This document shows, piece after piece, positions 1 to 64,000 of a stretch of DNA of 64,000 nt (position 1 is its first letter; each line of letters begins with the position of its first letter). The position numbers and the translations under genes were made by a program. The DNA is from Mycolicibacterium boenickei (GTDB lineage: Bacteria > Actinomycetota > Actinomycetes > Mycobacteriales > Mycobacteriaceae), in NCBI RefSeq assembly GCF_010731295.1, contig NZ_AP022579.1, forward strand, positions 3,286,001 to 3,350,000. Direction: 5' to 3'. The notes beneath the pieces were generated by a model. The model saw only the letters and a program-made list of their open reading frames with translations, was not told where the DNA came from and ran no database searches.

Positions 1-33
1 CCGGAGGCCCGTACTCGGGGCAGACGGCGGCCT

Positions 34-1059
34 TCACCGGTAATCGGTGGATTCGGCGAGTTCGGCGGCAGATCGCATCAGCTCGGTGACCACCGGTCCG
101 AAGGCCAGCAGCTTCTCGTCGTCGCCGGCCCGCTGAAAACCCTGCTCCAGGACGATCGCCAGCTTCCACTTCGCCAGCACCAGGTAGTAGTCCAGATCGT
201 CGACCTGGCGTCCGGACACCTTCGCGTAGTGGGCGACGACGTCGTCACGCGAGGGCATTCCGCGCATGTCGACGTAACCCATCTCGGACGGCTCGGGGTT
301 GTCGGGATCGGCCGGCCACGACTGCACCATCCAGGCCAGGTCGAGCTTCGGGTCGCCGACGGTGCCCATCTCCCAGTCCACGATCGCGGCCATCGTGGCC
401 GGGGCGCCGTGGCGGTACATGACGTTGGCGAACTGGTAGTCCCCGTGCATCAGGCCGGGGATGAAGTCGAGCGGTTTGTGCGCCCGAAGCCACTCCGTGG
501 CCACCTCGAGCCCGGGCAACTCACGGTTCTTGATCCGGTCGAGGAAGCCGATCCAGCGGGAGACCTGGCGTTCGTGGAAGCCGTCCGGCCGCCCGAGGTC
601 GCCCAGCCCCTTGGCCTGCCAGTCGACCTTGGACAGCAGCGCTATACCTTCGGCCAGTTGATAACTCAACCCGGGTCGGGTGCTCAGGTCGGTGTCGAAC
701 GGCTCAGGCCAGCGGCCGTGGGTGTCCATGGGGGACCAGCCGTCGACGAAGCCCATCAGATAGAACGGCCGGCCCAGCACCTGCGGATCGGCGCACACCC
801 CGACCGCGGCGGTATGCGGGACGTCGGTGCCGTCGAGCGCCTCGATGATGCGCCATTCCCGCAGAATCCCCTTGTCCCGATCTGGTGGAGCGCCCGCGGG
901 CGGCATCCGCAGCACACAGGTGTGCTCGCCGCGGCGGATCTCATAGATGACGTTCTGGGTGCCGCCGGACAGGAAGCGGGCCTCCAGGGGCTCTCCCTTG
1001 CCGGCCAGCCCCGCGTTGTCCATCCAATCGGCAAGGCGCGCCGAGTTGATCTCACTCAC
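34..1059 (-). CDS. APH-like phosphotransferase family protein
   Basis: A 341-residue protein of the aminoglycoside/choline kinase-like fold. An N-terminal nucleotide-loop-like SGGTQN lies near residue 31, the Brenner-type catalytic motif HGDYQFANV near residue 203, and the metal-binding VDWEMGTVGDPKLDLAW about 25 residues later. In mycobacteria this subfamily is usually found beside acyl-CoA dehydrogenases, as here, and resembles the kinase part of ACAD10/11, which phosphorylates hydroxyacyl-CoA. A role on a hydroxylated acyl intermediate is therefore more likely than antibiotic resistance. The GTG start overlaps the stop of the upstream dehydrogenase (GTGA), so the two are translationally coupled. 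The substrate is unknown. Confidence 0.9.
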   Translation of the reverse strand: MSEINSARLADWMDNAGLAGKGEPLEARFLSGGTQNVIYEIRRGEHTCVLRMPPAGAPPDRDKGILREWRIIEALDGTDVPHTAAVGVCADPQVLGRPFYLMGFVDGWSPMDTHGRWPEPFDTDLSTRPGLSYQLAEGIALLSKVDWQAKGLGDLGRPDGFHERQVSRWIGFLDRIKNRELPGLEVATEWLRAHKPLDFIPGLMHGDYQFANVMYRHGAPATMAAIVDWEMGTVGDPKLDLAWMVQSWPADPDNPEPSEMGYVDMRGMPSRDDVVAHYAKVSGRQVDDLDYYLVLAKWKLAIVLEQGFQRAGDDEKLLAFGPVVTELMRSAAELAESTDYR

Positions 1060-2357
1060 AGGTTCCCCACCTCGGCTTCGAGATACTCGGCGAACTTCGC
1101 CTGCGCGGCCTCACGCTTGCGGGGTATCCACTCGGTGGGCCAGGTGTCGGTGGTGGGCTGGTAGTCACGCAACACTTGCCGGGCGACGGTGGTCTTGTGC
1201 ACCTCGGTCGGTCCGTCGGCCAGTCCCATCACCGCGGCACCGGTGACCATGCCCATGAACGGCATCTCGTTGGTGACACCCAGCGCCCCGTGGACCTGCA
1301 TTGCGCGCCAGGCGATGTCGTGCAGCACGGTGGGCATGGCCACCTTGACCGCCGCGATGTCCTTGCGGACCTTCTTGTAGTCGTTGTACTTGTCGATCTC
1401 CCACGCGGTGTAGAGCACCATCAGCCGGAACTGCAGCAACTGGGCATAGGAGTCGGCGATGTAGCCCTGCACGAACTGCTTGTCGGACAGCCGGCTGCCC
1501 TGGGTCTCGCGGCTCAGCGCGCGTTCACACATCATGTCCAGCGCCTTCTGGGCCAGGCCGATCGTGCGCATCGCGTGGTGAATCCGGCCGCCGCCCAACC
1601 GGGTCTGGGCGATCACAAAGGCTTGTCCCTCGCCGCCCAGCAGCGCCTCGGCCGGCACTCGGACGTTGTCGTAGTGGATCAACGCATGGCTGCCGTGGTT
1701 GTCCGCCTCGCCGTACAGCCCGACATTGCGGACGATCTCGACGCCGGGAGTGTCGGTGGGCACCAGGAACATCGACATGCCCTGGTAGGCGCTGACCTCG
1801 GGATTGGTCACCACCATGACGATCAGGAATGACGCGGTTGCGGCGTTGGAGGAGAAGAACTTCCAGCCGCTTATCACCCAGTCGTCCCCGTCGCGCACCG
1901 CACTGGTGGTGAACAGCGTCGGGTCCGCACCGGCATGCGGTTCGGTCATCGAATAACAGGAGAACAGCTCACCCTCGAGCAGCGGATGCAGGTACTGCTT
2001 CTTCTGCTCCTCGGTGCCGTAGTGCGCGATGATCTCGGCATTGCCCGTGTCGGGGGCCTGACAGCCGAACACGATCGGAGCCCACTGCGAGCGGCCGAGG
2101 ATTTCGTTCAGCAGTGCCAGCTTGAGCTGTCCGTAGCCTTGCCCGCCCAGCTCCGGCCCGAGATGCGTAGCCCACAAGCCCTTTTCGCGCACCTGTGCTT
2201 TGAGTGGGTCGATCGCGTCCCGTCGCTTGCCCTCCAGTTGGGTGAACTGCAGGTGCGGAAAGGCCAGATCGAGCGGTTCGACCTGTTCGGTCACGAATTC
2301 GTCGGCCCAGTCCAGCAATTCCTGATACTGGGGGTCGGTCTCGAAATCCCACGCCAT
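1056..2357 (-). CDS. acyl-CoA dehydrogenase
   Basis: A 433-residue FAD-dependent acyl-CoA dehydrogenase, full length for the family. It has the flavin/substrate segment CYSMTEPHAGADPTLF, a following GWKFFSSNA beta-domain motif, and the C-terminal LADGPTEVHKTTVARQVLRDY, where family members carry the GPxEVH signature. It should introduce a 2,3 double bond into an acyl-CoA. It starts at ATG behind GGAGGA and lies 15 bp downstream of the TetR gene, in a TetR-dehydrogenase-phosphotransferase operon. The pairing with the APH-like protein parallels ACAD10/11, which handle 4-hydroxyacyl-CoA; that comparison is inference. Confidence 0.93.
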   Translation of the reverse strand: MAWDFETDPQYQELLDWADEFVTEQVEPLDLAFPHLQFTQLEGKRRDAIDPLKAQVREKGLWATHLGPELGGQGYGQLKLALLNEILGRSQWAPIVFGCQAPDTGNAEIIAHYGTEEQKKQYLHPLLEGELFSCYSMTEPHAGADPTLFTTSAVRDGDDWVISGWKFFSSNAATASFLIVMVVTNPEVSAYQGMSMFLVPTDTPGVEIVRNVGLYGEADNHGSHALIHYDNVRVPAEALLGGEGQAFVIAQTRLGGGRIHHAMRTIGLAQKALDMMCERALSRETQGSRLSDKQFVQGYIADSYAQLLQFRLMVLYTAWEIDKYNDYKKVRKDIAAVKVAMPTVLHDIAWRAMQVHGALGVTNEMPFMGMVTGAAVMGLADGPTEVHKTTVARQVLRDYQPTTDTWPTEWIPRKREAAQAKFAEYLEAEVGNL

Positions 2358-2372
2358 CGGGGTCCTCCGAAT

Positions 2373-3029
2373 CTAGTTGTCGGTGTTGTTGAAGCCGGTG
2401 ATCATCGCGCCGATATCGCGTGCCACTACGTCGGTGAACGAGTGGTCGCCGAAACTGCCGCCGGCCCAGTGCCGGACGCCTTCGCTGACCAGGATCTGCG
2501 CGAGCCGGGACAGATGGTCCACGTCGACGTGGGTGCCGAGCTTGCCGTCGGCCTGGGCCCGGCGGAACAACTCGCCGAACATGTCGGCGTCCTGCGTATC
2601 CGGGTCGACGTCGCCGGCCAGGATCCGGTGCTCGTGCCGGTACCCCTCCAGGATCGTCTCGACGATCAGATCAGGAGGGTTGCGTGCCATCGACCGCTCC
2701 AGGCTGCGCAGCGCCTCGGTGATGACGGTCATTACGTCGTAATCGCCGACCAGCAGCGATTTCACCCGCTTTTGCGCCAGTCGGGTGGAGGTCAGGCCCA
2801 CCTCGAACAGCACGTCTTCCTTGGCTGGGAAATAGAAGTAGAAGAGGGCGCGGGACACTCCCGCGGCGCGGCAGATGTCGGCGACCGTGGTCTTCGCATA
2901 GCCGTTCGTGCGCCAGAGCGCCATCGCGGCCTGGACCAGATCGCGCTTGGTCCGGTGCGACCGGGCCCGCTGGAATGACGCCCGACGCTGACTGTTGTCA
3001 GCAGTCTCGGTCGTGGTTGCCTTGGGCAT
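2373..3029 (-). CDS. TetR family transcriptional regulator
   Basis: About 218 residues with an N-terminal TetR helix-turn-helix (residues roughly 25-70: TTVADICRAAGVSRALFYFYF) and a helical ligand domain. It is first in the operon with the acyl-CoA dehydrogenase and phosphotransferase, so it probably controls that operon and its own synthesis. ATG at 3029 is preferred; GTG at 3038 would add three residues, and neither has a strong ribosome site. A 6-bp inverted repeat 36-58 bp upstream is a plausible operator. Confidence 0.9.
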   Translation of the reverse strand: MPKATTTETADNSQRRASFQRARSHRTKRDLVQAAMALWRTNGYAKTTVADICRAAGVSRALFYFYFPAKEDVLFEVGLTSTRLAQKRVKSLLVGDYDVMTVITEALRSLERSMARNPPDLIVETILEGYRHEHRILAGDVDPDTQDADMFGELFRRAQADGKLGTHVDVDHLSRLAQILVSEGVRHWAGGSFGDHSFTDVVARDIGAMITGFNNTDN

Positions 3030-3064
3030 ATCCGGCACTTTAACAACGGATTCGGCTATTGGAA

Positions 3065-3087
3065 ATAGTTGACGTTTGTCTAACTAT
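3065..3087. promoter_or_regulatory. candidate operator upstream of TetR gene (ATAGTT-n11-AACTAT)
   Basis: A perfect 6-bp inverted repeat, ATAGTT and AACTAT with an 11-bp spacer, lies 36 bp upstream of the TetR start. The size and place suit an autoregulatory TetR site, but no second copy was seen. Confidence 0.4.
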
Positions 3088-3211
3088 CTCTCTGTTGGCA
3101 CTGCGCTGCGCGGTTGCCGGTCCTGGTTGCCGGGACGCCCCGGGGCGGGCACTATCACCGGCCGGCTGATCGCCGTCGATGGCGGGCTGGCAATGCTCGG
3201 CGGTTGAGGAA

Positions 3212-3226
3212 GAGAATCCTATTCTT
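3212..3226. promoter_or_regulatory. GAGAAT-n3-ATTCTC operator, copy 1
   Basis: GAGAAT CCT ATTCTT, a near-perfect copy of the 15-bp dyad found in many promoters of this window. It lies 118 bp upstream of the P450 gene that starts at 3344. Confidence 0.6.
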
Positions 3227-3300
3227 GCTGCTTGTCGCAGATGGGTTGGGGTCCGGCGTTGACGCACAACCGGTGCTGTGGAAATCTACTATTCATAGAT

Positions 3301-3315
3301 GAGAGCCGCATTCTC
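3301..3315. promoter_or_regulatory. GAGAAT-n3-ATTCTC operator, copy 2 (degenerate left arm)
   Basis: GAGAGC CGC ATTCTC: the right half-site is exact and the left has two mismatches. It ends 28 bp before the P450 start, close to where promoter and transcription start would be expected. Confidence 0.5.
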
Positions 3316-3343
3316 ATACGTGCGGCTGGAACGGGAGTAGCTG

Positions 3344-4624
3344 ATGGCGATCGACCCAACCGGTATCGATTTTTTCCGCGATGAACGATTGGTCGACGAC
3401 CCGTACCCATTCTTCGAGGCGCTGCGGAACAAGTGCCCGGTCACGCGTGAAGACCACTACAACGTCACGATGGTGACCGGCTGGGACGAGGCCGTGCAGG
3501 TCTACAACGACGAGGAAACCTTCTCGTCCTGCCTGTCGGTTACCGGACCGTTCCCGGGCTTCCCGGTCCCGCTGGAGGGGCGTAGCGCCGAAGAGGTGAC
3601 CGCGCTCATCGACAAGCACCGCAACGAACTGCCGTTCAGCGATCAGCTGCCGACCCTGGATCCGCCCACCCATACCGACCACCGCTCGCTGTTGATGCGG
3701 TTGATCACGCCCAAGCGCCTCAAGGAGAACGAGGACGCCATGTGGCAGTTGGCCGACGAGGTCCTCGACAGCTATCTGGCGCCCGGTGGGGGCGAGTTCA
3801 TCAAGGGCTTTGCCGGTCCGTTCACACTGCTGGTGATCGCCGATCTGCTGGGTATCCCAGCCGAGGATCGCGAAGCTTTCGTCAATGGCATCAAACAGAA
3901 TTCCGGCGGCGGCATCGGCAGCACGAGCAAGGAGTCGCTGTCCCACAGCCCGCTCGAGTTCCTCTACGGCCAGTTCTCCGACTACGTGTCGGATCGACGG
4001 GCCAACCCGCGCGACGACGTGCTCACCGGCCTGGCCGAAGCCACGTTCCCCGACGGCAGCATCCCCGACGTCGGCGATGTGGCCCGGGTGGCGACCAACG
4101 TCTTCTCGGCCGGGCAGGAGACCACGGTCCGCCTGCTCAGCACCGCTTTGAAGGTCCTGGGTGAACAGCCCGGGATCCAGCAGCGGCTGCGGGCTGACCG
4201 CAGCCTCATCCCGAACTTCATCGAGGAGGCGCTGCGGATCGAGAGCCCGGTCAAGGGCGACTTCCGGTTGTCGCGCCGCCCCGTGACCATCGGCGAGACC
4301 GAGTTGAACGCCGGCACCACGGTGATGGTGCTCAACGGCGCGGCGAACCGCGATCCGCGGCGATTCGAGGATCCCGACACCTTCGACCCGGCGCGTAAGA
4401 ACGCTCGCCAACATCTGGCATTCGGGCGCGGTATCCACAGCTGCCCGGGCGCTCCGTTGGCGCGTGCCGAAACCCGCGTCGGCATCGAGCGGTTGCTGGA
4501 CCGGACCACCGACATTCGGATCTCCGAGGCCCGGCACGGTTCGGACGGCGACCGCCGCTACGACTACATCCCGACCTTCATCCTCCGCGGGCTGACCGAG
4601 CTGCATCTGGAGTTCGACAGCTGA
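3344..4624 (+). CDS. cytochrome P450 (first of three close paralogues)
   Basis: A soluble bacterial P450 of 426 residues. The I-helix oxygen-activation region reads FSAGQETT, the K-helix ExxR is EALR, and the heme-thiolate loop is AFGRGIHSCPGAPLAR. The segment TPKRLKENEDAMWQLAD is shared almost exactly with the P450s at 33452 and 55768. It should hydroxylate a hydrophobic substrate using electrons from the ferredoxin whose ATG overlaps its stop (TGATG). The start is ATG behind GGGAGTAG. The gene leads a four-gene operon under two GAGAAT-type sites. The CYP family number cannot be given from sequence alone. Confidence 0.95.
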   Translation: MAIDPTGIDFFRDERLVDDPYPFFEALRNKCPVTREDHYNVTMVTGWDEAVQVYNDEETFSSCLSVTGPFPGFPVPLEGRSAEEVTALIDKHRNELPFSDQLPTLDPPTHTDHRSLLMRLITPKRLKENEDAMWQLADEVLDSYLAPGGGEFIKGFAGPFTLLVIADLLGIPAEDREAFVNGIKQNSGGGIGSTSKESLSHSPLEFLYGQFSDYVSDRRANPRDDVLTGLAEATFPDGSIPDVGDVARVATNVFSAGQETTVRLLSTALKVLGEQPGIQQRLRADRSLIPNFIEEALRIESPVKGDFRLSRRPVTIGETELNAGTTVMVLNGAANRDPRRFEDPDTFDPARKNARQHLAFGRGIHSCPGAPLARAETRVGIERLLDRTTDIRISEARHGSDGDRRYDYIPTFILRGLTELHLEFDS

Positions 4625-4818
4625 TGCGGGTCAGGGTCGACGAGGATCGCTGTGCCGGACACGGCATGTGCCTGACGCTGTGCCCCGAGGTCTTCGAGAT
4701 GTCGGACGACGGGTGGGCGGTGGCCGATCCGGAAGAGGTTCCCACCGGGCTAGAGGATGCGGCCCGCGAGGCGATAGCCAACTGCCCGGAACGGGCGATC
4801 AGTGAAATCAACGACTAG
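4624..4818 (+). CDS. [3Fe-4S] ferredoxin of the P450 partner type
   Basis: A 64-residue one-cluster ferredoxin. The binding motif is CAGHGMC near residue 10 (C-x2-H-x2-C) with the final Cys-Pro in NCPERAI near the C terminus. This is the mycobacterial form in which the fourth cysteine position is replaced, giving a [3Fe-4S] cluster. It overlaps the P450 stop by one base and almost certainly feeds electrons to that enzyme. Confidence 0.94.
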   Translation: MRVRVDEDRCAGHGMCLTLCPEVFEMSDDGWAVADPEEVPTGLEDAAREAIANCPERAISEIND

Positions 4819-4833
4819 AGAAAGAGTTTCGTA

Positions 4834-5130
4834 ATGGCATCTGCCAAGGGCTACGTCATCATCACCGAGGACATCAAGGACCCGGCCGGCATGGGCGAGT
4901 ACGCGAAGCTGGCCTCGAAGGCGATGGGCGGGGCCACCATCGTCGCCGTCGATCAGAAGCCCGAGGTGATCGAAGGTGCCTGGCACGGCACCCAGACCGT
5001 GGTGCTGGAGTTCGAGTCGGTCGACGCCGCTCGGGAGTGGTACTACTCCGACGCCTACCAGGCGGCCGCCAAGGTGCGCCAAGGCGCCGCGGAGTGCAAC
5101 GGCGTCATCCTCTCCGGCTTCCCCTCCTGA
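4834..5130 (+). CDS. DUF1330-type small protein
   Basis: A 98-residue protein with the dimeric ferredoxin-like alpha/beta layout of DUF1330: YVIITEDIKDPAGMGEY at the start, then VVLEFESVDAAREWYYSDAYQAA, the usual family core. No catalytic role is established for most members; some are found with catabolic oxygenases. It starts 15 bp after the ferredoxin behind AGAAAGAG, within the P450 operon. Confidence 0.85.
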   Translation: MASAKGYVIITEDIKDPAGMGEYAKLASKAMGGATIVAVDQKPEVIEGAWHGTQTVVLEFESVDAAREWYYSDAYQAAAKVRQGAAECNGVILSGFPS

Positions 5131-5144
5131 CCGGGCCGGCCGCA

Positions 5145-6062
5145 GTGCGGTACAGCATCACCTACCCGATGCACACCCACCCTTACCACCCAGATCTGGT
5201 GAGTGGCAGCGGGGTTGCGGCGATGGCCGCTGCGGCCGAGGCGGCGGGATTCGACGGTTTCGGTTTCACCGACCATCCCGCCCCGTCCCAGCGCTGGCTC
5301 GATGCCGGCGGCCACGACGCACTGGACCCGTTCGTGGCCATGGCTTTTGCCGCGGCGCACACCACGACCCTGCGGCTGGTGCCCAACATCGTGGTGCTGC
5401 CCTATCGGAATCCCTTCGTGGTGGCGAAATCCGGTGCCAGCCTGGACCTGCTGTCCGGTGGCCGGTTCACGTTGGCAGTAGGAGTCGGTTATCTCAAGCG
5501 GGAATTCGCCGCGCTGGGGGTGTCCTACGACGAGCGGGCCGGGCTGTTCGACGAGGCGTTGGAGGTCATCCGCGGTATCTGGACCACCGATGATTACACC
5601 TTCGAGGGCAAGGCCTTCAGCGCCCGCGGTATCACCGCACACCCCCGGCCGGCGGCGAGCCCGCATCCGCCGATCTGGATCGGCGGCAACACGTCTGCCG
5701 CACGTGCGCGGGTGGCCAAGCACGGCGACGGCTGGTGCCCGTTCGCCGCGCCGGCCGGGCTGGCCAAGACCGCGGGAACCGCGGCGATGGATTCACTGGA
5801 CGCCTTGGCGGCCGGTATCGAGGACCTGCGGGCGCGGCTGACCGCGGCCGGTCGCGATCCCGACGGAATCGACATCGTGTTCAACAACTTTGAGGGCGGC
5901 AATCCCGGTGCCGACGATTTCGACGCCGACGCATACCTGGCCGGCGTGGACAAGCTTGCCGCGCTGGGGGTGACCTGGCTGCACGTCACCCTGCCCGGCG
6001 ACAGTCTCGCGCACGCCCTCGAAGCCACCGAGAAATTCGGTCAGACGGTCATCGCTGCCTGA
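5145..6062 (+). CDS. LLM-class F420-dependent oxidoreductase
   Basis: About 305 residues with a luciferase-like TIM barrel. It has the N-terminal AAEAAGFDGFGFTDHP, the LDLLSGGRFTLAVGVGYL segment and PPIWIGGNTSAARAR, all typical of F420-using mycobacterial members. It probably reduces or oxidises a carbonyl or enone with F420. GTG at 5145 begins the conserved region, 14 bp after the DUF1330 stop; an upstream in-frame extension has no family similarity. It is the last gene of the P450 operon and ends in front of a long hairpin. Confidence 0.88.
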   Translation: MRYSITYPMHTHPYHPDLVSGSGVAAMAAAAEAAGFDGFGFTDHPAPSQRWLDAGGHDALDPFVAMAFAAAHTTTLRLVPNIVVLPYRNPFVVAKSGASLDLLSGGRFTLAVGVGYLKREFAALGVSYDERAGLFDEALEVIRGIWTTDDYTFEGKAFSARGITAHPRPAASPHPPIWIGGNTSAARARVAKHGDGWCPFAAPAGLAKTAGTAAMDSLDALAAGIEDLRARLTAAGRDPDGIDIVFNNFEGGNPGADDFDADAYLAGVDKLAALGVTWLHVTLPGDSLAHALEATEKFGQTVIAA

Positions 6063-6091
6063 CGAGGACCGAGCGCGGGCGATGCGGGGCC

Positions 6092-6152
6092 GCCGATTTC
6101 GACGCTGGGGTCGTGCTTCTTCGCTCGAAGCGACCTGGGCGTCGAAAACGGC
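6092..6152. repeat. long intergenic palindrome between convergent genes
   Basis: Arms of 22 bp (6092-6113 and 6131-6152) pair with only a few mismatches and begin and end with GCCG/CGGC. The inner loop can pair again (CTTC/GAAG). It lies between the convergent F420 enzyme and hydrolase genes, so it may act as a bidirectional terminator, or be one of the palindromic intergenic repeats of mycobacterial genomes. Confidence 0.65.
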
Positions 6153-6167
6153 GCAGTGGGAGGGAAC

Positions 6168-6953
6168 CTAGGCCGGCGTGAGGGCTGCGATCGGCGTGGT
6201 CGTCGTGGCGTGCACCAGTAGCTCGGCGAGCTCCCGCGGGCGGCTCAGGAACGGTGAGTGCGACGTGTCGATGGTCAGCTGCTCGACTCCGAGACGTTGG
6301 GTGACCGTGTCGGCCAACCACTTCGGCATCGAACGGTCCTGGGTGCAGCGGATGAAACTGCGGGGTAGATCGGCCGCCCAGAACTGCGGCACCGACACCG
6401 GCGTCACCGTGGTGTCGCCGAACCGCTCGGGGCCCAGACGCTCGAAAGCCCAACGGGCAGTGGCCTCGTCGCAGTCGTGGTAGAAGTACCGCCAGGCGCC
6501 GCCGAAGTCGGCGAAGTGCATGGCACCTTCCTCGTCGAAATGCAGATAGCCCAGCATCTCGCCGACATCACCGTCGAATTCGCCACCCAACTCATCGTCG
6601 GCCGACCGCATGGCCATGGCTTCGGGATATGTCCGGCCCTCCCGGGGCAGTGCCGCGGCCAGATATGCGATGTGACCCACCAGTTCCGGCGCCGCGTCCG
6701 CGGCGAGAGTGGCGTCGAACCCGCCGCCGGAGTGCCCGACGAGGACATCGCCCGGCTGCATCACCTCGACGATCGCGGCCCGCCGGTTGGCCAGCGTCGA
6801 CTCCTCGGCGACCCGAGCGCCGTGCCCGGGCAGGTCTACCGCGACACCGTCATGCCCCAGTTTCTGCAACTCGGCGATGGTGTGTTCCCAGCACCAGGCG
6901 GCATGAAAACCGCCGTGTACGAAGACGAACCGCATGGGCCGGCTATTCGTCAT
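6168..6953 (-). CDS. alpha/beta hydrolase
   Basis: A 261-residue alpha/beta hydrolase. An HGGFHAAWCWE oxyanion-loop motif lies near residue 13, the nucleophile elbow is GHSGGG near residue 74, and the catalytic His lies in DTSHSPFLS near residue 233. The architecture matches the esterase/MEKHLA-independent 'salicylate esterase-like' group of small hydrolases. The start at 6953 overlaps the ferredoxin stop; an internal ATG at 6935 begins closer to the fold. It is the last gene after P450 and ferredoxin, so it may act on the oxidised product. Confidence 0.87.
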   Translation of the reverse strand: MTNSRPMRFVFVHGGFHAAWCWEHTIAELQKLGHDGVAVDLPGHGARVAEESTLANRRAAIVEVMQPGDVLVGHSGGGFDATLAADAAPELVGHIAYLAAALPREGRTYPEAMAMRSADDELGGEFDGDVGEMLGYLHFDEEGAMHFADFGGAWRYFYHDCDEATARWAFERLGPERFGDTTVTPVSVPQFWAADLPRSFIRCTQDRSMPKWLADTVTQRLGVEQLTIDTSHSPFLSRPRELAELLVHATTTTPIAALTPA

Positions 6954-7143
6954 TGATCGAGATCGCCTGCCGCGGGCACTGCCGGACCGCTTCGCGAATC
7001 AGCGCTTCGTTCTCCGGCGTCACGTCTTCCTGCAGGATGTGCAGGTAGTCCTGATCGTCGAGGTCGAACACCTCCGGGATGATGCCCATGCAGACCGCGT
7101 TGCTCTCGCAGATCTCGAAATCGACGTGAACTTTCTTGGTCAT
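6943..7143 (-). CDS. [3Fe-4S] ferredoxin, CxxNxxC variant
   Basis: A 66-residue P450-type ferredoxin with CESNAVC near residue 13 and QCPRQAI near the end. The position usually filled by His is Asn. In mycobacterial P450 ferredoxins this residue varies and is thought to tune the cluster. The ATG overlaps the stop of the P450 gene (TGATG), which fixes both the start and the partner. Confidence 0.93.
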   Translation of the reverse strand: MTKKVHVDFEICESNAVCMGIIPEVFDLDDQDYLHILQEDVTPENEALIREAVRQCPRQAISINDE

Positions 7144-8345
7144 CACCTCAACACCTTCACCGGCACATGTGAATACCCCGCCACGTTCTGCATGTGAACC
7201 CGTTGCAGCTGATCCCATTTCACTTCGTAGCGCGGCATGAAGTCGAGTAGCTTCTCCAGGGCGATTGCGCTCTCCATGCGGGCCAGGGCGGCCCCCAGAC
7301 AGCTGTGGATGCCGTAGCCCAGGCCCAGGTTCTGTGCCTCCGTGCGGTCACGCTCGATGTCGAAGGTGTCGGCATCGGTGAACGCGTCGGGATCGCGGTT
7401 GGCCGCGGCACTGATCAGGAACACCGCCTTGCCGGCCGGGATGGTCCCGCTGGGCACGTGGGCTTCCTTGAGCGTGTAGCGGACGTTGTACTGCACCGGG
7501 CCCTCGAAACGCAGCAGCTCCTCGACCGCGGCCGGAATCTTCTCGCGGTCGTCGAGCAGCTTCTGCCACTGCTCGGGGTTACGCGCGAAGAGCACCATCG
7601 CGGTGCCGACGAGTTTGGTGACGGTCTCAGCACCCGCACCGCCGAGGAGGGTGGCGAATCCGGTGATCTCGATATCGTCGAGGCGGCGCATCTGGCCGTC
7701 CTCGCCGGGGATCTCGGCGGCGATCAGCCGGCTGATCATGTCGTCCTGCGGGTCTTCGCGGCGCTTCTGCACCAGCCCGTAGTAGTAGATGCCGGTGTCG
7801 ATGTTGGCCTGCATGCCGGCCTCGGAGTAGCCGATCTGCCCCGGCTCGCGGGACAGGCTGATATCGATCCAGTGCCGGACCTGCTGGCGGTACTCAGGGT
7901 CGACGCCGGCCATCCGGGTGATGACCTCGACCGGGAACGGGCCCGAGAAATCCTGGACCACATCGAATTCGTCGGAGCCGATCTTCCCGAGGAAGTGATC
8001 GATCTGCTCGACGATGGTGTCGCGCTGGGACTGGATCATGCGCGGGGTGAACGCCTTGTTCAGCAGGCTGCGCATGTGCCGATGATCGGGCGGGTCCATG
8101 AAGATGATCGACTTCTGCGGTGGCTCGTCGCTCTGCACCATGGCCAGGTCGCAGCCACGTGACGAGGAGAACGCCTCGTGGTCCTTCAACGCCGCCGCCA
8201 CGTCCTCGTGCCGGGTCAGGGCGTAGAAGTCGGAGTCCTCGTTGTAATACAACGGCGCGTCCTGGCGCATCCGGCGGTACATGTCGAACGGGTTGTTGAA
8301 GAACTCCTCGGAGAACGGATCGAAGATCACCTGGGCCTTGGTCAT
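7143..8345 (-). CDS. cytochrome P450
   Basis: A 400-residue P450. The I-helix is LGGAGAETVTK, the K-helix ELLR, and the heme loop LGYGIHSCLGAALAR; the usual Phe that starts the loop is Leu. ATG at 8345 follows AAGGAGGAG and is preferred over an extension of 16 residues with no homology. It is followed by its ferredoxin and a hydrolase. Its upstream region lacks the GAGAAT operator and instead carries repeated ACTGTT/AACAGT half-sites, so it is probably controlled separately from the other P450s. Confidence 0.94.
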   Translation of the reverse strand: MTKAQVIFDPFSEEFFNNPFDMYRRMRQDAPLYYNEDSDFYALTRHEDVAAALKDHEAFSSSRGCDLAMVQSDEPPQKSIIFMDPPDHRHMRSLLNKAFTPRMIQSQRDTIVEQIDHFLGKIGSDEFDVVQDFSGPFPVEVITRMAGVDPEYRQQVRHWIDISLSREPGQIGYSEAGMQANIDTGIYYYGLVQKRREDPQDDMISRLIAAEIPGEDGQMRRLDDIEITGFATLLGGAGAETVTKLVGTAMVLFARNPEQWQKLLDDREKIPAAVEELLRFEGPVQYNVRYTLKEAHVPSGTIPAGKAVFLISAAANRDPDAFTDADTFDIERDRTEAQNLGLGYGIHSCLGAALARMESAIALEKLLDFMPRYEVKWDQLQRVHMQNVAGYSHVPVKVLR

Positions 8346-8381
8346 TCGCTGGCTCCTCCTTCGCGGCGGGCTGGGCCGGAA

Positions 8382-8441
8382 GTGTCGTGACACGTTACGG
8401 GAAACTGTTGAACTGTAACGCTAACAGTAATCCTGTTGACA
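8382..8441. promoter_or_regulatory. cluster of inverted repeats upstream of P450 gene
   Basis: GTGTC-GT-GACAC (8382-8393), CGTTAC/GTAACG arms (8393-8398, 8415-8420), ACTGTT (8404-8409) and AACAG-TAATC-CTGTT (8423-8437) lie within 60 bp upstream of the P450 start. This dense dyad array is a likely repressor or activator site; the binding protein is unknown. Confidence 0.5.
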
Positions 8442-8493
8442 GTGTTTGAAAAGCACAAAATAGGTTCTGATCAGGTCGTGATGTCCGGCTCGG

Positions 8494-9282
8494 TCACTTG
8501 ATCGCGGCGTCGAGCAGGCTCTCGAGCCGGCCGAGGTCGCTGTCCAGTTCAGACGCGGTACTGCGGACCACCGCGACGTCCTTGCCGATGAATTCGCCGA
8601 CGCGCGCGATGAAGGCGTCGGCCGACCCGGTGGCAGCGATACCGCCCAGTGCACGGCTTGCCGCACTGCCGTGCGTGAGTGCGGTCAGCAGTGTCGTCTC
8701 GTCGATACCCAGGCGATCGCCCAGGCGCACGCCTTCGGCGACGACGCCGATCTGTGCCGCGAACAACGCGTTGTTGACCAGCTTGACCCGTTGACCGGAA
8801 CCGACGGGCCCGACGTGCAGCACCGGATCGGCATAGGCGGTCAGCACCTCGCGGGCGCGGGCCACCGCGTCCTCGGGACCACCGGCGAACACGGTGACCG
8901 TCCCGGCCGCGATGTCGTGCGGCCCGCCGCTGACCGGGGCATCGACGACGGCGATGCCGCGAATGGCACCGCGCTCGGCGAGGGCCTCGGCGGTGCGGGG
9001 GCTGCCGGTGGTGTGCAGCACCAGAATCGAACCTTCGGGCATCTCGTCGATTAGATCCGGGCAAAGCTCCCGCACCTGCTCGTCGGTGAACACGCAGACG
9101 ATTGCCACGTCGGCGTCCTCGACGGCCTCGCGTGGCGCGTTCACCGGTGTGGCCCTGAGTTCGGCTACCGCAGCGCGCTTTTCGTCGTCGCGGCCCAGGG
9201 CTCGCACCTGGTGTCCGGCGTCGGTCAGCCGGCGCACCATCGGCGCGCCCATCCGGCCGGCCCCGATGAAACCGATGCGCAT
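8494..9282 (-). CDS. NAD(P)-dependent beta-hydroxyacid dehydrogenase
   Basis: A 262-residue member of the 3-hydroxyisobutyrate dehydrogenase family. The Rossmann motif GFIGAGRMGAPM is at the N terminus, the DAPVSGG substrate-binding segment near residue 115, and the GSGQRVKLVNNALF segment, whose Lys is catalytic in the family, near residue 170. It oxidises a 3-hydroxyacid to a semialdehyde or ketone. The ATG overlaps the stop of the paralogue upstream. Confidence 0.92.
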   Translation of the reverse strand: MRIGFIGAGRMGAPMVRRLTDAGHQVRALGRDDEKRAAVAELRATPVNAPREAVEDADVAIVCVFTDEQVRELCPDLIDEMPEGSILVLHTTGSPRTAEALAERGAIRGIAVVDAPVSGGPHDIAAGTVTVFAGGPEDAVARAREVLTAYADPVLHVGPVGSGQRVKLVNNALFAAQIGVVAEGVRLGDRLGIDETTLLTALTHGSAASRALGGIAATGSADAFIARVGEFIGKDVAVVRSTASELDSDLGRLESLLDAAIK

Positions 9283-10100
9283 CAGCGGGGATGATTCATT
9301 ATGGCAAGGGCGTTGTCGGCGGCATCAAACACTGCCCCCTGGGGAGCCGAGGCGTCATCGGCCAGGCTGGCGGCATGCCGGCAGTCCTTCTGCAGCAGCG
9401 CGCCGGCGATCGGCGCCAGGTTGTCCAACGTCCCGCCGAACATCGCGATGCTGTTGAGCGCCTTGCTGGTGGCCGATCCGCGCGTGATCACCTCACACAA
9501 CGCCTGACGCGGAACCCCCAGCGCCTCACCGAGTTCCAGTGCGCTCATGGCGGCGCCCAGGTTGGCGCTGAACAACAGGTTGTTCAAGATCTTCGCGACC
9601 TGGCCGGCGCCCACCCCGCCCAGGTGCACAATCGGGTCGGCGTAGGTGGCGAACACCGGACGCACCCGCTCGACAACTTCCTCGTCACCGCCGACCATCA
9701 CCAGCAAGGTGCCGGCCGAGGCAGCGGGCTCGCCGCCGCTCACCGGGGCATCGACAACAGAAATGCCCTGGGCGGCAGCTTTTTCCGCGATCTCGCGACA
9801 GGTGTCCGGGTGCACGGTGGAGTGGATGGCGATGACGCCGCCCGGCGCCAGCCCGGCCAGCACGCCGGTCTCACCGTCGAGCACCTGGCGGACGTCGTCG
9901 TCACCCACGACACACAGGCAGACGAGGTCACTGGCGGCCGCAAGCTCGGCGGGGGAGCCCGCTGTCTTGGCCCCGGTGTCGGCGAAGGGCTCCAGTGATG
10001 CCGGGCGCCGAGCCCACAGGGTGGTCTCGAAGCCGCCCTCGACGATCCGCCGCGCCATCGGCACCCCCTGGCTGCCCAGCCCGATAAATCCGACTCGCAT
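9282..10100 (-). CDS. NAD(P)-dependent beta-hydroxyacid dehydrogenase, paralogue
   Basis: A 272-residue protein similar in layout to its downstream neighbour: GFIGLGSQGVPM, DAPVSGGEPAA and GAGQVAKILNNLLF with the conserved catalytic Lys. ATG at 10100 overlaps the preceding stop and follows GGAGG, so a TTG one codon earlier is unlikely. The tandem pair could be a hetero-oligomer or two enzymes for related hydroxyacids; the sequence does not decide. Confidence 0.92.
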   Translation of the reverse strand: MRVGFIGLGSQGVPMARRIVEGGFETTLWARRPASLEPFADTGAKTAGSPAELAAASDLVCLCVVGDDDVRQVLDGETGVLAGLAPGGVIAIHSTVHPDTCREIAEKAAAQGISVVDAPVSGGEPAASAGTLLVMVGGDEEVVERVRPVFATYADPIVHLGGVGAGQVAKILNNLLFSANLGAAMSALELGEALGVPRQALCEVITRGSATSKALNSIAMFGGTLDNLAPIAGALLQKDCRHAASLADDASAPQGAVFDAADNALAIMNHPR

Positions 10101-10969
10101 CAACCTGCCTCCACTTCCACTTCGGTTTTCGCATCATCGGCGACGCACTCATCGGCAAACGCCAACACCTTGCGGTGATAGTCAGCCGCGGTCAGTCCGA
10201 CGCTGAGGTTGTGGCCGCTGTCGGCCAGTTCGCCGGTCTCGACCCGCGGCGACGCGGTGAACATCGCGCTGATCGCGGCCAGTGACTCTGGGGCGGACTC
10301 CCAGACGTTCTCGTACTCGCCCGCGAGGAACTGCACCGGAACCCTCGTCTGTCCGGCCAGTGCCGGAAAGTCCTGTCGCGGCCAGGTTTTGACGACATCG
10401 CCCTCGTACGCGGTGCCGCCCGCGGACAGTCCGGCGCCGATCACATCGGATGGGTAGAGCCGGGCCGGTTCCCACAACAGCTCACGCAGACCACGCGGCC
10501 GATTCACCGGCGAGGCGTCCTTCAGCAGCTCCTGTGCGCTCGGGTGATACCGGCGGCCGGTCCCGGCCAGTGACACGCCGAGCACCTCGGGTTGCTGAAC
10601 AGCGAGGCGCAATGCCAGCTCGCAGCCCATCGAATGGCCCAGGACGAACAGGTCGACGGTGCCGGCGATGCGCTGGATTGCGCCGAACGCCAACGCGACC
10701 CGCTGTTCGGGGCGCGCCATGGCATCCGGGTAGGCCGCCGACGCGCCGTAGCCGGGACGGTCCAGCGCCACTACGGTGTATCCCTGGGCGACCGCGATGC
10801 GCAACAACGACAGTTCCGGGTGACCGGGACAGTCGAAGTACGCCGACGTGGTGGCTCCGCCGTGTAGCGCGACGACGACTGCGCGCGGGTCGGGAGCTTC
10901 CGCGACCAGGGCCGACATCGGAACACCGTCAACCATCACCACTCTGGGGTGCGGGGCGGTCCTACTCAT
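10100..10969 (-). CDS. alpha/beta hydrolase
   Basis: A 289-residue alpha/beta hydrolase: LHGGATTSAYFD oxyanion region near residue 36, nucleophile elbow LGHSMGCE near residue 107, a late acid in the GEYENV region, and the catalytic His in SGHNLSVG near residue 258. It could hydrolyse an ester, lactone or thioester. It sits between the thiolase fusion and the two dehydrogenases, with a TGATG overlap downstream, so it is part of one catabolic operon. Confidence 0.88.
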   Translation of the reverse strand: MSRTAPHPRVVMVDGVPMSALVAEAPDPRAVVVALHGGATTSAYFDCPGHPELSLLRIAVAQGYTVVALDRPGYGASAAYPDAMARPEQRVALAFGAIQRIAGTVDLFVLGHSMGCELALRLAVQQPEVLGVSLAGTGRRYHPSAQELLKDASPVNRPRGLRELLWEPARLYPSDVIGAGLSAGGTAYEGDVVKTWPRQDFPALAGQTRVPVQFLAGEYENVWESAPESLAAISAMFTASPRVETGELADSGHNLSVGLTAADYHRKVLAFADECVADDAKTEVEVEAG

Positions 10970-10985
10970 GGGGTGCGTGCATGTT

Positions 10986-12641
10986 TCAGTCGTCCCTGCG
11001 CATCAGTAACACGCCACTCGGGGTGAGGCCGCCGCTGCTGGCCACGGCGACACGCGCGTCGGCCACCTGACGCTCGCCGGCCTCGCCGCGCAACTGCGTG
11101 ACGGCCTCGTGGATCAGGCCCATCCCGTGGGTGCGGCCGTGTGAGAGCTGCCCGCCGTGGGTGTTGAGCGGGATGATGCCGTCGCGGGCGATGTTGTGAC
11201 CGCCGTCGAGGAAGTCCTTGGCTTCTCCGATGCCGCAGAAGCCGAGGCCCTCCAGCCACGACAGGCAATTGAAGCTGAATCCGTCGTACAGCTCGGCGAC
11301 GTCGACGTCGCTGGGGCGCAACGAGGTTCGCGACCACATGTGCGCGCTCTGACCCAGCACCTGGGGTTCGTGGGTCAGGGTGGTTTGGTCCCAGTCGAGG
11401 CGTTCGACGATCTGGGTGCCGACGGCCTCGAACAGGATCGGCGGCTTGGGCAGGTCGCGCGCGGCGTCGACAGCCGAGACGATGACGGCCACCGCGCCGT
11501 CGCACGGTACATCGCAGTCGTACAGGCCGAACGGGGTCGTGATCATGCGGGCCGACAGGTAGTCGTCCATGGTCAGTGGATCGCGGTAGATGGCGGTCGG
11601 GTTCAGCGCGGCGTTGGCGCGCTGGTTGAGTGCGATCCAGCCGAGGGTTTCCCGCGTGGTGCCATACCGGTCGAAGTGACGGCCGGCGTTCTGCGCCAAC
11701 GTGTGTGCCGCCGAGGTGGCACCGAACGGGTGCTGCCAGTTGTCACTGCGGCCACCCATCGGAGGGGACATCTTGCCCTCCTTGACCAGCTGGCCGAACG
11801 TCGCTTCCCACAGCGTGCGGAAGCACAGCACGTGTCGCGCCATGCCGGTGGCCACGGCCATCATCGCCGCGATCACCGAGCCGCCGGGGCCGAACGTGTC
11901 CATGCCGCCGTTGATCCAGGTGGGCCGAAGTCCGAGCGCGCCCTCCAGGGCGGTTACTCCGCCCTCGCCCATACCGGCGATGGCCAGGCCCGGGTAGGTG
12001 GACAGGCCGTCGATGTCGTCGAACGTCAAACCGGCATCGGCTACGGCCTTCTCGGCCGCATCGATGGTCAGGGCCAGCGGCGGCACCATCTGGCGGCGAC
12101 CTATCTTGGACATCCCGATGCCGGTGATAGCCGAGTGATCCTCGAACTTCTCCCTGGTCAGCATCGGCCGGACGTACTTGGCGACATCCTGGGGCGCGAC
12201 CGGCTCGGCGACCGGCGGGGTAGCGGTGGTGTCGGCTGACGGCTTGAACACCGGCAGCCAGACGTCCTCGATGTGCTGGAAGTCGACCTCCACCGGCATG
12301 CCGAGCTTGAGGTCGTCGAAATCGCAGTCGACGATGTTGGTCGTCAGCCGGACCCGGGGATCCTCGGCGATGGCCACCTCGGCCACCACGTATGGCGGGG
12401 GCATGTCGGGGAATCCGAACCGGTGGTTGACCGTGAACCCGGCCAGCGACGCACGCCCGGACACGTCGCGCACACCCATGTTGTGGCTGCGACAGTAACG
12501 GCAGATCGGCTGCGGCGGATGGATGAGGGCGCTGCAGCCCTGGCACTCCTGGATTCGCAGCACCCCGTCGGCGCCCGCGGTCCAGAAGTACTCGTTGAGC
12601 GTGGTGACCGTCGGGAGCGGACGTCCCGGTATCTGTGACAA
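10986..12641 (-). CDS. DUF35 OB-fold/thiolase-like lipid-transfer fusion protein
   Basis: A 551-residue two-domain protein. Residues about 1-130 form a DUF35 unit with a zinc ribbon (CQGCSALIHPPQPICRYC) and an OB fold. Residues about 160-551 are a thiolase-like domain with the C-terminal GLIHEAVTQLRGEAGERQV also seen in the separate thiolase at 57929. In steroid side-chain degradation the DUF35 partner and Ltp-type thiolase form a retro-aldolase complex; a carbon-carbon cleavage role is inferred from that. The start is TTG behind GGAG. The fused form contrasts with the split pair elsewhere in this window. Confidence 0.88.
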   Translation of the reverse strand: MSQIPGRPLPTVTTLNEYFWTAGADGVLRIQECQGCSALIHPPQPICRYCRSHNMGVRDVSGRASLAGFTVNHRFGFPDMPPPYVVAEVAIAEDPRVRLTTNIVDCDFDDLKLGMPVEVDFQHIEDVWLPVFKPSADTTATPPVAEPVAPQDVAKYVRPMLTREKFEDHSAITGIGMSKIGRRQMVPPLALTIDAAEKAVADAGLTFDDIDGLSTYPGLAIAGMGEGGVTALEGALGLRPTWINGGMDTFGPGGSVIAAMMAVATGMARHVLCFRTLWEATFGQLVKEGKMSPPMGGRSDNWQHPFGATSAAHTLAQNAGRHFDRYGTTRETLGWIALNQRANAALNPTAIYRDPLTMDDYLSARMITTPFGLYDCDVPCDGAVAVIVSAVDAARDLPKPPILFEAVGTQIVERLDWDQTTLTHEPQVLGQSAHMWSRTSLRPSDVDVAELYDGFSFNCLSWLEGLGFCGIGEAKDFLDGGHNIARDGIIPLNTHGGQLSHGRTHGMGLIHEAVTQLRGEAGERQVADARVAVASSGGLTPSGVLLMRRDD

Positions 12642-12665
12642 CTCGACTCCGGTGGTAAGCGGGTT

Positions 12666-12681
12666 ATTCTGAGTGGAGAAT
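12666..12681. promoter_or_regulatory. ATTCT-n6-AGAAT inverted repeat upstream of thiolase fusion
   Basis: ATTCT GAGTGG AGAAT lies 24 bp upstream of the thiolase-fusion start. The half-sites match the common operator, but the inside-out spacing is 6 rather than 7, so membership of the regulon is uncertain. Confidence 0.3.
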
Positions 12682-12734
12682 CACGTTACCAGTTTCCGGG
12701 ATCGGTGATCCAGCCCTAAGAGTCAATGCCGGCC

Positions 12735-12956
12735 TCACCCGGCCCCCTGATGGGTGCGCGCCTCCTTGAGCTCGATGATCGCGTGCACGGGGCAGTCCAG
12801 CAGGGCACGCCGGACCGCGTCCTCGTCGGCCGCAGGGATGTGGCCGTCGCCCTGGAGTGAGGCGTAGCCCCAGTCGTCCAGCGGGAAGTACTCGGGCGCG
12901 TGCTTGGCGCACAACCCGAAGCCATCGCACAACGTGCGATCGAGCTTGACCTTCAT
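12735..12956 (-). CDS. [3Fe-4S] ferredoxin, CxxFxxC variant
   Basis: A 73-residue ferredoxin with CDGFGLC near residue 10 and DCPVHAI near residue 55. Phe replaces the usual His between the first two cysteine pairs. The ATG overlaps the stop of the NuoF-like gene (ATGA), so it is coupled to a flavoprotein rather than to a P450. It may be the carrier that passes electrons from that flavoprotein to one or more oxygenases. Confidence 0.92.
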   Translation of the reverse strand: MKVKLDRTLCDGFGLCAKHAPEYFPLDDWGYASLQGDGHIPAADEDAVRRALLDCPVHAIIELKEARTHQGAG

Positions 12957-14242
12957 ACCGACACCACCGCCTCCAGGGACTCCACTTCATACGGCCGCGC
13001 AGCGGTGAAAGCACCGGAACGACAGGTCTGACAGCCATTTTCGAGGTGTCGCCGCACCAGATCGGGGAACTGTGCCAGCAGGCTCGCCGCCACGTTGGCG
13101 GCGCCGTCGAGGGTGGCGCAGGCGCCCCGGCCGCGCAATACCACCGACCAGCGCCGGAGCCGGTCCAGGTCCGCCTGGCCGGCGTTGCCATCGCGCAGAC
13201 CGGTCGCCACCGCCGCCATCGCGGCCGTCCCGTTGAAGCACGAACCGCACTGTCCGGCGTTCTCGCGGTCGAAGTACGCCAGCACCGCCGCCGCGACCGC
13301 AACCGGGCAGTCATCGGTAAGGATGCCGATCGCGCCGCAGCCCAGTCCGCTGCCGAGGGCCCGTATGGACTCGTGATCCAGTGTGACCCCGACGATGTCG
13401 CGGTTGACCAATCCGGCGAAGTAGCCGCCCATCAGCGCTCCGCGGACGTTGTCGGGGGACACCCCGTGCAGGGTCAGCAGATCAGCGAACGCGATGCCGT
13501 GTGGCAGTTCGTACAGCGCGGGCCCGCGTCCGGCCCCGGTGACCGTGGCCAGGAAGGTACCGGGGGAGGACTCGGTGCCCAGTTCCCGGAACGCCTGCGC
13601 GCCGTGTTGATGGAGATAGGCAAGGTGAGCCAGCGTCTCGACATTGCTGATCAGCGTCGGCTTCCCGGCCACCCCCTCCTCGAACGGGCGCGGCGGCTTG
13701 TCGGTGGGTTTGGCCGGTCCACCGTTGACCACGTGCACCGCGGCGGTCTCTTCACCCGCGACGTAACCCGGAGTGACGGTGAGCAATTCGACTGCCACCC
13801 CGTCCAGTTCGCCGGGGAGCTCGGCGATCGCGCGCGCGACGCACTCCGCGGCCTGGGGATCCGACACATACACCACGGCGCGGTCGGCTCCCACGATCCC
13901 GGCGGCAAGCCGCAGGCCGTCCAGCACCGCATGCGGGCGGTTGCGGAGCAACCAGCGGTCCTTGATCGAGGCTGGCTCTCCCTCTTCGCCGTTGGCGATC
14001 ACCACGGCGCCTGCGGCTTCTCGGCCGTTGTCGCGCACAGTGCGCAGCTTCACCGCCATCGGGAACGCTGCGCCGCCCCGGCCGAGCAGTCCGCTGGCCT
14101 CGACCTCGTTCACGAGTAGCTCCGGATCGGCAAGGGGCACATAGCCCCCGGCTTGCCGGTAGACGTCGAGTGCCTCTGGCCCGTCGCGCAGGAGACGTGG
14201 GGTGATTCCCGGCCATGCCGCGACCGTCAGTTCGGCTGTCAT
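12953..14242 (-). CDS. NuoF-like NADH-oxidising FMN/Fe-S flavoprotein
   Basis: A 429-residue protein resembling the NADH-binding subunit of complex I and hydrogenases. GRGGAAFPMAVK near residue 54 is the FMN/NADH glycine loop, with ANGEEGEPASIKDR after it. A C-terminal Fe-S region contains CGSCFNGT near residue 330 and later cysteines in GACATLDG and NGCQTCRSG. No other complex I gene is nearby. Standing alone with a ferredoxin, it is best explained as an NADH:ferredoxin reductase for the P450s, by inference. Confidence 0.87.
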   Translation of the reverse strand: MTAELTVAAWPGITPRLLRDGPEALDVYRQAGGYVPLADPELLVNEVEASGLLGRGGAAFPMAVKLRTVRDNGREAAGAVVIANGEEGEPASIKDRWLLRNRPHAVLDGLRLAAGIVGADRAVVYVSDPQAAECVARAIAELPGELDGVAVELLTVTPGYVAGEETAAVHVVNGGPAKPTDKPPRPFEEGVAGKPTLISNVETLAHLAYLHQHGAQAFRELGTESSPGTFLATVTGAGRGPALYELPHGIAFADLLTLHGVSPDNVRGALMGGYFAGLVNRDIVGVTLDHESIRALGSGLGCGAIGILTDDCPVAVAAAVLAYFDRENAGQCGSCFNGTAAMAAVATGLRDGNAGQADLDRLRRWSVVLRGRGACATLDGAANVAASLLAQFPDLVRRHLENGCQTCRSGAFTAARPYEVESLEAVVSV

Positions 14243-14274
14243 GTCACATCCCGTCCCCGGTTAGGCTTACCGGC

Positions 14275-14748
14275 ATGAGAACTGCGGTGGTGCGCGTCGG
14301 AGTCGACCCGGCTGGCGAGCTCGGGGAGCAGGAGCTATCCATCGGCATGGCAACGCTTCGTGGGTTGCTGGCCGAGCGCGGCGCCGAGGTGCTGGACAAC
14401 CAGCTCGCCGGACTGCCCGCGCATCGCCGCGAGGTCGAGGTGCTGATCGCCGGCGACGACGCACCAGAGCTGCAGGCCATCGCGATGGAGCTGTGTGCCA
14501 AGGCGTTTGGCACCACGCCAACGGCCGGTGTGGTCACCTTCGTCAGCCGCGGCACCGACGAGGACGCCCGCGGCGTGCTGGCCGGGTTCGGCGTGTCGGG
14601 TGACATCGTTCGATCGGTCGACGTCGAAGGCTGGGATGTGGTGACGGTGACCCTGGACCGGGCTGACCTGGCACGCATCCCGGAAAGCCGCATCCACACC
14701 GCCCTGGAGGCTTCGCTGAACTGCGAGGTGCGAATCAGGGCGGTGTGA
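14275..14748 (+). CDS. conserved hypothetical protein
   Basis: 157 residues with no family I recognise. The sequence is a soluble alpha/beta pattern: MRTAVVRVGVDPAG at the start, LLAERGAEVL, a central GVVTFVSRGTDEDARGVLAGFGV, and VVTVTLDRADLARIPESRIHTAL near the end. There is no signal peptide, membrane segment or cysteine pair. It is divergent from the NuoF-like gene with only 32 bp between starts. No ribosome site precedes the ATG and TTAGGCT lies about 8 bp upstream, so the message may be leaderless. Confidence 0.75.
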   Translation: MRTAVVRVGVDPAGELGEQELSIGMATLRGLLAERGAEVLDNQLAGLPAHRREVEVLIAGDDAPELQAIAMELCAKAFGTTPTAGVVTFVSRGTDEDARGVLAGFGVSGDIVRSVDVEGWDVVTVTLDRADLARIPESRIHTALEASLNCEVRIRAV

Positions 14749-14765
14749 GGTCGGCGTCACTGCGC

Positions 14766-15710
14766 TCACCTGGGCTCCGACGGGGTAGACCCCAGGAACT
14801 CGATGATCGCCGGGGCGGCCTGCACCCAGGTGTCGAACATGTTGAACCGCTTTACCTTTCCGGAGGCCCGGGCTTCGCCTGCGCGCTCCCAGGCATCCTC
14901 GGGCCACGGCGGGTCGATCAGCTTGGATCCCTTGATCAGGCAGCTGACCTCGAGCGAGGTGCGCTTGGGGTGGTCGAGATCGTTCTCGCCGCCACGGATG
15001 ATGAGTGTCGGCACGGTGATGTTGTCGAACATCTCGTCCTCCACGCCCGGGATGGTCTGACCGGGCTTCGGCACGAACGCGTTGAGCCAGCGCAGCATCA
15101 GCTTGAGGAAATCATCGGGATCCTGAGCCAGGATGCGGTCGCGGTTCGCCGGGTTCTCGCCGGAGCGTTCCTTCCACTCATCAATGGCAGCAACGGCTTT
15201 CATGCCTGCTCCGCGGACGGCCAGGATGCTCGGCACGATGTAGTAGGAGCCCAGCACGAACGATCCGTACACACCGCCGACGATGTTCCACACCACGAGC
15301 TTGGTGACGACCTCGGGGTAGAGCATCGCGGTGAGCATCGAATCGCGGGCCCCGCCGGAACCGCCGGCCAGGATGCACGGGCCGATGCCCAGCTTGGTGA
15401 TCAGCGCCGAGAGTGTCTCGGCGCGCATGTGCGACTCGCTCTGGCCGTAGAACTGGATATCGGAGCGGCCGCAATTGGGCCGGTCCCACAGCAGTACCCG
15501 GTAGCCGCCCTTGACCAGCGCCTGGGCCAGCGGACGCAGACCCGGAATGTCCTTGCTGAACCGGCCGCCGGGGGTGAGCGCGATGAAATCGCCCTCTTTT
15601 CCCAGGATCTCGTAGACGACGTTGCCGCCGTTGATCTCGATGGTCTTCTCGCCCCGCTTGAGCTCGGGGGTTCCCAGGGGGAGTACTGCTTCGTTCGCAA
15701 GCTCGCTCAT
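14766..15710 (-). CDS. alpha/beta hydrolase
   Basis: A 314-residue alpha/beta hydrolase. The nucleophile elbow is AGGSGGAR near residue 130 and the cap-preceding LLWDRPNCGRS near residue 73 is typical of the family. It ends the operon of two amidohydrolases and a Rieske protein, and its start overlaps the Rieske stop by four bases. Neighbours suggest hydrolysis of a ring-cleavage product or ester; this is inference. Confidence 0.87.
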   Translation of the reverse strand: MSELANEAVLPLGTPELKRGEKTIEINGGNVVYEILGKEGDFIALTPGGRFSKDIPGLRPLAQALVKGGYRVLLWDRPNCGRSDIQFYGQSESHMRAETLSALITKLGIGPCILAGGSGGARDSMLTAMLYPEVVTKLVVWNIVGGVYGSFVLGSYYIVPSILAVRGAGMKAVAAIDEWKERSGENPANRDRILAQDPDDFLKLMLRWLNAFVPKPGQTIPGVEDEMFDNITVPTLIIRGGENDLDHPKRTSLEVSCLIKGSKLIDPPWPEDAWERAGEARASGKVKRFNMFDTWVQAAPAIIEFLGSTPSEPR

Positions 15711-16099
15711 GCCATCACCAACACATCATCTCCAACCACACGGACCGGGTAGGTACGGATACTCCATTCGGGCTTCACCGCAGTGGTGCCGGTTGCCAAC
15801 TCGAAACCCCATTGGTGCCAGGGGCAGTAGATGAACTCCTTGTCACGCACCATCACTGCGTCGCCAGGGACGTCGTCGTCGACGACCGTGCGCCCCCGGG
15901 CGCGGCCAGAGCACAGCGGACCACCCTCGTGGGGGCAGTAGTTGGCGATCGCGTAGAACGTGCCGTTGACGTTGTACACACCGACACCATGGCGGCCGAT
16001 CGGCACGAGTTTGTGTGTGCCGGGCGGGATCTCGTCGACAGTACCGATGACATGCTCGCGCCCCTGTGCGAGCCGGGGGCGCTTCTCCGGTTCGGTCAT
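15707..16099 (-). CDS. Rieske [2Fe-2S] ferredoxin-like protein
   Basis: A 130-residue single-domain Rieske protein. The cluster ligands are in CPHEGG (near residue 55) and CPWHQWGF (near residue 92), about 37 residues apart, longer than many Rieske loops because of a VVDDDVPGDAV insert. No oxygenase catalytic domain is fused or adjacent. It may be an electron-transfer component, as in Rieske oxygenase systems, or part of the metal-dependent amidohydrolase pathway around it. Four-base overlap with the next gene; its own start abuts the amidohydrolase stop. Confidence 0.9.
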   Translation of the reverse strand: MTEPEKRPRLAQGREHVIGTVDEIPPGTHKLVPIGRHGVGVYNVNGTFYAIANYCPHEGGPLCSGRARGRTVVDDDVPGDAVMVRDKEFIYCPWHQWGFELATGTTAVKPEWSIRTYPVRVVGDDVLVMA

Positions 16100-17241
16100 C
16101 AGAAGACTCGGACCTGTCCCTCGAGGACCGGCACGGTCTCGGGCAGCTTGTAGGTCTCGATGCCGTTGCGGAACATGATGGCCTCACGGGCATGTTCGGG
16201 CAGGTGCTTGACCAGCCAGCGCGGGTCGTCGAAGGTCCAGTGCGGGTAGTCGCTGGAGTACAGCAGAATCTTCTCGCACTCCATCCACTCGAACGCCCGG
16301 GACAGCTCGGTCTTGTCCTCCGGGTAGTCCAGCGGTTGCGTCGAGAACTTGATGTGGTCCTTGACGTATTCGGATGGCTTGCGCTTGATGTCCATCCAGC
16401 TCTTGCGCTTCTCGTAGATGGCGTCCATGCGCCACATCAGCGGCAGGATCCAGGTGAAGGCATGCTCGATGAATACGATGCGCAGCGTCGGGAACCGGTC
16501 GAAGACCCCGTCGAAGATCAGGCTCATCACCTGGTTGGCCGCCAGCAGCGAGTACGTGACCATGAAATCGTGGTTGTAGCTCGGCAGTCCGACCGGGGGC
16601 AACGGCAGATTCTCGAACTCACCGCGGGACAGGTGGCAGCTCACGGTGATGTCGTGCTTGGTGGCCGCGGCCCAGACCGGGTCGTACTTCGGGTCACCCC
16701 ACGACGGCCGCGGCTCGGCCTTGATCAGGATCTGGGACATGTACGGGTGTTCGGCCCATTTCTCGATCTCGGCAACCGCCAGTTGCGGTTCCTCGATGGC
16801 GACGCAGATGGAACCGCGCCAGCGCTGATGCCAGTTGTTGTGCGGGTCCAGCCAGTTGTCGGCGAGCCAGGAGTTGGTGGCGGTGCAGTAGGCGGCGGTG
16901 GCCTCGCCCAGGCGGCTCTCACCGTGTGTCGGCTCCAGGATCGCGATGTCGGACCCGGCCTCCATGATGAGTTGGCGCAGCGCCATGTCTGGGTCGCTGC
17001 AGGCGAACTCGCCGTCCGGCGGGAAGGCGTCCACCCGCATCGCGTACGAGTGCGCGTAATCGGGTGCGTCGTAGTAGATCTGGTCACCGACCGGATGGCT
17101 CATGAAGAACTTGCTGCGCCACGGCTCCGGGATGTATTCGAGGAGCTGTCCGCGCTTGGGCATGGGGTGGACGTCAGAGTCGACGCAGCGCACTGCTATC
17201 CGCTCGGCGGCGGGCACCCGTGGGTTGGTGGTGATGGTCAT
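16099..17241 (-). CDS. amidohydrolase family protein
   Basis: 380 residues of the amidohydrolase_2 (ACMSD/decarboxylase-like) TIM-barrel type. DSDVHPMPKRG near residue 22 supplies the first-strand metal motif with a variant D-x-H, central histidines lie in HLSRGE and IEHAFTW, and the C-terminal Asp is in YSSDYPHW near residue 335. Members decarboxylate or hydrolyse aromatic and keto acids. It lies 19 bp downstream of a related gene, with the Rieske protein next. Confidence 0.87.
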   Translation of the reverse strand: MTITTNPRVPAAERIAVRCVDSDVHPMPKRGQLLEYIPEPWRSKFFMSHPVGDQIYYDAPDYAHSYAMRVDAFPPDGEFACSDPDMALRQLIMEAGSDIAILEPTHGESRLGEATAAYCTATNSWLADNWLDPHNNWHQRWRGSICVAIEEPQLAVAEIEKWAEHPYMSQILIKAEPRPSWGDPKYDPVWAAATKHDITVSCHLSRGEFENLPLPPVGLPSYNHDFMVTYSLLAANQVMSLIFDGVFDRFPTLRIVFIEHAFTWILPLMWRMDAIYEKRKSWMDIKRKPSEYVKDHIKFSTQPLDYPEDKTELSRAFEWMECEKILLYSSDYPHWTFDDPRWLVKHLPEHAREAIMFRNGIETYKLPETVPVLEGQVRVF

Positions 17242-17260
17242 GATGGCCTCCCTCAGATAC

Positions 17261-18376
17261 CTACTGTGCCGCTACTACGGACGATGAACCGGCAGTTACG
17301 AATTCGCTCTCCAGGCCGTACAGCTTGGCGGCGTTGCGCCACAACAACTTGTCGCGTTGCTCGGTGCTGAACGCGCTCGGGATCGTCGGTTCGTTCAGCT
17401 GCCAGTGCGGGTAGCTGGAACCGAACATCACCATGTCTTCCTTGCCGGTGAAGCTCATCCACTCGCCGGCGAACTCGGTGTCGCCGGGGCCGTCGAGCGC
17501 GCCTTGCACGAAATACACGTGGCCGGGCAGGTAGTCGCTGGGCATCTTCGGTGCCCACGGTGTCTGTTCCAGGTGCGGGCGGCCGAAGCAGTCCATCCGC
17601 CACATGAACGGGGTCAACAGGTCCGCGGCACCGTCGGCCCAGACGAACTTGAGGGTGGGAGTCCGTTCGAACACGCCCTCGGCGATCATGTTCATCAGGT
17701 GATACAGGTAGTTCATCGCCATGAATCCGAGGTACTGCTCGTAGGTCCGGGCCTTGCCGGACGGCGTCGGGGCGAACTGGATGCCTGCGCCACCCTCGAT
17801 GTGCACGGCAACCGGCAGGCCCGCCTCGGCGGCGGCGTCCCACAACGGCCAGAACTGGGGCTTGCCATAGAGCTCGCGCGACTGCATCGGGATGCCGATC
17901 TGCACCACGCGCGGATGGTCCTTGTACTTGTCGATCTCGCGCAGGGCGCCGGCGATGTCGTCCGGATTCACCCGGATGGTGCCGCGGAACCGCTCACCGT
18001 GTTCGTCGTGTTCGAGCCAGCGGGTCACCATCATCTCGTTGTGCGCGGCGGCCAGCGCGGTGCCGAGGTGGCGGTCGGGCATGATGCCGCGGGTCATCGG
18101 GTGCAGGATCGCGATGTCCACGCCGCGGTCGGTGAACAGGTGCTGCGCGGCGATGTCGGGGTCTGAGCCGGGGTACTGGCGGTCGGGACCCTTTGTGCCG
18201 TTGGCGTACTCGCCGCCGGGGGCGCCGTACCAGTTCATCTCGTAATCGGGGAAGCCGCGGCTGGCGAACGGTTCCTTCAGGAAGTTCTGCCGCAGGTCCT
18301 TGTTCGAACCGAAGAAGACGTGCACGCTCGCGTCAATGAGGGGCACTTGCGTCCCGTCTGCTTGCTCCATGGCCAA
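17261..18376 (-). CDS. amidohydrolase family protein, paralogue
   Basis: 371 residues, a second amidohydrolase_2 protein. LIDASVHVFFGSN replaces the usual D-x-H at the first strand with a D-x-S-V-H arrangement, VHIEGGAG is in the central barrel, and FGSSYPHWQLNEP is the late motif where most relatives have a metal-binding Asp (SDYPH); here Ser replaces it. The metal site may therefore be altered or absent. It is the first gene of the operon, divergent from the acyl-CoA dehydrogenase pair across a region with two operator copies. Confidence 0.85.
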   Translation of the reverse strand: MAMEQADGTQVPLIDASVHVFFGSNKDLRQNFLKEPFASRGFPDYEMNWYGAPGGEYANGTKGPDRQYPGSDPDIAAQHLFTDRGVDIAILHPMTRGIMPDRHLGTALAAAHNEMMVTRWLEHDEHGERFRGTIRVNPDDIAGALREIDKYKDHPRVVQIGIPMQSRELYGKPQFWPLWDAAAEAGLPVAVHIEGGAGIQFAPTPSGKARTYEQYLGFMAMNYLYHLMNMIAEGVFERTPTLKFVWADGAADLLTPFMWRMDCFGRPHLEQTPWAPKMPSDYLPGHVYFVQGALDGPGDTEFAGEWMSFTGKEDMVMFGSSYPHWQLNEPTIPSAFSTEQRDKLLWRNAAKLYGLESEFVTAGSSSVVAAQ

Positions 18377-18468
18377 GACTGTCCTCCGATGTCCGTCCGG
18401 AACCAGCTGCGCACGCGCTCATGACGACGTGCCTGCTGCGCCGGATCTTACAGCCAGTCTAGATCCAT

Positions 18469-18496
18469 ATTCTTCTATGGCAAGAACATAGTTCTC
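18469..18496. promoter_or_regulatory. ATTCTT-n7-AAGAAC-n3-GTTCTC operator, copy 3
   Basis: A perfect 5+3+5 dyad AAGAACATAGTTCTC (18482-18496) is preceded at exactly 7 bp by ATTCTT. It lies about 100 bp upstream of the minus-strand amidohydrolase start. Confidence 0.6.
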
Positions 18497-18604
18497 AGAA
18501 GGCTGCGGTGCTTTGTCGCAGGTAAGCGGCAGTGCTGGTCACCTGCACAGCGAGTTACTGCCGAGAACCGGTACTTGCTAGAGGAGAAGGTCACGCCACA
18601 GAAA

Positions 18605-18619
18605 GAGAATGCTATTCTC
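18605..18619. promoter_or_regulatory. perfect GAGAAT-GCT-ATTCTC operator, copy 4
   Basis: A perfect 6+3+6 palindrome ends 34 bp before the TTG start of the acyl-CoA dehydrogenase gene, a position suited to repression. Confidence 0.75.
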
Positions 18620-18653
18620 CTTTCGAACGTGACAGTGCGGTAGGAGGCGGCGG

Positions 18654-19658
18654 TTGCTACTCGAATTCGATGCCGATCAGCGGCTATGGCAGGAAACCGT
18701 GCGCGACGCGGTGACCAAGCAGTGCCCGGCCACGCTGGTCCGCGAGGTGGCCGAACAGGGTGTCGACCCGGCGCCGCTGTGGCAGAGCTACATCGACCAG
18801 GGCTGGACGGAGCTCACCGACTCGGAGAATGCGGTGGAACTGGCCATCGTGCTCGAGGAACTGGGCCGGGCCACGGATCTGACGCCGTACCTGGCGACCA
18901 TGACGCAGTACGCACCGTTGGCCGGAGACCGCTTCGACCCCGCCAGGGCCGGCACAGCCGTGTACAGCGGTGTGGGCGCGAACCGCGACGCCGCCGGCTG
19001 GGTGCTGACCGGCACCGCCCATCACGTCCTGGACGGCGACCGGGCGCAGAACCTGGCGGTGGTGACCGACGGCGGCGTGTTCCTGGTCGATTCGGGTCAG
19101 GTTTCCGTCAAGCACAGCGCGGTGTTCGATCCGGTGTTGCACCTCGCCGAGGTGTCGTTCGACAACGTCCATGTCGATGACACGGACCGTGTTCATGTGG
19201 ACACCGAGAAGGCGCGCCACCTGGCCCTGACCGGGATGGCGATCACGATGGTCGGCGCCTGCCAACGGGTTCTCGATCTGGCCCTCGAACACGTCAAACA
19301 GCGCCAGCAGTTCGGTGTGGCGATCGGGTCGTTCCAGGCCGTGCAGCACAAGGCTGTCGACATGCACGTCGCCATCGAAAGAGCCAGGGCCCTTTCGTAC
19401 TTCGCTGCGCTGACCATCGCCGCCGACGACCCGCGCAGGCGGCTGGCATCCGCGATGGCCAAGGCCGCGGCCGGGGAGTGTCAGGCGGTGGTGTTCCGCC
19501 ACGGGCTGCAGTTGTTCGGAGCCATGGGATTCACCTGGGAGAACGACGTGCAGTTCGCCCTCAAGCGGGCCAAGGCCGGCGAGCTGCTGCTGGGCGGTGC
19601 CGCCGAGCACCGCGCGCTGATCGCCGCCGAGTACCGCACGACCTACAGGGGACTGTAA
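18654..19658 (+). CDS. acyl-CoA dehydrogenase, short subunit
   Basis: A 334-residue acyl-CoA dehydrogenase with a compact N-terminal half, RQQFGVAIGSFQAVQHKAVDMH in the C-terminal helical domain, and FGAMGFTWENDVQFALKRA near the end. It is followed immediately by a second, full-length dehydrogenase. In mycobacterial sterol degradation such tandem short/long pairs form alpha2beta2 enzymes with one FAD per heterodimer; the same is inferred here. TTG start behind TAGGAGG. Confidence 0.9.
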   Translation: MLLEFDADQRLWQETVRDAVTKQCPATLVREVAEQGVDPAPLWQSYIDQGWTELTDSENAVELAIVLEELGRATDLTPYLATMTQYAPLAGDRFDPARAGTAVYSGVGANRDAAGWVLTGTAHHVLDGDRAQNLAVVTDGGVFLVDSGQVSVKHSAVFDPVLHLAEVSFDNVHVDDTDRVHVDTEKARHLALTGMAITMVGACQRVLDLALEHVKQRQQFGVAIGSFQAVQHKAVDMHVAIERARALSYFAALTIAADDPRRRLASAMAKAAAGECQAVVFRHGLQLFGAMGFTWENDVQFALKRAKAGELLLGGAAEHRALIAAEYRTTYRGL

Positions 19659-20834
19659 ATGCAGCTCACATACGATTCCGACGTCGAGGAGTTCCGCGCC
19701 GAGTTCTCCGCGTTCCTCGATGCCAACCTGCCGTCGGAGGCGCAGACGCTGGAGCGGCCCCGATCGGTGTCGCACATGCCGCAGTGGGCCCGCGACTGGC
19801 AGCGCTTGCTGTTCGACAACGGCTGGCTGCTACCGGCCCAGCCGCCCGAGTTCGGCGGACGCAACGCCACCGTGGTGCAGACCTTCGTCCACCTCGACGA
19901 ACTGTGCCGGCGCCGGATCTACCACAGCTTCAACCCGCAGGGCGTCAACATCATTGCGGCATCACTGCTTACGTTCGGTTCCGACGAGCAGAAGCACCGC
20001 TGGGCGGTGCCGGTGCTACGCGGTGAGAAGACCGCCTCGCTCGGCATGAGTGAGCCGAGCGCCGGCTCGGACCTCGCGTCGCTGCGTACCCGCGCCGTGC
20101 TCGATGGCGACCACTTCGTGGTCAACGGCCAGAAGGTATGGACGTCGGGTGCCCACGACGCGGACTTCCTGCTGACCTTCGTACGCACCGACCCGGATGC
20201 GCCCAAGCACAAGGGAATCAGCGTTCTCATCATCCCGACCGACACGCCCGGTGTGGTGTGCCGGCCGTTCGCCGACATGACGGGCGAGGAGAACCTCGAC
20301 TTCAACGAGGTCTTCTTCACCGACGCCCGGGTCCCCGCCGAGAACCTGGTCGGTCCGCTCAACGGCGGTTGGGGAGTGGCCAACGGATCGCTGGGCCACG
20401 AACGCACCATGATGTGGCTCGGCTTCGCCGACCGGATCGACAACATGCTGGCCGACTTCCAGCCCAAGACCGAACTGGAACGTGACCAGTACGCCACCAC
20501 GATCATGGACTATCAGGCCTTGCGCGCCATGGGATCTGCGGCGCTGGCCAAGGCCTCGCGCGGCGAGGCGGACACCGCGTCGGTGTCGGTGCTCAAGCTG
20601 TTCGGCTCCGAAGCCGAGCGCAACGCGTTCGAGAACGCGCTGACCGCGGCCGGCCCGGACGGGTTGATCCATCCGACCACCTCGGGTCCGTACGAGCACA
20701 TGAACCTCGACCACTACTTCGCGAGCTGGTTCGAGCGCTACGCCAGGAGTTTCGGCGGCACCATCGCCGGTGGGACTTCCGAGATCCAGCGCAACATCAT
20801 CGCCACCCAGGTGCTCGGCTTGCCGCGGCGCTGA
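19659..20834 (+). CDS. acyl-CoA dehydrogenase, long subunit
   Basis: A 391-residue dehydrogenase with GMSEPSAGSDLASL near residue 128, VNGQKVWTSGAHDADF, and the C-terminal FGGTIAGGTSEIQRNIIATQVLGLPR. The ATG directly follows the TAA of the short subunit, so the two should be made together and probably form a heteromer. It is distinct from the isolated 433-residue enzyme at 1056. Confidence 0.93.
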   Translation: MQLTYDSDVEEFRAEFSAFLDANLPSEAQTLERPRSVSHMPQWARDWQRLLFDNGWLLPAQPPEFGGRNATVVQTFVHLDELCRRRIYHSFNPQGVNIIAASLLTFGSDEQKHRWAVPVLRGEKTASLGMSEPSAGSDLASLRTRAVLDGDHFVVNGQKVWTSGAHDADFLLTFVRTDPDAPKHKGISVLIIPTDTPGVVCRPFADMTGEENLDFNEVFFTDARVPAENLVGPLNGGWGVANGSLGHERTMMWLGFADRIDNMLADFQPKTELERDQYATTIMDYQALRAMGSAALAKASRGEADTASVSVLKLFGSEAERNAFENALTAAGPDGLIHPTTSGPYEHMNLDHYFASWFERYARSFGGTIAGGTSEIQRNIIATQVLGLPRR

Positions 20835-20844
20835 GTTCTTCCGC

Positions 20845-20902
20845 CGAGCAGACGCAAAACCGCCCAATTTCCACGGAAGTTGGGCAGTTTTGCGTCTGCT
20901 CG
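20845..20902. repeat. GAGCAGACGCAAAAC palindromic repeat, copy 1
   Basis: Arms of 22 bp (20845-20866 and 20881-20902) pair with one mismatch, and the loop can extend the stem with AATTTCC/GGAAGTT. It lies 10 bp after the dehydrogenase stop. Its right arm is identical over 25 bp to the element at 33373-33430, so it is a dispersed repeat as well as a likely terminator hairpin. Confidence 0.8.
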
Positions 20903-20936
20903 CGACTTTTGGGTGACGCGGAACAAAACTTAGGTT

Positions 20937-21020
20937 ATGGTCGGCGTGATGTTCGCGCTGCGATTCGACATGCGTGCGGCGCACATCCCGACGCCTGACC
21001 TCTGCAGCGCCGATACGCCT
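20937..21020 (+). pseudogene. possible 5' remnant of a luciferase-like oxidoreductase gene
   Basis: After TAGGTT, an open frame begins with MFALRFDMRAA, which resembles the N terminus of mycobacterial luciferase-like monooxygenases, then loses all similarity within about 15 codons. The remaining roughly 120 bp before the next gene holds nothing recognisable. It may be a deletion scar; a chance match in so short a stretch cannot be excluded. Confidence 0.3.
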
Positions 21021-21141
21021 CCGTTGTGCAGAAGGGCACGCACCGCCAGCCGGCCGATGAGCGGCTGGCACTGCTGCTGCTCTGGGGTCGCCGTCGAGCA
21101 TGCGGGCGGACCTGCTCGAACAGCACAGTGAGGAGTACTCG

Positions 21142-22215
21142 GTGCCGAGACCTTTGCGAATCGTCGTCTGGTCGACGGGCGGCGTCGGATCGATAGCGAT
21201 CGACGCGATCGCCGGGCGTCCGGATCTCGAACTGGCCGGCGTCTGGGTGCACTCGGCGGCGAAGGTGGGACAGGACGCGGGCGTGTTGGCCGGGCGCGCC
21301 GCGCTCGGCGTGCAAGCGACCAACGACGCCGACGCCCTGATCGAGTTGGCCCCCGACTGCGTGGTGTACGCGGCGAGTGGGCCAGACCGTGACGGCGGCG
21401 CGGTGCCGGACTATCTGCGTCTGCTGAACGCCGGGATCAACGTGGTGTCAACGACATCGACCGGGCTTGTGTACCCGCCCGCCTACTACTCCGTTGAGTG
21501 GCGCGACCAAATGGAGGTGGCGGCGAAGGCGGGCGATTCGTCGTTCTTCGCGTCGGGAGTCTTTCCCGGGTTCGGTTCAGATCAGCTGGCGCTCACGCTG
21601 GCGACACAGTCCAAGAAGATCGACCGCATCACGGTTACCGAGGTGTCCCTCAATGACCACTATCCGGTGGCCGATGTGATGATGGACGGGATGGGATTCG
21701 GCCGCGAGCTGGAATTCGAACCGATGCTCAAGACACCGGGATTCATCGAGATGGCGTGGAAGGCGCCGATTCACCTGATGGCCGATGCGCTCGGGGCCGA
21801 GGTGTCCGAGATTCGCGGCTCCCTGGACCGGCGGATCACCGAGCGCGACATCGAGGTGGCGTTCGGCACGATCGCCGCGGGGACGTGCGGAGCCGTCTGC
21901 ACGCGTGCGGCCGGCGTGGTGAACGGGCGCGAGGCCATCGTCATCGAACACGTCATCCGGATGTCACGCGACGTCGCGCCCGACTGGCCGGCGTCGGAAT
22001 TCGACGCCACCTACCGGGTGGACATCGGGGGTGACCCTGACATCCACTGCGCGATGAACCTGGGGGAGGACGAAGGCCACGGTGCCGGGCGGGCCGCGAT
22101 GGCCGCCACCGCGATGCGGGTGGTCAACGCGATTCCCTACGTCGTCGATGCCCCTGCCGGCCTGTTGAGCTCGCTCGATATCCCGAATACGTTGCCGCGG
22201 TTTGTTTTCGACTAG
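21142..22215 (+). CDS. DapB-like NAD(P)H-dependent oxidoreductase
   Basis: 357 residues resembling dihydrodipicolinate reductase-like and 2,4-diaminopentanoate dehydrogenase-like proteins. The Rossmann start is RIVVWSTGGVGSIAIDAI, followed by the INVVSTTSTGLVYP region near residue 105 and a C-terminal substrate domain with EVSLNDHYPVADVM. The real substrate of mycobacterial members is mostly unknown. GTG at 21142 follows GAGGAG. Its stop overlaps that of the convergent regulator within CTAG, leaving no room for a separate terminator. Confidence 0.82.
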   Translation: MPRPLRIVVWSTGGVGSIAIDAIAGRPDLELAGVWVHSAAKVGQDAGVLAGRAALGVQATNDADALIELAPDCVVYAASGPDRDGGAVPDYLRLLNAGINVVSTTSTGLVYPPAYYSVEWRDQMEVAAKAGDSSFFASGVFPGFGSDQLALTLATQSKKIDRITVTEVSLNDHYPVADVMMDGMGFGRELEFEPMLKTPGFIEMAWKAPIHLMADALGAEVSEIRGSLDRRITERDIEVAFGTIAAGTCGAVCTRAAGVVNGREAIVIEHVIRMSRDVAPDWPASEFDATYRVDIGGDPDIHCAMNLGEDEGHGAGRAAMAATAMRVVNAIPYVVDAPAGLLSSLDIPNTLPRFVFD

Positions 22216-23564
22216 CGCGCGACCACACCGCGCAGGCTGGTGTCGCGGACGTGAATCTGTGATGCGCGCGTGCCCAGCTCTCGCAGGATGTTCTCGGGTA
22301 TCCAGCCGACCCCGATCACCGACCGGGCCAGCATTTCGTTCGACGGGCTGTCGATGCTGATCTCGCCGGCCTTGATCCCATCGGCGAGAAGCGATTTCAC
22401 CTGCTTGACACGCTTGGTGAACAACCACCCGGGGTTGGGTGTGTCCGGGGGCGACTGACGCATCCAGGCCAGTTGGATGCGGAATTCGTCTCCGAACTGG
22501 TCGAGCGCGTTGGTGTGGATCCAGCTGAGCGCGTCGAGTTTCTCGACCGTCGTGCCCTGGGACCCGAGGACCTCTGTCCAGCCCACCGCGATCTTCTCGC
22601 CGAAAGACTGCATGATCGCCGCGAGCAGTTCGTCCTTCGACCCGATGAGCCGGTAGACCGTGCCGGTACCCATGCCCGCTGCGGAGGCGATGTCCCGCAC
22701 GGTCGTGCTCTCGTAGCCGCGGCGGCCGAACTCGGCCCGCGCCACGGCCCGGATGTGCGCGGTCTTGTCGTCGGCCTCGGACCGGGCCTCCTCGATCCAG
22801 CTGCGGACCACGGCATCGGCTGCCGCGAACGGGACGGACGCATCGAGTTCGGCGTCGGTGGGGTGACCGGTCGACAAGCCTTCCAGGAGAATCCGGCACA
22901 GCAGGGTGGCAACCTTCTCCGGTGCGGCGTTGTGGCGCATCACATCGAGGCCGACCTGCAGCATGGACTGGCAGATCCGGTCGGCCAGAACGGCCAGGTC
23001 GACGTCGGAGCGCAGGTAACCGGCCCAGCGGGCGGCCCGCAGGGTCTGCTGCATGGCATCCAGCGTCGCCGTCGGCCGGCGCTGCGCCAGCGCGACGAGG
23101 TCGGGGTTGGAGCTCGGGCTCTCGTAGAACGACATCTGCAGTGCCGCGCGGTGGGCGACAGCGCAGCGCGCGATATCCGAGCCAAGGGCGGCGATGCGGT
23201 CGAACGGCGACGCCGGATCGGGACCGTCCAGCCGGGTCTGCGCGTGCTCGGCGATGCGGTCGAGATCCTCGTGATACCGCTCGAGCAGCTCCACCAGGAT
23301 CGCTTCCTTCGATTCGAAATGGTGGTACAGACTGCCGGGAAGTATGCCGGCCGAATCCGCGATCTCTTGCAGGGAGGTACGGAGGCCCGACGTGGCGATC
23401 AGCGACGCGGCAGTCTCGAGGATCTCGGTGCGGCGCGTGCGGTCCTCGGCTGCGGCACCGACATCAGCTGCGCGACCTGGGGTGCGCTTGAGCGTCTTGC
23501 GCTCCCCAGGCGTTACCTGGGGACGGCCCACAGCGGCTCCACGATGATTGCTGGCTCCCGTCAT
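22212..23564 (-). CDS. double-TetR (Mce3R-like) transcriptional regulator
   Basis: A 450-residue protein with two complete TetR repressor units in one chain. The first HTH (about residues 50-95) contains TSLQEIADSAGILPGSLYHHF, and the second (about residues 280-325) contains VRDIASAAGMGTGTVYRLI. Tandem TetR fusion is unusual and is the architecture of Mce3R, a repressor of lipid-metabolism genes in M. tuberculosis. It is not beside an mce operon here; the mce genes are 20 kb away. A copy of the second regulatory element lies 15 bp upstream of its start, so it is probably autoregulated and controls the divergent cluster. Confidence 0.88.
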   Translation of the reverse strand: MTGASNHRGAAVGRPQVTPGERKTLKRTPGRAADVGAAAEDRTRRTEILETAASLIATSGLRTSLQEIADSAGILPGSLYHHFESKEAILVELLERYHEDLDRIAEHAQTRLDGPDPASPFDRIAALGSDIARCAVAHRAALQMSFYESPSSNPDLVALAQRRPTATLDAMQQTLRAARWAGYLRSDVDLAVLADRICQSMLQVGLDVMRHNAAPEKVATLLCRILLEGLSTGHPTDAELDASVPFAAADAVVRSWIEEARSEADDKTAHIRAVARAEFGRRGYESTTVRDIASAAGMGTGTVYRLIGSKDELLAAIMQSFGEKIAVGWTEVLGSQGTTVEKLDALSWIHTNALDQFGDEFRIQLAWMRQSPPDTPNPGWLFTKRVKQVKSLLADGIKAGEISIDSPSNEMLARSVIGVGWIPENILRELGTRASQIHVRDTSLRGVVAR

Positions 23565-23578
23565 ACGATTTGGGTGTC

Positions 23579-23598
23579 TGACCCAATATTTGGTTAGA
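23579..23598. promoter_or_regulatory. AGATATTTGGT-type element, copy 1 (double-TetR promoter)
   Basis: TGACCCAATATTTGGTTAGA carries the conserved ATATTTGGT core; CCAA-TAT-TTGG is palindromic. An overlapping TTGGGT-n5-ACCCAA repeat lies at 23570-23586. It is the weakest of four copies (about 13 of 20 matches). Confidence 0.5.
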
Positions 23599-23718
23599 GG
23601 CTACCAGAACGGCGCTGGTGCACCGGGTATCCCGGACCGCCGAATGCGCCGGTAGATCAGCTGCGTCCGACCTCACGAAGGTTGCGCCGGACGGGCCGCT
23701 CATCACGCCGGGCCGGGC

Positions 23719-24648
23719 TCACGTGGTGACGCCGAGCCGTTCGGTCACCGCGAACACCTCGTCGTAGATCGACCCCGGAATCGTGAACGGCTCTGTCGCA
23801 GCGATTTCCGAGAGGCGGGTGGCGACGTCGTCAGCGCTGGGGGTGCTGCCCGGCGGCGCCATCCAGCCCTCGCTCAAACCGATGAAGACGCGGGCGAATC
23901 GACCCGCGCAGGCCGAGAAGTTCTGGTGGCTGAGCGTGCAGTCGCGGCTGGCCAGGTACACCACCAGCGGTGCGACGAGTTCCGGTCGGATCGCGTTGAA
24001 GAATCCGTTGTCTTCAAGGACTTTCGGGTCGCCGAGGGTCTCGCTGACCATTCGGGAGATGCCGAACGGCAGGACGGTGTTGGCGAGGATGCCGTGCGGA
24101 GCTCCCTCGAGGGCGATCACGTTGGTGAGCCCGACCAGGCCGGCCTTGGCGGCCGCGTAATGCGCCTCCAGGTGCTGACCGAACATTCCCGCCGACGATG
24201 CGATGAAGACGAATCGGCCGTAGCCCTGGCTCTTCATCACCCGGTACGCGGGCTGGGCCAGGTAGAAGCCGCCGTCGAGGTGGACGCTCAGCATGCGTCG
24301 CCAATCCTCGGGGGTCAGTTCGTCGAAGGGGATGCTGTTGAAGATGCCGGCGTTGCTCACGACGGCGTCGAGCCGACCGAACCGTTCGACCGCGGTGCGG
24401 ACGATCGCCGCACCGCCCTCTGGGGTGTCGACCGAGTCGTAGGACGCGACCGCGGTGCCGCCGGCCGCCGTGATCTCCTCTACCACCTGGTCGGCCACTG
24501 CGGCGTCCGAGCCCTGGCCCGCCATCGTGCCGCCCAGGTCGTTCACCACGACAGCGGCCCCGAGCCGTGCCAGTTCGAGCGCGTAAACCCGGCCAAGACC
24601 GCGCCCGGCGCCGGTCACGATGGCTACCTGGGTATTGAAGTCGATCAC
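23719..24648 (-). CDS. SDR family oxidoreductase
   Basis: A 309-residue classical short-chain dehydrogenase: TGAGRGLGRVYA cofactor loop, NDLGG after beta-2 (NAD preference), NAG near residue 97, and the Ser-Tyr-Lys triad with YAAAK near residue 165. The C-terminal extension of about 50 residues is like that of peroxisomal multifunctional-enzyme SDR domains, which oxidise 3-hydroxyacyl-CoA. GTG at 24648 behind AAGGGCGG is chosen; the long open frame further upstream is antisense to the NorD-like and ATPase genes. Divergent from the NorD-like gene across a shared element. Confidence 0.88.
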   Translation of the reverse strand: MIDFNTQVAIVTGAGRGLGRVYALELARLGAAVVVNDLGGTMAGQGSDAAVADQVVEEITAAGGTAVASYDSVDTPEGGAAIVRTAVERFGRLDAVVSNAGIFNSIPFDELTPEDWRRMLSVHLDGGFYLAQPAYRVMKSQGYGRFVFIASSAGMFGQHLEAHYAAAKAGLVGLTNVIALEGAPHGILANTVLPFGISRMVSETLGDPKVLEDNGFFNAIRPELVAPLVVYLASRDCTLSHQNFSACAGRFARVFIGLSEGWMAPPGSTPSADDVATRLSEIAATEPFTIPGSIYDEVFAVTERLGVTT

Positions 24649-24716
24649 ATTGCCGCCCTTGCCAGTTGATGTTGCCGGCTCGTTCGATTGACTCCGGTGG
24701 GACCGAACTCTACGGT

Positions 24717-24736
24717 GGAACAGATATTTGGTCAAC
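24717..24736. promoter_or_regulatory. AGATATTTGGT-type element, copy 2 (SDR/NorD divergent promoter)
   Basis: GGAACAGATATTTGGTCAAC, the best copy, lies between the divergent SDR and NorD-like starts and could serve both. Confidence 0.65.
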
Positions 24737-24762
24737 GCGTGCGAGTGGTGCGGGGGTGTCAG

Positions 24763-26448
24763 GTGTCGGACGGCGGTGGCAAGGATCGATTCTCCGGGTT
24801 GGGCATGCTGGCCTCGGCGCTGGCGGCACGCCCAGTCGCGGTGGCTGCCGTCGATGCGGGTACCGGACCGTGGACGGACGGCGAGACGGTGTTCGTCGAC
24901 CCGGCTGCGCCGGCACCCGCGCGGCTTGAGTCGGTGGCGGTTCAGGCGTCGCTGATCGCCGCAGGCAGCCTGGACCCCGAGGTGATCGGCGCACTCGTTC
25001 GCCATCGTCGCCTGGCCAAGCGCTACCTTGCGATCGAAGGCCATCGAGCCTTGTTGGCCAATCGCACCCTGTTGCCGAATTCCCTTGCTGCCCTGGTTGA
25101 CCGGAGCATGGGTGAGCGCACTGACACGCCGGCGGCGTCCCTGGAGCTCGCCCGCGGCCGCGACGTGGTGACCGACCCTCCGGCGGCGTTCGGGGTGATC
25201 CGCGCCAAGAAGGTACTGGCGGCATGCGCGGCGGCCAGGCCCGCGGATGAACACTCGGTCGGCCATATCCCGCGGCGGCAAGGTGACCAGGACCTTGAGG
25301 AACTCGACGACAACGACATCGATGATTCCGATGACCCCGATCTGTTCTCCAGCCCGGTCGGCGGCGGCGGGGCGATCGGAAAATGGCTCAAGAAGCTGTT
25401 GTCCTCGGCACGCAAGACGGGGGGCAACGGCGGGGGGCCGCCCGGTGCCGACTCGCCGACCCACCGCACCAATTCGACGAAGCGTGGGGTGCACGCGGTC
25501 TCGTCGTTGGCCACCACCCCTTCGGAGGAAGTCGTCGACATCAAGACCGAAGGGGTGAAGTACCCGGAATGGAACGCCGAGCGCAAGGTGTACCGGCTCG
25601 ACTGGTGCACGGTTCGCGAGGCTGATCCGCAGATCAAGCCGTACGCCACCCAGCAGATCGAGGATGCGATCAGCGTGCGCCGTCCGTTGGCGCGCCTCGG
25701 CATGGGGCTGCATCGGCGCCACCGCCAACCGCAGGGCGACGACATCGACATCGACGCCGCGCTGGAGGCCCGCGTGGAAGTCCGGGCCGGATCGGTCCCT
25801 GACGAGGCTGTGTACCTGGACAGTCTGCGGCGCCGGCGGGACCTGTCGGTCCTGCTGTTGCTCGATGTCTCCGGCTCGACCGCGGAGCCGGGCACCGTCG
25901 GCCGTACGGTGCACCAGCAGCAGCGCACGGCGGTCGCCCACCTGATGGCGGCGTTGCACGATCTGGGCGACCGGGTGTCCTTGTACGCCTACTATTCCCA
26001 GGGCCGGTCGGCGGTGACCATGGTTCCGGTCAAGCGGTTCGACGACCATCTGGATGCGCAGGTGATCCGGCGGTTGAACAGCCTTGAGCCAGGCTCGTAT
26101 TCGAGACTCGGGGCGGCGATCAGGCACGGCTCGGCGGTGTTGGAGGAGCGCGGTGGCACCTCGCGGCGACTGCTGGTGGTGCTGTCCGACGGGCTGGCCT
26201 ACGACCACGGATACGAGCGGGCGTACGGCGCCGCCGATGCGCGACGCGCCCTGACCGAGGCGCGGCGCCGAGGTACCGGCGCCGTGTGCCTGACCATCGG
26301 TGCCAGTACCGATGTGGAGTCGCTGCGCCGGGTGTTCGGTAGTACCGCCCACGCCACCATCTCCGGTCCCGATCAGCTCGCCGGTGTCATCGGCCCGATG
26401 TTCCGCTCGGCGATCCGCTCCGGAGAGGTTCGGCGCCGGGTGTCGTGA
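24763..26448 (+). CDS. NorD/CoxE-like VWA-domain protein
   Basis: About 561 residues. The N-terminal half has no clear motif except an acidic stretch (EELDDNDIDDSDDPDLF, near residue 190) followed by a Gly-rich linker. The C-terminal third is a von Willebrand A domain with the MIDAS motif DVSGSTAEPG near residue 370 and LLVVLSDGLAYDHGYERAYG near residue 470, as in NorD. NorD-type proteins pair with NorQ-type AAA+ ATPases to insert metals into, or remodel, enzymes such as NO reductase. GTG at 24763 follows CGGGGG; earlier starts would place the regulatory element inside the gene. Confidence 0.87.
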   Translation: MSDGGGKDRFSGLGMLASALAARPVAVAAVDAGTGPWTDGETVFVDPAAPAPARLESVAVQASLIAAGSLDPEVIGALVRHRRLAKRYLAIEGHRALLANRTLLPNSLAALVDRSMGERTDTPAASLELARGRDVVTDPPAAFGVIRAKKVLAACAAARPADEHSVGHIPRRQGDQDLEELDDNDIDDSDDPDLFSSPVGGGGAIGKWLKKLLSSARKTGGNGGGPPGADSPTHRTNSTKRGVHAVSSLATTPSEEVVDIKTEGVKYPEWNAERKVYRLDWCTVREADPQIKPYATQQIEDAISVRRPLARLGMGLHRRHRQPQGDDIDIDAALEARVEVRAGSVPDEAVYLDSLRRRRDLSVLLLLDVSGSTAEPGTVGRTVHQQQRTAVAHLMAALHDLGDRVSLYAYYSQGRSAVTMVPVKRFDDHLDAQVIRRLNSLEPGSYSRLGAAIRHGSAVLEERGGTSRRLLVVLSDGLAYDHGYERAYGAADARRALTEARRRGTGAVCLTIGASTDVESLRRVFGSTAHATISGPDQLAGVIGPMFRSAIRSGEVRRRVS

Positions 26449-26507
26449 TGTCAAGTCCCGGAATGCCATTGGAGTCGACGGTGGATGCCAGCCGTGGCGG
26501 GAAACGG

Positions 26508-26527
26508 TTGAAACAAACATCTGTTCC
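26508..26527 (-). promoter_or_regulatory. AGATATTTGGT-type element, copy 3 (ATPase promoter)
   Basis: On the minus strand it reads GGAACAGATGTTTGTTTCAA, matching copy 2 at 13 of the first 14 bases. It lies in the 132-bp gap before the ATPase gene, next to TTAGGCT, a possible -10. Confidence 0.6.
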
Positions 26528-26580
26528 GCGTTAGGCTCGTGGAGTACCGCAGCGTTGCGGATACGACGAAAGGTGTGTCG

Positions 26581-27429
26581 ATGGTCAACGAGTCCGGGCT
26601 CGCTCACCAGAACGGTGCCAGTTCGCAGGCCTTGAGTGAGCGTCCCTACTACAAGCCCGTCGGCAATGAAGAGACCGTTTTCAAGGCGGCGTATCGCCAA
26701 GGTCTTTCGCTTGTCCTCAAGGGGCCGACCGGGTGTGGCAAGACGCGTTTCGTCGAGGCGATGGCTCACGACCTCGGTCGGCCACTGATCACCGTCGCCT
26801 GTCATGATGACCTGACCACCGCCGACCTTGTCGGTCGGTACCTGCTCCGGGGTGACGAGACCGTCTGGGTGGACGGGCCGCTCACCCGCGCAGTGCGCGA
26901 GGGGGCGATCTGCTACCTGGACGAGGTGGTCGAAGCCCGCCAGGACACCACGGTGGTGTTGCACCCACTCGCCGACTACCGCCGCCAGCTGCCGATCGAG
27001 CGCCTGGGCATCACGCTGGACGCGGCGCCGGGGTTCGGCCTGGTGATGTCGTACAACCCGGGCTACCAAAGTGTCCTCAAGGACCTCAAGGACTCCACCC
27101 GGCAGCGAATGGTGGCCATCGAGTTCGGTTTCCCGGCCCCCGACGTCGAAGAGGGCATCATCACCCACGAGGCGGGGGTGGATCAGCGCACGGCCGCCGA
27201 GTTGGTGCGGTTCGGACAGGCCATCCGGCGGCTGGAGACCAGCGGCATGCGTGAAGTCGCCTCGACCCGCGTGCTGATCGCGGCCGGGCGGCTGATAGCC
27301 GAAGGCCTGCCCGTCGCCGTGGCGGCCAGGGTGGCGATCGCCGGGCCGTTGACCGATGACGTTGCGGTGAGCCGCGGTCTGCACGAGCTGATCGATGTCT
27401 ACCTGGGCGAATCGGCAGCCGGTGATTGA
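26581..27429 (+). CDS. NorQ/CbbQ-type MoxR AAA+ ATPase
   Basis: A 282-residue AAA+ ATPase: Walker A GPTGCGKTRF near residue 48, Walker B AICYLDEVVEA near residue 107, a sensor-1 MSYNPGYQ near residue 147, and the CbbQ-family C-terminal region. These hexamers use ATP to remodel a client enzyme, recruited by a VWA partner such as the adjacent NorD-like protein. ATG at 26581 follows AAAGG at 7 bp. The usual clients (rubisco, NorBC, CO dehydrogenase, gas-vesicle proteins) are absent from the window. Confidence 0.92.
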   Translation: MVNESGLAHQNGASSQALSERPYYKPVGNEETVFKAAYRQGLSLVLKGPTGCGKTRFVEAMAHDLGRPLITVACHDDLTTADLVGRYLLRGDETVWVDGPLTRAVREGAICYLDEVVEARQDTTVVLHPLADYRRQLPIERLGITLDAAPGFGLVMSYNPGYQSVLKDLKDSTRQRMVAIEFGFPAPDVEEGIITHEAGVDQRTAAELVRFGQAIRRLETSGMREVASTRVLIAAGRLIAEGLPVAVAARVAIAGPLTDDVAVSRGLHELIDVYLGESAAGD

Positions 27430-27455
27430 CGCGGTGGGCCAGCCCCGTTACGTTC

Positions 27456-27475
27456 AGAACAAATATTAGGTCGAC
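27456..27475. promoter_or_regulatory. AGATATTTGGT-type element, copy 4 (binding-protein promoter)
   Basis: AGAACAAATATTAGGTCGAC matches copy 2 at 16 of 20 positions and lies 42 bp upstream of the binding-protein start. Confidence 0.65.
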
Positions 27476-27516
27476 CCCGGTGGTCCCTGCGATGGACGCC
27501 GCATCATGGAGGTCAG

Positions 27517-28632
27517 ATGTCGTACGAGAGCACTGCGGAGCCCATCAAGGTCGGCTACCTGATGGACTTCACGTTGCCGCCCGGGTTCCCGGAAGAACTG
27601 CGGGCCTCGTTCACCCGGACGTTTGACCTGGTGTTCGAAGAGGCCGTCGAGCAAGGGTTGATGGACCGGCCGGTGCAGATGATCTACCGCGAGGTGGAAG
27701 GGCTGCCGAAGGGTTCGGTGAAGGCCGTGATCGACGCCTACGGCGAGCTCGTCGACGAGGGCTGCCTGGTGGTGTTCGGGCCGAACATCACCGACAACTG
27801 CGTGCCGCTGCGGGAAGCGATCGAAGAGCGCTTCAAGGTGCCGGCGATCAGCGTCACGGGAACCGACGATTGGCTCGGCGAGTGGACGTTCGCCTTCCCG
27901 CAGGGATCGATGACGGACGAACCGATCTTTCTGGCGGATCTCGTCGCGAAGCGAGGGCTGACCGACATCGGTGTGCTCGTGGAGCAGAACCTCATCGGCG
28001 ACAGCTATCTGAAGAATCTGCGAACCGCATGTGCCCGCAAGGGTATTCGGATCGTCGCCGAAGCGGCGATCGCGCAGACCGCCCAGGACATCAACGCCGC
28101 GGTCAGCACACTGCACGAAGCCAAGGCCGAGGCGATCGTGCATCTCGGGTTCGGTTTCGGCATCGTCTTCATCAACCCGGCGCTTGAGGCCGTCAACTGG
28201 GATCCGCCGCGCTTCACCACCACCGCGTTCCAGAACGCCTGGGTGAACCCGATCATGTGGAATGCGTTCCTCGGCTGGATCGGGGTCGATCAGTACGACG
28301 AGGGCAACCCCGTCGGACAGGCCTGGATGGATAGATACGCCAAGCGGTACAACGGAAGTCGTCCCGAGTACTGCGTGACGGTGGTCAACCACGACGTCGC
28401 CGCGACGCTGGTGCGTGCCTTCACCGATGCCCATCCGCTGAGTCCGCGCGGGGTCAAGGAGGCGCTCGAGCGCGTGAAGATGATGCCGGCCGCTTCCGGT
28501 GCGCCCGGAACCCGGGTGTCCCTCGGGAAGTGGACCCGGAGGGCATGGATGGGATCGGGCTACCTGGTCGCCCGGACGCTCGATGCGGACGGCATCAATT
28601 CGCGCCTGGTCGATCGCTTCGGGGAGGAGTGA
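27517..28632 (+). CDS. periplasmic-binding-protein fold protein without signal peptide
   Basis: A 371-residue type I periplasmic-binding fold (Leu/Ile/Val- or urea/amide-binding group). Two alpha/beta lobes are seen, with KVGYLMDFTLPPG opening the first, GCLVVFGPNITDNCVP and TGTDDWLGEW near residues 88-120, and DIGVLVEQNLIGDSYL in the second lobe. It begins directly with the first strand: no signal peptide, no lipobox, and no ABC permease or ATPase nearby. It may thus be a cytoplasmic ligand sensor, like AmiC of Pseudomonas, rather than a transporter subunit. ATG behind GGAGG. Confidence 0.85.
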   Translation: MSYESTAEPIKVGYLMDFTLPPGFPEELRASFTRTFDLVFEEAVEQGLMDRPVQMIYREVEGLPKGSVKAVIDAYGELVDEGCLVVFGPNITDNCVPLREAIEERFKVPAISVTGTDDWLGEWTFAFPQGSMTDEPIFLADLVAKRGLTDIGVLVEQNLIGDSYLKNLRTACARKGIRIVAEAAIAQTAQDINAAVSTLHEAKAEAIVHLGFGFGIVFINPALEAVNWDPPRFTTTAFQNAWVNPIMWNAFLGWIGVDQYDEGNPVGQAWMDRYAKRYNGSRPEYCVTVVNHDVAATLVRAFTDAHPLSPRGVKEALERVKMMPAASGAPGTRVSLGKWTRRAWMGSGYLVARTLDADGINSRLVDRFGEE

Positions 28633-28633
28633 C

Positions 28634-29764
28634 ATGACCACACAGGAATCGCTACCACCCGATACGCGGGTGCAGCGGCCGGTGCGCAAGGGCCCGAACT
28701 GGGGCCGGATGATCGCACTGCTCGCGTGGCTCGGTTTTCTCGGCCTGTTCGTCGCGGTCGGGCGTACGGACGTCGACCCGCGGGTGGCCAATCCGAACGT
28801 CGAGGGCCGACCACGTCCCGTCGGGTTCCTGACCGCGTTCGACAGCTGGCAGATCATTCCGCAGGTGGGCGCGGTGATCATCGTCGTGGTGTTCACCGTC
28901 ATGTTCATCGTCGGCTGGCGTAAGAACCCCGGTAGCCCGGTGCTGCTCATGGTGCTGTGCACGACGCTGATCGTCTGGCAGGACCCGATCATGAACTGGT
29001 CGCCGTACGCGGTCTACAACCCGATGCTGTTGCACTGGCCGGAGAATTGGTACCTCGTCATGATGTCGCCGACGGTGGAACCGTTCATCGTCTTCGGCTA
29101 CGTGCTGTTCTACTTCGGGCCGTACTTCCCGGGGATCTGGATTCTGCGCAAGCTGCAGGCCAAACACGGTCCGGAGGCGTTCGTCACCCGGCACCCGCTG
29201 ATCAGCCTGGGCGCGCTGGTACTGGTCATCGGTTTCATCTTCGACGCCATCCTCGAGGTCAGCCTGGTCCGCACCGGGCTGTACATCTACTCGCAGGCGA
29301 TTCCGTTCGGAACGCTGTTCCCCGGCAGCACCTTTCAGTTCCCGCTGATCTGGGAGTCCCTGTCGGTGACCTTCGTGATGGTCCCGGCGGCGATTCTGGT
29401 GTACCGGGACGACACGGGAAAATCGGTGGCGGAGAAGCTCGCTGCGAAGGCGAGGCTCTTTCCGTCGAAGCCCGTGCTCGGCACATTCCTGGTGATGTTC
29501 GCGATCATCAACGTGTCGTACTTCGCCTACGGCGGCTGGTTCTGGGCGATCAAGGCCAGCGGGCTGGCCACCTCGGTGGCATGTCCGTGGCCGTATCCCG
29601 AAGCGAAGATCTATGACCCGCAGGGCTATTACCGGGCGAACGGAGCCGAGGGACCCTATTCGGTAGGCAAGTGGTCCACCTGGCAGCAGGGCCCGGCCCG
29701 CAACACCGACGTCGAGTTGGGGTCGAAGAGCAACCGGTGCGCGACGGGGAACCAGAATGGCTGA
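28634..29764 (+). CDS. AveC-like (spirocyclase family) membrane protein
   Basis: 376 residues with about seven hydrophobic segments (e.g. ALLAWLGFLGLFVAVG, VIIVVVFTVMFIVGW, LISLGALVLVIGFIF). Conserved features include TTLIVWQDPIMNW, EPFIVFGYVLFYFGP and GLYIYSQAIPFGTLF, matching the layout of AveC, the avermectin spiroketal cyclase/dehydratase, and its many uncharacterised mycobacterial relatives. Its chemistry here is unknown. It starts one base after the binding-protein stop and overlaps the next SDR by eight bases, so it belongs tightly to this operon. Confidence 0.82.
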   Translation: MTTQESLPPDTRVQRPVRKGPNWGRMIALLAWLGFLGLFVAVGRTDVDPRVANPNVEGRPRPVGFLTAFDSWQIIPQVGAVIIVVVFTVMFIVGWRKNPGSPVLLMVLCTTLIVWQDPIMNWSPYAVYNPMLLHWPENWYLVMMSPTVEPFIVFGYVLFYFGPYFPGIWILRKLQAKHGPEAFVTRHPLISLGALVLVIGFIFDAILEVSLVRTGLYIYSQAIPFGTLFPGSTFQFPLIWESLSVTFVMVPAAILVYRDDTGKSVAEKLAAKARLFPSKPVLGTFLVMFAIINVSYFAYGGWFWAIKASGLATSVACPWPYPEAKIYDPQGYYRANGAEGPYSVGKWSTWQQGPARNTDVELGSKSNRCATGNQNG

Positions 29765-30647
29765 GCCCCGGACAGTCCTCATCACGGGCGCGTCCCGTGG
29801 GCTCGGCTTCGCATCCGCCACGCGCCTGTATCGCGAGGGGTGGCGCGTGGCGGCTGCGATGCGTTCGCCGGATCGGGGAATGGCACTGCTGCGGGCGGCG
29901 ACGGGAGCCGCCGAGGACGACGAGCGGCTCATCGGTATCCAGCTCGACCTCACCGACGCCGCATCGATCGCCGCGGCGGCGAAGAGCATCACCGAAACCG
30001 TCGGCGCGCCACATGCGGTGGTGCACAACGCCGGGATCTCGGCGGCGGGAATGGTCGAAGAGACGCCGCCAGACCTGTGGGAGCGGATGTTCGCGACCAA
30101 CGTCTTCGGCCCGGTGATGCTCACCAAGGCGCTGCTGCCATCGATGCGAGAGGCTGGGCGGGGCCGCATCGTGCTGATCTCCAGTGCTGCCGGTGTACGC
30201 GGAATGCCGGCAACCGCACCGTATTCGGCGGTCAAGGGGGCGCTGGAAAGGTGGGGCGAATCGATGGCGGGGGAGGTCGCCCCGTTCGGGATCGGCGTCA
30301 CGATTCTGGTCACCGGGACCTATGACACGGAGATCATCACCGACGCGGGCACGACAGACGTCCGCGACCTGGACGGACCCTATGCCCGGCATCACCGCAC
30401 GATGGACAAGCGGGGGCGGGCCATGATGAAGAGCGCCGCTCGGCCCCCCGAGAAGTTCGCCTCGGGCCTGGCCAGAGCCCTCGACAGCCGACGGCCGTTC
30501 GTCAAGGCCGCTGTCGGCCCGGACGCACGAATGTTGTTGATCGCCAACCGCTTGCTGCCCACGGCGGGCTTGCACCAGATGACCCGGCTGATGATGGGGA
30601 TCCCGCGGTTCGGCGCACTACGAGGGGAGAACCCGGGCCATGGCTGA
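29757..30647 (+). CDS. SDR family oxidoreductase
   Basis: A 296-residue classical SDR: ITGASRGLGFAS cofactor loop, NAGIS near residue 92, Ser in LISSAAGV and YSAVK near residue 157. It should oxidise an alcohol or reduce a ketone with NAD(P). It overlaps the AveC-like gene and the aldehyde dehydrogenase by the same ATGGCTGA arrangement, indicating translational coupling along the operon. Confidence 0.9.
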   Translation: MAEPRTVLITGASRGLGFASATRLYREGWRVAAAMRSPDRGMALLRAATGAAEDDERLIGIQLDLTDAASIAAAAKSITETVGAPHAVVHNAGISAAGMVEETPPDLWERMFATNVFGPVMLTKALLPSMREAGRGRIVLISSAAGVRGMPATAPYSAVKGALERWGESMAGEVAPFGIGVTILVTGTYDTEIITDAGTTDVRDLDGPYARHHRTMDKRGRAMMKSAARPPEKFASGLARALDSRRPFVKAAVGPDARMLLIANRLLPTAGLHQMTRLMMGIPRFGALRGENPGHG

Positions 30648-32142
30648 GCAGTCAAGAGTCCACTTCGAATCGAGAATGCTGATCGACGGCAAGCTCGTCG
30701 ACGGCGAGGCCGGCACGTTCACCAACATCAACCCGGCCAATGAAGACGTGCTGGGGGAGGTCTCGGACGCATCGAAGGCGGACATGAACCGGGCCATCGA
30801 CGCGGCCCGCCGGTCATTCGACGACACTGCCTGGTCGACCGACCATCAACTCCGCAAGCGGTGCCTCGAACAACTGCACGAGGCCCTCGAACGCGAGGTG
30901 GAGGAGCTGCGCGAGGAGCTCATCTGCGAGGTCGGCGCCCCGCGTGCGGTGACGCACGGACCGCAACTCGACGCCCCGCTCGCCGACGGCCTCAAATACC
31001 CGGCCCGGCTGATCGAGACATTCCCGTGGGAAACCGATCTCGGCGACACGGTGGTATCCGTCACCGGGGTGAACACCACCCGCAAGGTGTGGCACGAGCC
31101 GGTCGGTGTGGTCGGTGCCATCGTGCCGTGGAACTTCCCGTTCGAGGTGGCCGTCAACAAGCTTGGGCAGGCGTTGGCTGCGGGCAACACAGTGGTGCTC
31201 AAACCCGCGCCCGATACACCGTTCAACGCCACCCGGCTCGGCCGGCTCATCGCCGAGAACACCGATATCCCAGCGGGTGTGGTGAATGTCGTGACGGCGT
31301 CGGACCACCTGGTCGGCGAAGAACTGACGCTGTCGCCGAAGGTCGACATGATCTCGTTCACCGGCTCCACGGCCGTGGGCAAGCGGATCATGGAGAAAGG
31401 TGCCGCGACCATGAAGCGGCTGTTTCTCGAGCTGGGCGGCAAGTCCGCCACCATCGTGTTGGAGGATTTGGAGGACGCAGCCTTCAATTCTGCATGTTTG
31501 ATCGGTATCGGCCCGTTGCTGCACGCCGGGCAGGGTTGCGCCGCTCCCACCCGAATGCTGTTGCCGCGCTCGCGCTACGACGAGGGTGTCGCGATCCTGA
31601 AGGCCATCTACGAGAACATCGCCCCCGGTGATCCACAGGATCCCGGAACGCTCTGCGGTCCGGTCATCTCGGCCAAACAGCAGTCCCGCATCCTTGGCTA
31701 CATCAGGACCGGCGTCGACGAAGGCGCCACCATGCTCGTCGGCAGTACGGAAGCGCCGACGGCATCGGATCTGTATACCAAGGGATTCTGGGTCAACCCA
31801 ACCCTTTTCACCGATGTGGACAACTCGATGACCATCGCCCAGGAGGAGATCTTCGGACCGGTCCTCGTTGTCATTCCCTACGAGGACGAAGACGACGCCG
31901 TCCGAATCGCCAACGACAGCCCGTACGGACTCGCCGGCAACGTCATGTCCGGCTCGCTGGACCGGTCGCTGGCCGTCGCACGCCGGCTCCGCGCCGGGTT
32001 CATCGGGCTCAACGGCACCGCGGGATACGGCGCCGACACCCCGTTCGGCGGCTACAAGAACAGCGGCGTCGGGCGCCAGAACGGGGTCGTGGGCTTCAGC
32101 CAGTACACCGAGGTGAAATCAGTCGCCTACCCGGCGCAGTAG
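30640..32142 (+). CDS. aldehyde dehydrogenase
   Basis: A 500-residue NAD(P)-dependent aldehyde dehydrogenase of full length. VPWNFPFEVAVNKLG lies near residue 160, the cofactor loop is FTGSTAVGKRI, the general base Glu is in LELGGKS, and the catalytic Cys is in HAGQGCAAPTR near residue 300. It should convert an aldehyde, perhaps made by the upstream SDR or a P450, to an acid. Start ATG with GAGGGGAGA upstream. Confidence 0.94.
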   Translation: MAEQSRVHFESRMLIDGKLVDGEAGTFTNINPANEDVLGEVSDASKADMNRAIDAARRSFDDTAWSTDHQLRKRCLEQLHEALEREVEELREELICEVGAPRAVTHGPQLDAPLADGLKYPARLIETFPWETDLGDTVVSVTGVNTTRKVWHEPVGVVGAIVPWNFPFEVAVNKLGQALAAGNTVVLKPAPDTPFNATRLGRLIAENTDIPAGVVNVVTASDHLVGEELTLSPKVDMISFTGSTAVGKRIMEKGAATMKRLFLELGGKSATIVLEDLEDAAFNSACLIGIGPLLHAGQGCAAPTRMLLPRSRYDEGVAILKAIYENIAPGDPQDPGTLCGPVISAKQQSRILGYIRTGVDEGATMLVGSTEAPTASDLYTKGFWVNPTLFTDVDNSMTIAQEEIFGPVLVVIPYEDEDDAVRIANDSPYGLAGNVMSGSLDRSLAVARRLRAGFIGLNGTAGYGADTPFGGYKNSGVGRQNGVVGFSQYTEVKSVAYPAQ

Positions 32143-32154
32143 AGGAGAACGTCT

Positions 32155-33363
32155 GTGGAACAGCTTTTTGACGACCTCGAGGACTTCGGCTCGTTCGACG
32201 ACGCCGTCTCCGGTGACGTCCGGGACCCGTTCCCGGAACTCGCAAGGCTTCGGCGCGAGGAACCGATCCAGCGGATCGACATGTCCGCGATGCCGGGGGA
32301 GGAAGGCAAGCCCGTCTTCATCGTGTACCGCTACGAGGACGCCCAGCAGATGCTGCGCGACAACCTGACGTTCTCGTCGTCGGGTGTCATCGCGGCGTTC
32401 GGCCCGGTGCTCGGCGAGCGGGTGATGCTGGGAATGGACGAGCCGGTGCACGGCCGGCTGCGTTCGCTGGTATCGAAGGCCTTCTCGCAAAAGGCCTTGG
32501 CGCGTTGGGAAGACGAGCTTGTCGGCCGCGTCGCCAACGAGCTCATCGACAATTTCGCTTCCAGGGGCAAGGTCGACCTGGTCAAGGAATTCACGTTCGA
32601 CTATCCGAGCCGCATCATCGCCGGGTTGTTGGGACTGCCCGAGGAGGACTATCCGCAGTTCCAGCGCTGGTCCATCTCGCTGCTGAGCTGGATCATGAAC
32701 CCGGAGCGTGGGCTGGCGGCGTCGGCTGCGCTGTGTGAGTACTTCGCACCGATCCTGCAGGCCCGTCGTGCCGAGCCCAAGGACGACATGATCAGCCTGC
32801 TCACCGAGGCGGAGATCGACGGCGAGAAGCTCACCGACGAAGAGATCTTCTCGTTCCTCCGACTGCTGCTGCCCGCGGGTGTGGAGACCACATACCGGTC
32901 ACTGGGCAACCTGCTGTTCGGATTGCTCTCGGACACAACGCAGCTGGACGCGGTCAGGGCCGACCGATCGCTGCTGCCGCAGGCCATCGAGGAAGCTGTG
33001 CGCTGGAACCCGCCGTTGCTGACCATCACCCGCACCACGACCTGTGCCACCGAGCTGGGTGGGGTGCACATCCCGGAGGGGTGTTCGGTGATGCCGATGC
33101 TCGGTTCGGCGAATCGACAGGAAGATCGGTGGGAAAACCCCGACGAGTTCGACATCTTCCGCACCGCCAAGGGCAATCTCGGCTGGGGCCACGGTGTGCA
33201 CGTGTGCCTGGGAATGCACCTCGCGCGCCTCGAGATGCGCACTGCCATCAACCTGCTGCTGGACCGGTTGCCCAACCTGCGGCTGGACCCGGACGGAGAC
33301 GATCCGCACATCCGTGGCCAGGTCTTCCGTTCGCCGACATCGCTACCGGTGCTGTTCGGATGA
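32155..33363 (+). CDS. cytochrome P450
   Basis: A 402-residue P450 of a different subfamily from its downstream neighbour. The I-helix is LLPAGVETTYRS, the K-helix EAVR, and the heme loop LGWGHGVHVCLGMHLARLE, with Trp where Phe is usual. GTG start 12 bp after the aldehyde dehydrogenase stop, behind GAGGAGAA. No ferredoxin gene is adjacent, so electrons must come from a carrier encoded elsewhere. Confidence 0.94.
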   Translation: MEQLFDDLEDFGSFDDAVSGDVRDPFPELARLRREEPIQRIDMSAMPGEEGKPVFIVYRYEDAQQMLRDNLTFSSSGVIAAFGPVLGERVMLGMDEPVHGRLRSLVSKAFSQKALARWEDELVGRVANELIDNFASRGKVDLVKEFTFDYPSRIIAGLLGLPEEDYPQFQRWSISLLSWIMNPERGLAASAALCEYFAPILQARRAEPKDDMISLLTEAEIDGEKLTDEEIFSFLRLLLPAGVETTYRSLGNLLFGLLSDTTQLDAVRADRSLLPQAIEEAVRWNPPLLTITRTTTCATELGGVHIPEGCSVMPMLGSANRQEDRWENPDEFDIFRTAKGNLGWGHGVHVCLGMHLARLEMRTAINLLLDRLPNLRLDPDGDDPHIRGQVFRSPTSLPVLFG

Positions 33364-33372
33364 CAACTCTGG

Positions 33373-33430
33373 CGAGCAGACACATAACTGCACGAAATCG
33401 CGTGATTTTGGGCAGTTTTGCGTCTGCTCG
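33373..33430. repeat. GAGCAGACGCAAAAC palindromic repeat, copy 2
   Basis: Arms 33373-33391 and 33412-33430 pair at 17 of 19 positions, with an inner CGAAATC/GATTTTG stem. The right arm is the same as in the copy at 20845. It lies between two P450 genes of one operon, ending 21 bp before the second start, where it could attenuate or separate transcripts. Confidence 0.8.
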
Positions 33431-33451
33431 CGGAGGAGAAAGGAACCTGAT

Positions 33452-34720
33452 GTGACCGATTTCGAGACAGTGGATTTCTTCACCGACCCGGCCCTGGTGC
33501 CCGACCCGTATCCCTACTTCGATCATCTGCGGTCGAAGTGTCCCGTCTCCCATGCCACTCCGTTCAACGTACTGGCGGTCACCGGCTATGACGAGGCACT
33601 GGCCGTCTACAAGGACCCGGCGTTCTCGTCGTGTGTTTCGGTGGCGGGGCCGTTCTCCGGCCTGCCGTTCGGACCGGGGGAGAGTGACGACGTCTCGGAT
33701 CTGATCGAGGAGCACCGGCTCGCGGTGCCGATGGGCGAGCACATCACGTCGCAGGATCCTCCGCTGCACACCCGCACCCGCGGGCTGATGAACAAGCTGA
33801 TCACTCCCAAACGTCTCAAGGAGAACGAGGACTTCATGTGGCGGCTGGCCGATCAGCAACTCGACACGTTCGTCGACCGCGGATCGGCCGAGTTCCTGGC
33901 CGACTACGCCAAGCCGTTCTCGCTTCTGGTGATCGCCGACCTGCTGGGTGTCCCGGGCGAGGACCACGAGGAGTTCAAGGCGGCGTTCGCGCTGGAGACC
34001 GTCGGCGAGCTCGGCAAGGAAGCACCGACGACGCACAATCCCCTGCAGTGGCTCAACGACAAGTTCTACGCCTACATCGAGGACCGCAGGCGCGCACCGC
34101 GTGACGACGTGCTGACCGGGCTGGCCCAGGCGAAGTACGAAGACGGATCGACCCCCGAGATCGAGGACGTCATGAACCTGTCGACGTTCCTGTTCGCGGC
34201 GGGAACGGAGACCACGACCAAGTTGGTCAGCTCGGCGGTCCGATTCATCGGAGACAACCCGGGATTCGAGACGATGCTGCGCGACGACCGGAGCAGGATT
34301 CCGTCCTTCCTGGAGGAGACGTTGCGGTTGGAGAGCCCGGTCAAATCACACTTCAGGATGGCCAGCCGGACCACGAGCATCGGTGACACCGAGGTGCCTG
34401 CCGGGACCACCGTGATGGTGCTGCCTGGGGCATGCAACCGTGACGAACGTAAGTTCCCCGACCCCAATGTGTTCCACCCCGACCGGACGAATGTGCGCGA
34501 ACAGATCGCATTCATCCGGGGTGTGCATTCGTGCCCGGGCGCACCACTGGCCCGCGCGGAAGGCCGGATCTCGTTGAACCGCATCTTGGACCGGATGTCC
34601 GACATCACGATCTCCACCGAGCATCACGGCCCCGCCGAGGACCGTCGGTACACCTATGAGCCGACGTTCATCATGCGCGGGCTCAGCGAACTGCACATCG
34701 AATTCAAACCGGCCGCCTGA
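33452..34720 (+). CDS. cytochrome P450, paralogue with altered heme loop
   Basis: 422 residues, closely related to the P450s at 3344 and 55768 (shared LITPKRLKENEDFMWRLAD and FSLLVIADLLGVP). The I-helix is FAAGTETTTK and the K-helix ETLR. The heme loop reads AFIRGVHSCPGAPLAR: the near-invariant Gly after Phe is Ile, which should alter the turn below the heme. GTG at 33452 follows GGAGGAGAAAGG; upstream in-frame sequence runs into the preceding P450 gene. Confidence 0.92.
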   Translation: MTDFETVDFFTDPALVPDPYPYFDHLRSKCPVSHATPFNVLAVTGYDEALAVYKDPAFSSCVSVAGPFSGLPFGPGESDDVSDLIEEHRLAVPMGEHITSQDPPLHTRTRGLMNKLITPKRLKENEDFMWRLADQQLDTFVDRGSAEFLADYAKPFSLLVIADLLGVPGEDHEEFKAAFALETVGELGKEAPTTHNPLQWLNDKFYAYIEDRRRAPRDDVLTGLAQAKYEDGSTPEIEDVMNLSTFLFAAGTETTTKLVSSAVRFIGDNPGFETMLRDDRSRIPSFLEETLRLESPVKSHFRMASRTTSIGDTEVPAGTTVMVLPGACNRDERKFPDPNVFHPDRTNVREQIAFIRGVHSCPGAPLARAEGRISLNRILDRMSDITISTEHHGPAEDRRYTYEPTFIMRGLSELHIEFKPAA

Positions 34721-34745
34721 CCGGCCAGCACAGGTAGGAGCACAC

Positions 34746-35624
34746 ATGACCGGAAAGCTCGACGGCAAGGTCGCTTTCATCACCGGAGCCGCCCGCGGGC
34801 AAGGTCGGGCACATGCGATCGCGATGGCCCGGGAAGGCGCCGACATCATCGCGGTCGACATCTGCCGTGACATCCCGTCCAACCCTTATCCGTTGGCCAC
34901 TCCCGACGACCTCACCGAAACCGAAAGGGCGATCAAAGAACTCGGCCGACGCGTCGTCGCTCGCGTGGCCGACGTCCGCGAGCGCCACGAACTGCGCGAC
35001 GCGGTCGAGGCCGGAATCGCCGACCTCGGCAAGATCGACATCGTGGTCGCCAACGCCGGCATCCTGCCGATGGCGATGGGCCGACCGGACCCGATGCAGT
35101 TCGTCGACGCCTCCGACGTCGACCTCGTCGGCGTGATGAACACCGTCGCGGTCACGGTCCCGCACCTTCCCGACGGATCGTCGATCATCGTCACCGGCTC
35201 GACCGCCGGCATGATCCGGGGTACCACCGACAACCCCAACATGGGTCCGGGCGGGGCGGGCTACGGGTGGAGCAAGCGCGTCGTCATCGAGTACGTCGAG
35301 GAGATGAGCCTGCATCTGGCCCCGAAAATGATCAGGGTCAACGCGATTCACCCGACCAACTGCAACACGCACCTGTTGCAGAACGACGGCATGTATTCCA
35401 TGTTCCGGCCCGATCTCACCGAGCAGGGCAAGAAAGCCACCCGCGAGGATGCCGAGCCACTGTTCACCATCTTCCAAGCGATGCCGATTCCGTACATCGA
35501 ACCCGAGGACATGGCCAACCTCGGCGTGTTCCTCGCCAGCGACGACAGCCGCTACATCACCGGACAACAAATCCGCGTGGATGCGGGCTCACTGCTCAAG
35601 TGGCCCAACGGACCTGGGCGGTAA
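34746..35624 (+). CDS. mycofactocin-type SDR family oxidoreductase
   Basis: 292 residues with ITGAARGQGRAHAIAMAREGADIIAVDIC at the N terminus (given here as the family signature, split by the cofactor glycines), NAGIL near residue 98 and YGWSKR as the active-site Tyr-Lys. This signature defines SDRs that keep NAD bound and pass electrons to mycofactocin. It probably oxidises an alcohol made by one of the upstream P450s. ATG after AGGTAGGAG, 25 bp behind the P450. Confidence 0.9.
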   Translation: MTGKLDGKVAFITGAARGQGRAHAIAMAREGADIIAVDICRDIPSNPYPLATPDDLTETERAIKELGRRVVARVADVRERHELRDAVEAGIADLGKIDIVVANAGILPMAMGRPDPMQFVDASDVDLVGVMNTVAVTVPHLPDGSSIIVTGSTAGMIRGTTDNPNMGPGGAGYGWSKRVVIEYVEEMSLHLAPKMIRVNAIHPTNCNTHLLQNDGMYSMFRPDLTEQGKKATREDAEPLFTIFQAMPIPYIEPEDMANLGVFLASDDSRYITGQQIRVDAGSLLKWPNGPGR

Positions 35625-35630
35625 CGCGCA

Positions 35631-35747
35631 GTGGGCGCAATCATCATGCTCGGCAGCCTGTTCGTCCTGATCGCCCTGATCGTGGGTCTGGTGCTGCATT
35701 TCGATCCTGAAGCGCATCGGGCACCGGGCCAGGAGGTCGAGAAGTGA
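35631..35747 (+). CDS. 38-residue single-pass membrane microprotein
   Basis: A short frame starting GTG with one hydrophobic segment (IIMLGSLFVLIALIVGLVL) and a short charged tail ending GQEVEK. Its stop overlaps the GTG of the second AveC-like gene (GTGA), and that gene's CAGGAGG ribosome site lies within its tail codons. This coupling and the clean membrane helix support a real gene, perhaps a small subunit of the AveC-like protein. ATG at 35646 is an alternative start. Confidence 0.6.
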   Translation: MGAIIMLGSLFVLIALIVGLVLHFDPEAHRAPGQEVEK

Positions 35748-36523
35748 GTGTCGACCTTCTGATCAAGGCCGGTGTCACGTTCGCTTATCTCACGGGCCTT
35801 GGCTTCCTGGCGATCGGCATCTACCTGAGCTACCGGCGCGGGCGCCTGCATCCGTTGCTGCTGCTCTGTATCTCGGCGCTCTCGTTCTCCTGGATCGAGG
35901 CGCCGTACGACTGGGCGATGTATGCGCAGTTTCCGCCCGCGCTGCCGCGGATGCCTGCGTGGTGGCCGCTCGACATGACCTGGGGCGGGCTGCCGTCGGC
36001 CGTCCCCGTCGGCTACATGGGGTACTTCGTGCTGCCGGCCATCATCGGCGCAGCACTCGGGCGTCGGGCGAGCGGAAAGTGGAATTGGCGCCGGCCGCAG
36101 ACGTTGTTGCTGGTCGGGTTCGCCGTCGGGTTCTGCTGGGCCCTGTTCTTCAACGCGATCATCGGCGCGCGGCTCGGCCTGTTCTACTACGGCTACGTGA
36201 TCGAGGGGCTCGGCCTGTGGGAGGGGACCAAACACCAGTACCCGATCTACGACGCCATCGCGATGGGCATCCAGATGATGGTGTTCACCTACCTGCTGGG
36301 TCGCACCGATTCCGCGGGCCGCAACGTCATCGAGATGTGGGCCGACAAGATCTCCAAGACCCGGCTGCAGTCAGCGGTGCTGTCGGTGATCGCCGTCGTC
36401 GTGGTCGGGCACGCGGTCTACGGTGCGGTCTTCGCGCCGCACCTGGTCACCAAACTGGGCGGCTGGGTGACCGTCGGAACGACCGAGCAGCTGTTCCCCG
36501 GGGTCCCGAACCAGCCGAGATAG
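35744..36523 (+). CDS. AveC-like (spirocyclase family) membrane protein, second copy
   Basis: A 259-residue, shorter member with about six membrane segments, including the starting FAYLTGLGFLAIGIYLSYRR, LLLCISALSFSWIEAPYDWAMY, and FAVGFCWALFFNAIIGARLG. The W-x-E-x-P-x-D/N-W pattern and LGLFYYGYVIEGLGLW match conserved AveC-type positions, also seen in the larger protein at 28634. It closes the operon and is followed by a terminator hairpin. The reaction is unknown. Confidence 0.8.
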   Translation: MSVDLLIKAGVTFAYLTGLGFLAIGIYLSYRRGRLHPLLLLCISALSFSWIEAPYDWAMYAQFPPALPRMPAWWPLDMTWGGLPSAVPVGYMGYFVLPAIIGAALGRRASGKWNWRRPQTLLLVGFAVGFCWALFFNAIIGARLGLFYYGYVIEGLGLWEGTKHQYPIYDAIAMGIQMMVFTYLLGRTDSAGRNVIEMWADKISKTRLQSAVLSVIAVVVVGHAVYGAVFAPHLVTKLGGWVTVGTTEQLFPGVPNQPR

Positions 36524-36529
36524 CCGGCA

Positions 36530-36565
36530 CGCTGGAGTGGCGGTCGAGTTCGGGCCACTCCAGCG
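36530..36565. terminator. bidirectional hairpin terminator
   Basis: A perfect 12-bp stem, CGCTGGAGTGGC and its complement, with a 12-base loop between two convergent genes. There is no T-run, as is common in mycobacteria. Confidence 0.7.
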
Positions 36566-36579
36566 CGACGATGCGGAGA

Positions 36580-36918
36580 TCAGTACCTGTTGCAGCTGCC
36601 CGCGATCGAGTTGATCGGCCCGAAGTACTCCTGAGCGGCCGGGCTGGCCTGCAGCTGGGCCACCGTCTGCTGACGCTCGGCAGGCCCGGAGGCCAGGAAG
36701 TTGCGCAACGCGCCCTGGGCGAACGGGGAAGCGTTGAACTGCTGAGCCAGGTCGGGACGCTGTGCGTTCAGCGCCGCCATCACCTGCTCGTAGCTACATG
36801 TCGTGTTGACCACGCCGCTGAAATCGGGTTGGGCGGACGCCACCCCCGTGACCAGCGGAACGGACAGCGCCAGCCCGCCGATAGCGGCGGCGACGTATTT
36901 GAGAGAAGACTTGATCAC
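36580..36918 (-). CDS. hemophore-related secreted protein
   Basis: 112 residues with a signal peptide ending in VASA near residue 29 and a small helical domain holding two cysteines (NTTCSYE and AGSCNRY) that can form a disulfide. The pattern TCSYEQVMAALNAQRPDLAQQF followed by FL.SGPAERQ fits the mycobacterial hemophore family (Rv0203-like). Heme binding is not certain for all members. GTG at 36918 with GGGGG upstream is chosen; the longer frame adds a stretch unlike a signal peptide. Confidence 0.83.
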   Translation of the reverse strand: MIKSSLKYVAAAIGGLALSVPLVTGVASAQPDFSGVVNTTCSYEQVMAALNAQRPDLAQQFNASPFAQGALRNFLASGPAERQQTVAQLQASPAAQEYFGPINSIAGSCNRY

Positions 36919-37035
36919 GTGTTGGAACCCCCATGTTGGTCGCCCAAAAAGGCGACGCCTTGCACGTTTGCCGGACCCGACCTCATTCGAGGTTAACAGG
37001 CGGCAGACGGACAAGGCGTCCTCGCGAAACCGGCC

Positions 37036-38430
37036 TCAGTCGATGACGGCGGCTTCCTTACGCTCCGTGATCGGCCGAGCCAGCTCCTGCTCATTGCAGA
37101 TGCGCTGCAGCTTCTCCAGGGTCTCGTCCAGCCCGGGGCCCTGTTTCTTGCCCGGGGTGAACCGGGCCGGGAGGTTCCGCATGCCCTGGATGACGCCGAT
37201 TGTGTCGTAGTGCACGGTGCCCTCGGGATCGCACACATAGTCCGGCATCCGGTCGAGCACCGCGGTGAGCATCGACTTGAACACCGTGCGTGCCACGTTC
37301 GACCCCACGCACCGGTGCACGCCGATCCCGAAGCTGAAGTGCCGGTTGCCCTTCCGGTCCAGGACGATCTCGTTGGGTTTCTCGAACACCGACGGGTCGC
37401 GGTTGGCCATCGCCCAGGACAGCCACAGCCGCTCGTACTGCTTGAACTGCTGCCCCTCGACCTCGACGTCCTCGGAGAACGTGCGTCCGTCCCCGGGTGC
37501 GGGGGTGAAGAAGCGCAGGAACTCCTCGGTGGCCGGGTCGAGCAGGGTGGCGCGCTCATTGCTCAGCCGGGTGCGTTCATCGGGATGCTCGCCCAGCCAT
37601 TCCAGGGCATGGGCGGTGAGCGCGGTCGTGGTGTCGAACCCGCCGCCGATCACCAGACCCAGGTTCCCGAGGATCTCCATGTCCGGTGCCGGTTCACCGT
37701 CGATGCGCAACTGCAGCATCGCGTTGACCAGCCCGGGCCGCGGAGTCTCCCGGATCTCCATCATGTTGTTGATGATGTCGATGCCCATCTCGCGATGCTG
37801 CTCGTTGATCTTCTCGCGATCGGGCGAGTGCTCGGGCGTGTACACCGAGGCGTGGGTGGGCTCGCTGTAGACGTTCCACTTCTTGAGCTCGATGCCCATC
37901 ATGGCCAGGGTGAACACCGCGGGTACCACGTTGGCCAGATGTTCGACGAAGTCGATCTCGCCGGATTCGATGTGCTCATCGAGGGCAGCCCGGGTGATCT
38001 CGTCGACGAACGGCACCCACCGCTTGATCGCGGCCGGCGACAGATACGGGTTCAGTGCACCGCGGTAGGCGCTGTGCTCGGGTTCGTCCATCTCCAGGAT
38101 GCCGCCGCGGACGACGGTGGCGCGGCTGGCCTTGGGGATGGTGATGCCCTGGTAAGGCGTCTCCCCGCTGATGTCGTGATGGTTCGAGACGACGGGGCAG
38201 CGGGCCAGCTCGAACACGTGCTTGCTGTCGGCCGCCACCCAGTGACCGTTGTAGACGTCGGTCCAGGCCATCGGGCAGCGGGACTGCATCTCCTCGGTGA
38301 TCTTCTCGAACTGCAACCGGTATTCCGGCGTATGCCGGTCGAAGTGGTACTTGTTCTTCTTACGGTCGTCGTCGGTCGTGACATCCACTGTGCTCAACTC
38401 TCTTCGCGCAAGCGGCTCATCGGTGCTCAC
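37036..38430 (-). CDS. cytochrome P450
   Basis: A 464-residue P450, longer than the others here by about 40 residues at the N terminus. The I-helix is IGGGFDTTTAL, the K-helix EFLR, and the heme loop FSFGIGVHRCVGSNVAR. The I-helix Asp in place of Glu and the VHRCVG loop set it apart from the triplicated subfamily. GTG at 38430 follows AAGGGAGA. Its ferredoxin gene ends 31 bp upstream, and two SDRs precede that, forming an alcohol-handling operon. Confidence 0.94.
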   Translation of the reverse strand: MSTDEPLARRELSTVDVTTDDDRKKNKYHFDRHTPEYRLQFEKITEEMQSRCPMAWTDVYNGHWVAADSKHVFELARCPVVSNHHDISGETPYQGITIPKASRATVVRGGILEMDEPEHSAYRGALNPYLSPAAIKRWVPFVDEITRAALDEHIESGEIDFVEHLANVVPAVFTLAMMGIELKKWNVYSEPTHASVYTPEHSPDREKINEQHREMGIDIINNMMEIRETPRPGLVNAMLQLRIDGEPAPDMEILGNLGLVIGGGFDTTTALTAHALEWLGEHPDERTRLSNERATLLDPATEEFLRFFTPAPGDGRTFSEDVEVEGQQFKQYERLWLSWAMANRDPSVFEKPNEIVLDRKGNRHFSFGIGVHRCVGSNVARTVFKSMLTAVLDRMPDYVCDPEGTVHYDTIGVIQGMRNLPARFTPGKKQGPGLDETLEKLQRICNEQELARPITERKEAAVID

Positions 38431-38461
38431 GGCGTTGTCTCCCTTAGTATTCGGGTCTGCA

Positions 38462-38656
38462 TCAATCTTCGATGACGATGGCTTGCTCGGGGCAGGAGTG
38501 CGCGGCCTCGCGGACCGCGTCCTCCTGATCCGCGGGTACCAGGTCCGAAACGGGTGACGCGTGACCATCGACGTCGTCGAGAACGAACGAGTCGGGCGCG
38601 ATCATCGAGCACAGGGTATGGCCCTGGCAACGGCTGGCATCGACCGAAACCTTCAC
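38462..38656 (-). CDS. [3Fe-4S] ferredoxin of the P450 partner type
   Basis: A 64-residue ferredoxin with CQGHTLC near residue 9 (C-x2-H-x2-C) and SCPEQAI near the end. It lies directly upstream of the P450 at 37036 on the same strand and is its likely redox partner. Confidence 0.94.
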   Translation of the reverse strand: MKVSVDASRCQGHTLCSMIAPDSFVLDDVDGHASPVSDLVPADQEDAVREAAHSCPEQAIVIED

Positions 38657-38689
38657 TACGACAACTCCTTTCGAATCACTGAACGCGGA

Positions 38690-39550
38690 TCAGACGTGGT
38701 AGTCGTACCACTTGAGGTAGCCGCCGGCGTCGACCCGCAGCTGCATGCCGGTGACGTAACGGGCTTCGTCGGAGGCCAGCCACAGCACCGCGTTGCTGAT
38801 GTCCTCGGGCTCGATGAAGTTCACCTTCATGGCCTGCTGCACACCGAACACCGGCTCGGCGTCGGCACGGGTCGGGTTCTCCAGATCCGGCCGGAACGAG
38901 CGGTACATCGGCTCGCTCTGCAGCATGTTGGTGTTGCAGTTGGTGGGGTGGATGACGTTGGCGCGAATGCCGCGCACGGCCAGTTCGGTGGCCAGTGCAT
39001 GCACGTATTCGGAGATGAGCCGCTTGGAGATCATGTAGCCCATGCCGCCTGGATCGGCGCCAGGGTTGGGCTTGCTGTGGGCGTCCATCAGCGCGGCGGC
39101 CGATGCGGTCGCGATGATCGACGCGCCCTCCTTGAGGTGTGGCAGGGCGACCTGGATGGCGTTGATGGTGCCGACGAAGTTGGTGTTGATGCCGTCGGTC
39201 CAGGCTTGCATCGCGGGCTGGCCCTTCATCGCCGCGATACCGGCCTGGGCCACGACGATGTCGAGCTTGCCGAACTCCGCGAGCCCGGACTCCAGTGCGG
39301 CCCGCAACTCGGCCTCGTTGCGGACGTCGGCCTGGGCGGTGACGATGCGCCGGCCGGTCTTCTCGACGTAGTTCTTGGTCTCTTCGAGATCCTCCGCCGT
39401 GGCCATCGGGTAGCCGACGGTGTCGTAGTTCTTACAGATGTCGACGGCGATGATGTCAGCGCCCTCTTCGGCCAGCCGGACCGCGTGGCTGCGGCCCTGG
39501 CCGCGTGCCGCGCCGGTGATGAATGCGACTTTGCCCTCTACACGTCCCAC
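38690..39550 (-). CDS. mycofactocin-type SDR family oxidoreductase
   Basis: 286 residues, clearly related to the SDR at 34746: GAARGQGRSHAVRLAEEGAD, the ATAEDLEET insert, QAGIA near residue 95, and YMISKR at the active site. The family uses mycofactocin as external electron acceptor. GTG at 39550 follows AAAGGA; an earlier ATG is in another frame and stops at once. No mycofactocin maturation genes lie in the window. Confidence 0.9.
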   Translation of the reverse strand: MGRVEGKVAFITGAARGQGRSHAVRLAEEGADIIAVDICKNYDTVGYPMATAEDLEETKNYVEKTGRRIVTAQADVRNEAELRAALESGLAEFGKLDIVVAQAGIAAMKGQPAMQAWTDGINTNFVGTINAIQVALPHLKEGASIIATASAAALMDAHSKPNPGADPGGMGYMISKRLISEYVHALATELAVRGIRANVIHPTNCNTNMLQSEPMYRSFRPDLENPTRADAEPVFGVQQAMKVNFIEPEDISNAVLWLASDEARYVTGMQLRVDAGGYLKWYDYHV

Positions 39551-39594
39551 TGCATATGTCCTTTCGTTCAATGATGTTCGGGTGCGCCTGCGGG

Positions 39595-40296
39595 TCAGGT
39601 GTTCCGGCCGCCGTTGACCCCGAGGATCTGGCCGGTGATGTAACTCGCCTCTTCGGAGACGAAGAATGCGCACGCGGCGGCGATGTCCTCCGGCTTGCCC
39701 ATTCGCCGCACCGGGGTCTGCTCGATCTGCCTGTCGGTGTCGCCGAGGAAGCCCTTGCCCTCGGCCTTGCGCAGCATGGGGGTGTCGATGAAGCCCGGCG
39801 GGACCGCGTTGACCGTGATGCCGCTTGGGCCGAGTTCCAGCGCCAGGCTCTTCGTCAGGCCGTTCACCGCTGACTTCGCCGCGACGTAGGGCGACATGAA
39901 GGGCTGGCCCGAATGCGTGCTCGACGACGAGATGTTGACGATGCGGCCCCAGCCGGCCTCGAGCATGTCGGGCAATGCCGCCTGGATGCAGTGGAATACG
40001 CCGTTGAGGTTGACGTCGATGATCTGCTGCCACTTCTCGAACGAGACGTCCGTGAAGCGCTTGAAGCAGTCCAGGCCGGCGGCGTTGACCAATACCGAGA
40101 TCGGGCCGAGTTGCGCCCGAACCGCGTTGAGCGCGGTGTCGACGGCGGCCCGGTCGGTCACATCGGCGACGTGGGCGAATTCGTCATCCGAGGGCTGCAG
40201 GTCGAGTATCGCGACGTTGAGGCCGTCGGCGCGCAACCGGGCGGCGATGGCCGCTCCGATACCCGATCCTCCTCCGGTGACAACGGCATTCTTCAT
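39595..40296 (-). CDS. FabG-like SDR family oxidoreductase
   Basis: A compact 233-residue classical SDR: VTGGGSGIGAAIAARL, NAAG near residue 75, Ser in VNISSSSTHSG and YVAAK near residue 142, ending in the FabG-like SYITGQILGVNGGRNT. It probably acts on a 3-hydroxyacyl or cyclic alcohol. It is the first gene of the SDR-SDR-ferredoxin-P450 operon, divergent from the aldehyde dehydrogenase. Confidence 0.9.
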   Translation of the reverse strand: MKNAVVTGGGSGIGAAIAARLRADGLNVAILDLQPSDDEFAHVADVTDRAAVDTALNAVRAQLGPISVLVNAAGLDCFKRFTDVSFEKWQQIIDVNLNGVFHCIQAALPDMLEAGWGRIVNISSSSTHSGQPFMSPYVAAKSAVNGLTKSLALELGPSGITVNAVPPGFIDTPMLRKAEGKGFLGDTDRQIEQTPVRRMGKPEDIAAACAFFVSEEASYITGQILGVNGGRNT

Positions 40297-40362
40297 GACA
40301 GCTCTCCGGTCGCCGGGCGCAGCCGGGCTTTCTCAAGGCTCAAGAATCATCCTTCCGATTAT

Positions 40363-40377
40363 GAGAACCGTACTCTC
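40363..40377. promoter_or_regulatory. GAGAAC-CGT-ACTCTC operator, copy 5
   Basis: Two symmetric mismatches from the 15-bp consensus. It lies 67 bp upstream of the minus-strand SDR operon. Confidence 0.5.
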
Positions 40378-40493
40378 GGACCGGCTCCCGCCGCAAGATC
40401 TGGGCGTAACCTGCATGCTGCCTGCGCAGCTGGTGGATCCGCAGCGAACAGGGCATGACTAGCTGATCTAGCTTTCACTTGAGTTCTCATCGA

Positions 40494-40532
40494 GCGAATG
40501 TATGATTCGCCGGTGATGAGAATGCAGTTTCC
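40494..40532. promoter_or_regulatory. compound operator ATTCGC-n7-GAGAAT-n3-GTTTCC, copy 6
   Basis: GCGAAT-GTATG-ATTCGC (40494-40510) is a perfect palindrome; its right arm is 7 bp from GAGAAT, which begins a degenerate 15-bp site at 40518-40532. It lies 31 bp upstream of the aldehyde dehydrogenase start. Confidence 0.55.
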
Positions 40533-40562
40533 ATCACAGTAGGGAATCGCCTGAGGAGGATG

Positions 40563-42038
40563 ATGCAGAAGGAAGCGCCGACCATCGCGCAAGAACAGCG
40601 GGCTGACCGGAAGTTGTTGATCGGCGGAGCGCTGCGCGAGACGCCGCGGACGTTTCCTTCCGTCAATCCAGCTACCGGTGAGGTGTTCGGCTACGCGCCG
40701 GACGCCACGGTCGCCGACGCCCAGGCCGCCGTGGCCGCGGCCCGGCAGGCGTTCGACAACACCGACTGGTCCACCAACACCGAACTGCGGGTCCACTGCC
40801 TGGAACAGCTGCACCGGGCCCTGGTCGAGCATCGCGACGAATTGGCCGCACTGACCACCACCGAGGTGGGCGCCACTGCGGCGCTGTGCGCCGGCGCGCA
40901 GCTCGACGGTCCGATCGACATCGTGCGGTACTACGCGGACCTGCTCAAGACCTACCCGCTGACCGAAGATCTCGGAAACATCGAGAGCCGCGGCATGCAG
41001 CACCACCGGTGGGTCGAGAAGGAAGCGGCCGGAGTGGTGGCCGCGATCATCGCCTACAACTATCCCAACCAGCTGGCCCTGGCCAAGCTCGCGCCCGCGC
41101 TGGCCGCCGGTTGCACCGTCGTACTCAAGTCCGCTCCGGACACCCCGTTGATCACGCTGGCGCTCGGTGAGTTGATCGCCGATCACACCGACATCCCGGC
41201 CGGCGTCGTCAACGTCCTGTCGGGCGCCGACCCCGAGGTGGGCGCGGTGCTCACCACGAGTCCCGATGTCGACATGGTCACCTTCACCGGCTCGACGCCC
41301 ACCGGCCGACGCATCATGGCCGCGGCCAGCGAGACGTTGAAGAAGGTGTTCCTGGAGCTCGGTGGCAAGTCCGCCGCGATCGTGCTCGACGACGCTGACT
41401 TCAACACCGCAGCGCTGTTCTCTGCCTTCAGCATGGTCACCCACGCCGGTCAGGGCTGCGCGCTGACCTCGCGGCTGCTCGTGCCTGCCAAGCACAAGGA
41501 CGAGATCGTCGAGCTGATCAAGAACAACTTCGGCCTGGTGCGCTACGGCGACCCGACCGATCCCAAGACCTACATGGGGCCGCTGATCAGCGAGAAGCAG
41601 CGCGACAAGGTCGACGGCATGGTCAAGCGCGCCGTCGAGGCCGGTGCCACCCTGGTCACCGGTGGCGAGAAGGTCGACCCCGGCTTCTTCTACACACCGA
41701 CCTTGCTGGCCGATGTCGATCCCGACAGCGAGATCGCCCAGGAGGAAGTGTTCGGACCGGTGCTGGCCGTCATCGCCTATGACGATGACGACGATGCCGT
41801 GCGCATCGCCAACAACTCGATCTACGGGCTGTCCGGCGCGGTGTTCGGCAGCGAGGACCGAGCGCTGGCCGTGGCCCGTCGGATCCGGACCGGGACCTTC
41901 TCCATCAACGGCGGCAACTACTTCAGTCCCGACAGTCCGTTCGGCGGATACAAGCAGTCGGGTATCGGCCGGGAGATGGGCACCGCGGGACTCGAAGAGT
42001 TCATGGAGGCCAAGACTTTCGCCCGGGTGTTGCCATGA
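40563..42038 (+). CDS. aldehyde dehydrogenase
   Basis: A 491-residue aldehyde dehydrogenase with FTGSTPTGRRI, the Glu-bearing LELGGKSAAIVL and the catalytic Cys in HAGQGCALTSR near residue 299. The N-x-x-N segment reads AYNYPNQLALAK, with Tyr replacing the usual Phe-rich pattern. ATG at 40563 is chosen over the adjacent ATG at 40560 because it gives better spacing from GGAGG. Its stop overlaps the CoA-transferase start, so acid formed here may be activated directly to a CoA ester. Confidence 0.93.
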   Translation: MQKEAPTIAQEQRADRKLLIGGALRETPRTFPSVNPATGEVFGYAPDATVADAQAAVAAARQAFDNTDWSTNTELRVHCLEQLHRALVEHRDELAALTTTEVGATAALCAGAQLDGPIDIVRYYADLLKTYPLTEDLGNIESRGMQHHRWVEKEAAGVVAAIIAYNYPNQLALAKLAPALAAGCTVVLKSAPDTPLITLALGELIADHTDIPAGVVNVLSGADPEVGAVLTTSPDVDMVTFTGSTPTGRRIMAAASETLKKVFLELGGKSAAIVLDDADFNTAALFSAFSMVTHAGQGCALTSRLLVPAKHKDEIVELIKNNFGLVRYGDPTDPKTYMGPLISEKQRDKVDGMVKRAVEAGATLVTGGEKVDPGFFYTPTLLADVDPDSEIAQEEVFGPVLAVIAYDDDDDAVRIANNSIYGLSGAVFGSEDRALAVARRIRTGTFSINGGNYFSPDSPFGGYKQSGIGREMGTAGLEEFMEAKTFARVLP

Positions 42039-43243
42039 CAGGCCCACTGCAGGGCATCCGCGTCCTCGAGGTCGCGATGTACGGATTCGTCCCCTCGGCC
42101 GGAGCCGTGCTGGGGGAGTGGGGTGCCGACGTCATCAAGGTCGAGCACGCCGTCACCGGCGACCCGCAACGGGGTCTGCGCCAGACCGGGCCGCTGCGCG
42201 TCGAAGGCGATCCCAACCCGAACATCGAGCACGCCAACCGCGGCAAGCGCAGCATCGGGCTGGACATGTCGGTGCCTGAGGGCCGTGAGGTACTGCTCGA
42301 GCTGGCGAAGAAGGCCGACGTGTTCCTCACCAGCTTCCTGCCCGGGCACCGGCAGAAGTTCGGCATCGACGTCGACGACATCCGCGCGGTCAACCCGAAG
42401 ATCATCTACGCCCGAGGTAGCGCCCTCGGCCCCCGCGGCGAGGAGTCGGTCAAGGGCGGTTACGACATGACCGCCTTCTGGTGCCGGGCCGGCACCGCGG
42501 CGACGATCACGCCGGCCGGCATGGAGGGAATGATCGCGCCGCCGGGACCCGCCTACGGCGACACGATCTCCGGCACCAACCTGGCCGGCGGTATCGCCGC
42601 AGCCTTGTTCAAGCGCGAACGCACCGGGGAGCCGTCGATCGTGGACGTCTCGCTGTTGGGCAGCGGCCTGTGGTCGATGGGTCACACCGTGGCGTTGACC
42701 CAGCATCTGAACCAACTGATGGTGACCCCACCGCCCGGCGTGCACGGCTCGCCGATCAATCCGCTCGTGGGTCTCTACGGGACAGCGGACGATCGCTACA
42801 TCTCGTTCGTGATGATGCAACCGACCAAGTTCTGGGCCGACGTCTGCCGGCACATGGACCTCGAGCAATACATCGACGACCCGAGGTTCGCCACCGCCGA
42901 ATCGTTCGCGCAGAACACGCCCGATGCGGTCGAGATCCTCACCGAGGCGATGAAGAAGCGCACTTTGCCAGAGTGGAGCGAGCGATTCGCCACGCTGGCC
43001 GGCCCGTGGGCGCCGGTGCAGGACACCCTGCAGGCGGCACAGGATGCCCAGATCCGGGCCAACGAGTACCTGGTGCAGGCCGGCGAACTCGAGTTGGTGG
43101 CCAACCCAGTGCAATTCGACGTCACGGCGCCGAGCACCGGGCCGGCGCCGGGATTCGCCGAACAGACCGACGACATCCTGGGCGAACTCGGATTGGACTG
43201 GGATCGCATCATCGAACTTAAGACCGCCGGCGCTGTCACCTAG
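42035..43243 (+). CDS. family III CoA-transferase (CaiB/BaiF)
   Basis: 402 residues of the CaiB/BaiF/formyl-CoA transferase family: GIRVLEVAMYGFVPSAGAVL start, GADVIKVEH, NRGKRSIGLDM, and the DTISGTNLAGGIAAALFKR segment where the catalytic Asp lies. It transfers CoA to an acid, often in steroid, bile-acid or aromatic degradation. ATGA overlap with the aldehyde dehydrogenase. Downstream there is a gap of 560 bp before the mce operon. Confidence 0.92.
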   Translation: MTGPLQGIRVLEVAMYGFVPSAGAVLGEWGADVIKVEHAVTGDPQRGLRQTGPLRVEGDPNPNIEHANRGKRSIGLDMSVPEGREVLLELAKKADVFLTSFLPGHRQKFGIDVDDIRAVNPKIIYARGSALGPRGEESVKGGYDMTAFWCRAGTAATITPAGMEGMIAPPGPAYGDTISGTNLAGGIAAALFKRERTGEPSIVDVSLLGSGLWSMGHTVALTQHLNQLMVTPPPGVHGSPINPLVGLYGTADDRYISFVMMQPTKFWADVCRHMDLEQYIDDPRFATAESFAQNTPDAVEILTEAMKKRTLPEWSERFATLAGPWAPVQDTLQAAQDAQIRANEYLVQAGELELVANPVQFDVTAPSTGPAPGFAEQTDDILGELGLDWDRIIELKTAGAVT

Positions 43244-43802
43244 GCTGCCGTCGGAGATGTCATCGATCGTCGCCATCGCACTTCGTCCGTCGTCGGCTGC
43301 CGTCGCAGCCCACGGCGCGGACGGTCGCACGGTGCCACCGTCCGCCGAGGCCAGCCCCAATTGTCAACTACCGGAGCAAGTTCTGCGTTATTTGCCCTCG
43401 CGACAGATAGCGGGTCCGATAGCATCAGGCAGTCGGGGGGCGGTCATGGGGACGAGTCTGTCCGGCTTCACCGGTGGGTCCGGTGGAGTCAACAAGATCC
43501 GCGGGAAGCAGGAGGTGCGTCAAATGTCCGAGCGCACCTCGCATTTGCCAGTCTGTGCCGAGCTGGACGGTTCGTGGATCGACCGGCACTCGAAAGGCTT
43601 TGTGCCCCATATGGATTCGTTGGCGAACGGGCTCCCGACCGGCCGGTTGGCACGCGCTGGGTCCGAGGTTGCGGCATGACCCCGCCGGGGCCGCAGGCCG
43701 CACCGTACGTAGTAGCGCTGTCTGAGCACCCGCGCGGTCAAGCACCTAACATCGGCGCACCGAACGCGGCGTCGGCAGCTACCAGGCGGGACAGGAGCGC
43801 TC
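43244..43802. other. long intergenic region upstream of the mce operon
   Basis: About 560 bp with no recognised gene and no copy of either repeated operator. A 77-codon frame (43446-43679, ATG behind GGGGGGCGG) has no known motif, signal peptide or membrane segment, so I do not call it. TTGTCA at 43360 with TGCGTT 17 bp later is a weak promoter match. A long 5' leader or distant promoter of the mce operon is possible. Confidence 0.5.
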
Positions 43803-44597
43803 ATGGCGGATAAGTGGTCGACCGGGGTATCGCTGCGCAGTATTTCGGGTCCGATGCAGGCAGTCGGAGCCTTGTTCGCGATGTCGCTGGACGCGTTCCG
43901 GTTCATCTTCAAGCGGCCGTTCCAGGGGCGGGAGTTCCTGGAACAGTGCTGGTTCGTGGCGCGGGTGTCGATGGCGCCGACGCTGCTGGTGGCGATTCCG
44001 TTCACCGTGCTGGTCAGCTTCACGCTGAACATCCTGTTGCGGGAGTTGGGTGCGGCCGACCTGTCGGGTGCGGGTGCGGCCTTCGGTGCGGTGACCCAGT
44101 TGGGTCCGATGGTGACGGTGCTGATCGTGGCCGGCGCCGGTGCGACGGCGATGTGTGCCGATCTGGGCTCCCGCACGATTCGCGAGGAGATCGACGCGAT
44201 GGAGGTGTTGGGTATCAACCCGATCCAGCGTCTGGTGACTCCGCGGATGCTGGCCTCGGGTCTGGTGGCGCTGCTGCTCAACAGTTTGGTGGTGATCATC
44301 GGCATCCTGGGCGGCTACGTGTTCTCGGTATTCATCCAGGATGTGAACCCCGGCGCGTTCGCAGCCGGGATCACGCTGCTGACCGGGGTGCCCGAGGTGA
44401 TCATCTCGTGTGTCAAGGCGGCGTTGTTCGGGTTGATCGCCGGGCTGGTGGCCTGCTATCGCGGGCTGACGATCAGCGGCGGTGGGGCCAAGGCGGTGGG
44501 CAACGCAGTGAACGAGACCGTCGTGTACGCCTTCATGGCGTTGTTCGTGATCAATGTGGTCGTCACGGCCATCGGTATCCGTATGACGGCGCACTGA
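43803..44597 (+). CDS. yrbEA: YrbE/MlaE-family permease, first subunit of Mce transporter
   Basis: 264 residues with five or six membrane helices and the MlaE-family core GAGATAMCADLGSRTIREEIDAMEVLGINP, where the acidic EEIDAMEVLG loop is thought to meet the ATPase. With the next gene it forms the inner-membrane permease of an Mce lipid importer. The cytosolic ATPase MceG (Mkl) is normally encoded elsewhere in mycobacteria and is absent here. ATG after CAGGAG. Confidence 0.95.
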   Translation: MADKWSTGVSLRSISGPMQAVGALFAMSLDAFRFIFKRPFQGREFLEQCWFVARVSMAPTLLVAIPFTVLVSFTLNILLRELGAADLSGAGAAFGAVTQLGPMVTVLIVAGAGATAMCADLGSRTIREEIDAMEVLGINPIQRLVTPRMLASGLVALLLNSLVVIIGILGGYVFSVFIQDVNPGAFAAGITLLTGVPEVIISCVKAALFGLIAGLVACYRGLTISGGGAKAVGNAVNETVVYAFMALFVINVVVTAIGIRMTAH

Positions 44598-44610
44598 GGC
44601 AGGGGACGCA

Positions 44611-45468
44611 ATGGGAACCATGACGATCCTGCGGTCGACCTACCCGCGGGTGACCCGGCAGTTCAACAAGCCGGTGTCGACACTGAGCCGCATCGGCGAT
44701 CACACGCTGTTCTATCTCAAAGCGCTGGCGGGCACCCCGCACGCGGCCATGCACTACCGCAAGGAACTGGTCCGGCTTATCGCCGAGATCTCGATGGGTG
44801 CCGGCACGTTGGCCATGATCGGCGGCACGGTGGTGATCGTGGGGTTTTTGACCCTGGCCACCGGTGGAGTGCTGGCCATCCAGGGCTACAGCTCGCTGGG
44901 CAACATCGGTATCGAAGCCTTGACCGGGTTCTTGGCGGCGTTCATCAACGTGCGGATCGCCGCGCCGGTGGTGGCCGGGATCGGCCTGGCCGCCACCTTC
45001 GGTGCCGGTGTGACCGCGCAGCTGGGCGCGATGCGGATCAACGAGGAGATCGACGCCCTGGAATCGATGGCGATCCGGCCGGTGGAGTACCTGGTGTCCA
45101 CCCGGATCGTGGCCGGGATGATCGCGATCACCCCGCTGTACGCGATCGCGGTGATCCTGTCGTTTCTGGCGTCCCAGTTCACCACCGTGGTGCTGCTCGG
45201 CCAGTCCGGTGGTCTCTATGACCACTACTTCACGACGTTCCTCAATCCGATCGACCTGCTGTGGTCGTTCCTGCAGGCCGTGCTGATGGCCATCACCATC
45301 CTGCTGATCCACACCTACTTCGGCTATTTCGCCTCCGGCGGGCCCTCAGGGGTCGGGGTGGCCGTCGGCAACGCGGTGCGCACGTCTCTGATCGTCGTGG
45401 TCTCGGTGACCCTGCTGGTGTCACTGTCGGTCTACGGCTCCAACGGAAACTTCAACCTGTCGGGTTAG
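44611..45468 (+). CDS. yrbEB: YrbE/MlaE-family permease, second subunit of Mce transporter
   Basis: 285 residues, the second permease: AATFGAGVTAQLGAMRINEEIDALESMAIRP carries the matching EEID loop, followed by several membrane helices and the closing ASGGPSGVGVAVGNAVR. It sits 13 bp after yrbEA and 9 bp before mceA, in the standard mce gene order. Confidence 0.95.
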   Translation: MGTMTILRSTYPRVTRQFNKPVSTLSRIGDHTLFYLKALAGTPHAAMHYRKELVRLIAEISMGAGTLAMIGGTVVIVGFLTLATGGVLAIQGYSSLGNIGIEALTGFLAAFINVRIAAPVVAGIGLAATFGAGVTAQLGAMRINEEIDALESMAIRPVEYLVSTRIVAGMIAITPLYAIAVILSFLASQFTTVVLLGQSGGLYDHYFTTFLNPIDLLWSFLQAVLMAITILLIHTYFGYFASGGPSGVGVAVGNAVRTSLIVVVSVTLLVSLSVYGSNGNFNLSG

Positions 45469-45477
45469 GGAGAAGAG

Positions 45478-46755
45478 TTGACACGAAACGTTGGACCGGG
45501 CCCAGCCCACCGGTCCGAAACCACAAGTAGCGCCGCGCCGGTGGCAGCGCGGCCCGGCCGCAGCTTCGGCGCGAGCGGCTCCGCTCGGCCACTGGCCGGG
45601 CTGGCCACCGTCGTGGCGATAGGTCTGATCTTCGGCCTCGCGGTCGCGCTGTTCCGCGGCAGCTTCACCAAGACCGAGCCGATCACCCTGATCTCCGATC
45701 GGGCCGGCCTGGTGATGAATCCGGACGCCAAGGTGAAGATGCGCGGCGTGCAGGTCGGCACCGTCAGCTCGATCGAGCAGCGTCCCGACGGCAAGGCCGT
45801 GCTTCACCTGGCGATGAATCCCGCACAGCTGCGCCTGATCCCCGGCAACGTTCAGGCCGACATCGCATCGACCACAGTGTTCGGCGCCAAGTACGTGCAA
45901 CTCGTGGCACCGGAGAATCCCTCGTCCGAGAAGCTCCGTCCCGGCCAGACCCTGCAGGGCGACCATGTCACCGTCGAGATGAACACGGTCTTCCAGCAAC
46001 TCACCAACGTGCTCAACAAGATCGACCCGGCGAAGCTCAACGAGACCTTGGGCGCGCTGTCCTCGGCTTTCTCCGGACGCGGTGAAGCGATGGGGCAGTC
46101 CCTGTCCGACTTCGACGCGGTACTGAAGAAGATCGAGCCGAGCCTGCCCAACCTGACCGGCGACATCGAGAGCATGGCTGCGGTGTCGCGCGCCTACGGT
46201 GACGCGGCGCCGGATCTGCTCAAGACCGTCGACAACACCAACCGGCTCAGCGACAGCATCGTGGCCGAGCAGCAGAACCTCGACAATTTCCTGGTCAGCT
46301 CGATCGGCCTGGCCGACGCGGGCAACGACGTGATCGGCGGTAACCGGCAGGCACTGAGCACCACGCTGAATCTGTTGGCGCCCACCACCGATCTGCTCAA
46401 CGAGTACGCACCCGGAATCGAGTGCGGACTCAAGGGCATGATGTACCTCTACCACCAGCCGCCCCAGATGGAACCCGGTGTCGTGGTCAACGTGGCCTTC
46501 ACCCTCGGCATCGAGCGTTACCGCTACCCGCAGAACCTGCCCAAGGTGGCGGCCAAGGGCGGCCCGCACTGCATGGGCCTGCCGTACATCGGATTCGGCA
46601 ACAAGGCCAAGTACCTCGTCACCGACACCAACGCCAACCCGTGGAAGTACGGCAACCAGGGCATCCTGCTCAACTCGGACGGGCTCAAGCAGATGCTGTT
46701 CGGCCCGATCGACGGGCCGCCCCGTAACACCATGCAGATCGGACAACCGGGATGA
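45478..46755 (+). CDS. mceA: Mce family protein, subunit A
   Basis: 425 residues: a disordered N terminus, one membrane anchor near residues 38-60 (LAGLATVVAIGLIFGLAV), the beta-barrel MCE domain near residues 75-150 (AGLVMNPDAKVKMRGVQVG), then a long helical region and a cysteine-containing C-terminal domain. Mce subunits form the periplasmic tunnel that carries lipid to the permease. TTG start after GGGAGAAG. Confidence 0.93.
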   Translation: MTRNVGPGPAHRSETTSSAAPVAARPGRSFGASGSARPLAGLATVVAIGLIFGLAVALFRGSFTKTEPITLISDRAGLVMNPDAKVKMRGVQVGTVSSIEQRPDGKAVLHLAMNPAQLRLIPGNVQADIASTTVFGAKYVQLVAPENPSSEKLRPGQTLQGDHVTVEMNTVFQQLTNVLNKIDPAKLNETLGALSSAFSGRGEAMGQSLSDFDAVLKKIEPSLPNLTGDIESMAAVSRAYGDAAPDLLKTVDNTNRLSDSIVAEQQNLDNFLVSSIGLADAGNDVIGGNRQALSTTLNLLAPTTDLLNEYAPGIECGLKGMMYLYHQPPQMEPGVVVNVAFTLGIERYRYPQNLPKVAAKGGPHCMGLPYIGFGNKAKYLVTDTNANPWKYGNQGILLNSDGLKQMLFGPIDGPPRNTMQIGQPG

Positions 46756-47777
46756 AGCGCGGCAGAAGCACATTCATCAAGTTCGCGTCCTTCGCGGTGG
46801 TGATGGCCGTCCTCACGGCCTTCCTGTTCATGACGTTCTCGGAGTACCGGGGCGGTACCTACTCGGGATACTCGGCGGTCTTCGGAGATGCCTCACGACT
46901 GGAGGCCGGAGACTCGGTGCGGGTGGCCGGCGTTCGGGTCGGAACGGTGAAAAACGTTTCGCTGCAATCGGACAAGTCAGTCAAGGTCGACTTCGACACC
47001 GACCGCAGCGTTGCTCTGACCACCAGCACCAAGGTCGCGGTTCGGTATCTGAACCTGGTCGGCGACCGATATCTGGAACTGATCGACAGCCCAGGCTCGA
47101 CGAAGCTCCTACCCGCCGGCTCACAGATCCCCAAGGACCGCACCGCAAGTGCATTGGACCTGGATCTGTTGCTCGGCGGCCTGCGCCCGGTGATCCAGGG
47201 CCTCAACCCGCAGGACGTCAACGCGCTGACCTCCTCGCTGATCCAGATCTTCCAGGGGCAGGGCGACACCCTGGATTCGCTGCTGAGTAAGACCTCGTCC
47301 TTCTCGAATACGTTGGCCAACAACGACCAGGTCATCCAGCAGCTGATCGACAACCTGAATTCGGTGGTCGGCACCCTGGCCAAGGACGGCAAGAAGTTCG
47401 ACGGAACGGTCGATCGTCTCGAGCAGTTGATCAGCGGCCTGTCGCAGGATCGTGACCCGCTGGGCACAGCGGTAACCCAGCTCGACAACGGAACCGCCTC
47501 GCTGGCAAGCCTTCTCACCGAGGCGCGGCCGCCGCTCAAGGGCACCGTCGACCAGATGAACCGCTTGGCGCCGTTGCTCGACGACCACCAGATCGTCCTG
47601 GATCGGGGCCTGCAGAAGGCTCCCGACAACTTCCGCAAACTGGCCCGGCTGGGTTCCTACGGCAGCTGGATCATGTACTACATCTGCGGACTTTCCATCC
47701 GTGTCACCGATCTGCAGGGGCGCACAGCGCACTTCCCGATGATCAAACAAGAAGGCGGGAGGTGCGCGGAGCCCTGA
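46752..47777 (+). CDS. mceB: Mce family protein, subunit B
   Basis: 341 residues: anchor near residues 10-28, MCE domain near residues 35-120 (DASRLEAGDSVRVAGVRVG), helical needle region with NNDQVIQQLIDNLN, and a short end with YICGLSIRV. Four-base overlap with mceA. Confidence 0.94.
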   Translation: MKRGRSTFIKFASFAVVMAVLTAFLFMTFSEYRGGTYSGYSAVFGDASRLEAGDSVRVAGVRVGTVKNVSLQSDKSVKVDFDTDRSVALTTSTKVAVRYLNLVGDRYLELIDSPGSTKLLPAGSQIPKDRTASALDLDLLLGGLRPVIQGLNPQDVNALTSSLIQIFQGQGDTLDSLLSKTSSFSNTLANNDQVIQQLIDNLNSVVGTLAKDGKKFDGTVDRLEQLISGLSQDRDPLGTAVTQLDNGTASLASLLTEARPPLKGTVDQMNRLAPLLDDHQIVLDRGLQKAPDNFRKLARLGSYGSWIMYYICGLSIRVTDLQGRTAHFPMIKQEGGRCAEP

Positions 47778-48859
47778 TGCTTAAGTACCGCGAATCAAAC
47801 CTGATCAAGGCAGGTTTCATCGGCGTAGTGCTGATGATGCTCATCATCGCCGTCGGGCTACAGCCCGAACGGCTGCAGCAATGGGCCTCGTCGGTGCGCC
47901 ATCAGGCCCTGTTCACCGAGGCCGGCGGGATCACCACCGGCAACGACGTCACGCTCTCCGGAATCAAGATCGGTTCGGTCACCGACGTTTCGCTTCAGAA
48001 CGGTGACGCGTTGGTCACGTTCACCACGGAGGGCAAGTACCCCCTGGGGTCGCTGACCACCGCGCACATCCGCACCGGTTCGCTGCTGGGTGAGCGGGTG
48101 CTGACGTTGGAGTCCGACGGCGCCGGCACGTTGCGCACCACCGACGTGATTCCGACGTCGCGTACGTCGTCGCCGTACTCACTGACCGATGCCGTCAGTG
48201 ATCTGACCACCAACTCGGCGGGTACCGACACGGCTTCGCTGAACCAGTCGCTGGACACGCTGTCGGCGACCATCGACCAGGTCGCACCGAAGCTCGGGCC
48301 GACGTTCGACGGCCTGAGCCGGCTGTCGAAATCGATCAACGGCCGCAACGAGAGTCTGGCCAGCCTGCTCAAGAGTGCCAGCGACGTGACCGTGGTGTTG
48401 TCACAGCGCAGCGATCAGCTGAACACCTTGATCCTCAACGCCAATGATCTGCTCGGTGTACTCAACGACCGGCGACAGGCCATCGTCGACCTGCTGGCCA
48501 ACACCTCGGCGGTGTCGCAGCAACTCAGTGGTCTCGTGGCAGACAACGAGGCGCAGCTGGCGCCGACGCTCAAACGGCTGAACTCGGTCACCGCGATGCT
48601 GGAGCGCAACCGCGACAACATCACCAAGGCACTGCCCAACATGAACAAGTTCCAGCTGTCCCAGGCGGAAACTCTGGCGAACGGCGCGTACTACAACGCC
48701 TACGTTCCCAATCTGCAGCCCGCTCAGCTGTTGCAGCCGTTCTTCGACTACGCGTTCGGGTTCCGGCGCGGGACGAATGCCGGCCAACCGCCCGACAATG
48801 CCGGCCCACGGGCCGAATTGCCGCTGCCCTACAACGGAATTCCCGGAGGTTCACGCTGA
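47777..48859 (+). CDS. mceC: Mce family protein, subunit C
   Basis: 360 residues: anchor near residues 10-27 (AGFIGVVLMMLIIAVGL), MCE domain with AGGITTGNDVTLSGIKIG, and a helical region with SQRSDQLNTLILNANDLLGVL typical of MceC. ATG at 47777 overlaps the mceB stop (ATGA) and gives the conserved MLKYRESNLIKAGF start; a GTG 15 bp upstream is not needed. Confidence 0.94.
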   Translation: MLKYRESNLIKAGFIGVVLMMLIIAVGLQPERLQQWASSVRHQALFTEAGGITTGNDVTLSGIKIGSVTDVSLQNGDALVTFTTEGKYPLGSLTTAHIRTGSLLGERVLTLESDGAGTLRTTDVIPTSRTSSPYSLTDAVSDLTTNSAGTDTASLNQSLDTLSATIDQVAPKLGPTFDGLSRLSKSINGRNESLASLLKSASDVTVVLSQRSDQLNTLILNANDLLGVLNDRRQAIVDLLANTSAVSQQLSGLVADNEAQLAPTLKRLNSVTAMLERNRDNITKALPNMNKFQLSQAETLANGAYYNAYVPNLQPAQLLQPFFDYAFGFRRGTNAGQPPDNAGPRAELPLPYNGIPGGSR

Positions 48860-50322
48860 TGAACCGCAGTCGTCTCGGTAAGTGGCTTGCGGTGGCGCTG
48901 GTGGCACTGCTGGTCGTCGGTGCGGCAGTGCTGCTGCGTCAGGCCTTCTTCGGGCAGAAGACCATCTCCGCACTGTTCACCTCGGCTACCGGCGTCTACC
49001 CGGGTGACGATGTCCGGGTCTCCGGGGTCAAGGTCGGCACCATCGAATCGATCAAGCCGGAGGGCACCCAGACCCGCGTGACCCTCAAGGTCGACCACGA
49101 CGTGCCGATCCCCGCGGACGCGAAAGCGGTGATCGTGGCCCAGAATCTGGTGGCCGCCCGCTACGTGCAGCTCGCACCCGCCTACCGGTCGAGCGGACCG
49201 ACGCTGCCCGACGACGCGGAGATCGGTCTGGACCGCACCGCCGTTCCGGTGGAGTGGGATCAGGTCAAGGAACAGCTGATGCGGCTGTCCAGCGACCTCG
49301 GACCCAAGAGCGGTGTCGACGGGACCTCGGTGTCCCGGTTCATCAACAGTACGGCCGATGCGATGGCCGGCAACGGTGACAAACTGCGCCAGACGATTTC
49401 GCAGTTGTCGGGCGTTGCCCGAGTCCTGGCCGAGGGCAGCGGCAACATCGTCGACATCATCAAGAACCTGCAGACGTTCGTCACCGCGTTGCGGGACAGC
49501 AACGAGCAGGTGGTGCAGTTCCAGAATCGGTTGGCCACCCTGACCAGCGTGGTCGACGGCAGCCGAGGGGACCTCGACGCGGCGCTGACCAACCTGTCGG
49601 TGGCAGTCGTCGAGGTGCAGCGGTTCGTCGCGGGCACCCGCGATCAGACCTCGGAGCAGGTACAACGGCTGGCGAATGTCACGCAGAACCTGGTCGACAA
49701 CAAGATGCACATCGAGCAGCTGCTTCACGTCGCACCCAACGCGTTCATGAACGGCTACAACATCTACAACCCGGACACGGGTAGCGCTGTCGGCCAGTTC
49801 GTGATGAACAACTTCTCCAACCCGGTCGAGTTCATCTGCGGCGCAATCGGTGCCGTGGAGAACACCACGGCACCGGAGACCGCGAAGCTCTGCTCGCAGT
49901 ACCTCGGGCCGGCGCTGCGGCTGATCAACTTCAACTACCTGCCGTTCCCGATCTCGCCGTACCTGATGCCGTCGGCAAGCCCGGAGCAGATCGAGTACTC
50001 CGAGCCGCGGCTGGCACCAGGTGGTGAGGGCGGGGAGCCCACTCCGCCCGAGACCCCGCCGTCGATCTCGGCGTACAACCCCGGTCCCGAACCGCCGCCG
50101 CCGTTCACCGGTCGGGCGCCGGGGGAGCCGCCACCAGGGGCTCAGCAGCTGCTGCCCGGGGGCGAGTTCTATCCACCCAACATGCCGAACACGGTGTCGG
50201 ACATGCTCAATCCGACCGGGGGACAACCGGGTCCGCCGCCGGGTCCTGCGCCCGGTCCGCTGGCTGCCGAAGCCCCGGCGCCCGCGGCACCGTCACCAGC
50301 AGAAGGGACGCCACCAGCATGA
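48859..50322 (+). CDS. mceD: Mce family protein, subunit D
   Basis: 487 residues: anchor near residues 8-27, MCE domain (ATGVYPGDDVRVSGVKVG), helical region, and a Pro-rich C-terminal tail of about 100 residues (ETPPSISAYNPGPEPPPPF), usual for MceD. TGATG overlap with mceC. Confidence 0.94.
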   Translation: MNRSRLGKWLAVALVALLVVGAAVLLRQAFFGQKTISALFTSATGVYPGDDVRVSGVKVGTIESIKPEGTQTRVTLKVDHDVPIPADAKAVIVAQNLVAARYVQLAPAYRSSGPTLPDDAEIGLDRTAVPVEWDQVKEQLMRLSSDLGPKSGVDGTSVSRFINSTADAMAGNGDKLRQTISQLSGVARVLAEGSGNIVDIIKNLQTFVTALRDSNEQVVQFQNRLATLTSVVDGSRGDLDAALTNLSVAVVEVQRFVAGTRDQTSEQVQRLANVTQNLVDNKMHIEQLLHVAPNAFMNGYNIYNPDTGSAVGQFVMNNFSNPVEFICGAIGAVENTTAPETAKLCSQYLGPALRLINFNYLPFPISPYLMPSASPEQIEYSEPRLAPGGEGGEPTPPETPPSISAYNPGPEPPPPFTGRAPGEPPPGAQQLLPGGEFYPPNMPNTVSDMLNPTGGQPGPPPGPAPGPLAAEAPAPAAPSPAEGTPPA

Positions 50323-51683
50323 GCAGGGGTAGGCCGGTACGACTGGCGATCGCCGTCGGATCCTGCATTGCGCTGACCACCAGCGGGTGCGCCTTCCAAG
50401 GCGTGAACTCGCTGCCGCTGCCGGGGGCAGTGGGCCGCGGTGCGGACTCCAGCGTCTATCACGTCGAGATCGCGAATGTGGCGACACTGGAACCCAATTC
50501 GCCGGTGATGATGAATGATGTCGTGGTCGGTAGCGTGCGCAGCCTGTCGGTGAAGGACTGGCACGCCGACGTCGAATTCTCGGTCAAGCCGGGTGTCGTG
50601 GTGCCCGCCAACGTGGTGGCCAGCATCGGACAGACCAGCTTGCTGGGGTCGATGCATCTGGCGATCAACCCGCCGTCCGGTCAGGCGCCCGTGGGGAAGC
50701 TCGCGCCGGGCGCCACGATCGCACTCAACAACTCGTCGACATATCCGACGACGGAGCAGACGCTGTCCTCGCTGGCCGCGGTGGTGAACGGCGGCGGCCT
50801 GGGGCAGATGGGCGATATCATCCACAACTTCAGCGCCGCGATCAACGGCCGGGAAACTGATTTCCGTGATCTGCTGACCAGGCTGGACACCTTTGTGGGT
50901 GCACTGGATGCCCAGCGAGACAACATCGTTGCCTCCATCCAGGGCCTGAACCAACTCGCCTCGACCTTTGCCGGGCAACGCGATGTGATCACCCGGGCGC
51001 TGGAAAAGATCCCGCCCGCGCTCGACGTGCTGATCAAGGAGCGGCCGCGGTTCACCACCGCGCTGCAGAAGCTGGGTACGTTCAGCGCCACTGCCAACCA
51101 GTTCGTCAACGAATCGCAGGCCGATCTGGTCAGGAACCTCAAGAACCTGGAGCCCGCCCTGAAGGCCTTGGCCAACGTGGGGCCGGACCTGACTGCGGCG
51201 CTTGAATACGCGCCGCACTTCCCGTTCACCCAGAGCTTCATGGACCGGGTGATCCGCGGCGACTACTACAACCTGTTCGCGTACTTCGACCTCACCATCC
51301 CGCATCTCAAACGCAGCCTGATGATGGGTACCCGTTGGGAGCAGGGCGACGCGCAGAACGTTCCGGTGCCAGGTGACCCGGGTTACCTGAACTACACCTA
51401 CGACCCGCTCAAGACGGGCGTTGCCCCGCCGCCGCCCGATGCGTTCCCGCCGGCTCCCGACGCACCACCTCCACCGGGCCTCCCGGCGCCGACCTACTCC
51501 GGTCCGGTGCTCCCGGTGGTGCCACCGGCGCCACTGACCATGCCGGGAGGCATGCCGCAACCGGAGGCCCCGCCCGCCGGATCGACATCGATCTTCGCCG
51601 GACCTTATGCGCAGCAAGGCGGTTCAGCGGATCCGGCGCCGGCGCCCACTGCACCTACTCCACCGACAGGGGGTGGCGGATAA
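50319..51683 (+). CDS. mceE: Mce family lipoprotein, subunit E
   Basis: 454 residues starting with a lipoprotein signal peptide; the lipobox TTSGC places the acylated Cys at residue 24. The MCE domain follows (VATLEPNSPVMMNDVVVG), then helices and a Pro-rich tail. The lipoprotein form is diagnostic of MceE (LprK-like). Four-base overlap with mceD. Confidence 0.95.
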   Translation: MSRGRPVRLAIAVGSCIALTTSGCAFQGVNSLPLPGAVGRGADSSVYHVEIANVATLEPNSPVMMNDVVVGSVRSLSVKDWHADVEFSVKPGVVVPANVVASIGQTSLLGSMHLAINPPSGQAPVGKLAPGATIALNNSSTYPTTEQTLSSLAAVVNGGGLGQMGDIIHNFSAAINGRETDFRDLLTRLDTFVGALDAQRDNIVASIQGLNQLASTFAGQRDVITRALEKIPPALDVLIKERPRFTTALQKLGTFSATANQFVNESQADLVRNLKNLEPALKALANVGPDLTAALEYAPHFPFTQSFMDRVIRGDYYNLFAYFDLTIPHLKRSLMMGTRWEQGDAQNVPVPGDPGYLNYTYDPLKTGVAPPPPDAFPPAPDAPPPPGLPAPTYSGPVLPVVPPAPLTMPGGMPQPEAPPAGSTSIFAGPYAQQGGSADPAPAPTAPTPPTGGGG

Positions 51684-53426
51684 ATGCTCACCCGCTTCAT
51701 CCGGACTCAGCTGATCCTGTTCACCGTCGCCTCGGTGGTCGGCGTGGCCGTCATGCTGTTCGCTTATATGCAGGTGCCGACTCTGCTCGGCATCGGTCGC
51801 ATCACGGTGAAGATGGAGTTGCCGGCGACCGGTGGCCTCTACCAGTTCAGCAATGTCACCTATCGCGGTTCGCAGATCGGCAAGGTCACCTCGGTCGAGC
51901 TGACCGAGAAGGGAGCCGAGGCGACGCTGTCCCTGGACCGCTCTCCGAAGGTGCCTGCCGATCTGGCGGCCGAGGTTCGGAGCATGTCGGCTGTCGGTGA
52001 GCAGTACGTCGAGTTGTTGCCGCGCACCAACTCTGGGCCATACCTGGACAACGGCTCGGTGATCGCGTTGTCGAACACCAAGATCCCGCAGCAGGTCGGT
52101 CCGATGCTCGATCAGCTGAGCGCACTCGTGGACACCATCCCGAAGGACAAGCTCAGCCAGCTGCTCGACGAGTCCTATGACGCGTTCAACGGGACCGGCT
52201 ACGACTTCGGCTCGCTGCTCGACTCGGCATCGACGATCACCAGGGACTCCAATGCGGTCTCCGATCAGACGCGGGCGTTGATCGACGACTCCAAGCCCTT
52301 CCTCGACGCGCAGGCGCAGACCACGGATTCGATCAAGACCTGGGCTGCCAGCATGGCCGGTATCACCGGGCAGGTCGCCGAGAACGATCCCGAGGTCCGG
52401 TCGCTGCTGCGCAACGGTCCGGGTTTCGCCCAGGAGACCACCAAGCTGCTCGAGCAGATCAAGCCGACACTGCCGGTCCTGCTGGCGAATCTGACCACGT
52501 TCGGTCAGATCGCTGTCACCTACAACCCGTCGATCGAGCAGCTGCTGGTGTTGTTGCCGCCGTACGTCGCCCAGTTGCAGACCTACGCGCCGACCAACAA
52601 CACGAGCGGTCTGCCGATGGCCGACTTCTCACTGGGTCTGGGCGATCCGCCGACGTGCACCGTGGGCTTCCTGCCGCCGTCGGCCTGGCGCTCACCGGCC
52701 GACACCACGGTGATCGATACCCCTGACAACATCTACTGCAAGCTGCCGCAGGATTCACCGATCGGCGTGCGCGGTGCCCGCAACTACCCGTGCATGGGGC
52801 ATCCCGGGAAGCGGGCTCCTACGGTCGAATTGTGTAACGACCCGAAGGGGTTTCAGCCGCTGGCGCAGCGTCAGCATGCGCTCGGGCCGTATCCGCTCGA
52901 CCCCAATCTGATCGCCCAGGGCATTCCCCCGGATACCCGGGTGCTGCCGGACGAGAAGATCTTCGGGCCGCTCGGAGGCACGCCGTTGCCGCCGGGTGTC
53001 ACCGTCCCACCGCCGGGCGCAGCGCCCGAACCGCAGCCGGCACCGAACTTCGCCGGGACCAATCCCGGGCCGATGCTGCCGGGGCAGCCGATGTACCTGG
53101 AGCCCCCGGTGCCCGGCGTGCCACCGCCACCGCCGGGCGATCCCAACGCGGTGCCGGTGCCGGCCGTGGATCAGCCGCAAGCGACGGAGCTTCCGCCTGT
53201 TCCCCACGGACAGGGGGTATTTCCAGATGCTCCCGAGCTTCCCATGCCCACACAACCCGGCGCTGCCCCGAGTGCGTTCAAAGGCGGTGCTGGAAATGGG
53301 CCGTCGGTGGCGATCGCCAAGTACAACCCGCGCACGGGGGAGTACATGGGCAGTGACGGCAATCTGTACAAGCAGACGGATCTGGTGTCCACGCCGAAGA
53401 CGTGGCAGGACCTGATGCCGACCTAG
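51684..53426 (+). CDS. mceF: Mce family protein, subunit F
   Basis: 580 residues: anchor near residues 8-27, MCE domain (TGGLYQFSNVTYRGSQIG), long helices, a region with several cysteines (DPPTCTVGF, NIYCKLP, NYPCMG), and a very Pro-rich tail. It starts immediately after the mceE stop and is the last operon gene. No mce-associated (Mas) genes follow, unlike the mce1 and mce4 operons of M. tuberculosis. Confidence 0.94.
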   Translation: MLTRFIRTQLILFTVASVVGVAVMLFAYMQVPTLLGIGRITVKMELPATGGLYQFSNVTYRGSQIGKVTSVELTEKGAEATLSLDRSPKVPADLAAEVRSMSAVGEQYVELLPRTNSGPYLDNGSVIALSNTKIPQQVGPMLDQLSALVDTIPKDKLSQLLDESYDAFNGTGYDFGSLLDSASTITRDSNAVSDQTRALIDDSKPFLDAQAQTTDSIKTWAASMAGITGQVAENDPEVRSLLRNGPGFAQETTKLLEQIKPTLPVLLANLTTFGQIAVTYNPSIEQLLVLLPPYVAQLQTYAPTNNTSGLPMADFSLGLGDPPTCTVGFLPPSAWRSPADTTVIDTPDNIYCKLPQDSPIGVRGARNYPCMGHPGKRAPTVELCNDPKGFQPLAQRQHALGPYPLDPNLIAQGIPPDTRVLPDEKIFGPLGGTPLPPGVTVPPPGAAPEPQPAPNFAGTNPGPMLPGQPMYLEPPVPGVPPPPPGDPNAVPVPAVDQPQATELPPVPHGQGVFPDAPELPMPTQPGAAPSAFKGGAGNGPSVAIAKYNPRTGEYMGSDGNLYKQTDLVSTPKTWQDLMPT

Positions 53427-53439
53427 CGTCACCACGAAG

Positions 53440-53480
53440 AGAACCGGCCCCGGGCGATCGCCCGGGGCCGGTTCTTTTGT
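53440..53480 (+). terminator. strong rho-independent-like terminator of the mce operon
   Basis: A 36-bp perfect palindrome (53440-53475), AGAACCGGCCCCGGG around CGATCG, is followed by TTTTGT. It is also placed to end the convergent secreted-protein gene. Confidence 0.9.
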
Positions 53481-53497
53481 CTGTCTTAGGTTTTCGG

Positions 53498-54007
53498 CTA
53501 GGCGGGCCGCATATAGAACGGCATCCGGACGGCCGGCCACTGATTACGCCCGCACGAACCGCTCGGTCCGGTGGTCACGTCCTCGCCGGTGTATTCGCTC
53601 GAGGCAAGGTCCACGTGGCCGTCGAAACCCACGGGGTAGATCTTGTACACCTGCATGCCCTCTACGGGTGTGCCGTCGGCGCAGAAACGCCAGTTGGGTA
53701 CCACCCGCTTGACGTACCAGAGGCCGTTCGTGGTGTAGATCGGCGCAGACCAGCCCGCGTCGCTGTTCACCGTGCCGCTGCATTCGGTGGGCGAGATGCA
53801 TTGGGTCGAGATGGTCCAGTTGCTGCGGGTCGAGGGCTGATTCTCGTAGCGGTCGTTGATCCTGGCCCATTCGCCGTTGGACGATGTGGCAAAGGTGCCG
53901 TTGATGCCCCATTGCTCGCCCGCACTGGCCGGGGCCGCCCCGCTGAGGCCGACGGTTGTCGCGGCGGCGATGGCTACCGCAACGGCACTTACCCGGGAGA
54001 CTGACAT
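53498..54007 (-). CDS. secreted protein of unknown function
   Basis: 169 residues with a signal peptide (ending near PASAGEQ, residue 29) and a mature domain rich in Trp, Asn and Ser: NGTFATSSNGEWARINDRY, SQCISPTECSGTV and SCGRNQWPAVRMPFYMRP. Four cysteines suggest two disulfides. Similar small proteins are common in mycobacteria; no function is established. Divergent from the protein at 54209 across mirror-image operator copies. Confidence 0.8.
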   Translation of the reverse strand: MSVSRVSAVAVAIAAATTVGLSGAAPASAGEQWGINGTFATSSNGEWARINDRYENQPSTRSNWTISTQCISPTECSGTVNSDAGWSAPIYTTNGLWYVKRVVPNWRFCADGTPVEGMQVYKIYPVGFDGHVDLASSEYTGEDVTTGPSGSCGRNQWPAVRMPFYMRPA

Positions 54008-54047
54008 GAACTGCTCCTTCTGGCCGACCTGGTCATGCGGTAGCCAT

Positions 54048-54075
54048 GTTCTCAGTTTGGGAGAATATCACTATC
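54048..54075 (-). promoter_or_regulatory. GTTCTC-n7-GAGAAT operator, copy 7
   Basis: GTTCTC AGTTTGG GAGAAT ATC ACTATC, 41 bp upstream of the minus-strand secreted-protein gene. It is an inverted version of the site at 54161. Confidence 0.6.
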
Positions 54076-54160
54076 GGTGCCTGGTCCACGATGGATTCCG
54101 CGGTGGCTCCGATGTGGTGGCCGGTGGTGGCAGGGCCTTGACCTAATCGTTCGTAGTAAT

Positions 54161-54179
54161 ATTCTCCAAAACTGAGAGT
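54161..54179 (+). promoter_or_regulatory. ATTCTC-n7-GAGAGT operator, copy 8
   Basis: ATTCTC CAAAACT GAGAGT, 30 bp upstream of the plus-strand secreted-protein gene. Together with 54048-54075 it forms a mirror-image pair; even the 7-bp spacer is conserved (CMAAACT). Confidence 0.6.
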
Positions 54180-54208
54180 TTAATTTCCAGCTATGCGAAA
54201 GTAGCAAC

Positions 54209-54595
54209 GTGCGTGTGACGGTAATGGCGACCGCTTCAGTGATTGTCGCCGGGATGCTGGCTGCTCCGCAGGCAAACGCGGGACCGCAGACATGTAATGA
54301 CGCTTTCTGCACGCCGGGCATCAACCCGAACGCGGTGCTCGGTGCCCCGTGTGACAACACTTCCTACTACGTGTTCGGCGTGGACGCCCGCAACGGGTGG
54401 GGCCGGCTGGTGTTCTGCGGCTCGCCGCGGCGGTATGAGCCGCGGTGGTTCCGGTCTCCACCGATGGTTGGTATCCGGGACGAGAACAGTCTGTGCATCA
54501 ACGAACAGAACTCGGTGGCCCAGGCCCCCGACGGATTGTTCCTGAGCTGCGTGCCGATGAACGGCGAGACGCGATGGCTTCGCGGCGACGCCTGA
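54209..54595 (+). CDS. small secreted protein of unknown function
   Basis: 128 residues with a short signal peptide (ending near QANAGPQ, residue 24) and a mature part with five cysteines: TCNDAFCTPG, APCDNTSYYVFG, LVFCGSPRR, NSLCINEQNS and FLSCVPMNGETRW. It is a disulfide-rich exported protein. The GTG start is followed by a possible internal ATG at codon 6. No function recognised. Confidence 0.72.
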   Translation: MRVTVMATASVIVAGMLAAPQANAGPQTCNDAFCTPGINPNAVLGAPCDNTSYYVFGVDARNGWGRLVFCGSPRRYEPRWFRSPPMVGIRDENSLCINEQNSVAQAPDGLFLSCVPMNGETRWLRGDA

Positions 54596-54608
54596 GTCAC
54601 GAACTGTA

Positions 54609-54657
54609 GAAATGCCTTGGGGGGCGACGCGAAACGCGTCGCCCCCCAAGACATTTC
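54609..54657. terminator. bidirectional hairpin terminator
   Basis: A 16-bp perfect stem (54616-54631 with 54635-54650) with an AAA loop, extended by GAAATG/CATTTC, lies between convergent secreted-protein genes. Confidence 0.85.
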
Positions 54658-54673
54658 GGATTTGAGCTGGGGT

Positions 54674-55120
54674 CTACCAGTTCCGGATGGAACACAGCGC
54701 GCCCTTGGGGCCGCTGTTGGTCTTGACCACCACACCGTCGACTGCCAATTTGCAGTTGAACCCGGGAGTCGGAAAGTTCGGTGACTCACCGCTCTGTACC
54801 AGCACCATGGCCCACAGGTCCGGATCGGCCAGCTGAGCGTCGAGCACCCACGGCTTGTCCGGTGCAACGTCCACGTCGGCCCGTGGACTGAACTCGTACG
54901 GATTGTGGCTGTAATCCGAGAACTGCACCGGTTCGGAGTCGCGGTAGTAGATGTGAACCCAGTACGGGGCATCGGCGGTCACGGTGTACTGCACGTGGTG
55001 CAACGGCGGACCGGGCGGCGGCGGATCGTCGGCCAATGCCGGTGCGGCCGTGGCGATTGCACCGGCCGCCAGCGCGGCGGCCATCGTGATGGTCAGGGCT
55101 CGGCTGGTCGGGTGGCGCAT
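54674..55120 (-). CDS. secreted MmpS-like beta-sandwich protein
   Basis: 148 residues with a signal peptide (ending PALADDP, near residue 31), then HHVQYTVTADAPYWVHIYYRD and DVDVAPDKPWVLDAQLADPDLWAMVLVQSG, a beta pattern like the soluble domain of MmpS accessory proteins but without their membrane anchor. Two cysteines (FNCKL, ALCSI). The MmpS link rests on pattern only. Three bases after the preceding gene of the same operon. Confidence 0.7.
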   Translation of the reverse strand: MRHPTSRALTITMAAALAAGAIATAAPALADDPPPPGPPLHHVQYTVTADAPYWVHIYYRDSEPVQFSDYSHNPYEFSPRADVDVAPDKPWVLDAQLADPDLWAMVLVQSGESPNFPTPGFNCKLAVDGVVVKTNSGPKGALCSIRNW

Positions 55121-55123
55121 CGA

Positions 55124-55603
55124 TCACATCCTCGTCAGGGTGAACGGGTAGGTGAACGAGCCACCGGGAGCGCCGTCGCAACCGGCGTCGAACGACGAGA
55201 CCATCTCGCCCGCGAGGGTGTTGGCATCCCACGTGTAGACGTCGTGGGTCGGGATGGTCGGCCCGTAGTAGATATCTCCGCACCGAAGACCGTAGAACTC
55301 ATCGATCGTCAACGTGTACCGGCCGTCGACCAGCCTCGCGTTTCCTGTGTTGGGCACCGCCTTGGCGACCGGTTGCGGGATCGTCCGGATAGTGATGCAG
55401 TCGGTCTGCCGGACGTCGGACCCCGGGTCGCGGCACGGCGTGATCGCCGACCAGATCCAGGTGTGGAAATCCCTGCGGTCCGGGATGTTCAGGTTGTAGT
55501 TGCCGAAATACATGGCCTGCGACGGCGGTGCCAGTGCGATCGCTGTCCCCAACCCGAGCGCGGCACTCATCGCCACGCGGACCAAGCTGGACTTCACAGG
55601 CAC
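55124..55603 (-). CDS. secreted protein of unknown function
   Basis: 159 residues with a signal peptide (ending PSQAMYF, near residue 31). The mature part FGNYNLNIPDRRDFHTWIWSAITPC has a beta-sandwich-like Trp/Tyr pattern with four cysteines. It resembles the protein at 53498 in size, export signal and the opening G.Y.L..P motif, so the four secreted proteins may be related. It leads a two-gene operon under an operator copy. Confidence 0.75.
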   Translation of the reverse strand: MPVKSSLVRVAMSAALGLGTAIALAPPSQAMYFGNYNLNIPDRRDFHTWIWSAITPCRDPGSDVRQTDCITIRTIPQPVAKAVPNTGNARLVDGRYTLTIDEFYGLRCGDIYYGPTIPTHDVYTWDANTLAGEMVSSFDAGCDGAPGGSFTYPFTLTRM

Positions 55604-55689
55604 ACCTCCACGGATCGAGCACTGGTCGGCTGACTATAGAACGGGATCAGGCTCCACCGTGTCGAAACCGGAATCTCGTCTTCGCCAGC

Positions 55690-55717
55690 GAGATTATGAT
55701 TCTCGCATTCGGAGAAT
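55690..55717 (-). promoter_or_regulatory. GAGATT-n3-ATTCTC-n7-GAGAAT operator, copy 9
   Basis: GAGATT ATG ATTCTC GCATTCG GAGAAT: one mismatch in the 15-bp dyad, then a perfect third half-site at 7 bp. It lies 87 bp upstream of the secreted-protein operon. Confidence 0.7.
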
Positions 55718-55767
55718 AACAAATACAGCGAAGGCGAGATCCCGGGAATCGTCTGTCGTGCGGTCCG

Positions 55768-57060
55768 TCAGCGCACGGGCTTGAACGTGATGTTCAGTTC
55801 GGTGAGCCCGCGCAGGATGAACGTCGGCTCGTAGTTGTAGCGACGATCGTCTGCGGGGCCGTGGAACGCCTCGTCGATGCCGATATCGGCCATCCGATCC
55901 AGGATTCGCTCCAACGACACCCGGCCCTCGACGCGCGCCAGCGGGCCACCTGGGCAGCTGTGCACGCCGCGGCCGAACGCGATGTGCTCACGGACGTTCT
56001 TGCGATCCAGGCTGAAGGTGTGTGGATCCTCGAAGCGGACCGGGTCACGGTTCACCGCGCCCGGGCACACCATCATGGTGGTGCCGGCCGGCACGTCGAT
56101 GTCGCCGAGCTTGGTGTTCTTCTTGGCCAGCCGGAACTGGCTCTTGACCGGGGCGTCCATCCGCAGGGCTTCCTCGACGAAGGTCGGGATCCGGCTACGG
56201 TCATCGCGAAGGGCCTGCTGGATGTCGGGACGGTCGCCGAGCACCCGCAGTGAGGCCGAGAGCAGCTTGGTCGTGGTCTCCTGACCTGCCGCGAAGAGGA
56301 AGGTCGCCGACCGAACCACCTCGATGACGGGCGGCACGGATCCGTCCGGGTAGTTCGCCGTGGCGAGGGCCGTCAGAACGTCGTCACGGGGTTCCTTCCG
56401 CCGGTCTTCGAGGTAGCTGATGAACTTCTCGTCGAGCCATTCCAATGGATTGCTGGCGACGAGGTCGCCGTCGAGGGAGCCGACCTGGGCCCCGGGCCGG
56501 GGGGCGCCCAGCACCGTGCGGAATTCCTCGTGGTCTTCCTCCGGTACGCCGAGCATGTCGGCGATCACCAAGAGGGAGAAGGGCTTTGCATAGGCACTGA
56601 GGAACTCGCACTTGCCGTCGGCGATGAAATCATCGAGGCACTGGTCGGCCAGTCGCCACATGAAGTCCTCGTTCTCCTTCAGTCGGCGCGGTGTGAGCAG
56701 TCGGTTGAGCAGGGAACGGGCGTTGGTGTGGTCGGGCGGGTCCATGGTGACCATGTGCTCGAACATCGGCATCTGGGCACGGTGCGCGGCGATCTGCTCG
56801 GTGATGTCGTCGCCCTCGGGCGTGAACGGCAGTGGCGGGAACGGTCCGGCCACCGCGATACAGGACGAGAACGTGTCGGTGTCCTTGAGGACCGTGGTGG
56901 CCTCCTCGAACCCGGTGATGGCCATGACGCCGTAGTTCGGTTCCGTCACGACCGGGCACTTGCTGCGCAGGTGGTCGAAATACGGGTGCGGATCGGGTAC
57001 CAGCGACTGGTCGGTGAAGTAGTCGATGGTGTCGTAATCGGTGGTGCTGGGATCGGTCAT
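55768..57060 (-). CDS. cytochrome P450 (third of the paralogous trio)
   Basis: 430 residues, close to the P450s at 3344 and 33452: LLTPRRLKENEDFMWRLAD, I-helix FAAGQETTTK, K-helix EALR, and heme loop AFGRGVHSCPGGPLAR. No ferredoxin is adjacent. It has a divergent TetR gene of its own and a separate operator between them, so its control differs from that of its paralogues. ATG at 57060 begins the conserved MTDPST N terminus; the longer frame runs antisense through the TetR gene. Confidence 0.94.
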   Translation of the reverse strand: MTDPSTTDYDTIDYFTDQSLVPDPHPYFDHLRSKCPVVTEPNYGVMAITGFEEATTVLKDTDTFSSCIAVAGPFPPLPFTPEGDDITEQIAAHRAQMPMFEHMVTMDPPDHTNARSLLNRLLTPRRLKENEDFMWRLADQCLDDFIADGKCEFLSAYAKPFSLLVIADMLGVPEEDHEEFRTVLGAPRPGAQVGSLDGDLVASNPLEWLDEKFISYLEDRRKEPRDDVLTALATANYPDGSVPPVIEVVRSATFLFAAGQETTTKLLSASLRVLGDRPDIQQALRDDRSRIPTFVEEALRMDAPVKSQFRLAKKNTKLGDIDVPAGTTMMVCPGAVNRDPVRFEDPHTFSLDRKNVREHIAFGRGVHSCPGGPLARVEGRVSLERILDRMADIGIDEAFHGPADDRRYNYEPTFILRGLTELNITFKPVR

Positions 57061-57142
57061 GGTGTGGGCTGCCTCCCGAAATCGATATGCGCTGCGGTGG
57101 TTTCGCGACGGGCTGCTCCGCGCGAAGAAAATCTCGAAAATT

Positions 57143-57160
57143 GCTGAGCACCTGCTTAGC
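57143..57160. promoter_or_regulatory. candidate TetR operator between P450 and TetR genes
   Basis: GCTGAGCACCTGCTTAGC, an 18-bp inverted repeat with seven of nine paired positions, is midway between the divergent P450 and TetR starts. Confidence 0.6.
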
Positions 57161-57249
57161 ATGGCATTAGAGTCGTGGTCAAGGTCACCTGGCTGGGCGA
57201 AAGTTACGATCAGCCAGACGTTGTCGTGGACATGTCGTGAGGAGGATCG

Positions 57250-57855
57250 ATGGCATCGGCGCGAAGGATCGGGGCGCCCGACGCGAAGAACCGGATCGTG
57301 CTGCTCGACGCCGCCGAGGCGCTGATGATCGAAGAGGGGTACGTCGCGGTCACGTCCCGTCGGGTGGCCGAGCGGGCCGGTCTCAAGCCCCAGCTGGTGC
57401 ACTACTACTTCCGCACCATGGACGACCTGTTCTTGGCAGTGTTCGTGCGGCGTGCCGAGGAGGGGCTGGTGGCGCAGGCCGAGGCCCTCAACTCGCCGCA
57501 GCCGCTGTGGGCGCTGTGGCGGTTCAGCACCGACCCGAGCGCGACGCGCTTGACGATGGAGATGACCGGGCTCGCCAACCACCGACCTGCGCTGCGGGCC
57601 GAGATCGGCCGCTACGCCGAGATGTTCCGCGAAGCGGAAACCAAGGCGATCGACGGGGCGCTGCGGCGCTATGGCGTCGACGCGTCCGACGTGCCGCCGA
57701 TCGTGTGGACGTTCATCGCGGCCAGTGTGTCGCGGGTGATGGTCATGGAGCAGGCGCTCGGCATGACGGCGGGGCACGCCGAGGTGCTGAAGTTCTGCGA
57801 GGACTGGTTGCGGCGCCTCGAAGGCGAGCCGCAGCCGCTGGAACTGCCGGCCTGA
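57250..57855 (+). CDS. TetR family transcriptional regulator
   Basis: 201 residues with an N-terminal HTH (about residues 32-58, VTSRRVAERAGLKPQLVHYYF) and a helical ligand domain. ATG follows GGAGG directly. It is divergent from the P450 gene, with an inverted repeat between them, so local repression of that P450 and itself is the simplest model. Confidence 0.93.
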   Translation: MASARRIGAPDAKNRIVLLDAAEALMIEEGYVAVTSRRVAERAGLKPQLVHYYFRTMDDLFLAVFVRRAEEGLVAQAEALNSPQPLWALWRFSTDPSATRLTMEMTGLANHRPALRAEIGRYAEMFREAETKAIDGALRRYGVDASDVPPIVWTFIAASVSRVMVMEQALGMTAGHAEVLKFCEDWLRRLEGEPQPLELPA

Positions 57856-57880
57856 GGCCCGCCCCTGCGCGAACGGTCGC

Positions 57881-57916
57881 GAATGCCCCCCGAACCGGTG
57901 GTTGCGGGGGGCATTC
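57881..57916. terminator. bidirectional hairpin terminator
   Basis: GAATGCCCCCC and its perfect complement (57881-57891, 57906-57916) with a 14-base loop, between the convergent TetR and thiolase genes. Confidence 0.85.
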
Positions 57917-57928
57917 ACGGCTGGACGG

Positions 57929-59074
57929 CTAGAGCGACAGGATGGTGGCCGAGGCCGTACCCGGTGCGCCGTAGACCTGGGCCAGCCCGACGCGGGGGTT
58001 GCCCGGCACCTGGCGCTCGCCGGCCTCGCCGCGGAGTTGACGCACCAACTCGTGCATCTGGCGCAGGCCCGAGGCGCCGATCGGCTCGCCGTTGGCGATC
58101 AGGCCGCCGTCGGTGTTGACCGGGATCGACCCGCCGATCTCGGTGGCACCGTCGGCCAGCAGCTTCTCCTGCTCCCCATCGGCACACAGCCCGGTCTCGG
58201 CCATGTGGATCACCTCGGCGCCGGCATCGGTGTCCTGCAGCTGGGCGATGTCGACGTCCTCGGGCCCGATACCGGCCGCCTCGTAGGCGGCCTTGGCGGC
58301 GAATACCGTCGGTGAGGGATCCTCGTCGAGCGGTGCGGAGGTGGCGTGTACCTCGTACGCGCCGAAGGTCCGGGTCCGGATCTCGCTGGCCCGCACGTAC
58401 ACCGGCTTGTCGGTGTATTTGTGCGCGAGGTCGGCGCGACACATGATCACCGCGGCAGCGCCTTCGTCGGGTGCACAGAACATGTACTGCCGCAGTGGGT
58501 AGTTCAGCACCGGCGAGGCCATGATCTCCTCGACGGAAATCTCCTTGCGCCGGAAAGCATTCGGGTTCTTCTCGCCATTGCGGAAGTTCTTGTTCGCCAC
58601 CCGCGCCAGCGTCTCCTCGGAGATGTTGTGCTTGTGGATGTAGTGGTTGGCCTTCATGCCGAAGAACTTGGTGGTGACGAACTGGCCGTTCTCGGCATAC
58701 CACTGCGGCAGGGCGAGTTTGGCCGGGTCGTCGGTGAACGCGCCGCGCGGGTGCTTGTCCAGGCCGATCGCGATCCCGATGTCGTACTTGCCCAACCGGA
58801 TCGTGTCAGCGGTCTGCTGGATCGCGCTGGCGGCCGTGGCGCATGCGTTGAACACATTGGTGAACGTGATGCCCGTCAGCCCGACCAGGCGGGTCACCGC
58901 ATCGGGATTCGACACCTCGTAGCTGCCGCCGAAGCCGAACTGGATGTCCTTCCACTCCAGGCCGGCGTCCTCGAGGGCGAATTGGATTGCCTCGGCGCCC
59001 ATCTGCATCGCGGTCTTGTCGAAGCGGCCGAACGGGTGCAGGCCGACGCCGATGATGGCTACATCGTTGGTCAT
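57929..59074 (-). CDS. thiolase-like lipid-transfer protein
   Basis: About 381 residues of the Ltp/SCP2-thiolase type: MTNDVAIIGVGLHPFGR start, FNACATAASAIQ with a Cys near residue 86, and the C-terminal PVNTDGGLIANGEPIGASGLRQMHELV. It is next to a DUF35 protein. In sterol side-chain breakdown Ltp2 and DUF35 (ChsH2) form a retro-aldolase, so a similar C-C cleavage is inferred. ATG at 59074; the gene ends next to a terminator. Confidence 0.92.
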   Translation of the reverse strand: MTNDVAIIGVGLHPFGRFDKTAMQMGAEAIQFALEDAGLEWKDIQFGFGGSYEVSNPDAVTRLVGLTGITFTNVFNACATAASAIQQTADTIRLGKYDIGIAIGLDKHPRGAFTDDPAKLALPQWYAENGQFVTTKFFGMKANHYIHKHNISEETLARVANKNFRNGEKNPNAFRRKEISVEEIMASPVLNYPLRQYMFCAPDEGAAAVIMCRADLAHKYTDKPVYVRASEIRTRTFGAYEVHATSAPLDEDPSPTVFAAKAAYEAAGIGPEDVDIAQLQDTDAGAEVIHMAETGLCADGEQEKLLADGATEIGGSIPVNTDGGLIANGEPIGASGLRQMHELVRQLRGEAGERQVPGNPRVGLAQVYGAPGTASATILSL

Positions 59075-59088
59075 GTTGCGCGGCCTTT

Positions 59089-59520
59089 CTAGACGGGCTG
59101 GAAGGCGAAGGTGACAATCTCGTTGCCTTCTTCGTCTGTGGTGAAGGGGATGATGGTGAGTTCGACGTCCATGCCGAATTGCAGTTTGGCAGGGTCGTTT
59201 TCGGTGAGCCGGCCCTCGACACGAATCACCGGGCCGGTGTCGTCGGCGAGTTCGACCAGTCCGACGCCGAAGGGCACGAAGGCTTTTCCGGTGGGCCCCT
59301 TGTAGGGGGCGCCGGGCGGAAATCCCTGGGTGGTCCAGGCGATGACGGTGCCGCGGCGGGGCAGGCGCACCTGTTCGGTGTTGCTGCCGGAGCACTTGGG
59401 GCAGCGGGCCTGGGCCGGGAAGGTGGTGGCCGTGCAGTCGGTGCAGCGGCTGCCGATCAGCTGAGGTTCGGCGTCCGGCCACGTCGAAATCTCGGGCGCC
59501 AGAGCAATCTGTGTTGACAC
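59089..59520 (-). CDS. DUF35 OB-fold zinc-ribbon protein
   Basis: 143 residues: zinc ribbon CTDCTATTFPAQARCPKC near residue 27 and an OB fold with GTVIAWTTQGFPPG. It is the stand-alone version of the N-terminal domain of the fusion protein at 10986. It probably forms the acyl-CoA-binding partner of the thiolase just downstream. GTG start at 59520. Confidence 0.9.
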   Translation of the reverse strand: MSTQIALAPEISTWPDAEPQLIGSRCTDCTATTFPAQARCPKCSGSNTEQVRLPRRGTVIAWTTQGFPPGAPYKGPTGKAFVPFGVGLVELADDTGPVIRVEGRLTENDPAKLQFGMDVELTIIPFTTDEEGNEIVTFAFQPV

Positions 59521-59536
59521 GTCGCTGACGATAACT

Positions 59537-59573
59537 GGAAATGCAATTCTCGTCTAGTGAGAACCTGCTCTCG
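59537..59573. promoter_or_regulatory. GGAAAT-n3-ATTCTC-n7-GAGAAC operator, copy 10
   Basis: GGAAAT GCA ATTCTC GTCTAGT GAGAAC CTG CTCTCG, with the same 3 and 7 spacing, lies between the divergent DUF35 and VOC genes and close to the DUF35 start. Confidence 0.6.
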
Positions 59574-59621
59574 GTAAGCTCGCAAACCGCAGCTGAGACA
59601 GCACGGACACAAGGAGGCGGC

Positions 59622-60140
59622 ATGGGCGAGGTTCTACCGGGCGAGGTCCGCCAGATCGGGTACGTGGTGACCGACCTGGACGACGCCATCGCCGGCTGGC
59701 TCAAGATGGGCGTCGGCCCGTGGTTCGTGATCCGCAACCTGCCGCAGCGGGTGACCTATCGGGATGCGCCGTGCGAGGTGAAACTGTCCCTCGCGTTGTC
59801 CAACAGCGGTGACCTACAGGTCGAGTTGATCCAACAACTGGACGAGACGCCCAGCATCTTCACCGAGTTCCTGACCGCCACCGGCGGTGGATTTCACCAA
59901 CTTGCTTACTGGGCAGAAGATTTCGACGCTGTGATGGCCAAGCTGGCCGGGGCCGGCTGGCCGCAGGTGTGGTCCGGCGGCGAGGGGGAGGGGGTGCGCT
60001 TCGCCTACTTCGAACCGCCGACCGGGGCCGCGATCGTCGAGATCATGGAATTGACCGAGGCCTCCGCCGGTATGGGCGCCTACGTCCGTGAGCAGGCTGC
60101 CTCCTGGGACGGGGCCGATCCGGTCCGGGAGTTGGGCTGA
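59622..60140 (+). CDS. VOC (glyoxalase-like) family protein
   Basis: 172 residues with the paired beta-alpha-beta-beta-beta modules of the vicinal-oxygen-chelate fold: VRQIGYVVTDLDDAIAGW (usual metal His replaced by Gln), GGFHQLAYWAEDFDAVM and the late EIMELTE. One canonical metal ligand seems absent, so function as an epimerase or hydrolase is uncertain. ATG at 59622 follows AAGGAGG; an upstream start would overlap the operator. Confidence 0.85.
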   Translation: MGEVLPGEVRQIGYVVTDLDDAIAGWLKMGVGPWFVIRNLPQRVTYRDAPCEVKLSLALSNSGDLQVELIQQLDETPSIFTEFLTATGGGFHQLAYWAEDFDAVMAKLAGAGWPQVWSGGEGEGVRFAYFEPPTGAAIVEIMELTEASAGMGAYVREQAASWDGADPVRELG

Positions 60141-60142
60141 CC

Positions 60143-60209
60143 CCCGCCGAAACGGCATTCCAGCAGGCCGGTAGTCGAACTTTGTCTGCCGGAATGCCAT
60201 TTCGGCGGG
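60143..60209. repeat. long palindrome between convergent genes
   Basis: Arms of 24 bp (60143-60166 and 60186-60209) pair at 22 positions, around CCGCCGAAAYGGCATTCC. It lies between the VOC gene and the convergent enoyl-CoA hydratase and is a likely terminator or dispersed mycobacterial palindrome. Confidence 0.75.
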
Positions 60210-60228
60210 AAGGGGCGGCGGGAAGGGG

Positions 60229-60945
60229 CTACTTGCCCTTGTTCATCACCTTGTCCGCGGCGGCCCAGTGCTCATCGGAGCACCAGAGTCGGGCGAACGC
60301 GGCGACCGCCTCCGTCGTCGACACTCCGTTGATCACGCGCTTGACCTCGCCGGCCTGACGCCGGGCCAGCAGTTGCGCCGTCGTCCGCCACGTCTCGGCG
60401 AATTCGGCTCGGGGGATCAGCTGGTCGATCAGCCCGACCTGCTCGGCTTCGCGGGCGCCCAGGATGCGGCCGGTCCCGGCCAGCAGTAGCGCCCGGCTTG
60501 GGCCGACCAGTTTGGCGAGCCGTTCGGCCCCGCCCCAGGCCGGCATGATCGCCAAAGCCACCTGATTGAAGCCGATCTTGATGTCATCGGCGGCGATTCG
60601 GATGTCTGCTGCCACCGCCACTTCGGCCCCACCGCCGAGCGCGTGGCCGTTGAGTGCCGCGACGACCGGTCCGTCGAAACCTGCGATGCGGTCGCAGATC
60701 GTGCGCATCCGCCAGGCCATCTCGGAGGCCTCGAGCTCGGTGCGCAGTGCCGCCAATTCCTTGAGGTCGCCGCCGGACACGAAGGCGCGGTCGCCGCCAC
60801 CGGTGATCACCAGGGCGCGGGCGCCGACAGCCCCGTCCAGCGCCTTGTTCAGCGCATCCATGGTGTCCAGCGAGATGGCGTTGCGTGCCTGCGGGCGGTC
60901 GATCGTGATGACCGCCAGTTCGCCGTCGATTTCAAGGTCGACCAT
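60229..60945 (-). CDS. enoyl-CoA hydratase/isomerase family protein
   Basis: A 238-residue crotonase-fold protein: RPQARNAISLDTM, the oxyanion-hole AFVSGGDLKEL near residue 57 and NGHALGGGAEVAVAADIRIA near residue 98. The first catalytic Glu position (GGGAEVA) is kept, while the second site is MPAWGGAERL with Glu placed slightly later, so hydratase versus isomerase activity cannot be assigned. ATG follows GGAGAA. Confidence 0.9.
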   Translation of the reverse strand: MVDLEIDGELAVITIDRPQARNAISLDTMDALNKALDGAVGARALVITGGGDRAFVSGGDLKELAALRTELEASEMAWRMRTICDRIAGFDGPVVAALNGHALGGGAEVAVAADIRIAADDIKIGFNQVALAIMPAWGGAERLAKLVGPSRALLLAGTGRILGAREAEQVGLIDQLIPRAEFAETWRTTAQLLARRQAGEVKRVINGVSTTEAVAAFARLWCSDEHWAAADKVMNKGK

Positions 60946-60972
60946 CAAACGTTCTCCAGTTCCGGGATTGGC

Positions 60973-60991
60973 ATTCTCGTTTGATGAGAAT
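60973..60991. promoter_or_regulatory. ATTCTC-n7-GAGAAT operator, copy 11
   Basis: A perfect 6+7+6 inside-out pair, flanked at 3 bp by GGGATT on the left and ATCACC on the right. It lies in the 58-bp divergent gap between enoyl-CoA hydratase and ligase, so it must overlap both promoters. Confidence 0.7.
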
Positions 60992-61003
60992 AACATCACC
61001 GAT

Positions 61004-62545
61004 GTGCGCGACATCCCCGTTGAGCTGACCAAACGGTACGTCGAAGAAGGCTGGTGGCGGCCGGAAACCCTGGGCCAGATGCTGGCCGACGGTCTGGCGG
61101 CCAGCCCCGATGCCGGGTTCTACGTCCATTCCGGGACCCGTCCGTATCAGGGCACGTTCGGGGAGGTCGAGCGCACAGCCCGGCGCCTGGCCGCCGGGCT
61201 GCGGGATCGCGGCGTCGGACCCGGCGACGTGGTGGCCATGCAACTGCCGAACTGGATGGAGGCCGCGGTCGCGTTCTGGGCCTCGGCGTTCCTGGGTGCG
61301 GTGACGGTTCCGATCGTGCACTTCTACGGACGCAAGGAACTCGGCCACATCATGGCCACGGCCAATCCGAAGGTATTCATCACCACCGAGCAGTTCGGCC
61401 GGATGAAGTTCGAGCCCGATCTGTGTGCCGAGGTCCCGATCGTCGGTCTGGTCGGTCAATCTTCGTTCACCGACCTGCTCGCCGACGAGCCCATGAGCGG
61501 CACGCTGACCGCGGACCCGGCGGCGCCTGCGCTGATCGCGTTCACCTCCGGGACCACCCGAGAGCCCAAGGGCGTCATCCACAGTCATCAGACACTGGGC
61601 TTCGAAACCCGCCAGCTCCTGGAGAACTACCCGCCGGACCGCGGTCGTCAGCTCACGGCCACGCCCGTCGGGCACTTCATCGGGATGCTCGGCGCGTTCC
61701 TGATCCCGGTGCTCGAGGGCGCGCCGATCGATCTGTGCGACGTCTGGGACCCGGGCAAGGTCCTGGAGCTGATCGAGCGGGATGAGCTGTCGATCGGCGG
61801 CGGGCCACCGTATTTCGTCACCAGCCTGATGGACCATCCGAAGTTCGACGAACGCCATCTGGCCCGGTTCACCACCGTCGGCCTGGGTGGCTCGACGGTG
61901 CCGGCGGCGGTCACGCGGCGGCTGGCCGATCTGGGCCTGTTCGTCTTCCGCTCCTATGGCAGCACCGAGCATCCGTCGATCACCGGATCGGGCGCCGGGG
62001 CTCCGGAGGCCAAGCGGTTGTACACCGACGGGAACGTGCGTCCCGGTGTCGAGATCCGGCTCGGGCCGGACGGCGAGATCTTCAGCCGTGGACCGGATCT
62101 GTGCCTCGGCTACACCGACGATGCGCTCACCGCAAAGCATTTCGACGCCGACGGCTGGTACCGCACCGGGGACATCGGGGTGCTGGACGAGGACGGGTAC
62201 CTGACAATCACCGATCGCACCACCGATCTCATCATCCGCGGCGGCGAGAACATCAGCGCGCTGGAGGTCGAGGAGGTGCTACTCGGCCTGCCGGACGTGA
62301 TCGAGGCGATCGTGGTGGCCGCGCCTGACGCACGCCTGGGGGAGCGGGTGGCCGCGGTGCTGCGGGTGCGCGAGGGCGGCACGATGCCCACCCTCGATCA
62401 GGTCCGGTCGCATTTCGAGTCCAACGGCGTAGCCCGGCAGAAGTGGCCGGAAGAGCTACATCTGGCCCAAGACTTTCCCCGCACGGCCAGCGGGAAGGTG
62501 CAGAAGTTCGTCATCCGTCAGGAGATTGCTGCAATCGCCCGGTGA
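61004..62545 (+). CDS. acyl-CoA synthetase (FadD-like AMP-binding)
   Basis: 513 residues with the AMP-binding signature FTSGTTREPKGV near residue 183, the A5 motif FRSYGSTEHPS near residue 320, GWYRTGDIG near residue 385 and the C-terminal catalytic Lys region RTASGKVQK. It activates an acid to acyl-CoA. The only credible start is GTG at 61004 with no ribosome site, 13 bp after the operator, so the message may be leaderless. Confidence 0.92.
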   Translation: MRDIPVELTKRYVEEGWWRPETLGQMLADGLAASPDAGFYVHSGTRPYQGTFGEVERTARRLAAGLRDRGVGPGDVVAMQLPNWMEAAVAFWASAFLGAVTVPIVHFYGRKELGHIMATANPKVFITTEQFGRMKFEPDLCAEVPIVGLVGQSSFTDLLADEPMSGTLTADPAAPALIAFTSGTTREPKGVIHSHQTLGFETRQLLENYPPDRGRQLTATPVGHFIGMLGAFLIPVLEGAPIDLCDVWDPGKVLELIERDELSIGGGPPYFVTSLMDHPKFDERHLARFTTVGLGGSTVPAAVTRRLADLGLFVFRSYGSTEHPSITGSGAGAPEAKRLYTDGNVRPGVEIRLGPDGEIFSRGPDLCLGYTDDALTAKHFDADGWYRTGDIGVLDEDGYLTITDRTTDLIIRGGENISALEVEEVLLGLPDVIEAIVVAAPDARLGERVAAVLRVREGGTMPTLDQVRSHFESNGVARQKWPEELHLAQDFPRTASGKVQKFVIRQEIAAIAR

Positions 62546-62587
62546 GCAGCCCTCGGGCAGAGATGGGGATTGCGGCAGGTATCAAGT

Positions 62588-62602
62588 GAGAATATGATTC
62601 TC
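62588..62602. promoter_or_regulatory. perfect GAGAAT-ATG-ATTCTC operator, copy 12
   Basis: A perfect 15-bp dyad, 22 bp upstream of the amidohydrolase ATG and just before its AAAGGAG ribosome site. Confidence 0.75.
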
Positions 62603-62624
62603 TCGAATTGCAAAGGAGTTTTCC

Positions 62625-63815
62625 ATGGGGCAACTGTCGCATAGGGTCGACATTCCGTTTCCGCTGTTCGACGCGGACAACCATCTCTACGAGCCGCCGG
62701 AGGCGATGACCAAGTACCTCCCCAAGGAGTACAAGGACCTCGTCCAGTACGTGGAGGTCAACGGCCGCACCAAGATCGCGATCGACGGCCACATCAGCAA
62801 CTACATCCCGAACCCGACCTTCTCGCATGTCGCCAAGCCGGGTGCTTGGGAGGAGTACTTCAAGTTCGGCAACCCGGATGGCAAGAGCAAGCGCGAGCTG
62901 TTCGGTGAGCCGATGCGGTCCATCCCGGCATTCTTCGAGCCGGCTCCCCGCCTGGAGCTGATGAACGAGCTCGGCGTCGATCGCTCGCTGATGTTCCCGA
63001 CGCTGGCCAGCCTCATCGAGGAGCGGCTGCGCGACAACCCGGTCGCCATCCACGTCATCATCCACTCGCTCAACCAGTGGCTCGATGAGGTCTGGGGCTT
63101 CAACTACCAGAACCGCATCTTCGTCACCCCGGTCATCACCCTGCCGATCGTCGACAAGGCGATCGAGGAGCTGGAGTGGGCGGTCAAGCGCGGTGCCCGC
63201 GCCATTCTGGTTCGACCCGCCCCGGTGCCCGGCTTCCGCGGCCCGCGCTCGTTCGCGTTGCCCGAGTTCGACCCCTTCTGGGAGCGCTGCGTCGAGTACG
63301 ACGTGTTCGTCGGCATGCACTCCTCGGACAGCGGCTACTCGCGCTACACCTCGGAATGGGACGGCACGGTGCAGGAGATGCTCCCGTTCCAGACCAACGC
63401 CATGTCGATCCTCAACGAGTGGCGCCCGATCCAGGATGCCGTGGCCTCCTGGGTCATCCACGGTGCGCTGTTCCGCCACCCGAAGCTCAAGGTCGGCATC
63501 GTCGAAGCCGGCTCGAAATGGATGTTCCCGCTGCTGGATTCGATGGCAGAGGTGTACAAGAAGGCTCCTGAGGCTTTCCTCGGTAACCCGATCGAGGAGA
63601 TCAAGAACCGCATCTACGTCAGCCCGTTCTACGAGGAGGGTATCGACGATCTGATCAACCTCATCGGTGTCGATCAGGTGCTGTACGGCTCCGATTGGCC
63701 GCACCCGGAGGGCTTGGCGGAGCCCACCCACTACGTGACGGCGCTTGAGCACCTCGCTGTGGAGGATCAGGCCAAGATCATGGGTGGAAACCTGGGCCGC
63801 CTCGTCACCACCTAA
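62625..63815 (+). CDS. amidohydrolase family protein
   Basis: 396 residues of the amidohydrolase_2 type, related to the proteins at 16099 and 17261. FDADNHLYEPPEAM near residue 17 holds the D-x-N-H first-strand motif, with VGMHSSDSGY in mid-barrel and YGSDWPHPEGL near residue 355 carrying the late metal-binding Asp, as is usual. It may decarboxylate or hydrolyse a ring-derived acid. ATG after AAAGGAG. Confidence 0.9.
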   Translation: MGQLSHRVDIPFPLFDADNHLYEPPEAMTKYLPKEYKDLVQYVEVNGRTKIAIDGHISNYIPNPTFSHVAKPGAWEEYFKFGNPDGKSKRELFGEPMRSIPAFFEPAPRLELMNELGVDRSLMFPTLASLIEERLRDNPVAIHVIIHSLNQWLDEVWGFNYQNRIFVTPVITLPIVDKAIEELEWAVKRGARAILVRPAPVPGFRGPRSFALPEFDPFWERCVEYDVFVGMHSSDSGYSRYTSEWDGTVQEMLPFQTNAMSILNEWRPIQDAVASWVIHGALFRHPKLKVGIVEAGSKWMFPLLDSMAEVYKKAPEAFLGNPIEEIKNRIYVSPFYEEGIDDLINLIGVDQVLYGSDWPHPEGLAEPTHYVTALEHLAVEDQAKIMGGNLGRLVTT

Positions 63816-63818
63816 CGG

Positions 63819-64000
63819 GTGGCGAACTGGCAGACCATCCCCGAGATGGTCTTGAGTGCGGCGGACCGGTTCGGCGACGCCGAAGCTGTCGTCGACGGTC
63901 CGCTGCGTCTGTCCTTCACCGAACTCGTCGAGCGCATCCGGAAGGCTTCGGGTGCGTTCGCCGAGTTCGGCGTCGCCAAGGGGGACCGGGTCGCGGTCTG
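63819..64000 (+). CDS. acyl-CoA synthetase, 5' part (truncated by window end)
   Basis: The first 60 codons of an AMP-binding ligase: VANWQTIPEMVLSAADRFGD, then LSFTELVERIRKASGAF and GVAKGDRVAV, the standard FadD N terminus. GTG start three bases after the amidohydrolase stop. The rest lies outside the window. Confidence 0.8.
   Translation, partial: MANWQTIPEMVLSAADRFGDAEAVVDGPLRLSFTELVERIRKASGAFAEFGVAKGDRVAV

Follow-up and report, generated by a model that had tools for sequence, protein, structure and literature searches.

The window analysed here, a 64,000-nucleotide stretch of the Mycolicibacterium boenickei genome (contig NZ_AP022579.1), carries between positions 24763 and 36523 a run of plus-strand genes that opens with a NorD-like VWA protein and a NorQ/CbbQ-type AAA+ ATPase and continues with a binding protein, two AveC-like membrane proteins, dehydrogenases and two P450s (Table 1). 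All of the families that a first-pass annotation had named in this interval were recovered with Pfam, or with NCBIfam in the case of the mycofactocin-coupled SDR (334.7 bits against TIGR03971, cut-off 300). Pfam searches used the longest open reading frames, some of which start slightly upstream of the coordinates given. The best NCBIfam model for the aldehyde dehydrogenase (ALDH), TIGR04284, reaches 663 bits where its cut-off is 775. Pfam found no polyketide synthase among the ten cluster genes scanned, and the window genes scanned include none of COX1 type.

Table 1. Genes and upstream features of the cluster; positions are those of the window.
Feature	Position	Strand	Basis or remark
Double-TetR regulator, two TetR_N stretches, candidate regulator	22212..23531	-	24/36 system I loci
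SDRup, divergent SDR, often kept with cluster	23719..24648	-	22/36 system I loci
Candidate promoter TTGACT-N17-TACGGT, then 20-bp element TGGAACAGATATTTGGTCAA (24716-24735)	24688..24735	+	upstream of VWA
VWA protein (NorD-like), 561 aa, MIDAS DVSGS-S-D	24763..26448	+	Pfam VWA_2/VWA_CoxE
NorQ/CbbQ-type AAA+ ATPase, 284 aa	26575..27429	+	AAA_5 + CbbQ_C
PBP, periplasmic-binding-protein fold without signal peptide, accessory	27517..28632	+	Peripla_BP_6, 5.7e-24
AveC1, AveC-like membrane protein and proposed client, with 7 hydrophobic segments predicted	28634..29764	+	PF17198, 5e-65
SDR1, short-chain dehydrogenase, usually adjoins AveC1	29757..30647	+	adh_short
ALDH, Rv0768-like, start 30640 or 30676	30640..32142	+	Aldedh
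P450a	32155..33363	+	Pfam p450
P450b, 422 aa	33452..34720	+	Pfam p450
Mycofactocin-coupled SDR	34746..35624	+	TIGR03971 above cut-off
Microprotein, 38 aa, single TM, just 5' of AveC2	35631..35747	+	gene call
AveC2, second AveC-like membrane protein, 259 aa	35744..36523	+	PF17198, 1e-77

The genes had been described as mostly overlapping, and neighbouring gene ends do overlap or almost touch: a start at 29757 gives SDR1 an 8-bp overlap with AveC1, a start at 30640 gives ALDH one of 8 bp with SDR1, and the microprotein and AveC2 share 4 bp. The microprotein has no Pfam match. Its arrangement with AveC2 recurs in loci L029, L032, L036, L037, L101, L108, L110 and L112, and no microprotein is called before AveC2 in L111, L113 and L114. 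The exact 20-mer TGGAACAGATATTTGGTCAA lies 5' of the VWA gene in 26 of 80 loci, and in 27 of 117 in a wider set in which L102 repeats L013; when up to 3 mismatches are allowed, a single site in the own genome matches its 19-bp core. The element was rejected as a palindromic operator, its symmetry being no better than that of shuffled sequences (128 of 2000 as good).

The VWA protein and its ATPase

The ATPase domains score above the curated cut-offs (AAA_5, 115.3 bits; CbbQ_C, 92.2 bits), and the protein contains a Walker A motif, GPTGCGKT, and the stretch GRYLLRGDET, which corresponds to the GRxLL/IxxxxT motif of NorQ/CbbQ-type ATPases named in PMC13036017. It resembles the solved NorQ over almost its full length (E 1e-93), with the GRxLL motif shared, and is of the same ATPase family as CbbQ of the CbbQ/CbbO RuBisCO activase (6l1q, E 4e-86), whose client has no counterpart in the own genome. 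The VWA half of its partner matches the VWA region of the solved NorD (E 1e-36) with the MIDAS conserved, the phmmer alignment covering residues 264-550 only and leaving the N-terminal part of NorD unmatched by sequence. The MIDAS lies in the C-terminal VWA domain and consists of DVSGS, a Ser replacing Thr, and then D; this Thr to Ser change, unlike NorD, is found in 33 of 36 scored system I VWA proteins, that is, those of loci of the window's type. DxSxS itself is present in 71 of 72 VWA proteins, nor-type loci included, and the remaining one has DATGS.

According to PMC9976466 and PMC13036017, NorQ and NorD serve cytochrome c nitric oxide reductase. There they form a motor and an adaptor that fit in iron; the cluster pair is related to them and likewise adjoins a membrane protein, which here is AveC-like. 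The first-pass annotation had seen no standard client, and for NorB and RuBisCO this stood: neither a NorB nor a RuBisCO motif occurs in L007-L050, and PF00016 has 0 matches in the own genome (control positive in 5 of 14). The NorB motif used for these loci is insensitive, matching just 14 of the 38 loci L051-L088, and we do not claim all of the latter as nor loci; a search of the own genome that carried no positive control also returned no NorB.

Linkage of the pair to AveC-like genes

Linkage was surveyed in 121 genomes of the window's family, which are non-independent through kinship, using 'strong' score bands for CbbQ_C and AveC that were fixed after a gap in the scores had been seen. Strong NorQ (CbbQ_C) genes occur in 12 of the 121 genomes, and these 12 are also the ones with strong AveC-like genes. 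Had the pair occurred mostly without AveC-like genes elsewhere, the connection proposed at first pass would have been lost; the opposite was found, since for 17 of the 18 strong NorQ genes an AveC match lies on the same strand at a distance of 669-1545 bp, measured from domain match to domain match. The eighteenth is a remnant in which AveC is gone, 53 NorQ codons are left and the VWA gene is kept. In six further genomes of the window's genus, picked for having AveC, all 10 strong NorQ genes lie within 1.6 kb of it. AveC-linked NorQs outside the system III group described below form one group of 47 in the NorQ tree (support 98/81), of which 41 are within 4 kb of AveC, 5 more share a contig with AveC and are no further than about 17 kb from it, and 1 is cut by a contig end. 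Among system I loci, AveC1 is in the fetched stretch of 35 of 36 and about 15.5 kb off in the other; L041 has AveC1 and NorQ without a VWA gene beside them. The pairing of NorQ/VWA with AveC is real and old. In a search of openly available journal articles we found no literature joining AveC with NorQ/NorD.

Ten of the 27 strong AveC genes (7 AveC2 and 3 others) are more than 2 kb from any NorQ, and 7 orphan AveC genes belong to genomes with zero CbbQ_C matches, so the AveC fold as such can do without the machine in some cases. By score band, 8 of the 121 genomes have AveC1, and 7 of these 8 also have AveC2, which occurs in none of the others.

The AveC-like proteins met here, outside polyketide pathways, come from environmental mycobacteria, from Nocardia and from a small number of other bacteria. 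In locus L037 of Solimonas terrae, AveC1 lies at 3468-4577, SDR1 at 4577-5434, VWA at 5467-7146 and NorQ at 9959-10774. Of 370 genomes of the class to which Solimonas belongs, the only one with AveC is that chosen as the centre, so that no statistics are available for that class; our guess is that the Solimonas locus was gained horizontally.

The own genome also holds a compact AveC-NorQ-VWA trio with overlapping genes (system II) and a third NorQ/VWA pair (system III) beside another membrane protein, which lies within 241 bp of 11 of 11 NorQ genes in that score band. The label EXPERA/emopamil-binding-like for this protein comes from database names and from one weak Pfam hit (PF05241, in 1 of 23 system III proteins, E 1e-3, below cut-off), and its predicted model has a pLDDT of 69. 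Proteins so named are mentioned in mycobacteria in PMC9903846 and PMC4818103. Like AveC, the system III protein is adjoined by its own NorQ/VWA pair; the two show no detectable similarity, and a relationship between them was dropped at hhalign probabilities of 0.6% and 3%. An apparent fusion of CbbQ_C with the system III protein (P0151) and two of AveC with SDR (P0035, P0059) have out-of-frame junctions and were set aside as frameshift artefacts.

Catabolic genes cluster strongly, and the set might therefore travel as a catabolic island in which the pair has no client relation to AveC and acts on another protein or on the membrane. For the latter there is a precedent in RavA-ViaA, reported in PMC9489729 to work through the inner membrane. 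We regard this explanation as unlikely. Among the genes compared, NorQ, VWA and AveC are the common part of systems I and II and the divergent loci L089 and L050; the surrounding gene order shifts while the trio stays, and an island hardly accounts for the overlapping three-gene unit.

Variable company of the trio

P450s, ALDH and the signal-less PBP are the variable company of NorQ/VWA-AveC. Of the 36 system I loci, 33 have SDR1 in the stretch (some 9 kb from AveC1 in the case of L043), 29 have ALDH and 16 have P450b. P450a is present in 31, usually on the same strand, and divergent P450s flank AveC1 in L037 and L039, which would suit a P450 (P450a or P450b) as the client, matured for example in its haem or conformation, with AveC merely in the same pathway. 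P450a is, however, missing from L026 and on the opposite strand in L042/L043. The system II trios L007, L045, L046, L047 and L107 have no P450 detectable by BLAST with those of the window, though in L048 a P450b relative (41%) follows the trio 0.9 kb on. To our knowledge a P450 does not normally depend on a MoxR/VWA chaperone, and we count this against P450s as well. The P450 half of the first-pass proposal, that the machine serves an AveC-like or P450 enzyme, is thus very unlikely.

PBP starts MSYESTAEPIKVGY and has no signal peptide, as had been noted at first pass; the projected N-terminus YE[SG][ST]A[EQ]PIK was found in 31 of 31 loci read, of which 22 have no other in-frame start upstream and 9 have one to three. 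The protein weakly matches the sequences of Leu/Ile/Val-binding proteins 4mpt/4q6w (E 0.003). Its presence in 32 of 36 system I loci, without a signal, would fit a repair machine gated by the cytosolic PBP that frees AveC1 of an inhibitory ligand or dead-end product, in the manner of CbbQ/CbbO, which act on catalysis-inhibited RuBisCO (PMC9976466). PBP is not found in L022, in Solimonas L037, in the delta-proteobacterial MAG L038 or the Verrucomicrobia-labelled MAG L039, the last two being short stretches. It is not found in the system II loci L007, L045-L048 and L107 either, and so does not belong to the machine in general. Ligand gating, as first suggested, is not supported as a general rule, and we consider such a repair role quite improbable.

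The AveC-like protein as proposed client

AveC1 and AveC2 match PF17198 with 219.6 and 261.2 bits (cut-off 26.6). This family takes its name from AveC of Streptomyces avermitilis, a spirocyclase/dehydratase according to PMC13303154, in which the word 'metal' has 0 occurrences. The likeness is drawn through the Pfam family; unlike S. avermitilis AveC, the proteins here have SDR, ALDH, P450 and a chaperone pair for neighbours. The aligned AveCs have no conserved histidine, and the conserved positions are acidic only (117; 208, except in AveC2; 240/241; among them D117, E208 and E241 of AveC1), so that a metal site is not evident. R172, D260 and E267, on loops predicted to be cytoplasmic, are commoner in strong-band AveCs than in the 7 orphans, in a comparison whose 20 'linked' rows include 4 AveC2; AveC2 is without D260, and position 267 is Asp in 5 of these orphans.

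Because the NorQ/VWA pair is tied to an AveC-like protein in several bacterial groups, it probably prepares that protein for work. From this genomic evidence, and by analogy with NorQD, we think it reasonably likely that the VWA protein and ATPase are a NorD/NorQ-type remodelling machine dedicated to the adjacent AveC-like client, in a pathway that would transform an imported lipophilic compound. An ATPase hexamer would turn the VWA protein, whose MIDAS site or N-domain may grip the cytoplasmic face of AveC1 and open it for cofactor insertion or for refolding to the active state. Metal insertion, proposed only by analogy, and cofactor-free remodelling appear to have much the same likelihood. 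Together with AveC2 and the microprotein, the SDRs, ALDH and P450s, active AveC1 could then transform the compound by oxidation.

A more tentative and rather doubtful extension is that AveC-like and EXPERA-like proteins make up an unrecognised class of membrane enzymes that depend on NorQD-type machines to load their metal, with ferredoxin-fed oxidoreductases among them. At L089 the AveC gene and one for a ferredoxin reductase overlap, a ferredoxin gene comes next, and the 14 kb yielded nothing that matches the P450s of the window. Should metal loading be correct, NorQD would be a general, client-swapping loader of membrane metalloenzymes and not a denitrification specialist.

Few clients of MoxR/VWA machines are known to us. 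If the dedicated-client reading is true, two membrane families that show no detectable similarity to each other, and that each have a NorQ lineage of their own, would mean that the machine was redirected on more than one occasion, and would offer clean pairs for testing how a VWA protein picks its client. AveC-like proteins outside polyketide pathways would gain a functional handle; an AveC family protein has already been used as a signature-indel marker for Mycolicibacter (PMC5819568).

Linkage of AveC to the NorQ/VWA pair

All genes named by the first-pass annotation are present on the forward strand (table below), in a genome of 6.59 Mb that carries three CbbQ_C and three AveC genes. The AveC-like (PF17198) membrane protein is a constant neighbour of the pair formed by NorQ, an AAA+ ATPase (CbbQ_C), and its NorD-like VWA partner. 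Profile searches of 121 genomes of the window's family gave PF17198 matches in 19 and CbbQ_C matches in 17. AveC genes above 200 bits (n = 27) occur in 12 genomes, and the 18 NorQ genes above 85 bits are spread over these same 12. For 17 of these NorQ genes, AveC matches on the same strand at a distance of 669-1545 bp. The Fisher value for co-occurrence, 8.5e-17, overstates independence, because the score bands were chosen after the gap was seen and the genomes are related. The lone exception, G095:C22, is a remnant with synteny to L007 (a fetched neighbourhood of our genome) in which AveC is gone, 53 NorQ codons are left and VWA is kept. Seven weaker AveC genes (85-120 bits) lie in genomes with no CbbQ_C match, and 10 of the 27 strong ones have no NorQ inside 2 kb (7 AveC2, the second AveC-like gene of the cluster, and 3 others). 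In six further genomes of the window's genus, selected for having AveC, 10 of 10 strong NorQ genes lie within 1.6 kb of AveC, as read off the match tables.

Features of the window and of related neighbourhoods (L-numbers)
Feature	Stretch	Position	Remarks
Amidohydrolase	window	16099-17241
Regulator, 439 aa	window	22212-23531	upstream of cluster; two TetR_N stretches on a single polypeptide
Divergent SDR	window		upstream of cluster
20-bp element	window	24716-24735	upstream of VWA
Cluster	window	24763-36523 (+)	VWA, NorQ, PBP, AveC1, SDR1, ALDH, P450a, P450b, mycofactocin-coupled SDR, 38-aa single-TM peptide, AveC2
MlaE/Mce-type lipid import operon	window	43803-53426	downstream of cluster; two genes scanned
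Amidohydrolase	L007	6963-8105
System III	L008	8019-11786
System III	L037	11822-15758
System III	L108	2890-6713
System III	L117
MPAB/Lcp (rubber oxygenase type)	L041	9005-9967	before NorQ
AveC-like and ferredoxin genes	L089	9326-12023
AveC-like and ferredoxin genes	L095	4901-7650

A scan with the window NorQ confirmed 588 relatives, of which the best 80 were kept; the nearest among the matches listed are from Mycolicibacterium porcinum (98%) and M. peregrinum (94%). Among 36 loci of the window type (system I, L009-L044, of which L009 and L044 are near copies), our chosen thresholds found AveC1 in 35, VWA in 35, SDR1 in 33, PBP (a signal-less periplasmic-binding-protein fold) in 32, P450a in 31, ALDH in 29, P450b in 16 and AveC2 in 8, the later genes being undercounted because several loci are short. 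In L013, the sole locus without AveC1 in its stretch, the gene lies about 15.5 kb away. Loci from Solimonas, a delta-proteobacterial MAG (L038, 6 kb) and a Verrucomicrobia-labelled MAG (L039, 12 kb) all have AveC1, VWA and NorQ, and no PBP, ALDH or P450a relative above the chosen thresholds. The MPAB/Lcp gene of L041 occupies the expected place of VWA, directly before NorQ.

AveC2 belongs with the AveC1 system: by score bands it occurs in 7 of the 121 genomes, all among the 8 with AveC1, and the two are often far apart. In G028 a block of SDR1, ALDH, P450b, mycofactocin SDR and AveC2 lies 1.7 Mb from NorQ-AveC1, and in L037 and L108 AveC2 comes after system III (see below). The 38-aa peptide before AveC2 is also found in distant relatives; no peptide of this type was called there in L111, L113 and L114.

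NorQ lineages and a second membrane protein family

The tie between NorQ/VWA and AveC is real and old, and a comparable tie exists to a second family of membrane proteins. In a midpoint-rooted tree of 89 NorQ proteins, the AveC-linked ones form one group of 47 (98/81) and those of system III, in which NorQ/VWA accompanies an EXPERA-named membrane protein, a second of 8 (100/99) that includes one long-branched row (L092); by this tree each client appears to have its own NorQ lineage. Six of the 47 escaped the automatic label for AveC linkage, which required AveC inside 4 kb on the stretch retrieved: AveC lies 716 bp away, beyond that stretch, in L104, 4.4 kb away in L040, 5.4 kb in L037, about 15.5 kb in L013 and about 16.6 kb in L090, and in L049 the contig ends.

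System III typically comprises a 32-35-aa peptide, VWA, NorQ, often a 39-44-aa peptide, the membrane protein (211-244 aa, sometimes in two copies) and a 130-153-aa protein; the microproteins are single-TM. Within the 121 genomes, 11 NorQ genes score 70-85 bits, and each of them has the system III membrane protein 60-241 bp away; G018 carries this protein without a NorQ of that band, and G100 has a weak match to it (22 bits). UniProt labels some of these proteins EXPERA/emopamil-binding, but 1 of 23 members matches the EXPERA Pfam family, weakly, and with a structure model the assignment stays tentative. Leaving out three poorer matches (G082, G022, G002; 25-40 bits), 28 of 29 NorQ genes above 70 bits in these 121 genomes lie beside one of the two membrane-protein kinds, and the 29th is the remnant. 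The literature library searched yielded no description of system III as a system, and no paper with both AveC and NorQ.

In system II of our genome (L007), AveC, NorQ and VWA form a compact trio of overlapping genes. System II is found also in Nocardia and a Pseudomonadales MAG; in Nocardia L045/L046 it is directly followed by genes that resemble, by appearance, an Mce operon. In other actinobacteria (L089, L050/L099), NorQ and VWA lie near divergent AveC genes. The AveC-like genes of L089 and L095 adjoin ferredoxin genes, with a ferredoxin reductase also in L089, and no gene in either stretch matches the window's P450s; it is possible that these ferredoxins supply electrons to AveC. Orphan AveC genes in L096, L097 and L098, with no NorQ within the stretch, belong to a gene set that recurs in mycobacteria; it includes an AMP-ligase-like gene, a mycofactocin-type SDR relative and a luciferase-like monooxygenase, the last assigned by Pfam in L096 only.

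The NorQ/VWA machine and its predicted client

Judged by its sequence, the window pair is a NorQ/NorD-type machine. Among solved structures, its ATPase finds NorQ (9qhd, E 1e-93) and also CbbQ, and its VWA protein aligns with the VWA half of NorD (E 1e-36). Walker A, MIDAS and the GRxLLxxxxT motif are intact; of 36 system I proteins scored at the MIDAS Thr, 33 have Ser there. For NorQD, PMC13036017 and PMC9976466 propose that the ATPase twists its VWA partner and thereby lets iron into the membrane enzyme cNOR, and describe MIDAS as required for activity, not for NorQ binding. As in NorQD, the N-terminal region of the VWA protein, the expected client contact, is the less conserved part: the window and Solimonas proteins are 39% identical there and 65% in the VWA domain, and the window protein and the system III protein of the same genome 15% and 28%.

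AveC1 has seven hydrophobic segments, and by charge its loops 93-101, 160-188 and 257-275 are probably cytoplasmic. In a small, hand-picked alignment of 20 linked AveCs (7 system I, 4 AveC2, 6 system II, 3 divergent) and 7 orphans, three residues on predicted cytoplasmic loops mark the linked kind, namely R172 (20/20 vs 1/7), D260 (16/20, not AveC2, vs 0/7) and E267 (19/20 vs 2/7, the other five orphans having Asp), as does W122 (20 vs 0) on the opposite side. Acidic positions common to both kinds, 117 (27/27), 208 (23/27) and 240/241 (26/27), lie near outer helix ends; no histidine is universal across these 27 proteins, and no fold match was found for the predicted AveC1 structure. Together, the loop residues and outer acidic positions suggest that the client surface is cytosolic and that the active site lies in the outer membrane half. 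The favoured interpretation, held with moderate confidence, is that these are NorQD-type machines dedicated to particular clients, which in the window would be AveC1. The first-pass annotation had also offered a P450 as client and ligand gating through the PBP, and neither found support.

Upstream and flanking elements

Upstream of VWA a candidate promoter (TTGACT-N17-TACGGT) is followed by the 20-bp element TGGAACAGATATTTGGTCAA, present exactly upstream of VWA in 26 mycobacterial loci among the best 80 of 588 NorQ relatives; at up to three mismatches its core has a single site in our genome. The TTG at 24688, from which the VWA ORF would be longer, belongs to the promoter, so 24763 is the likelier start. 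L049 carries the exact element though its VWA is only 53% identical in the best segment. The double-TetR_N regulator is conserved beside the cluster, and L038 has one too. The two amidohydrolases, each near one of the two AveC-NorQ-VWA systems of the same genome, are 84% identical.
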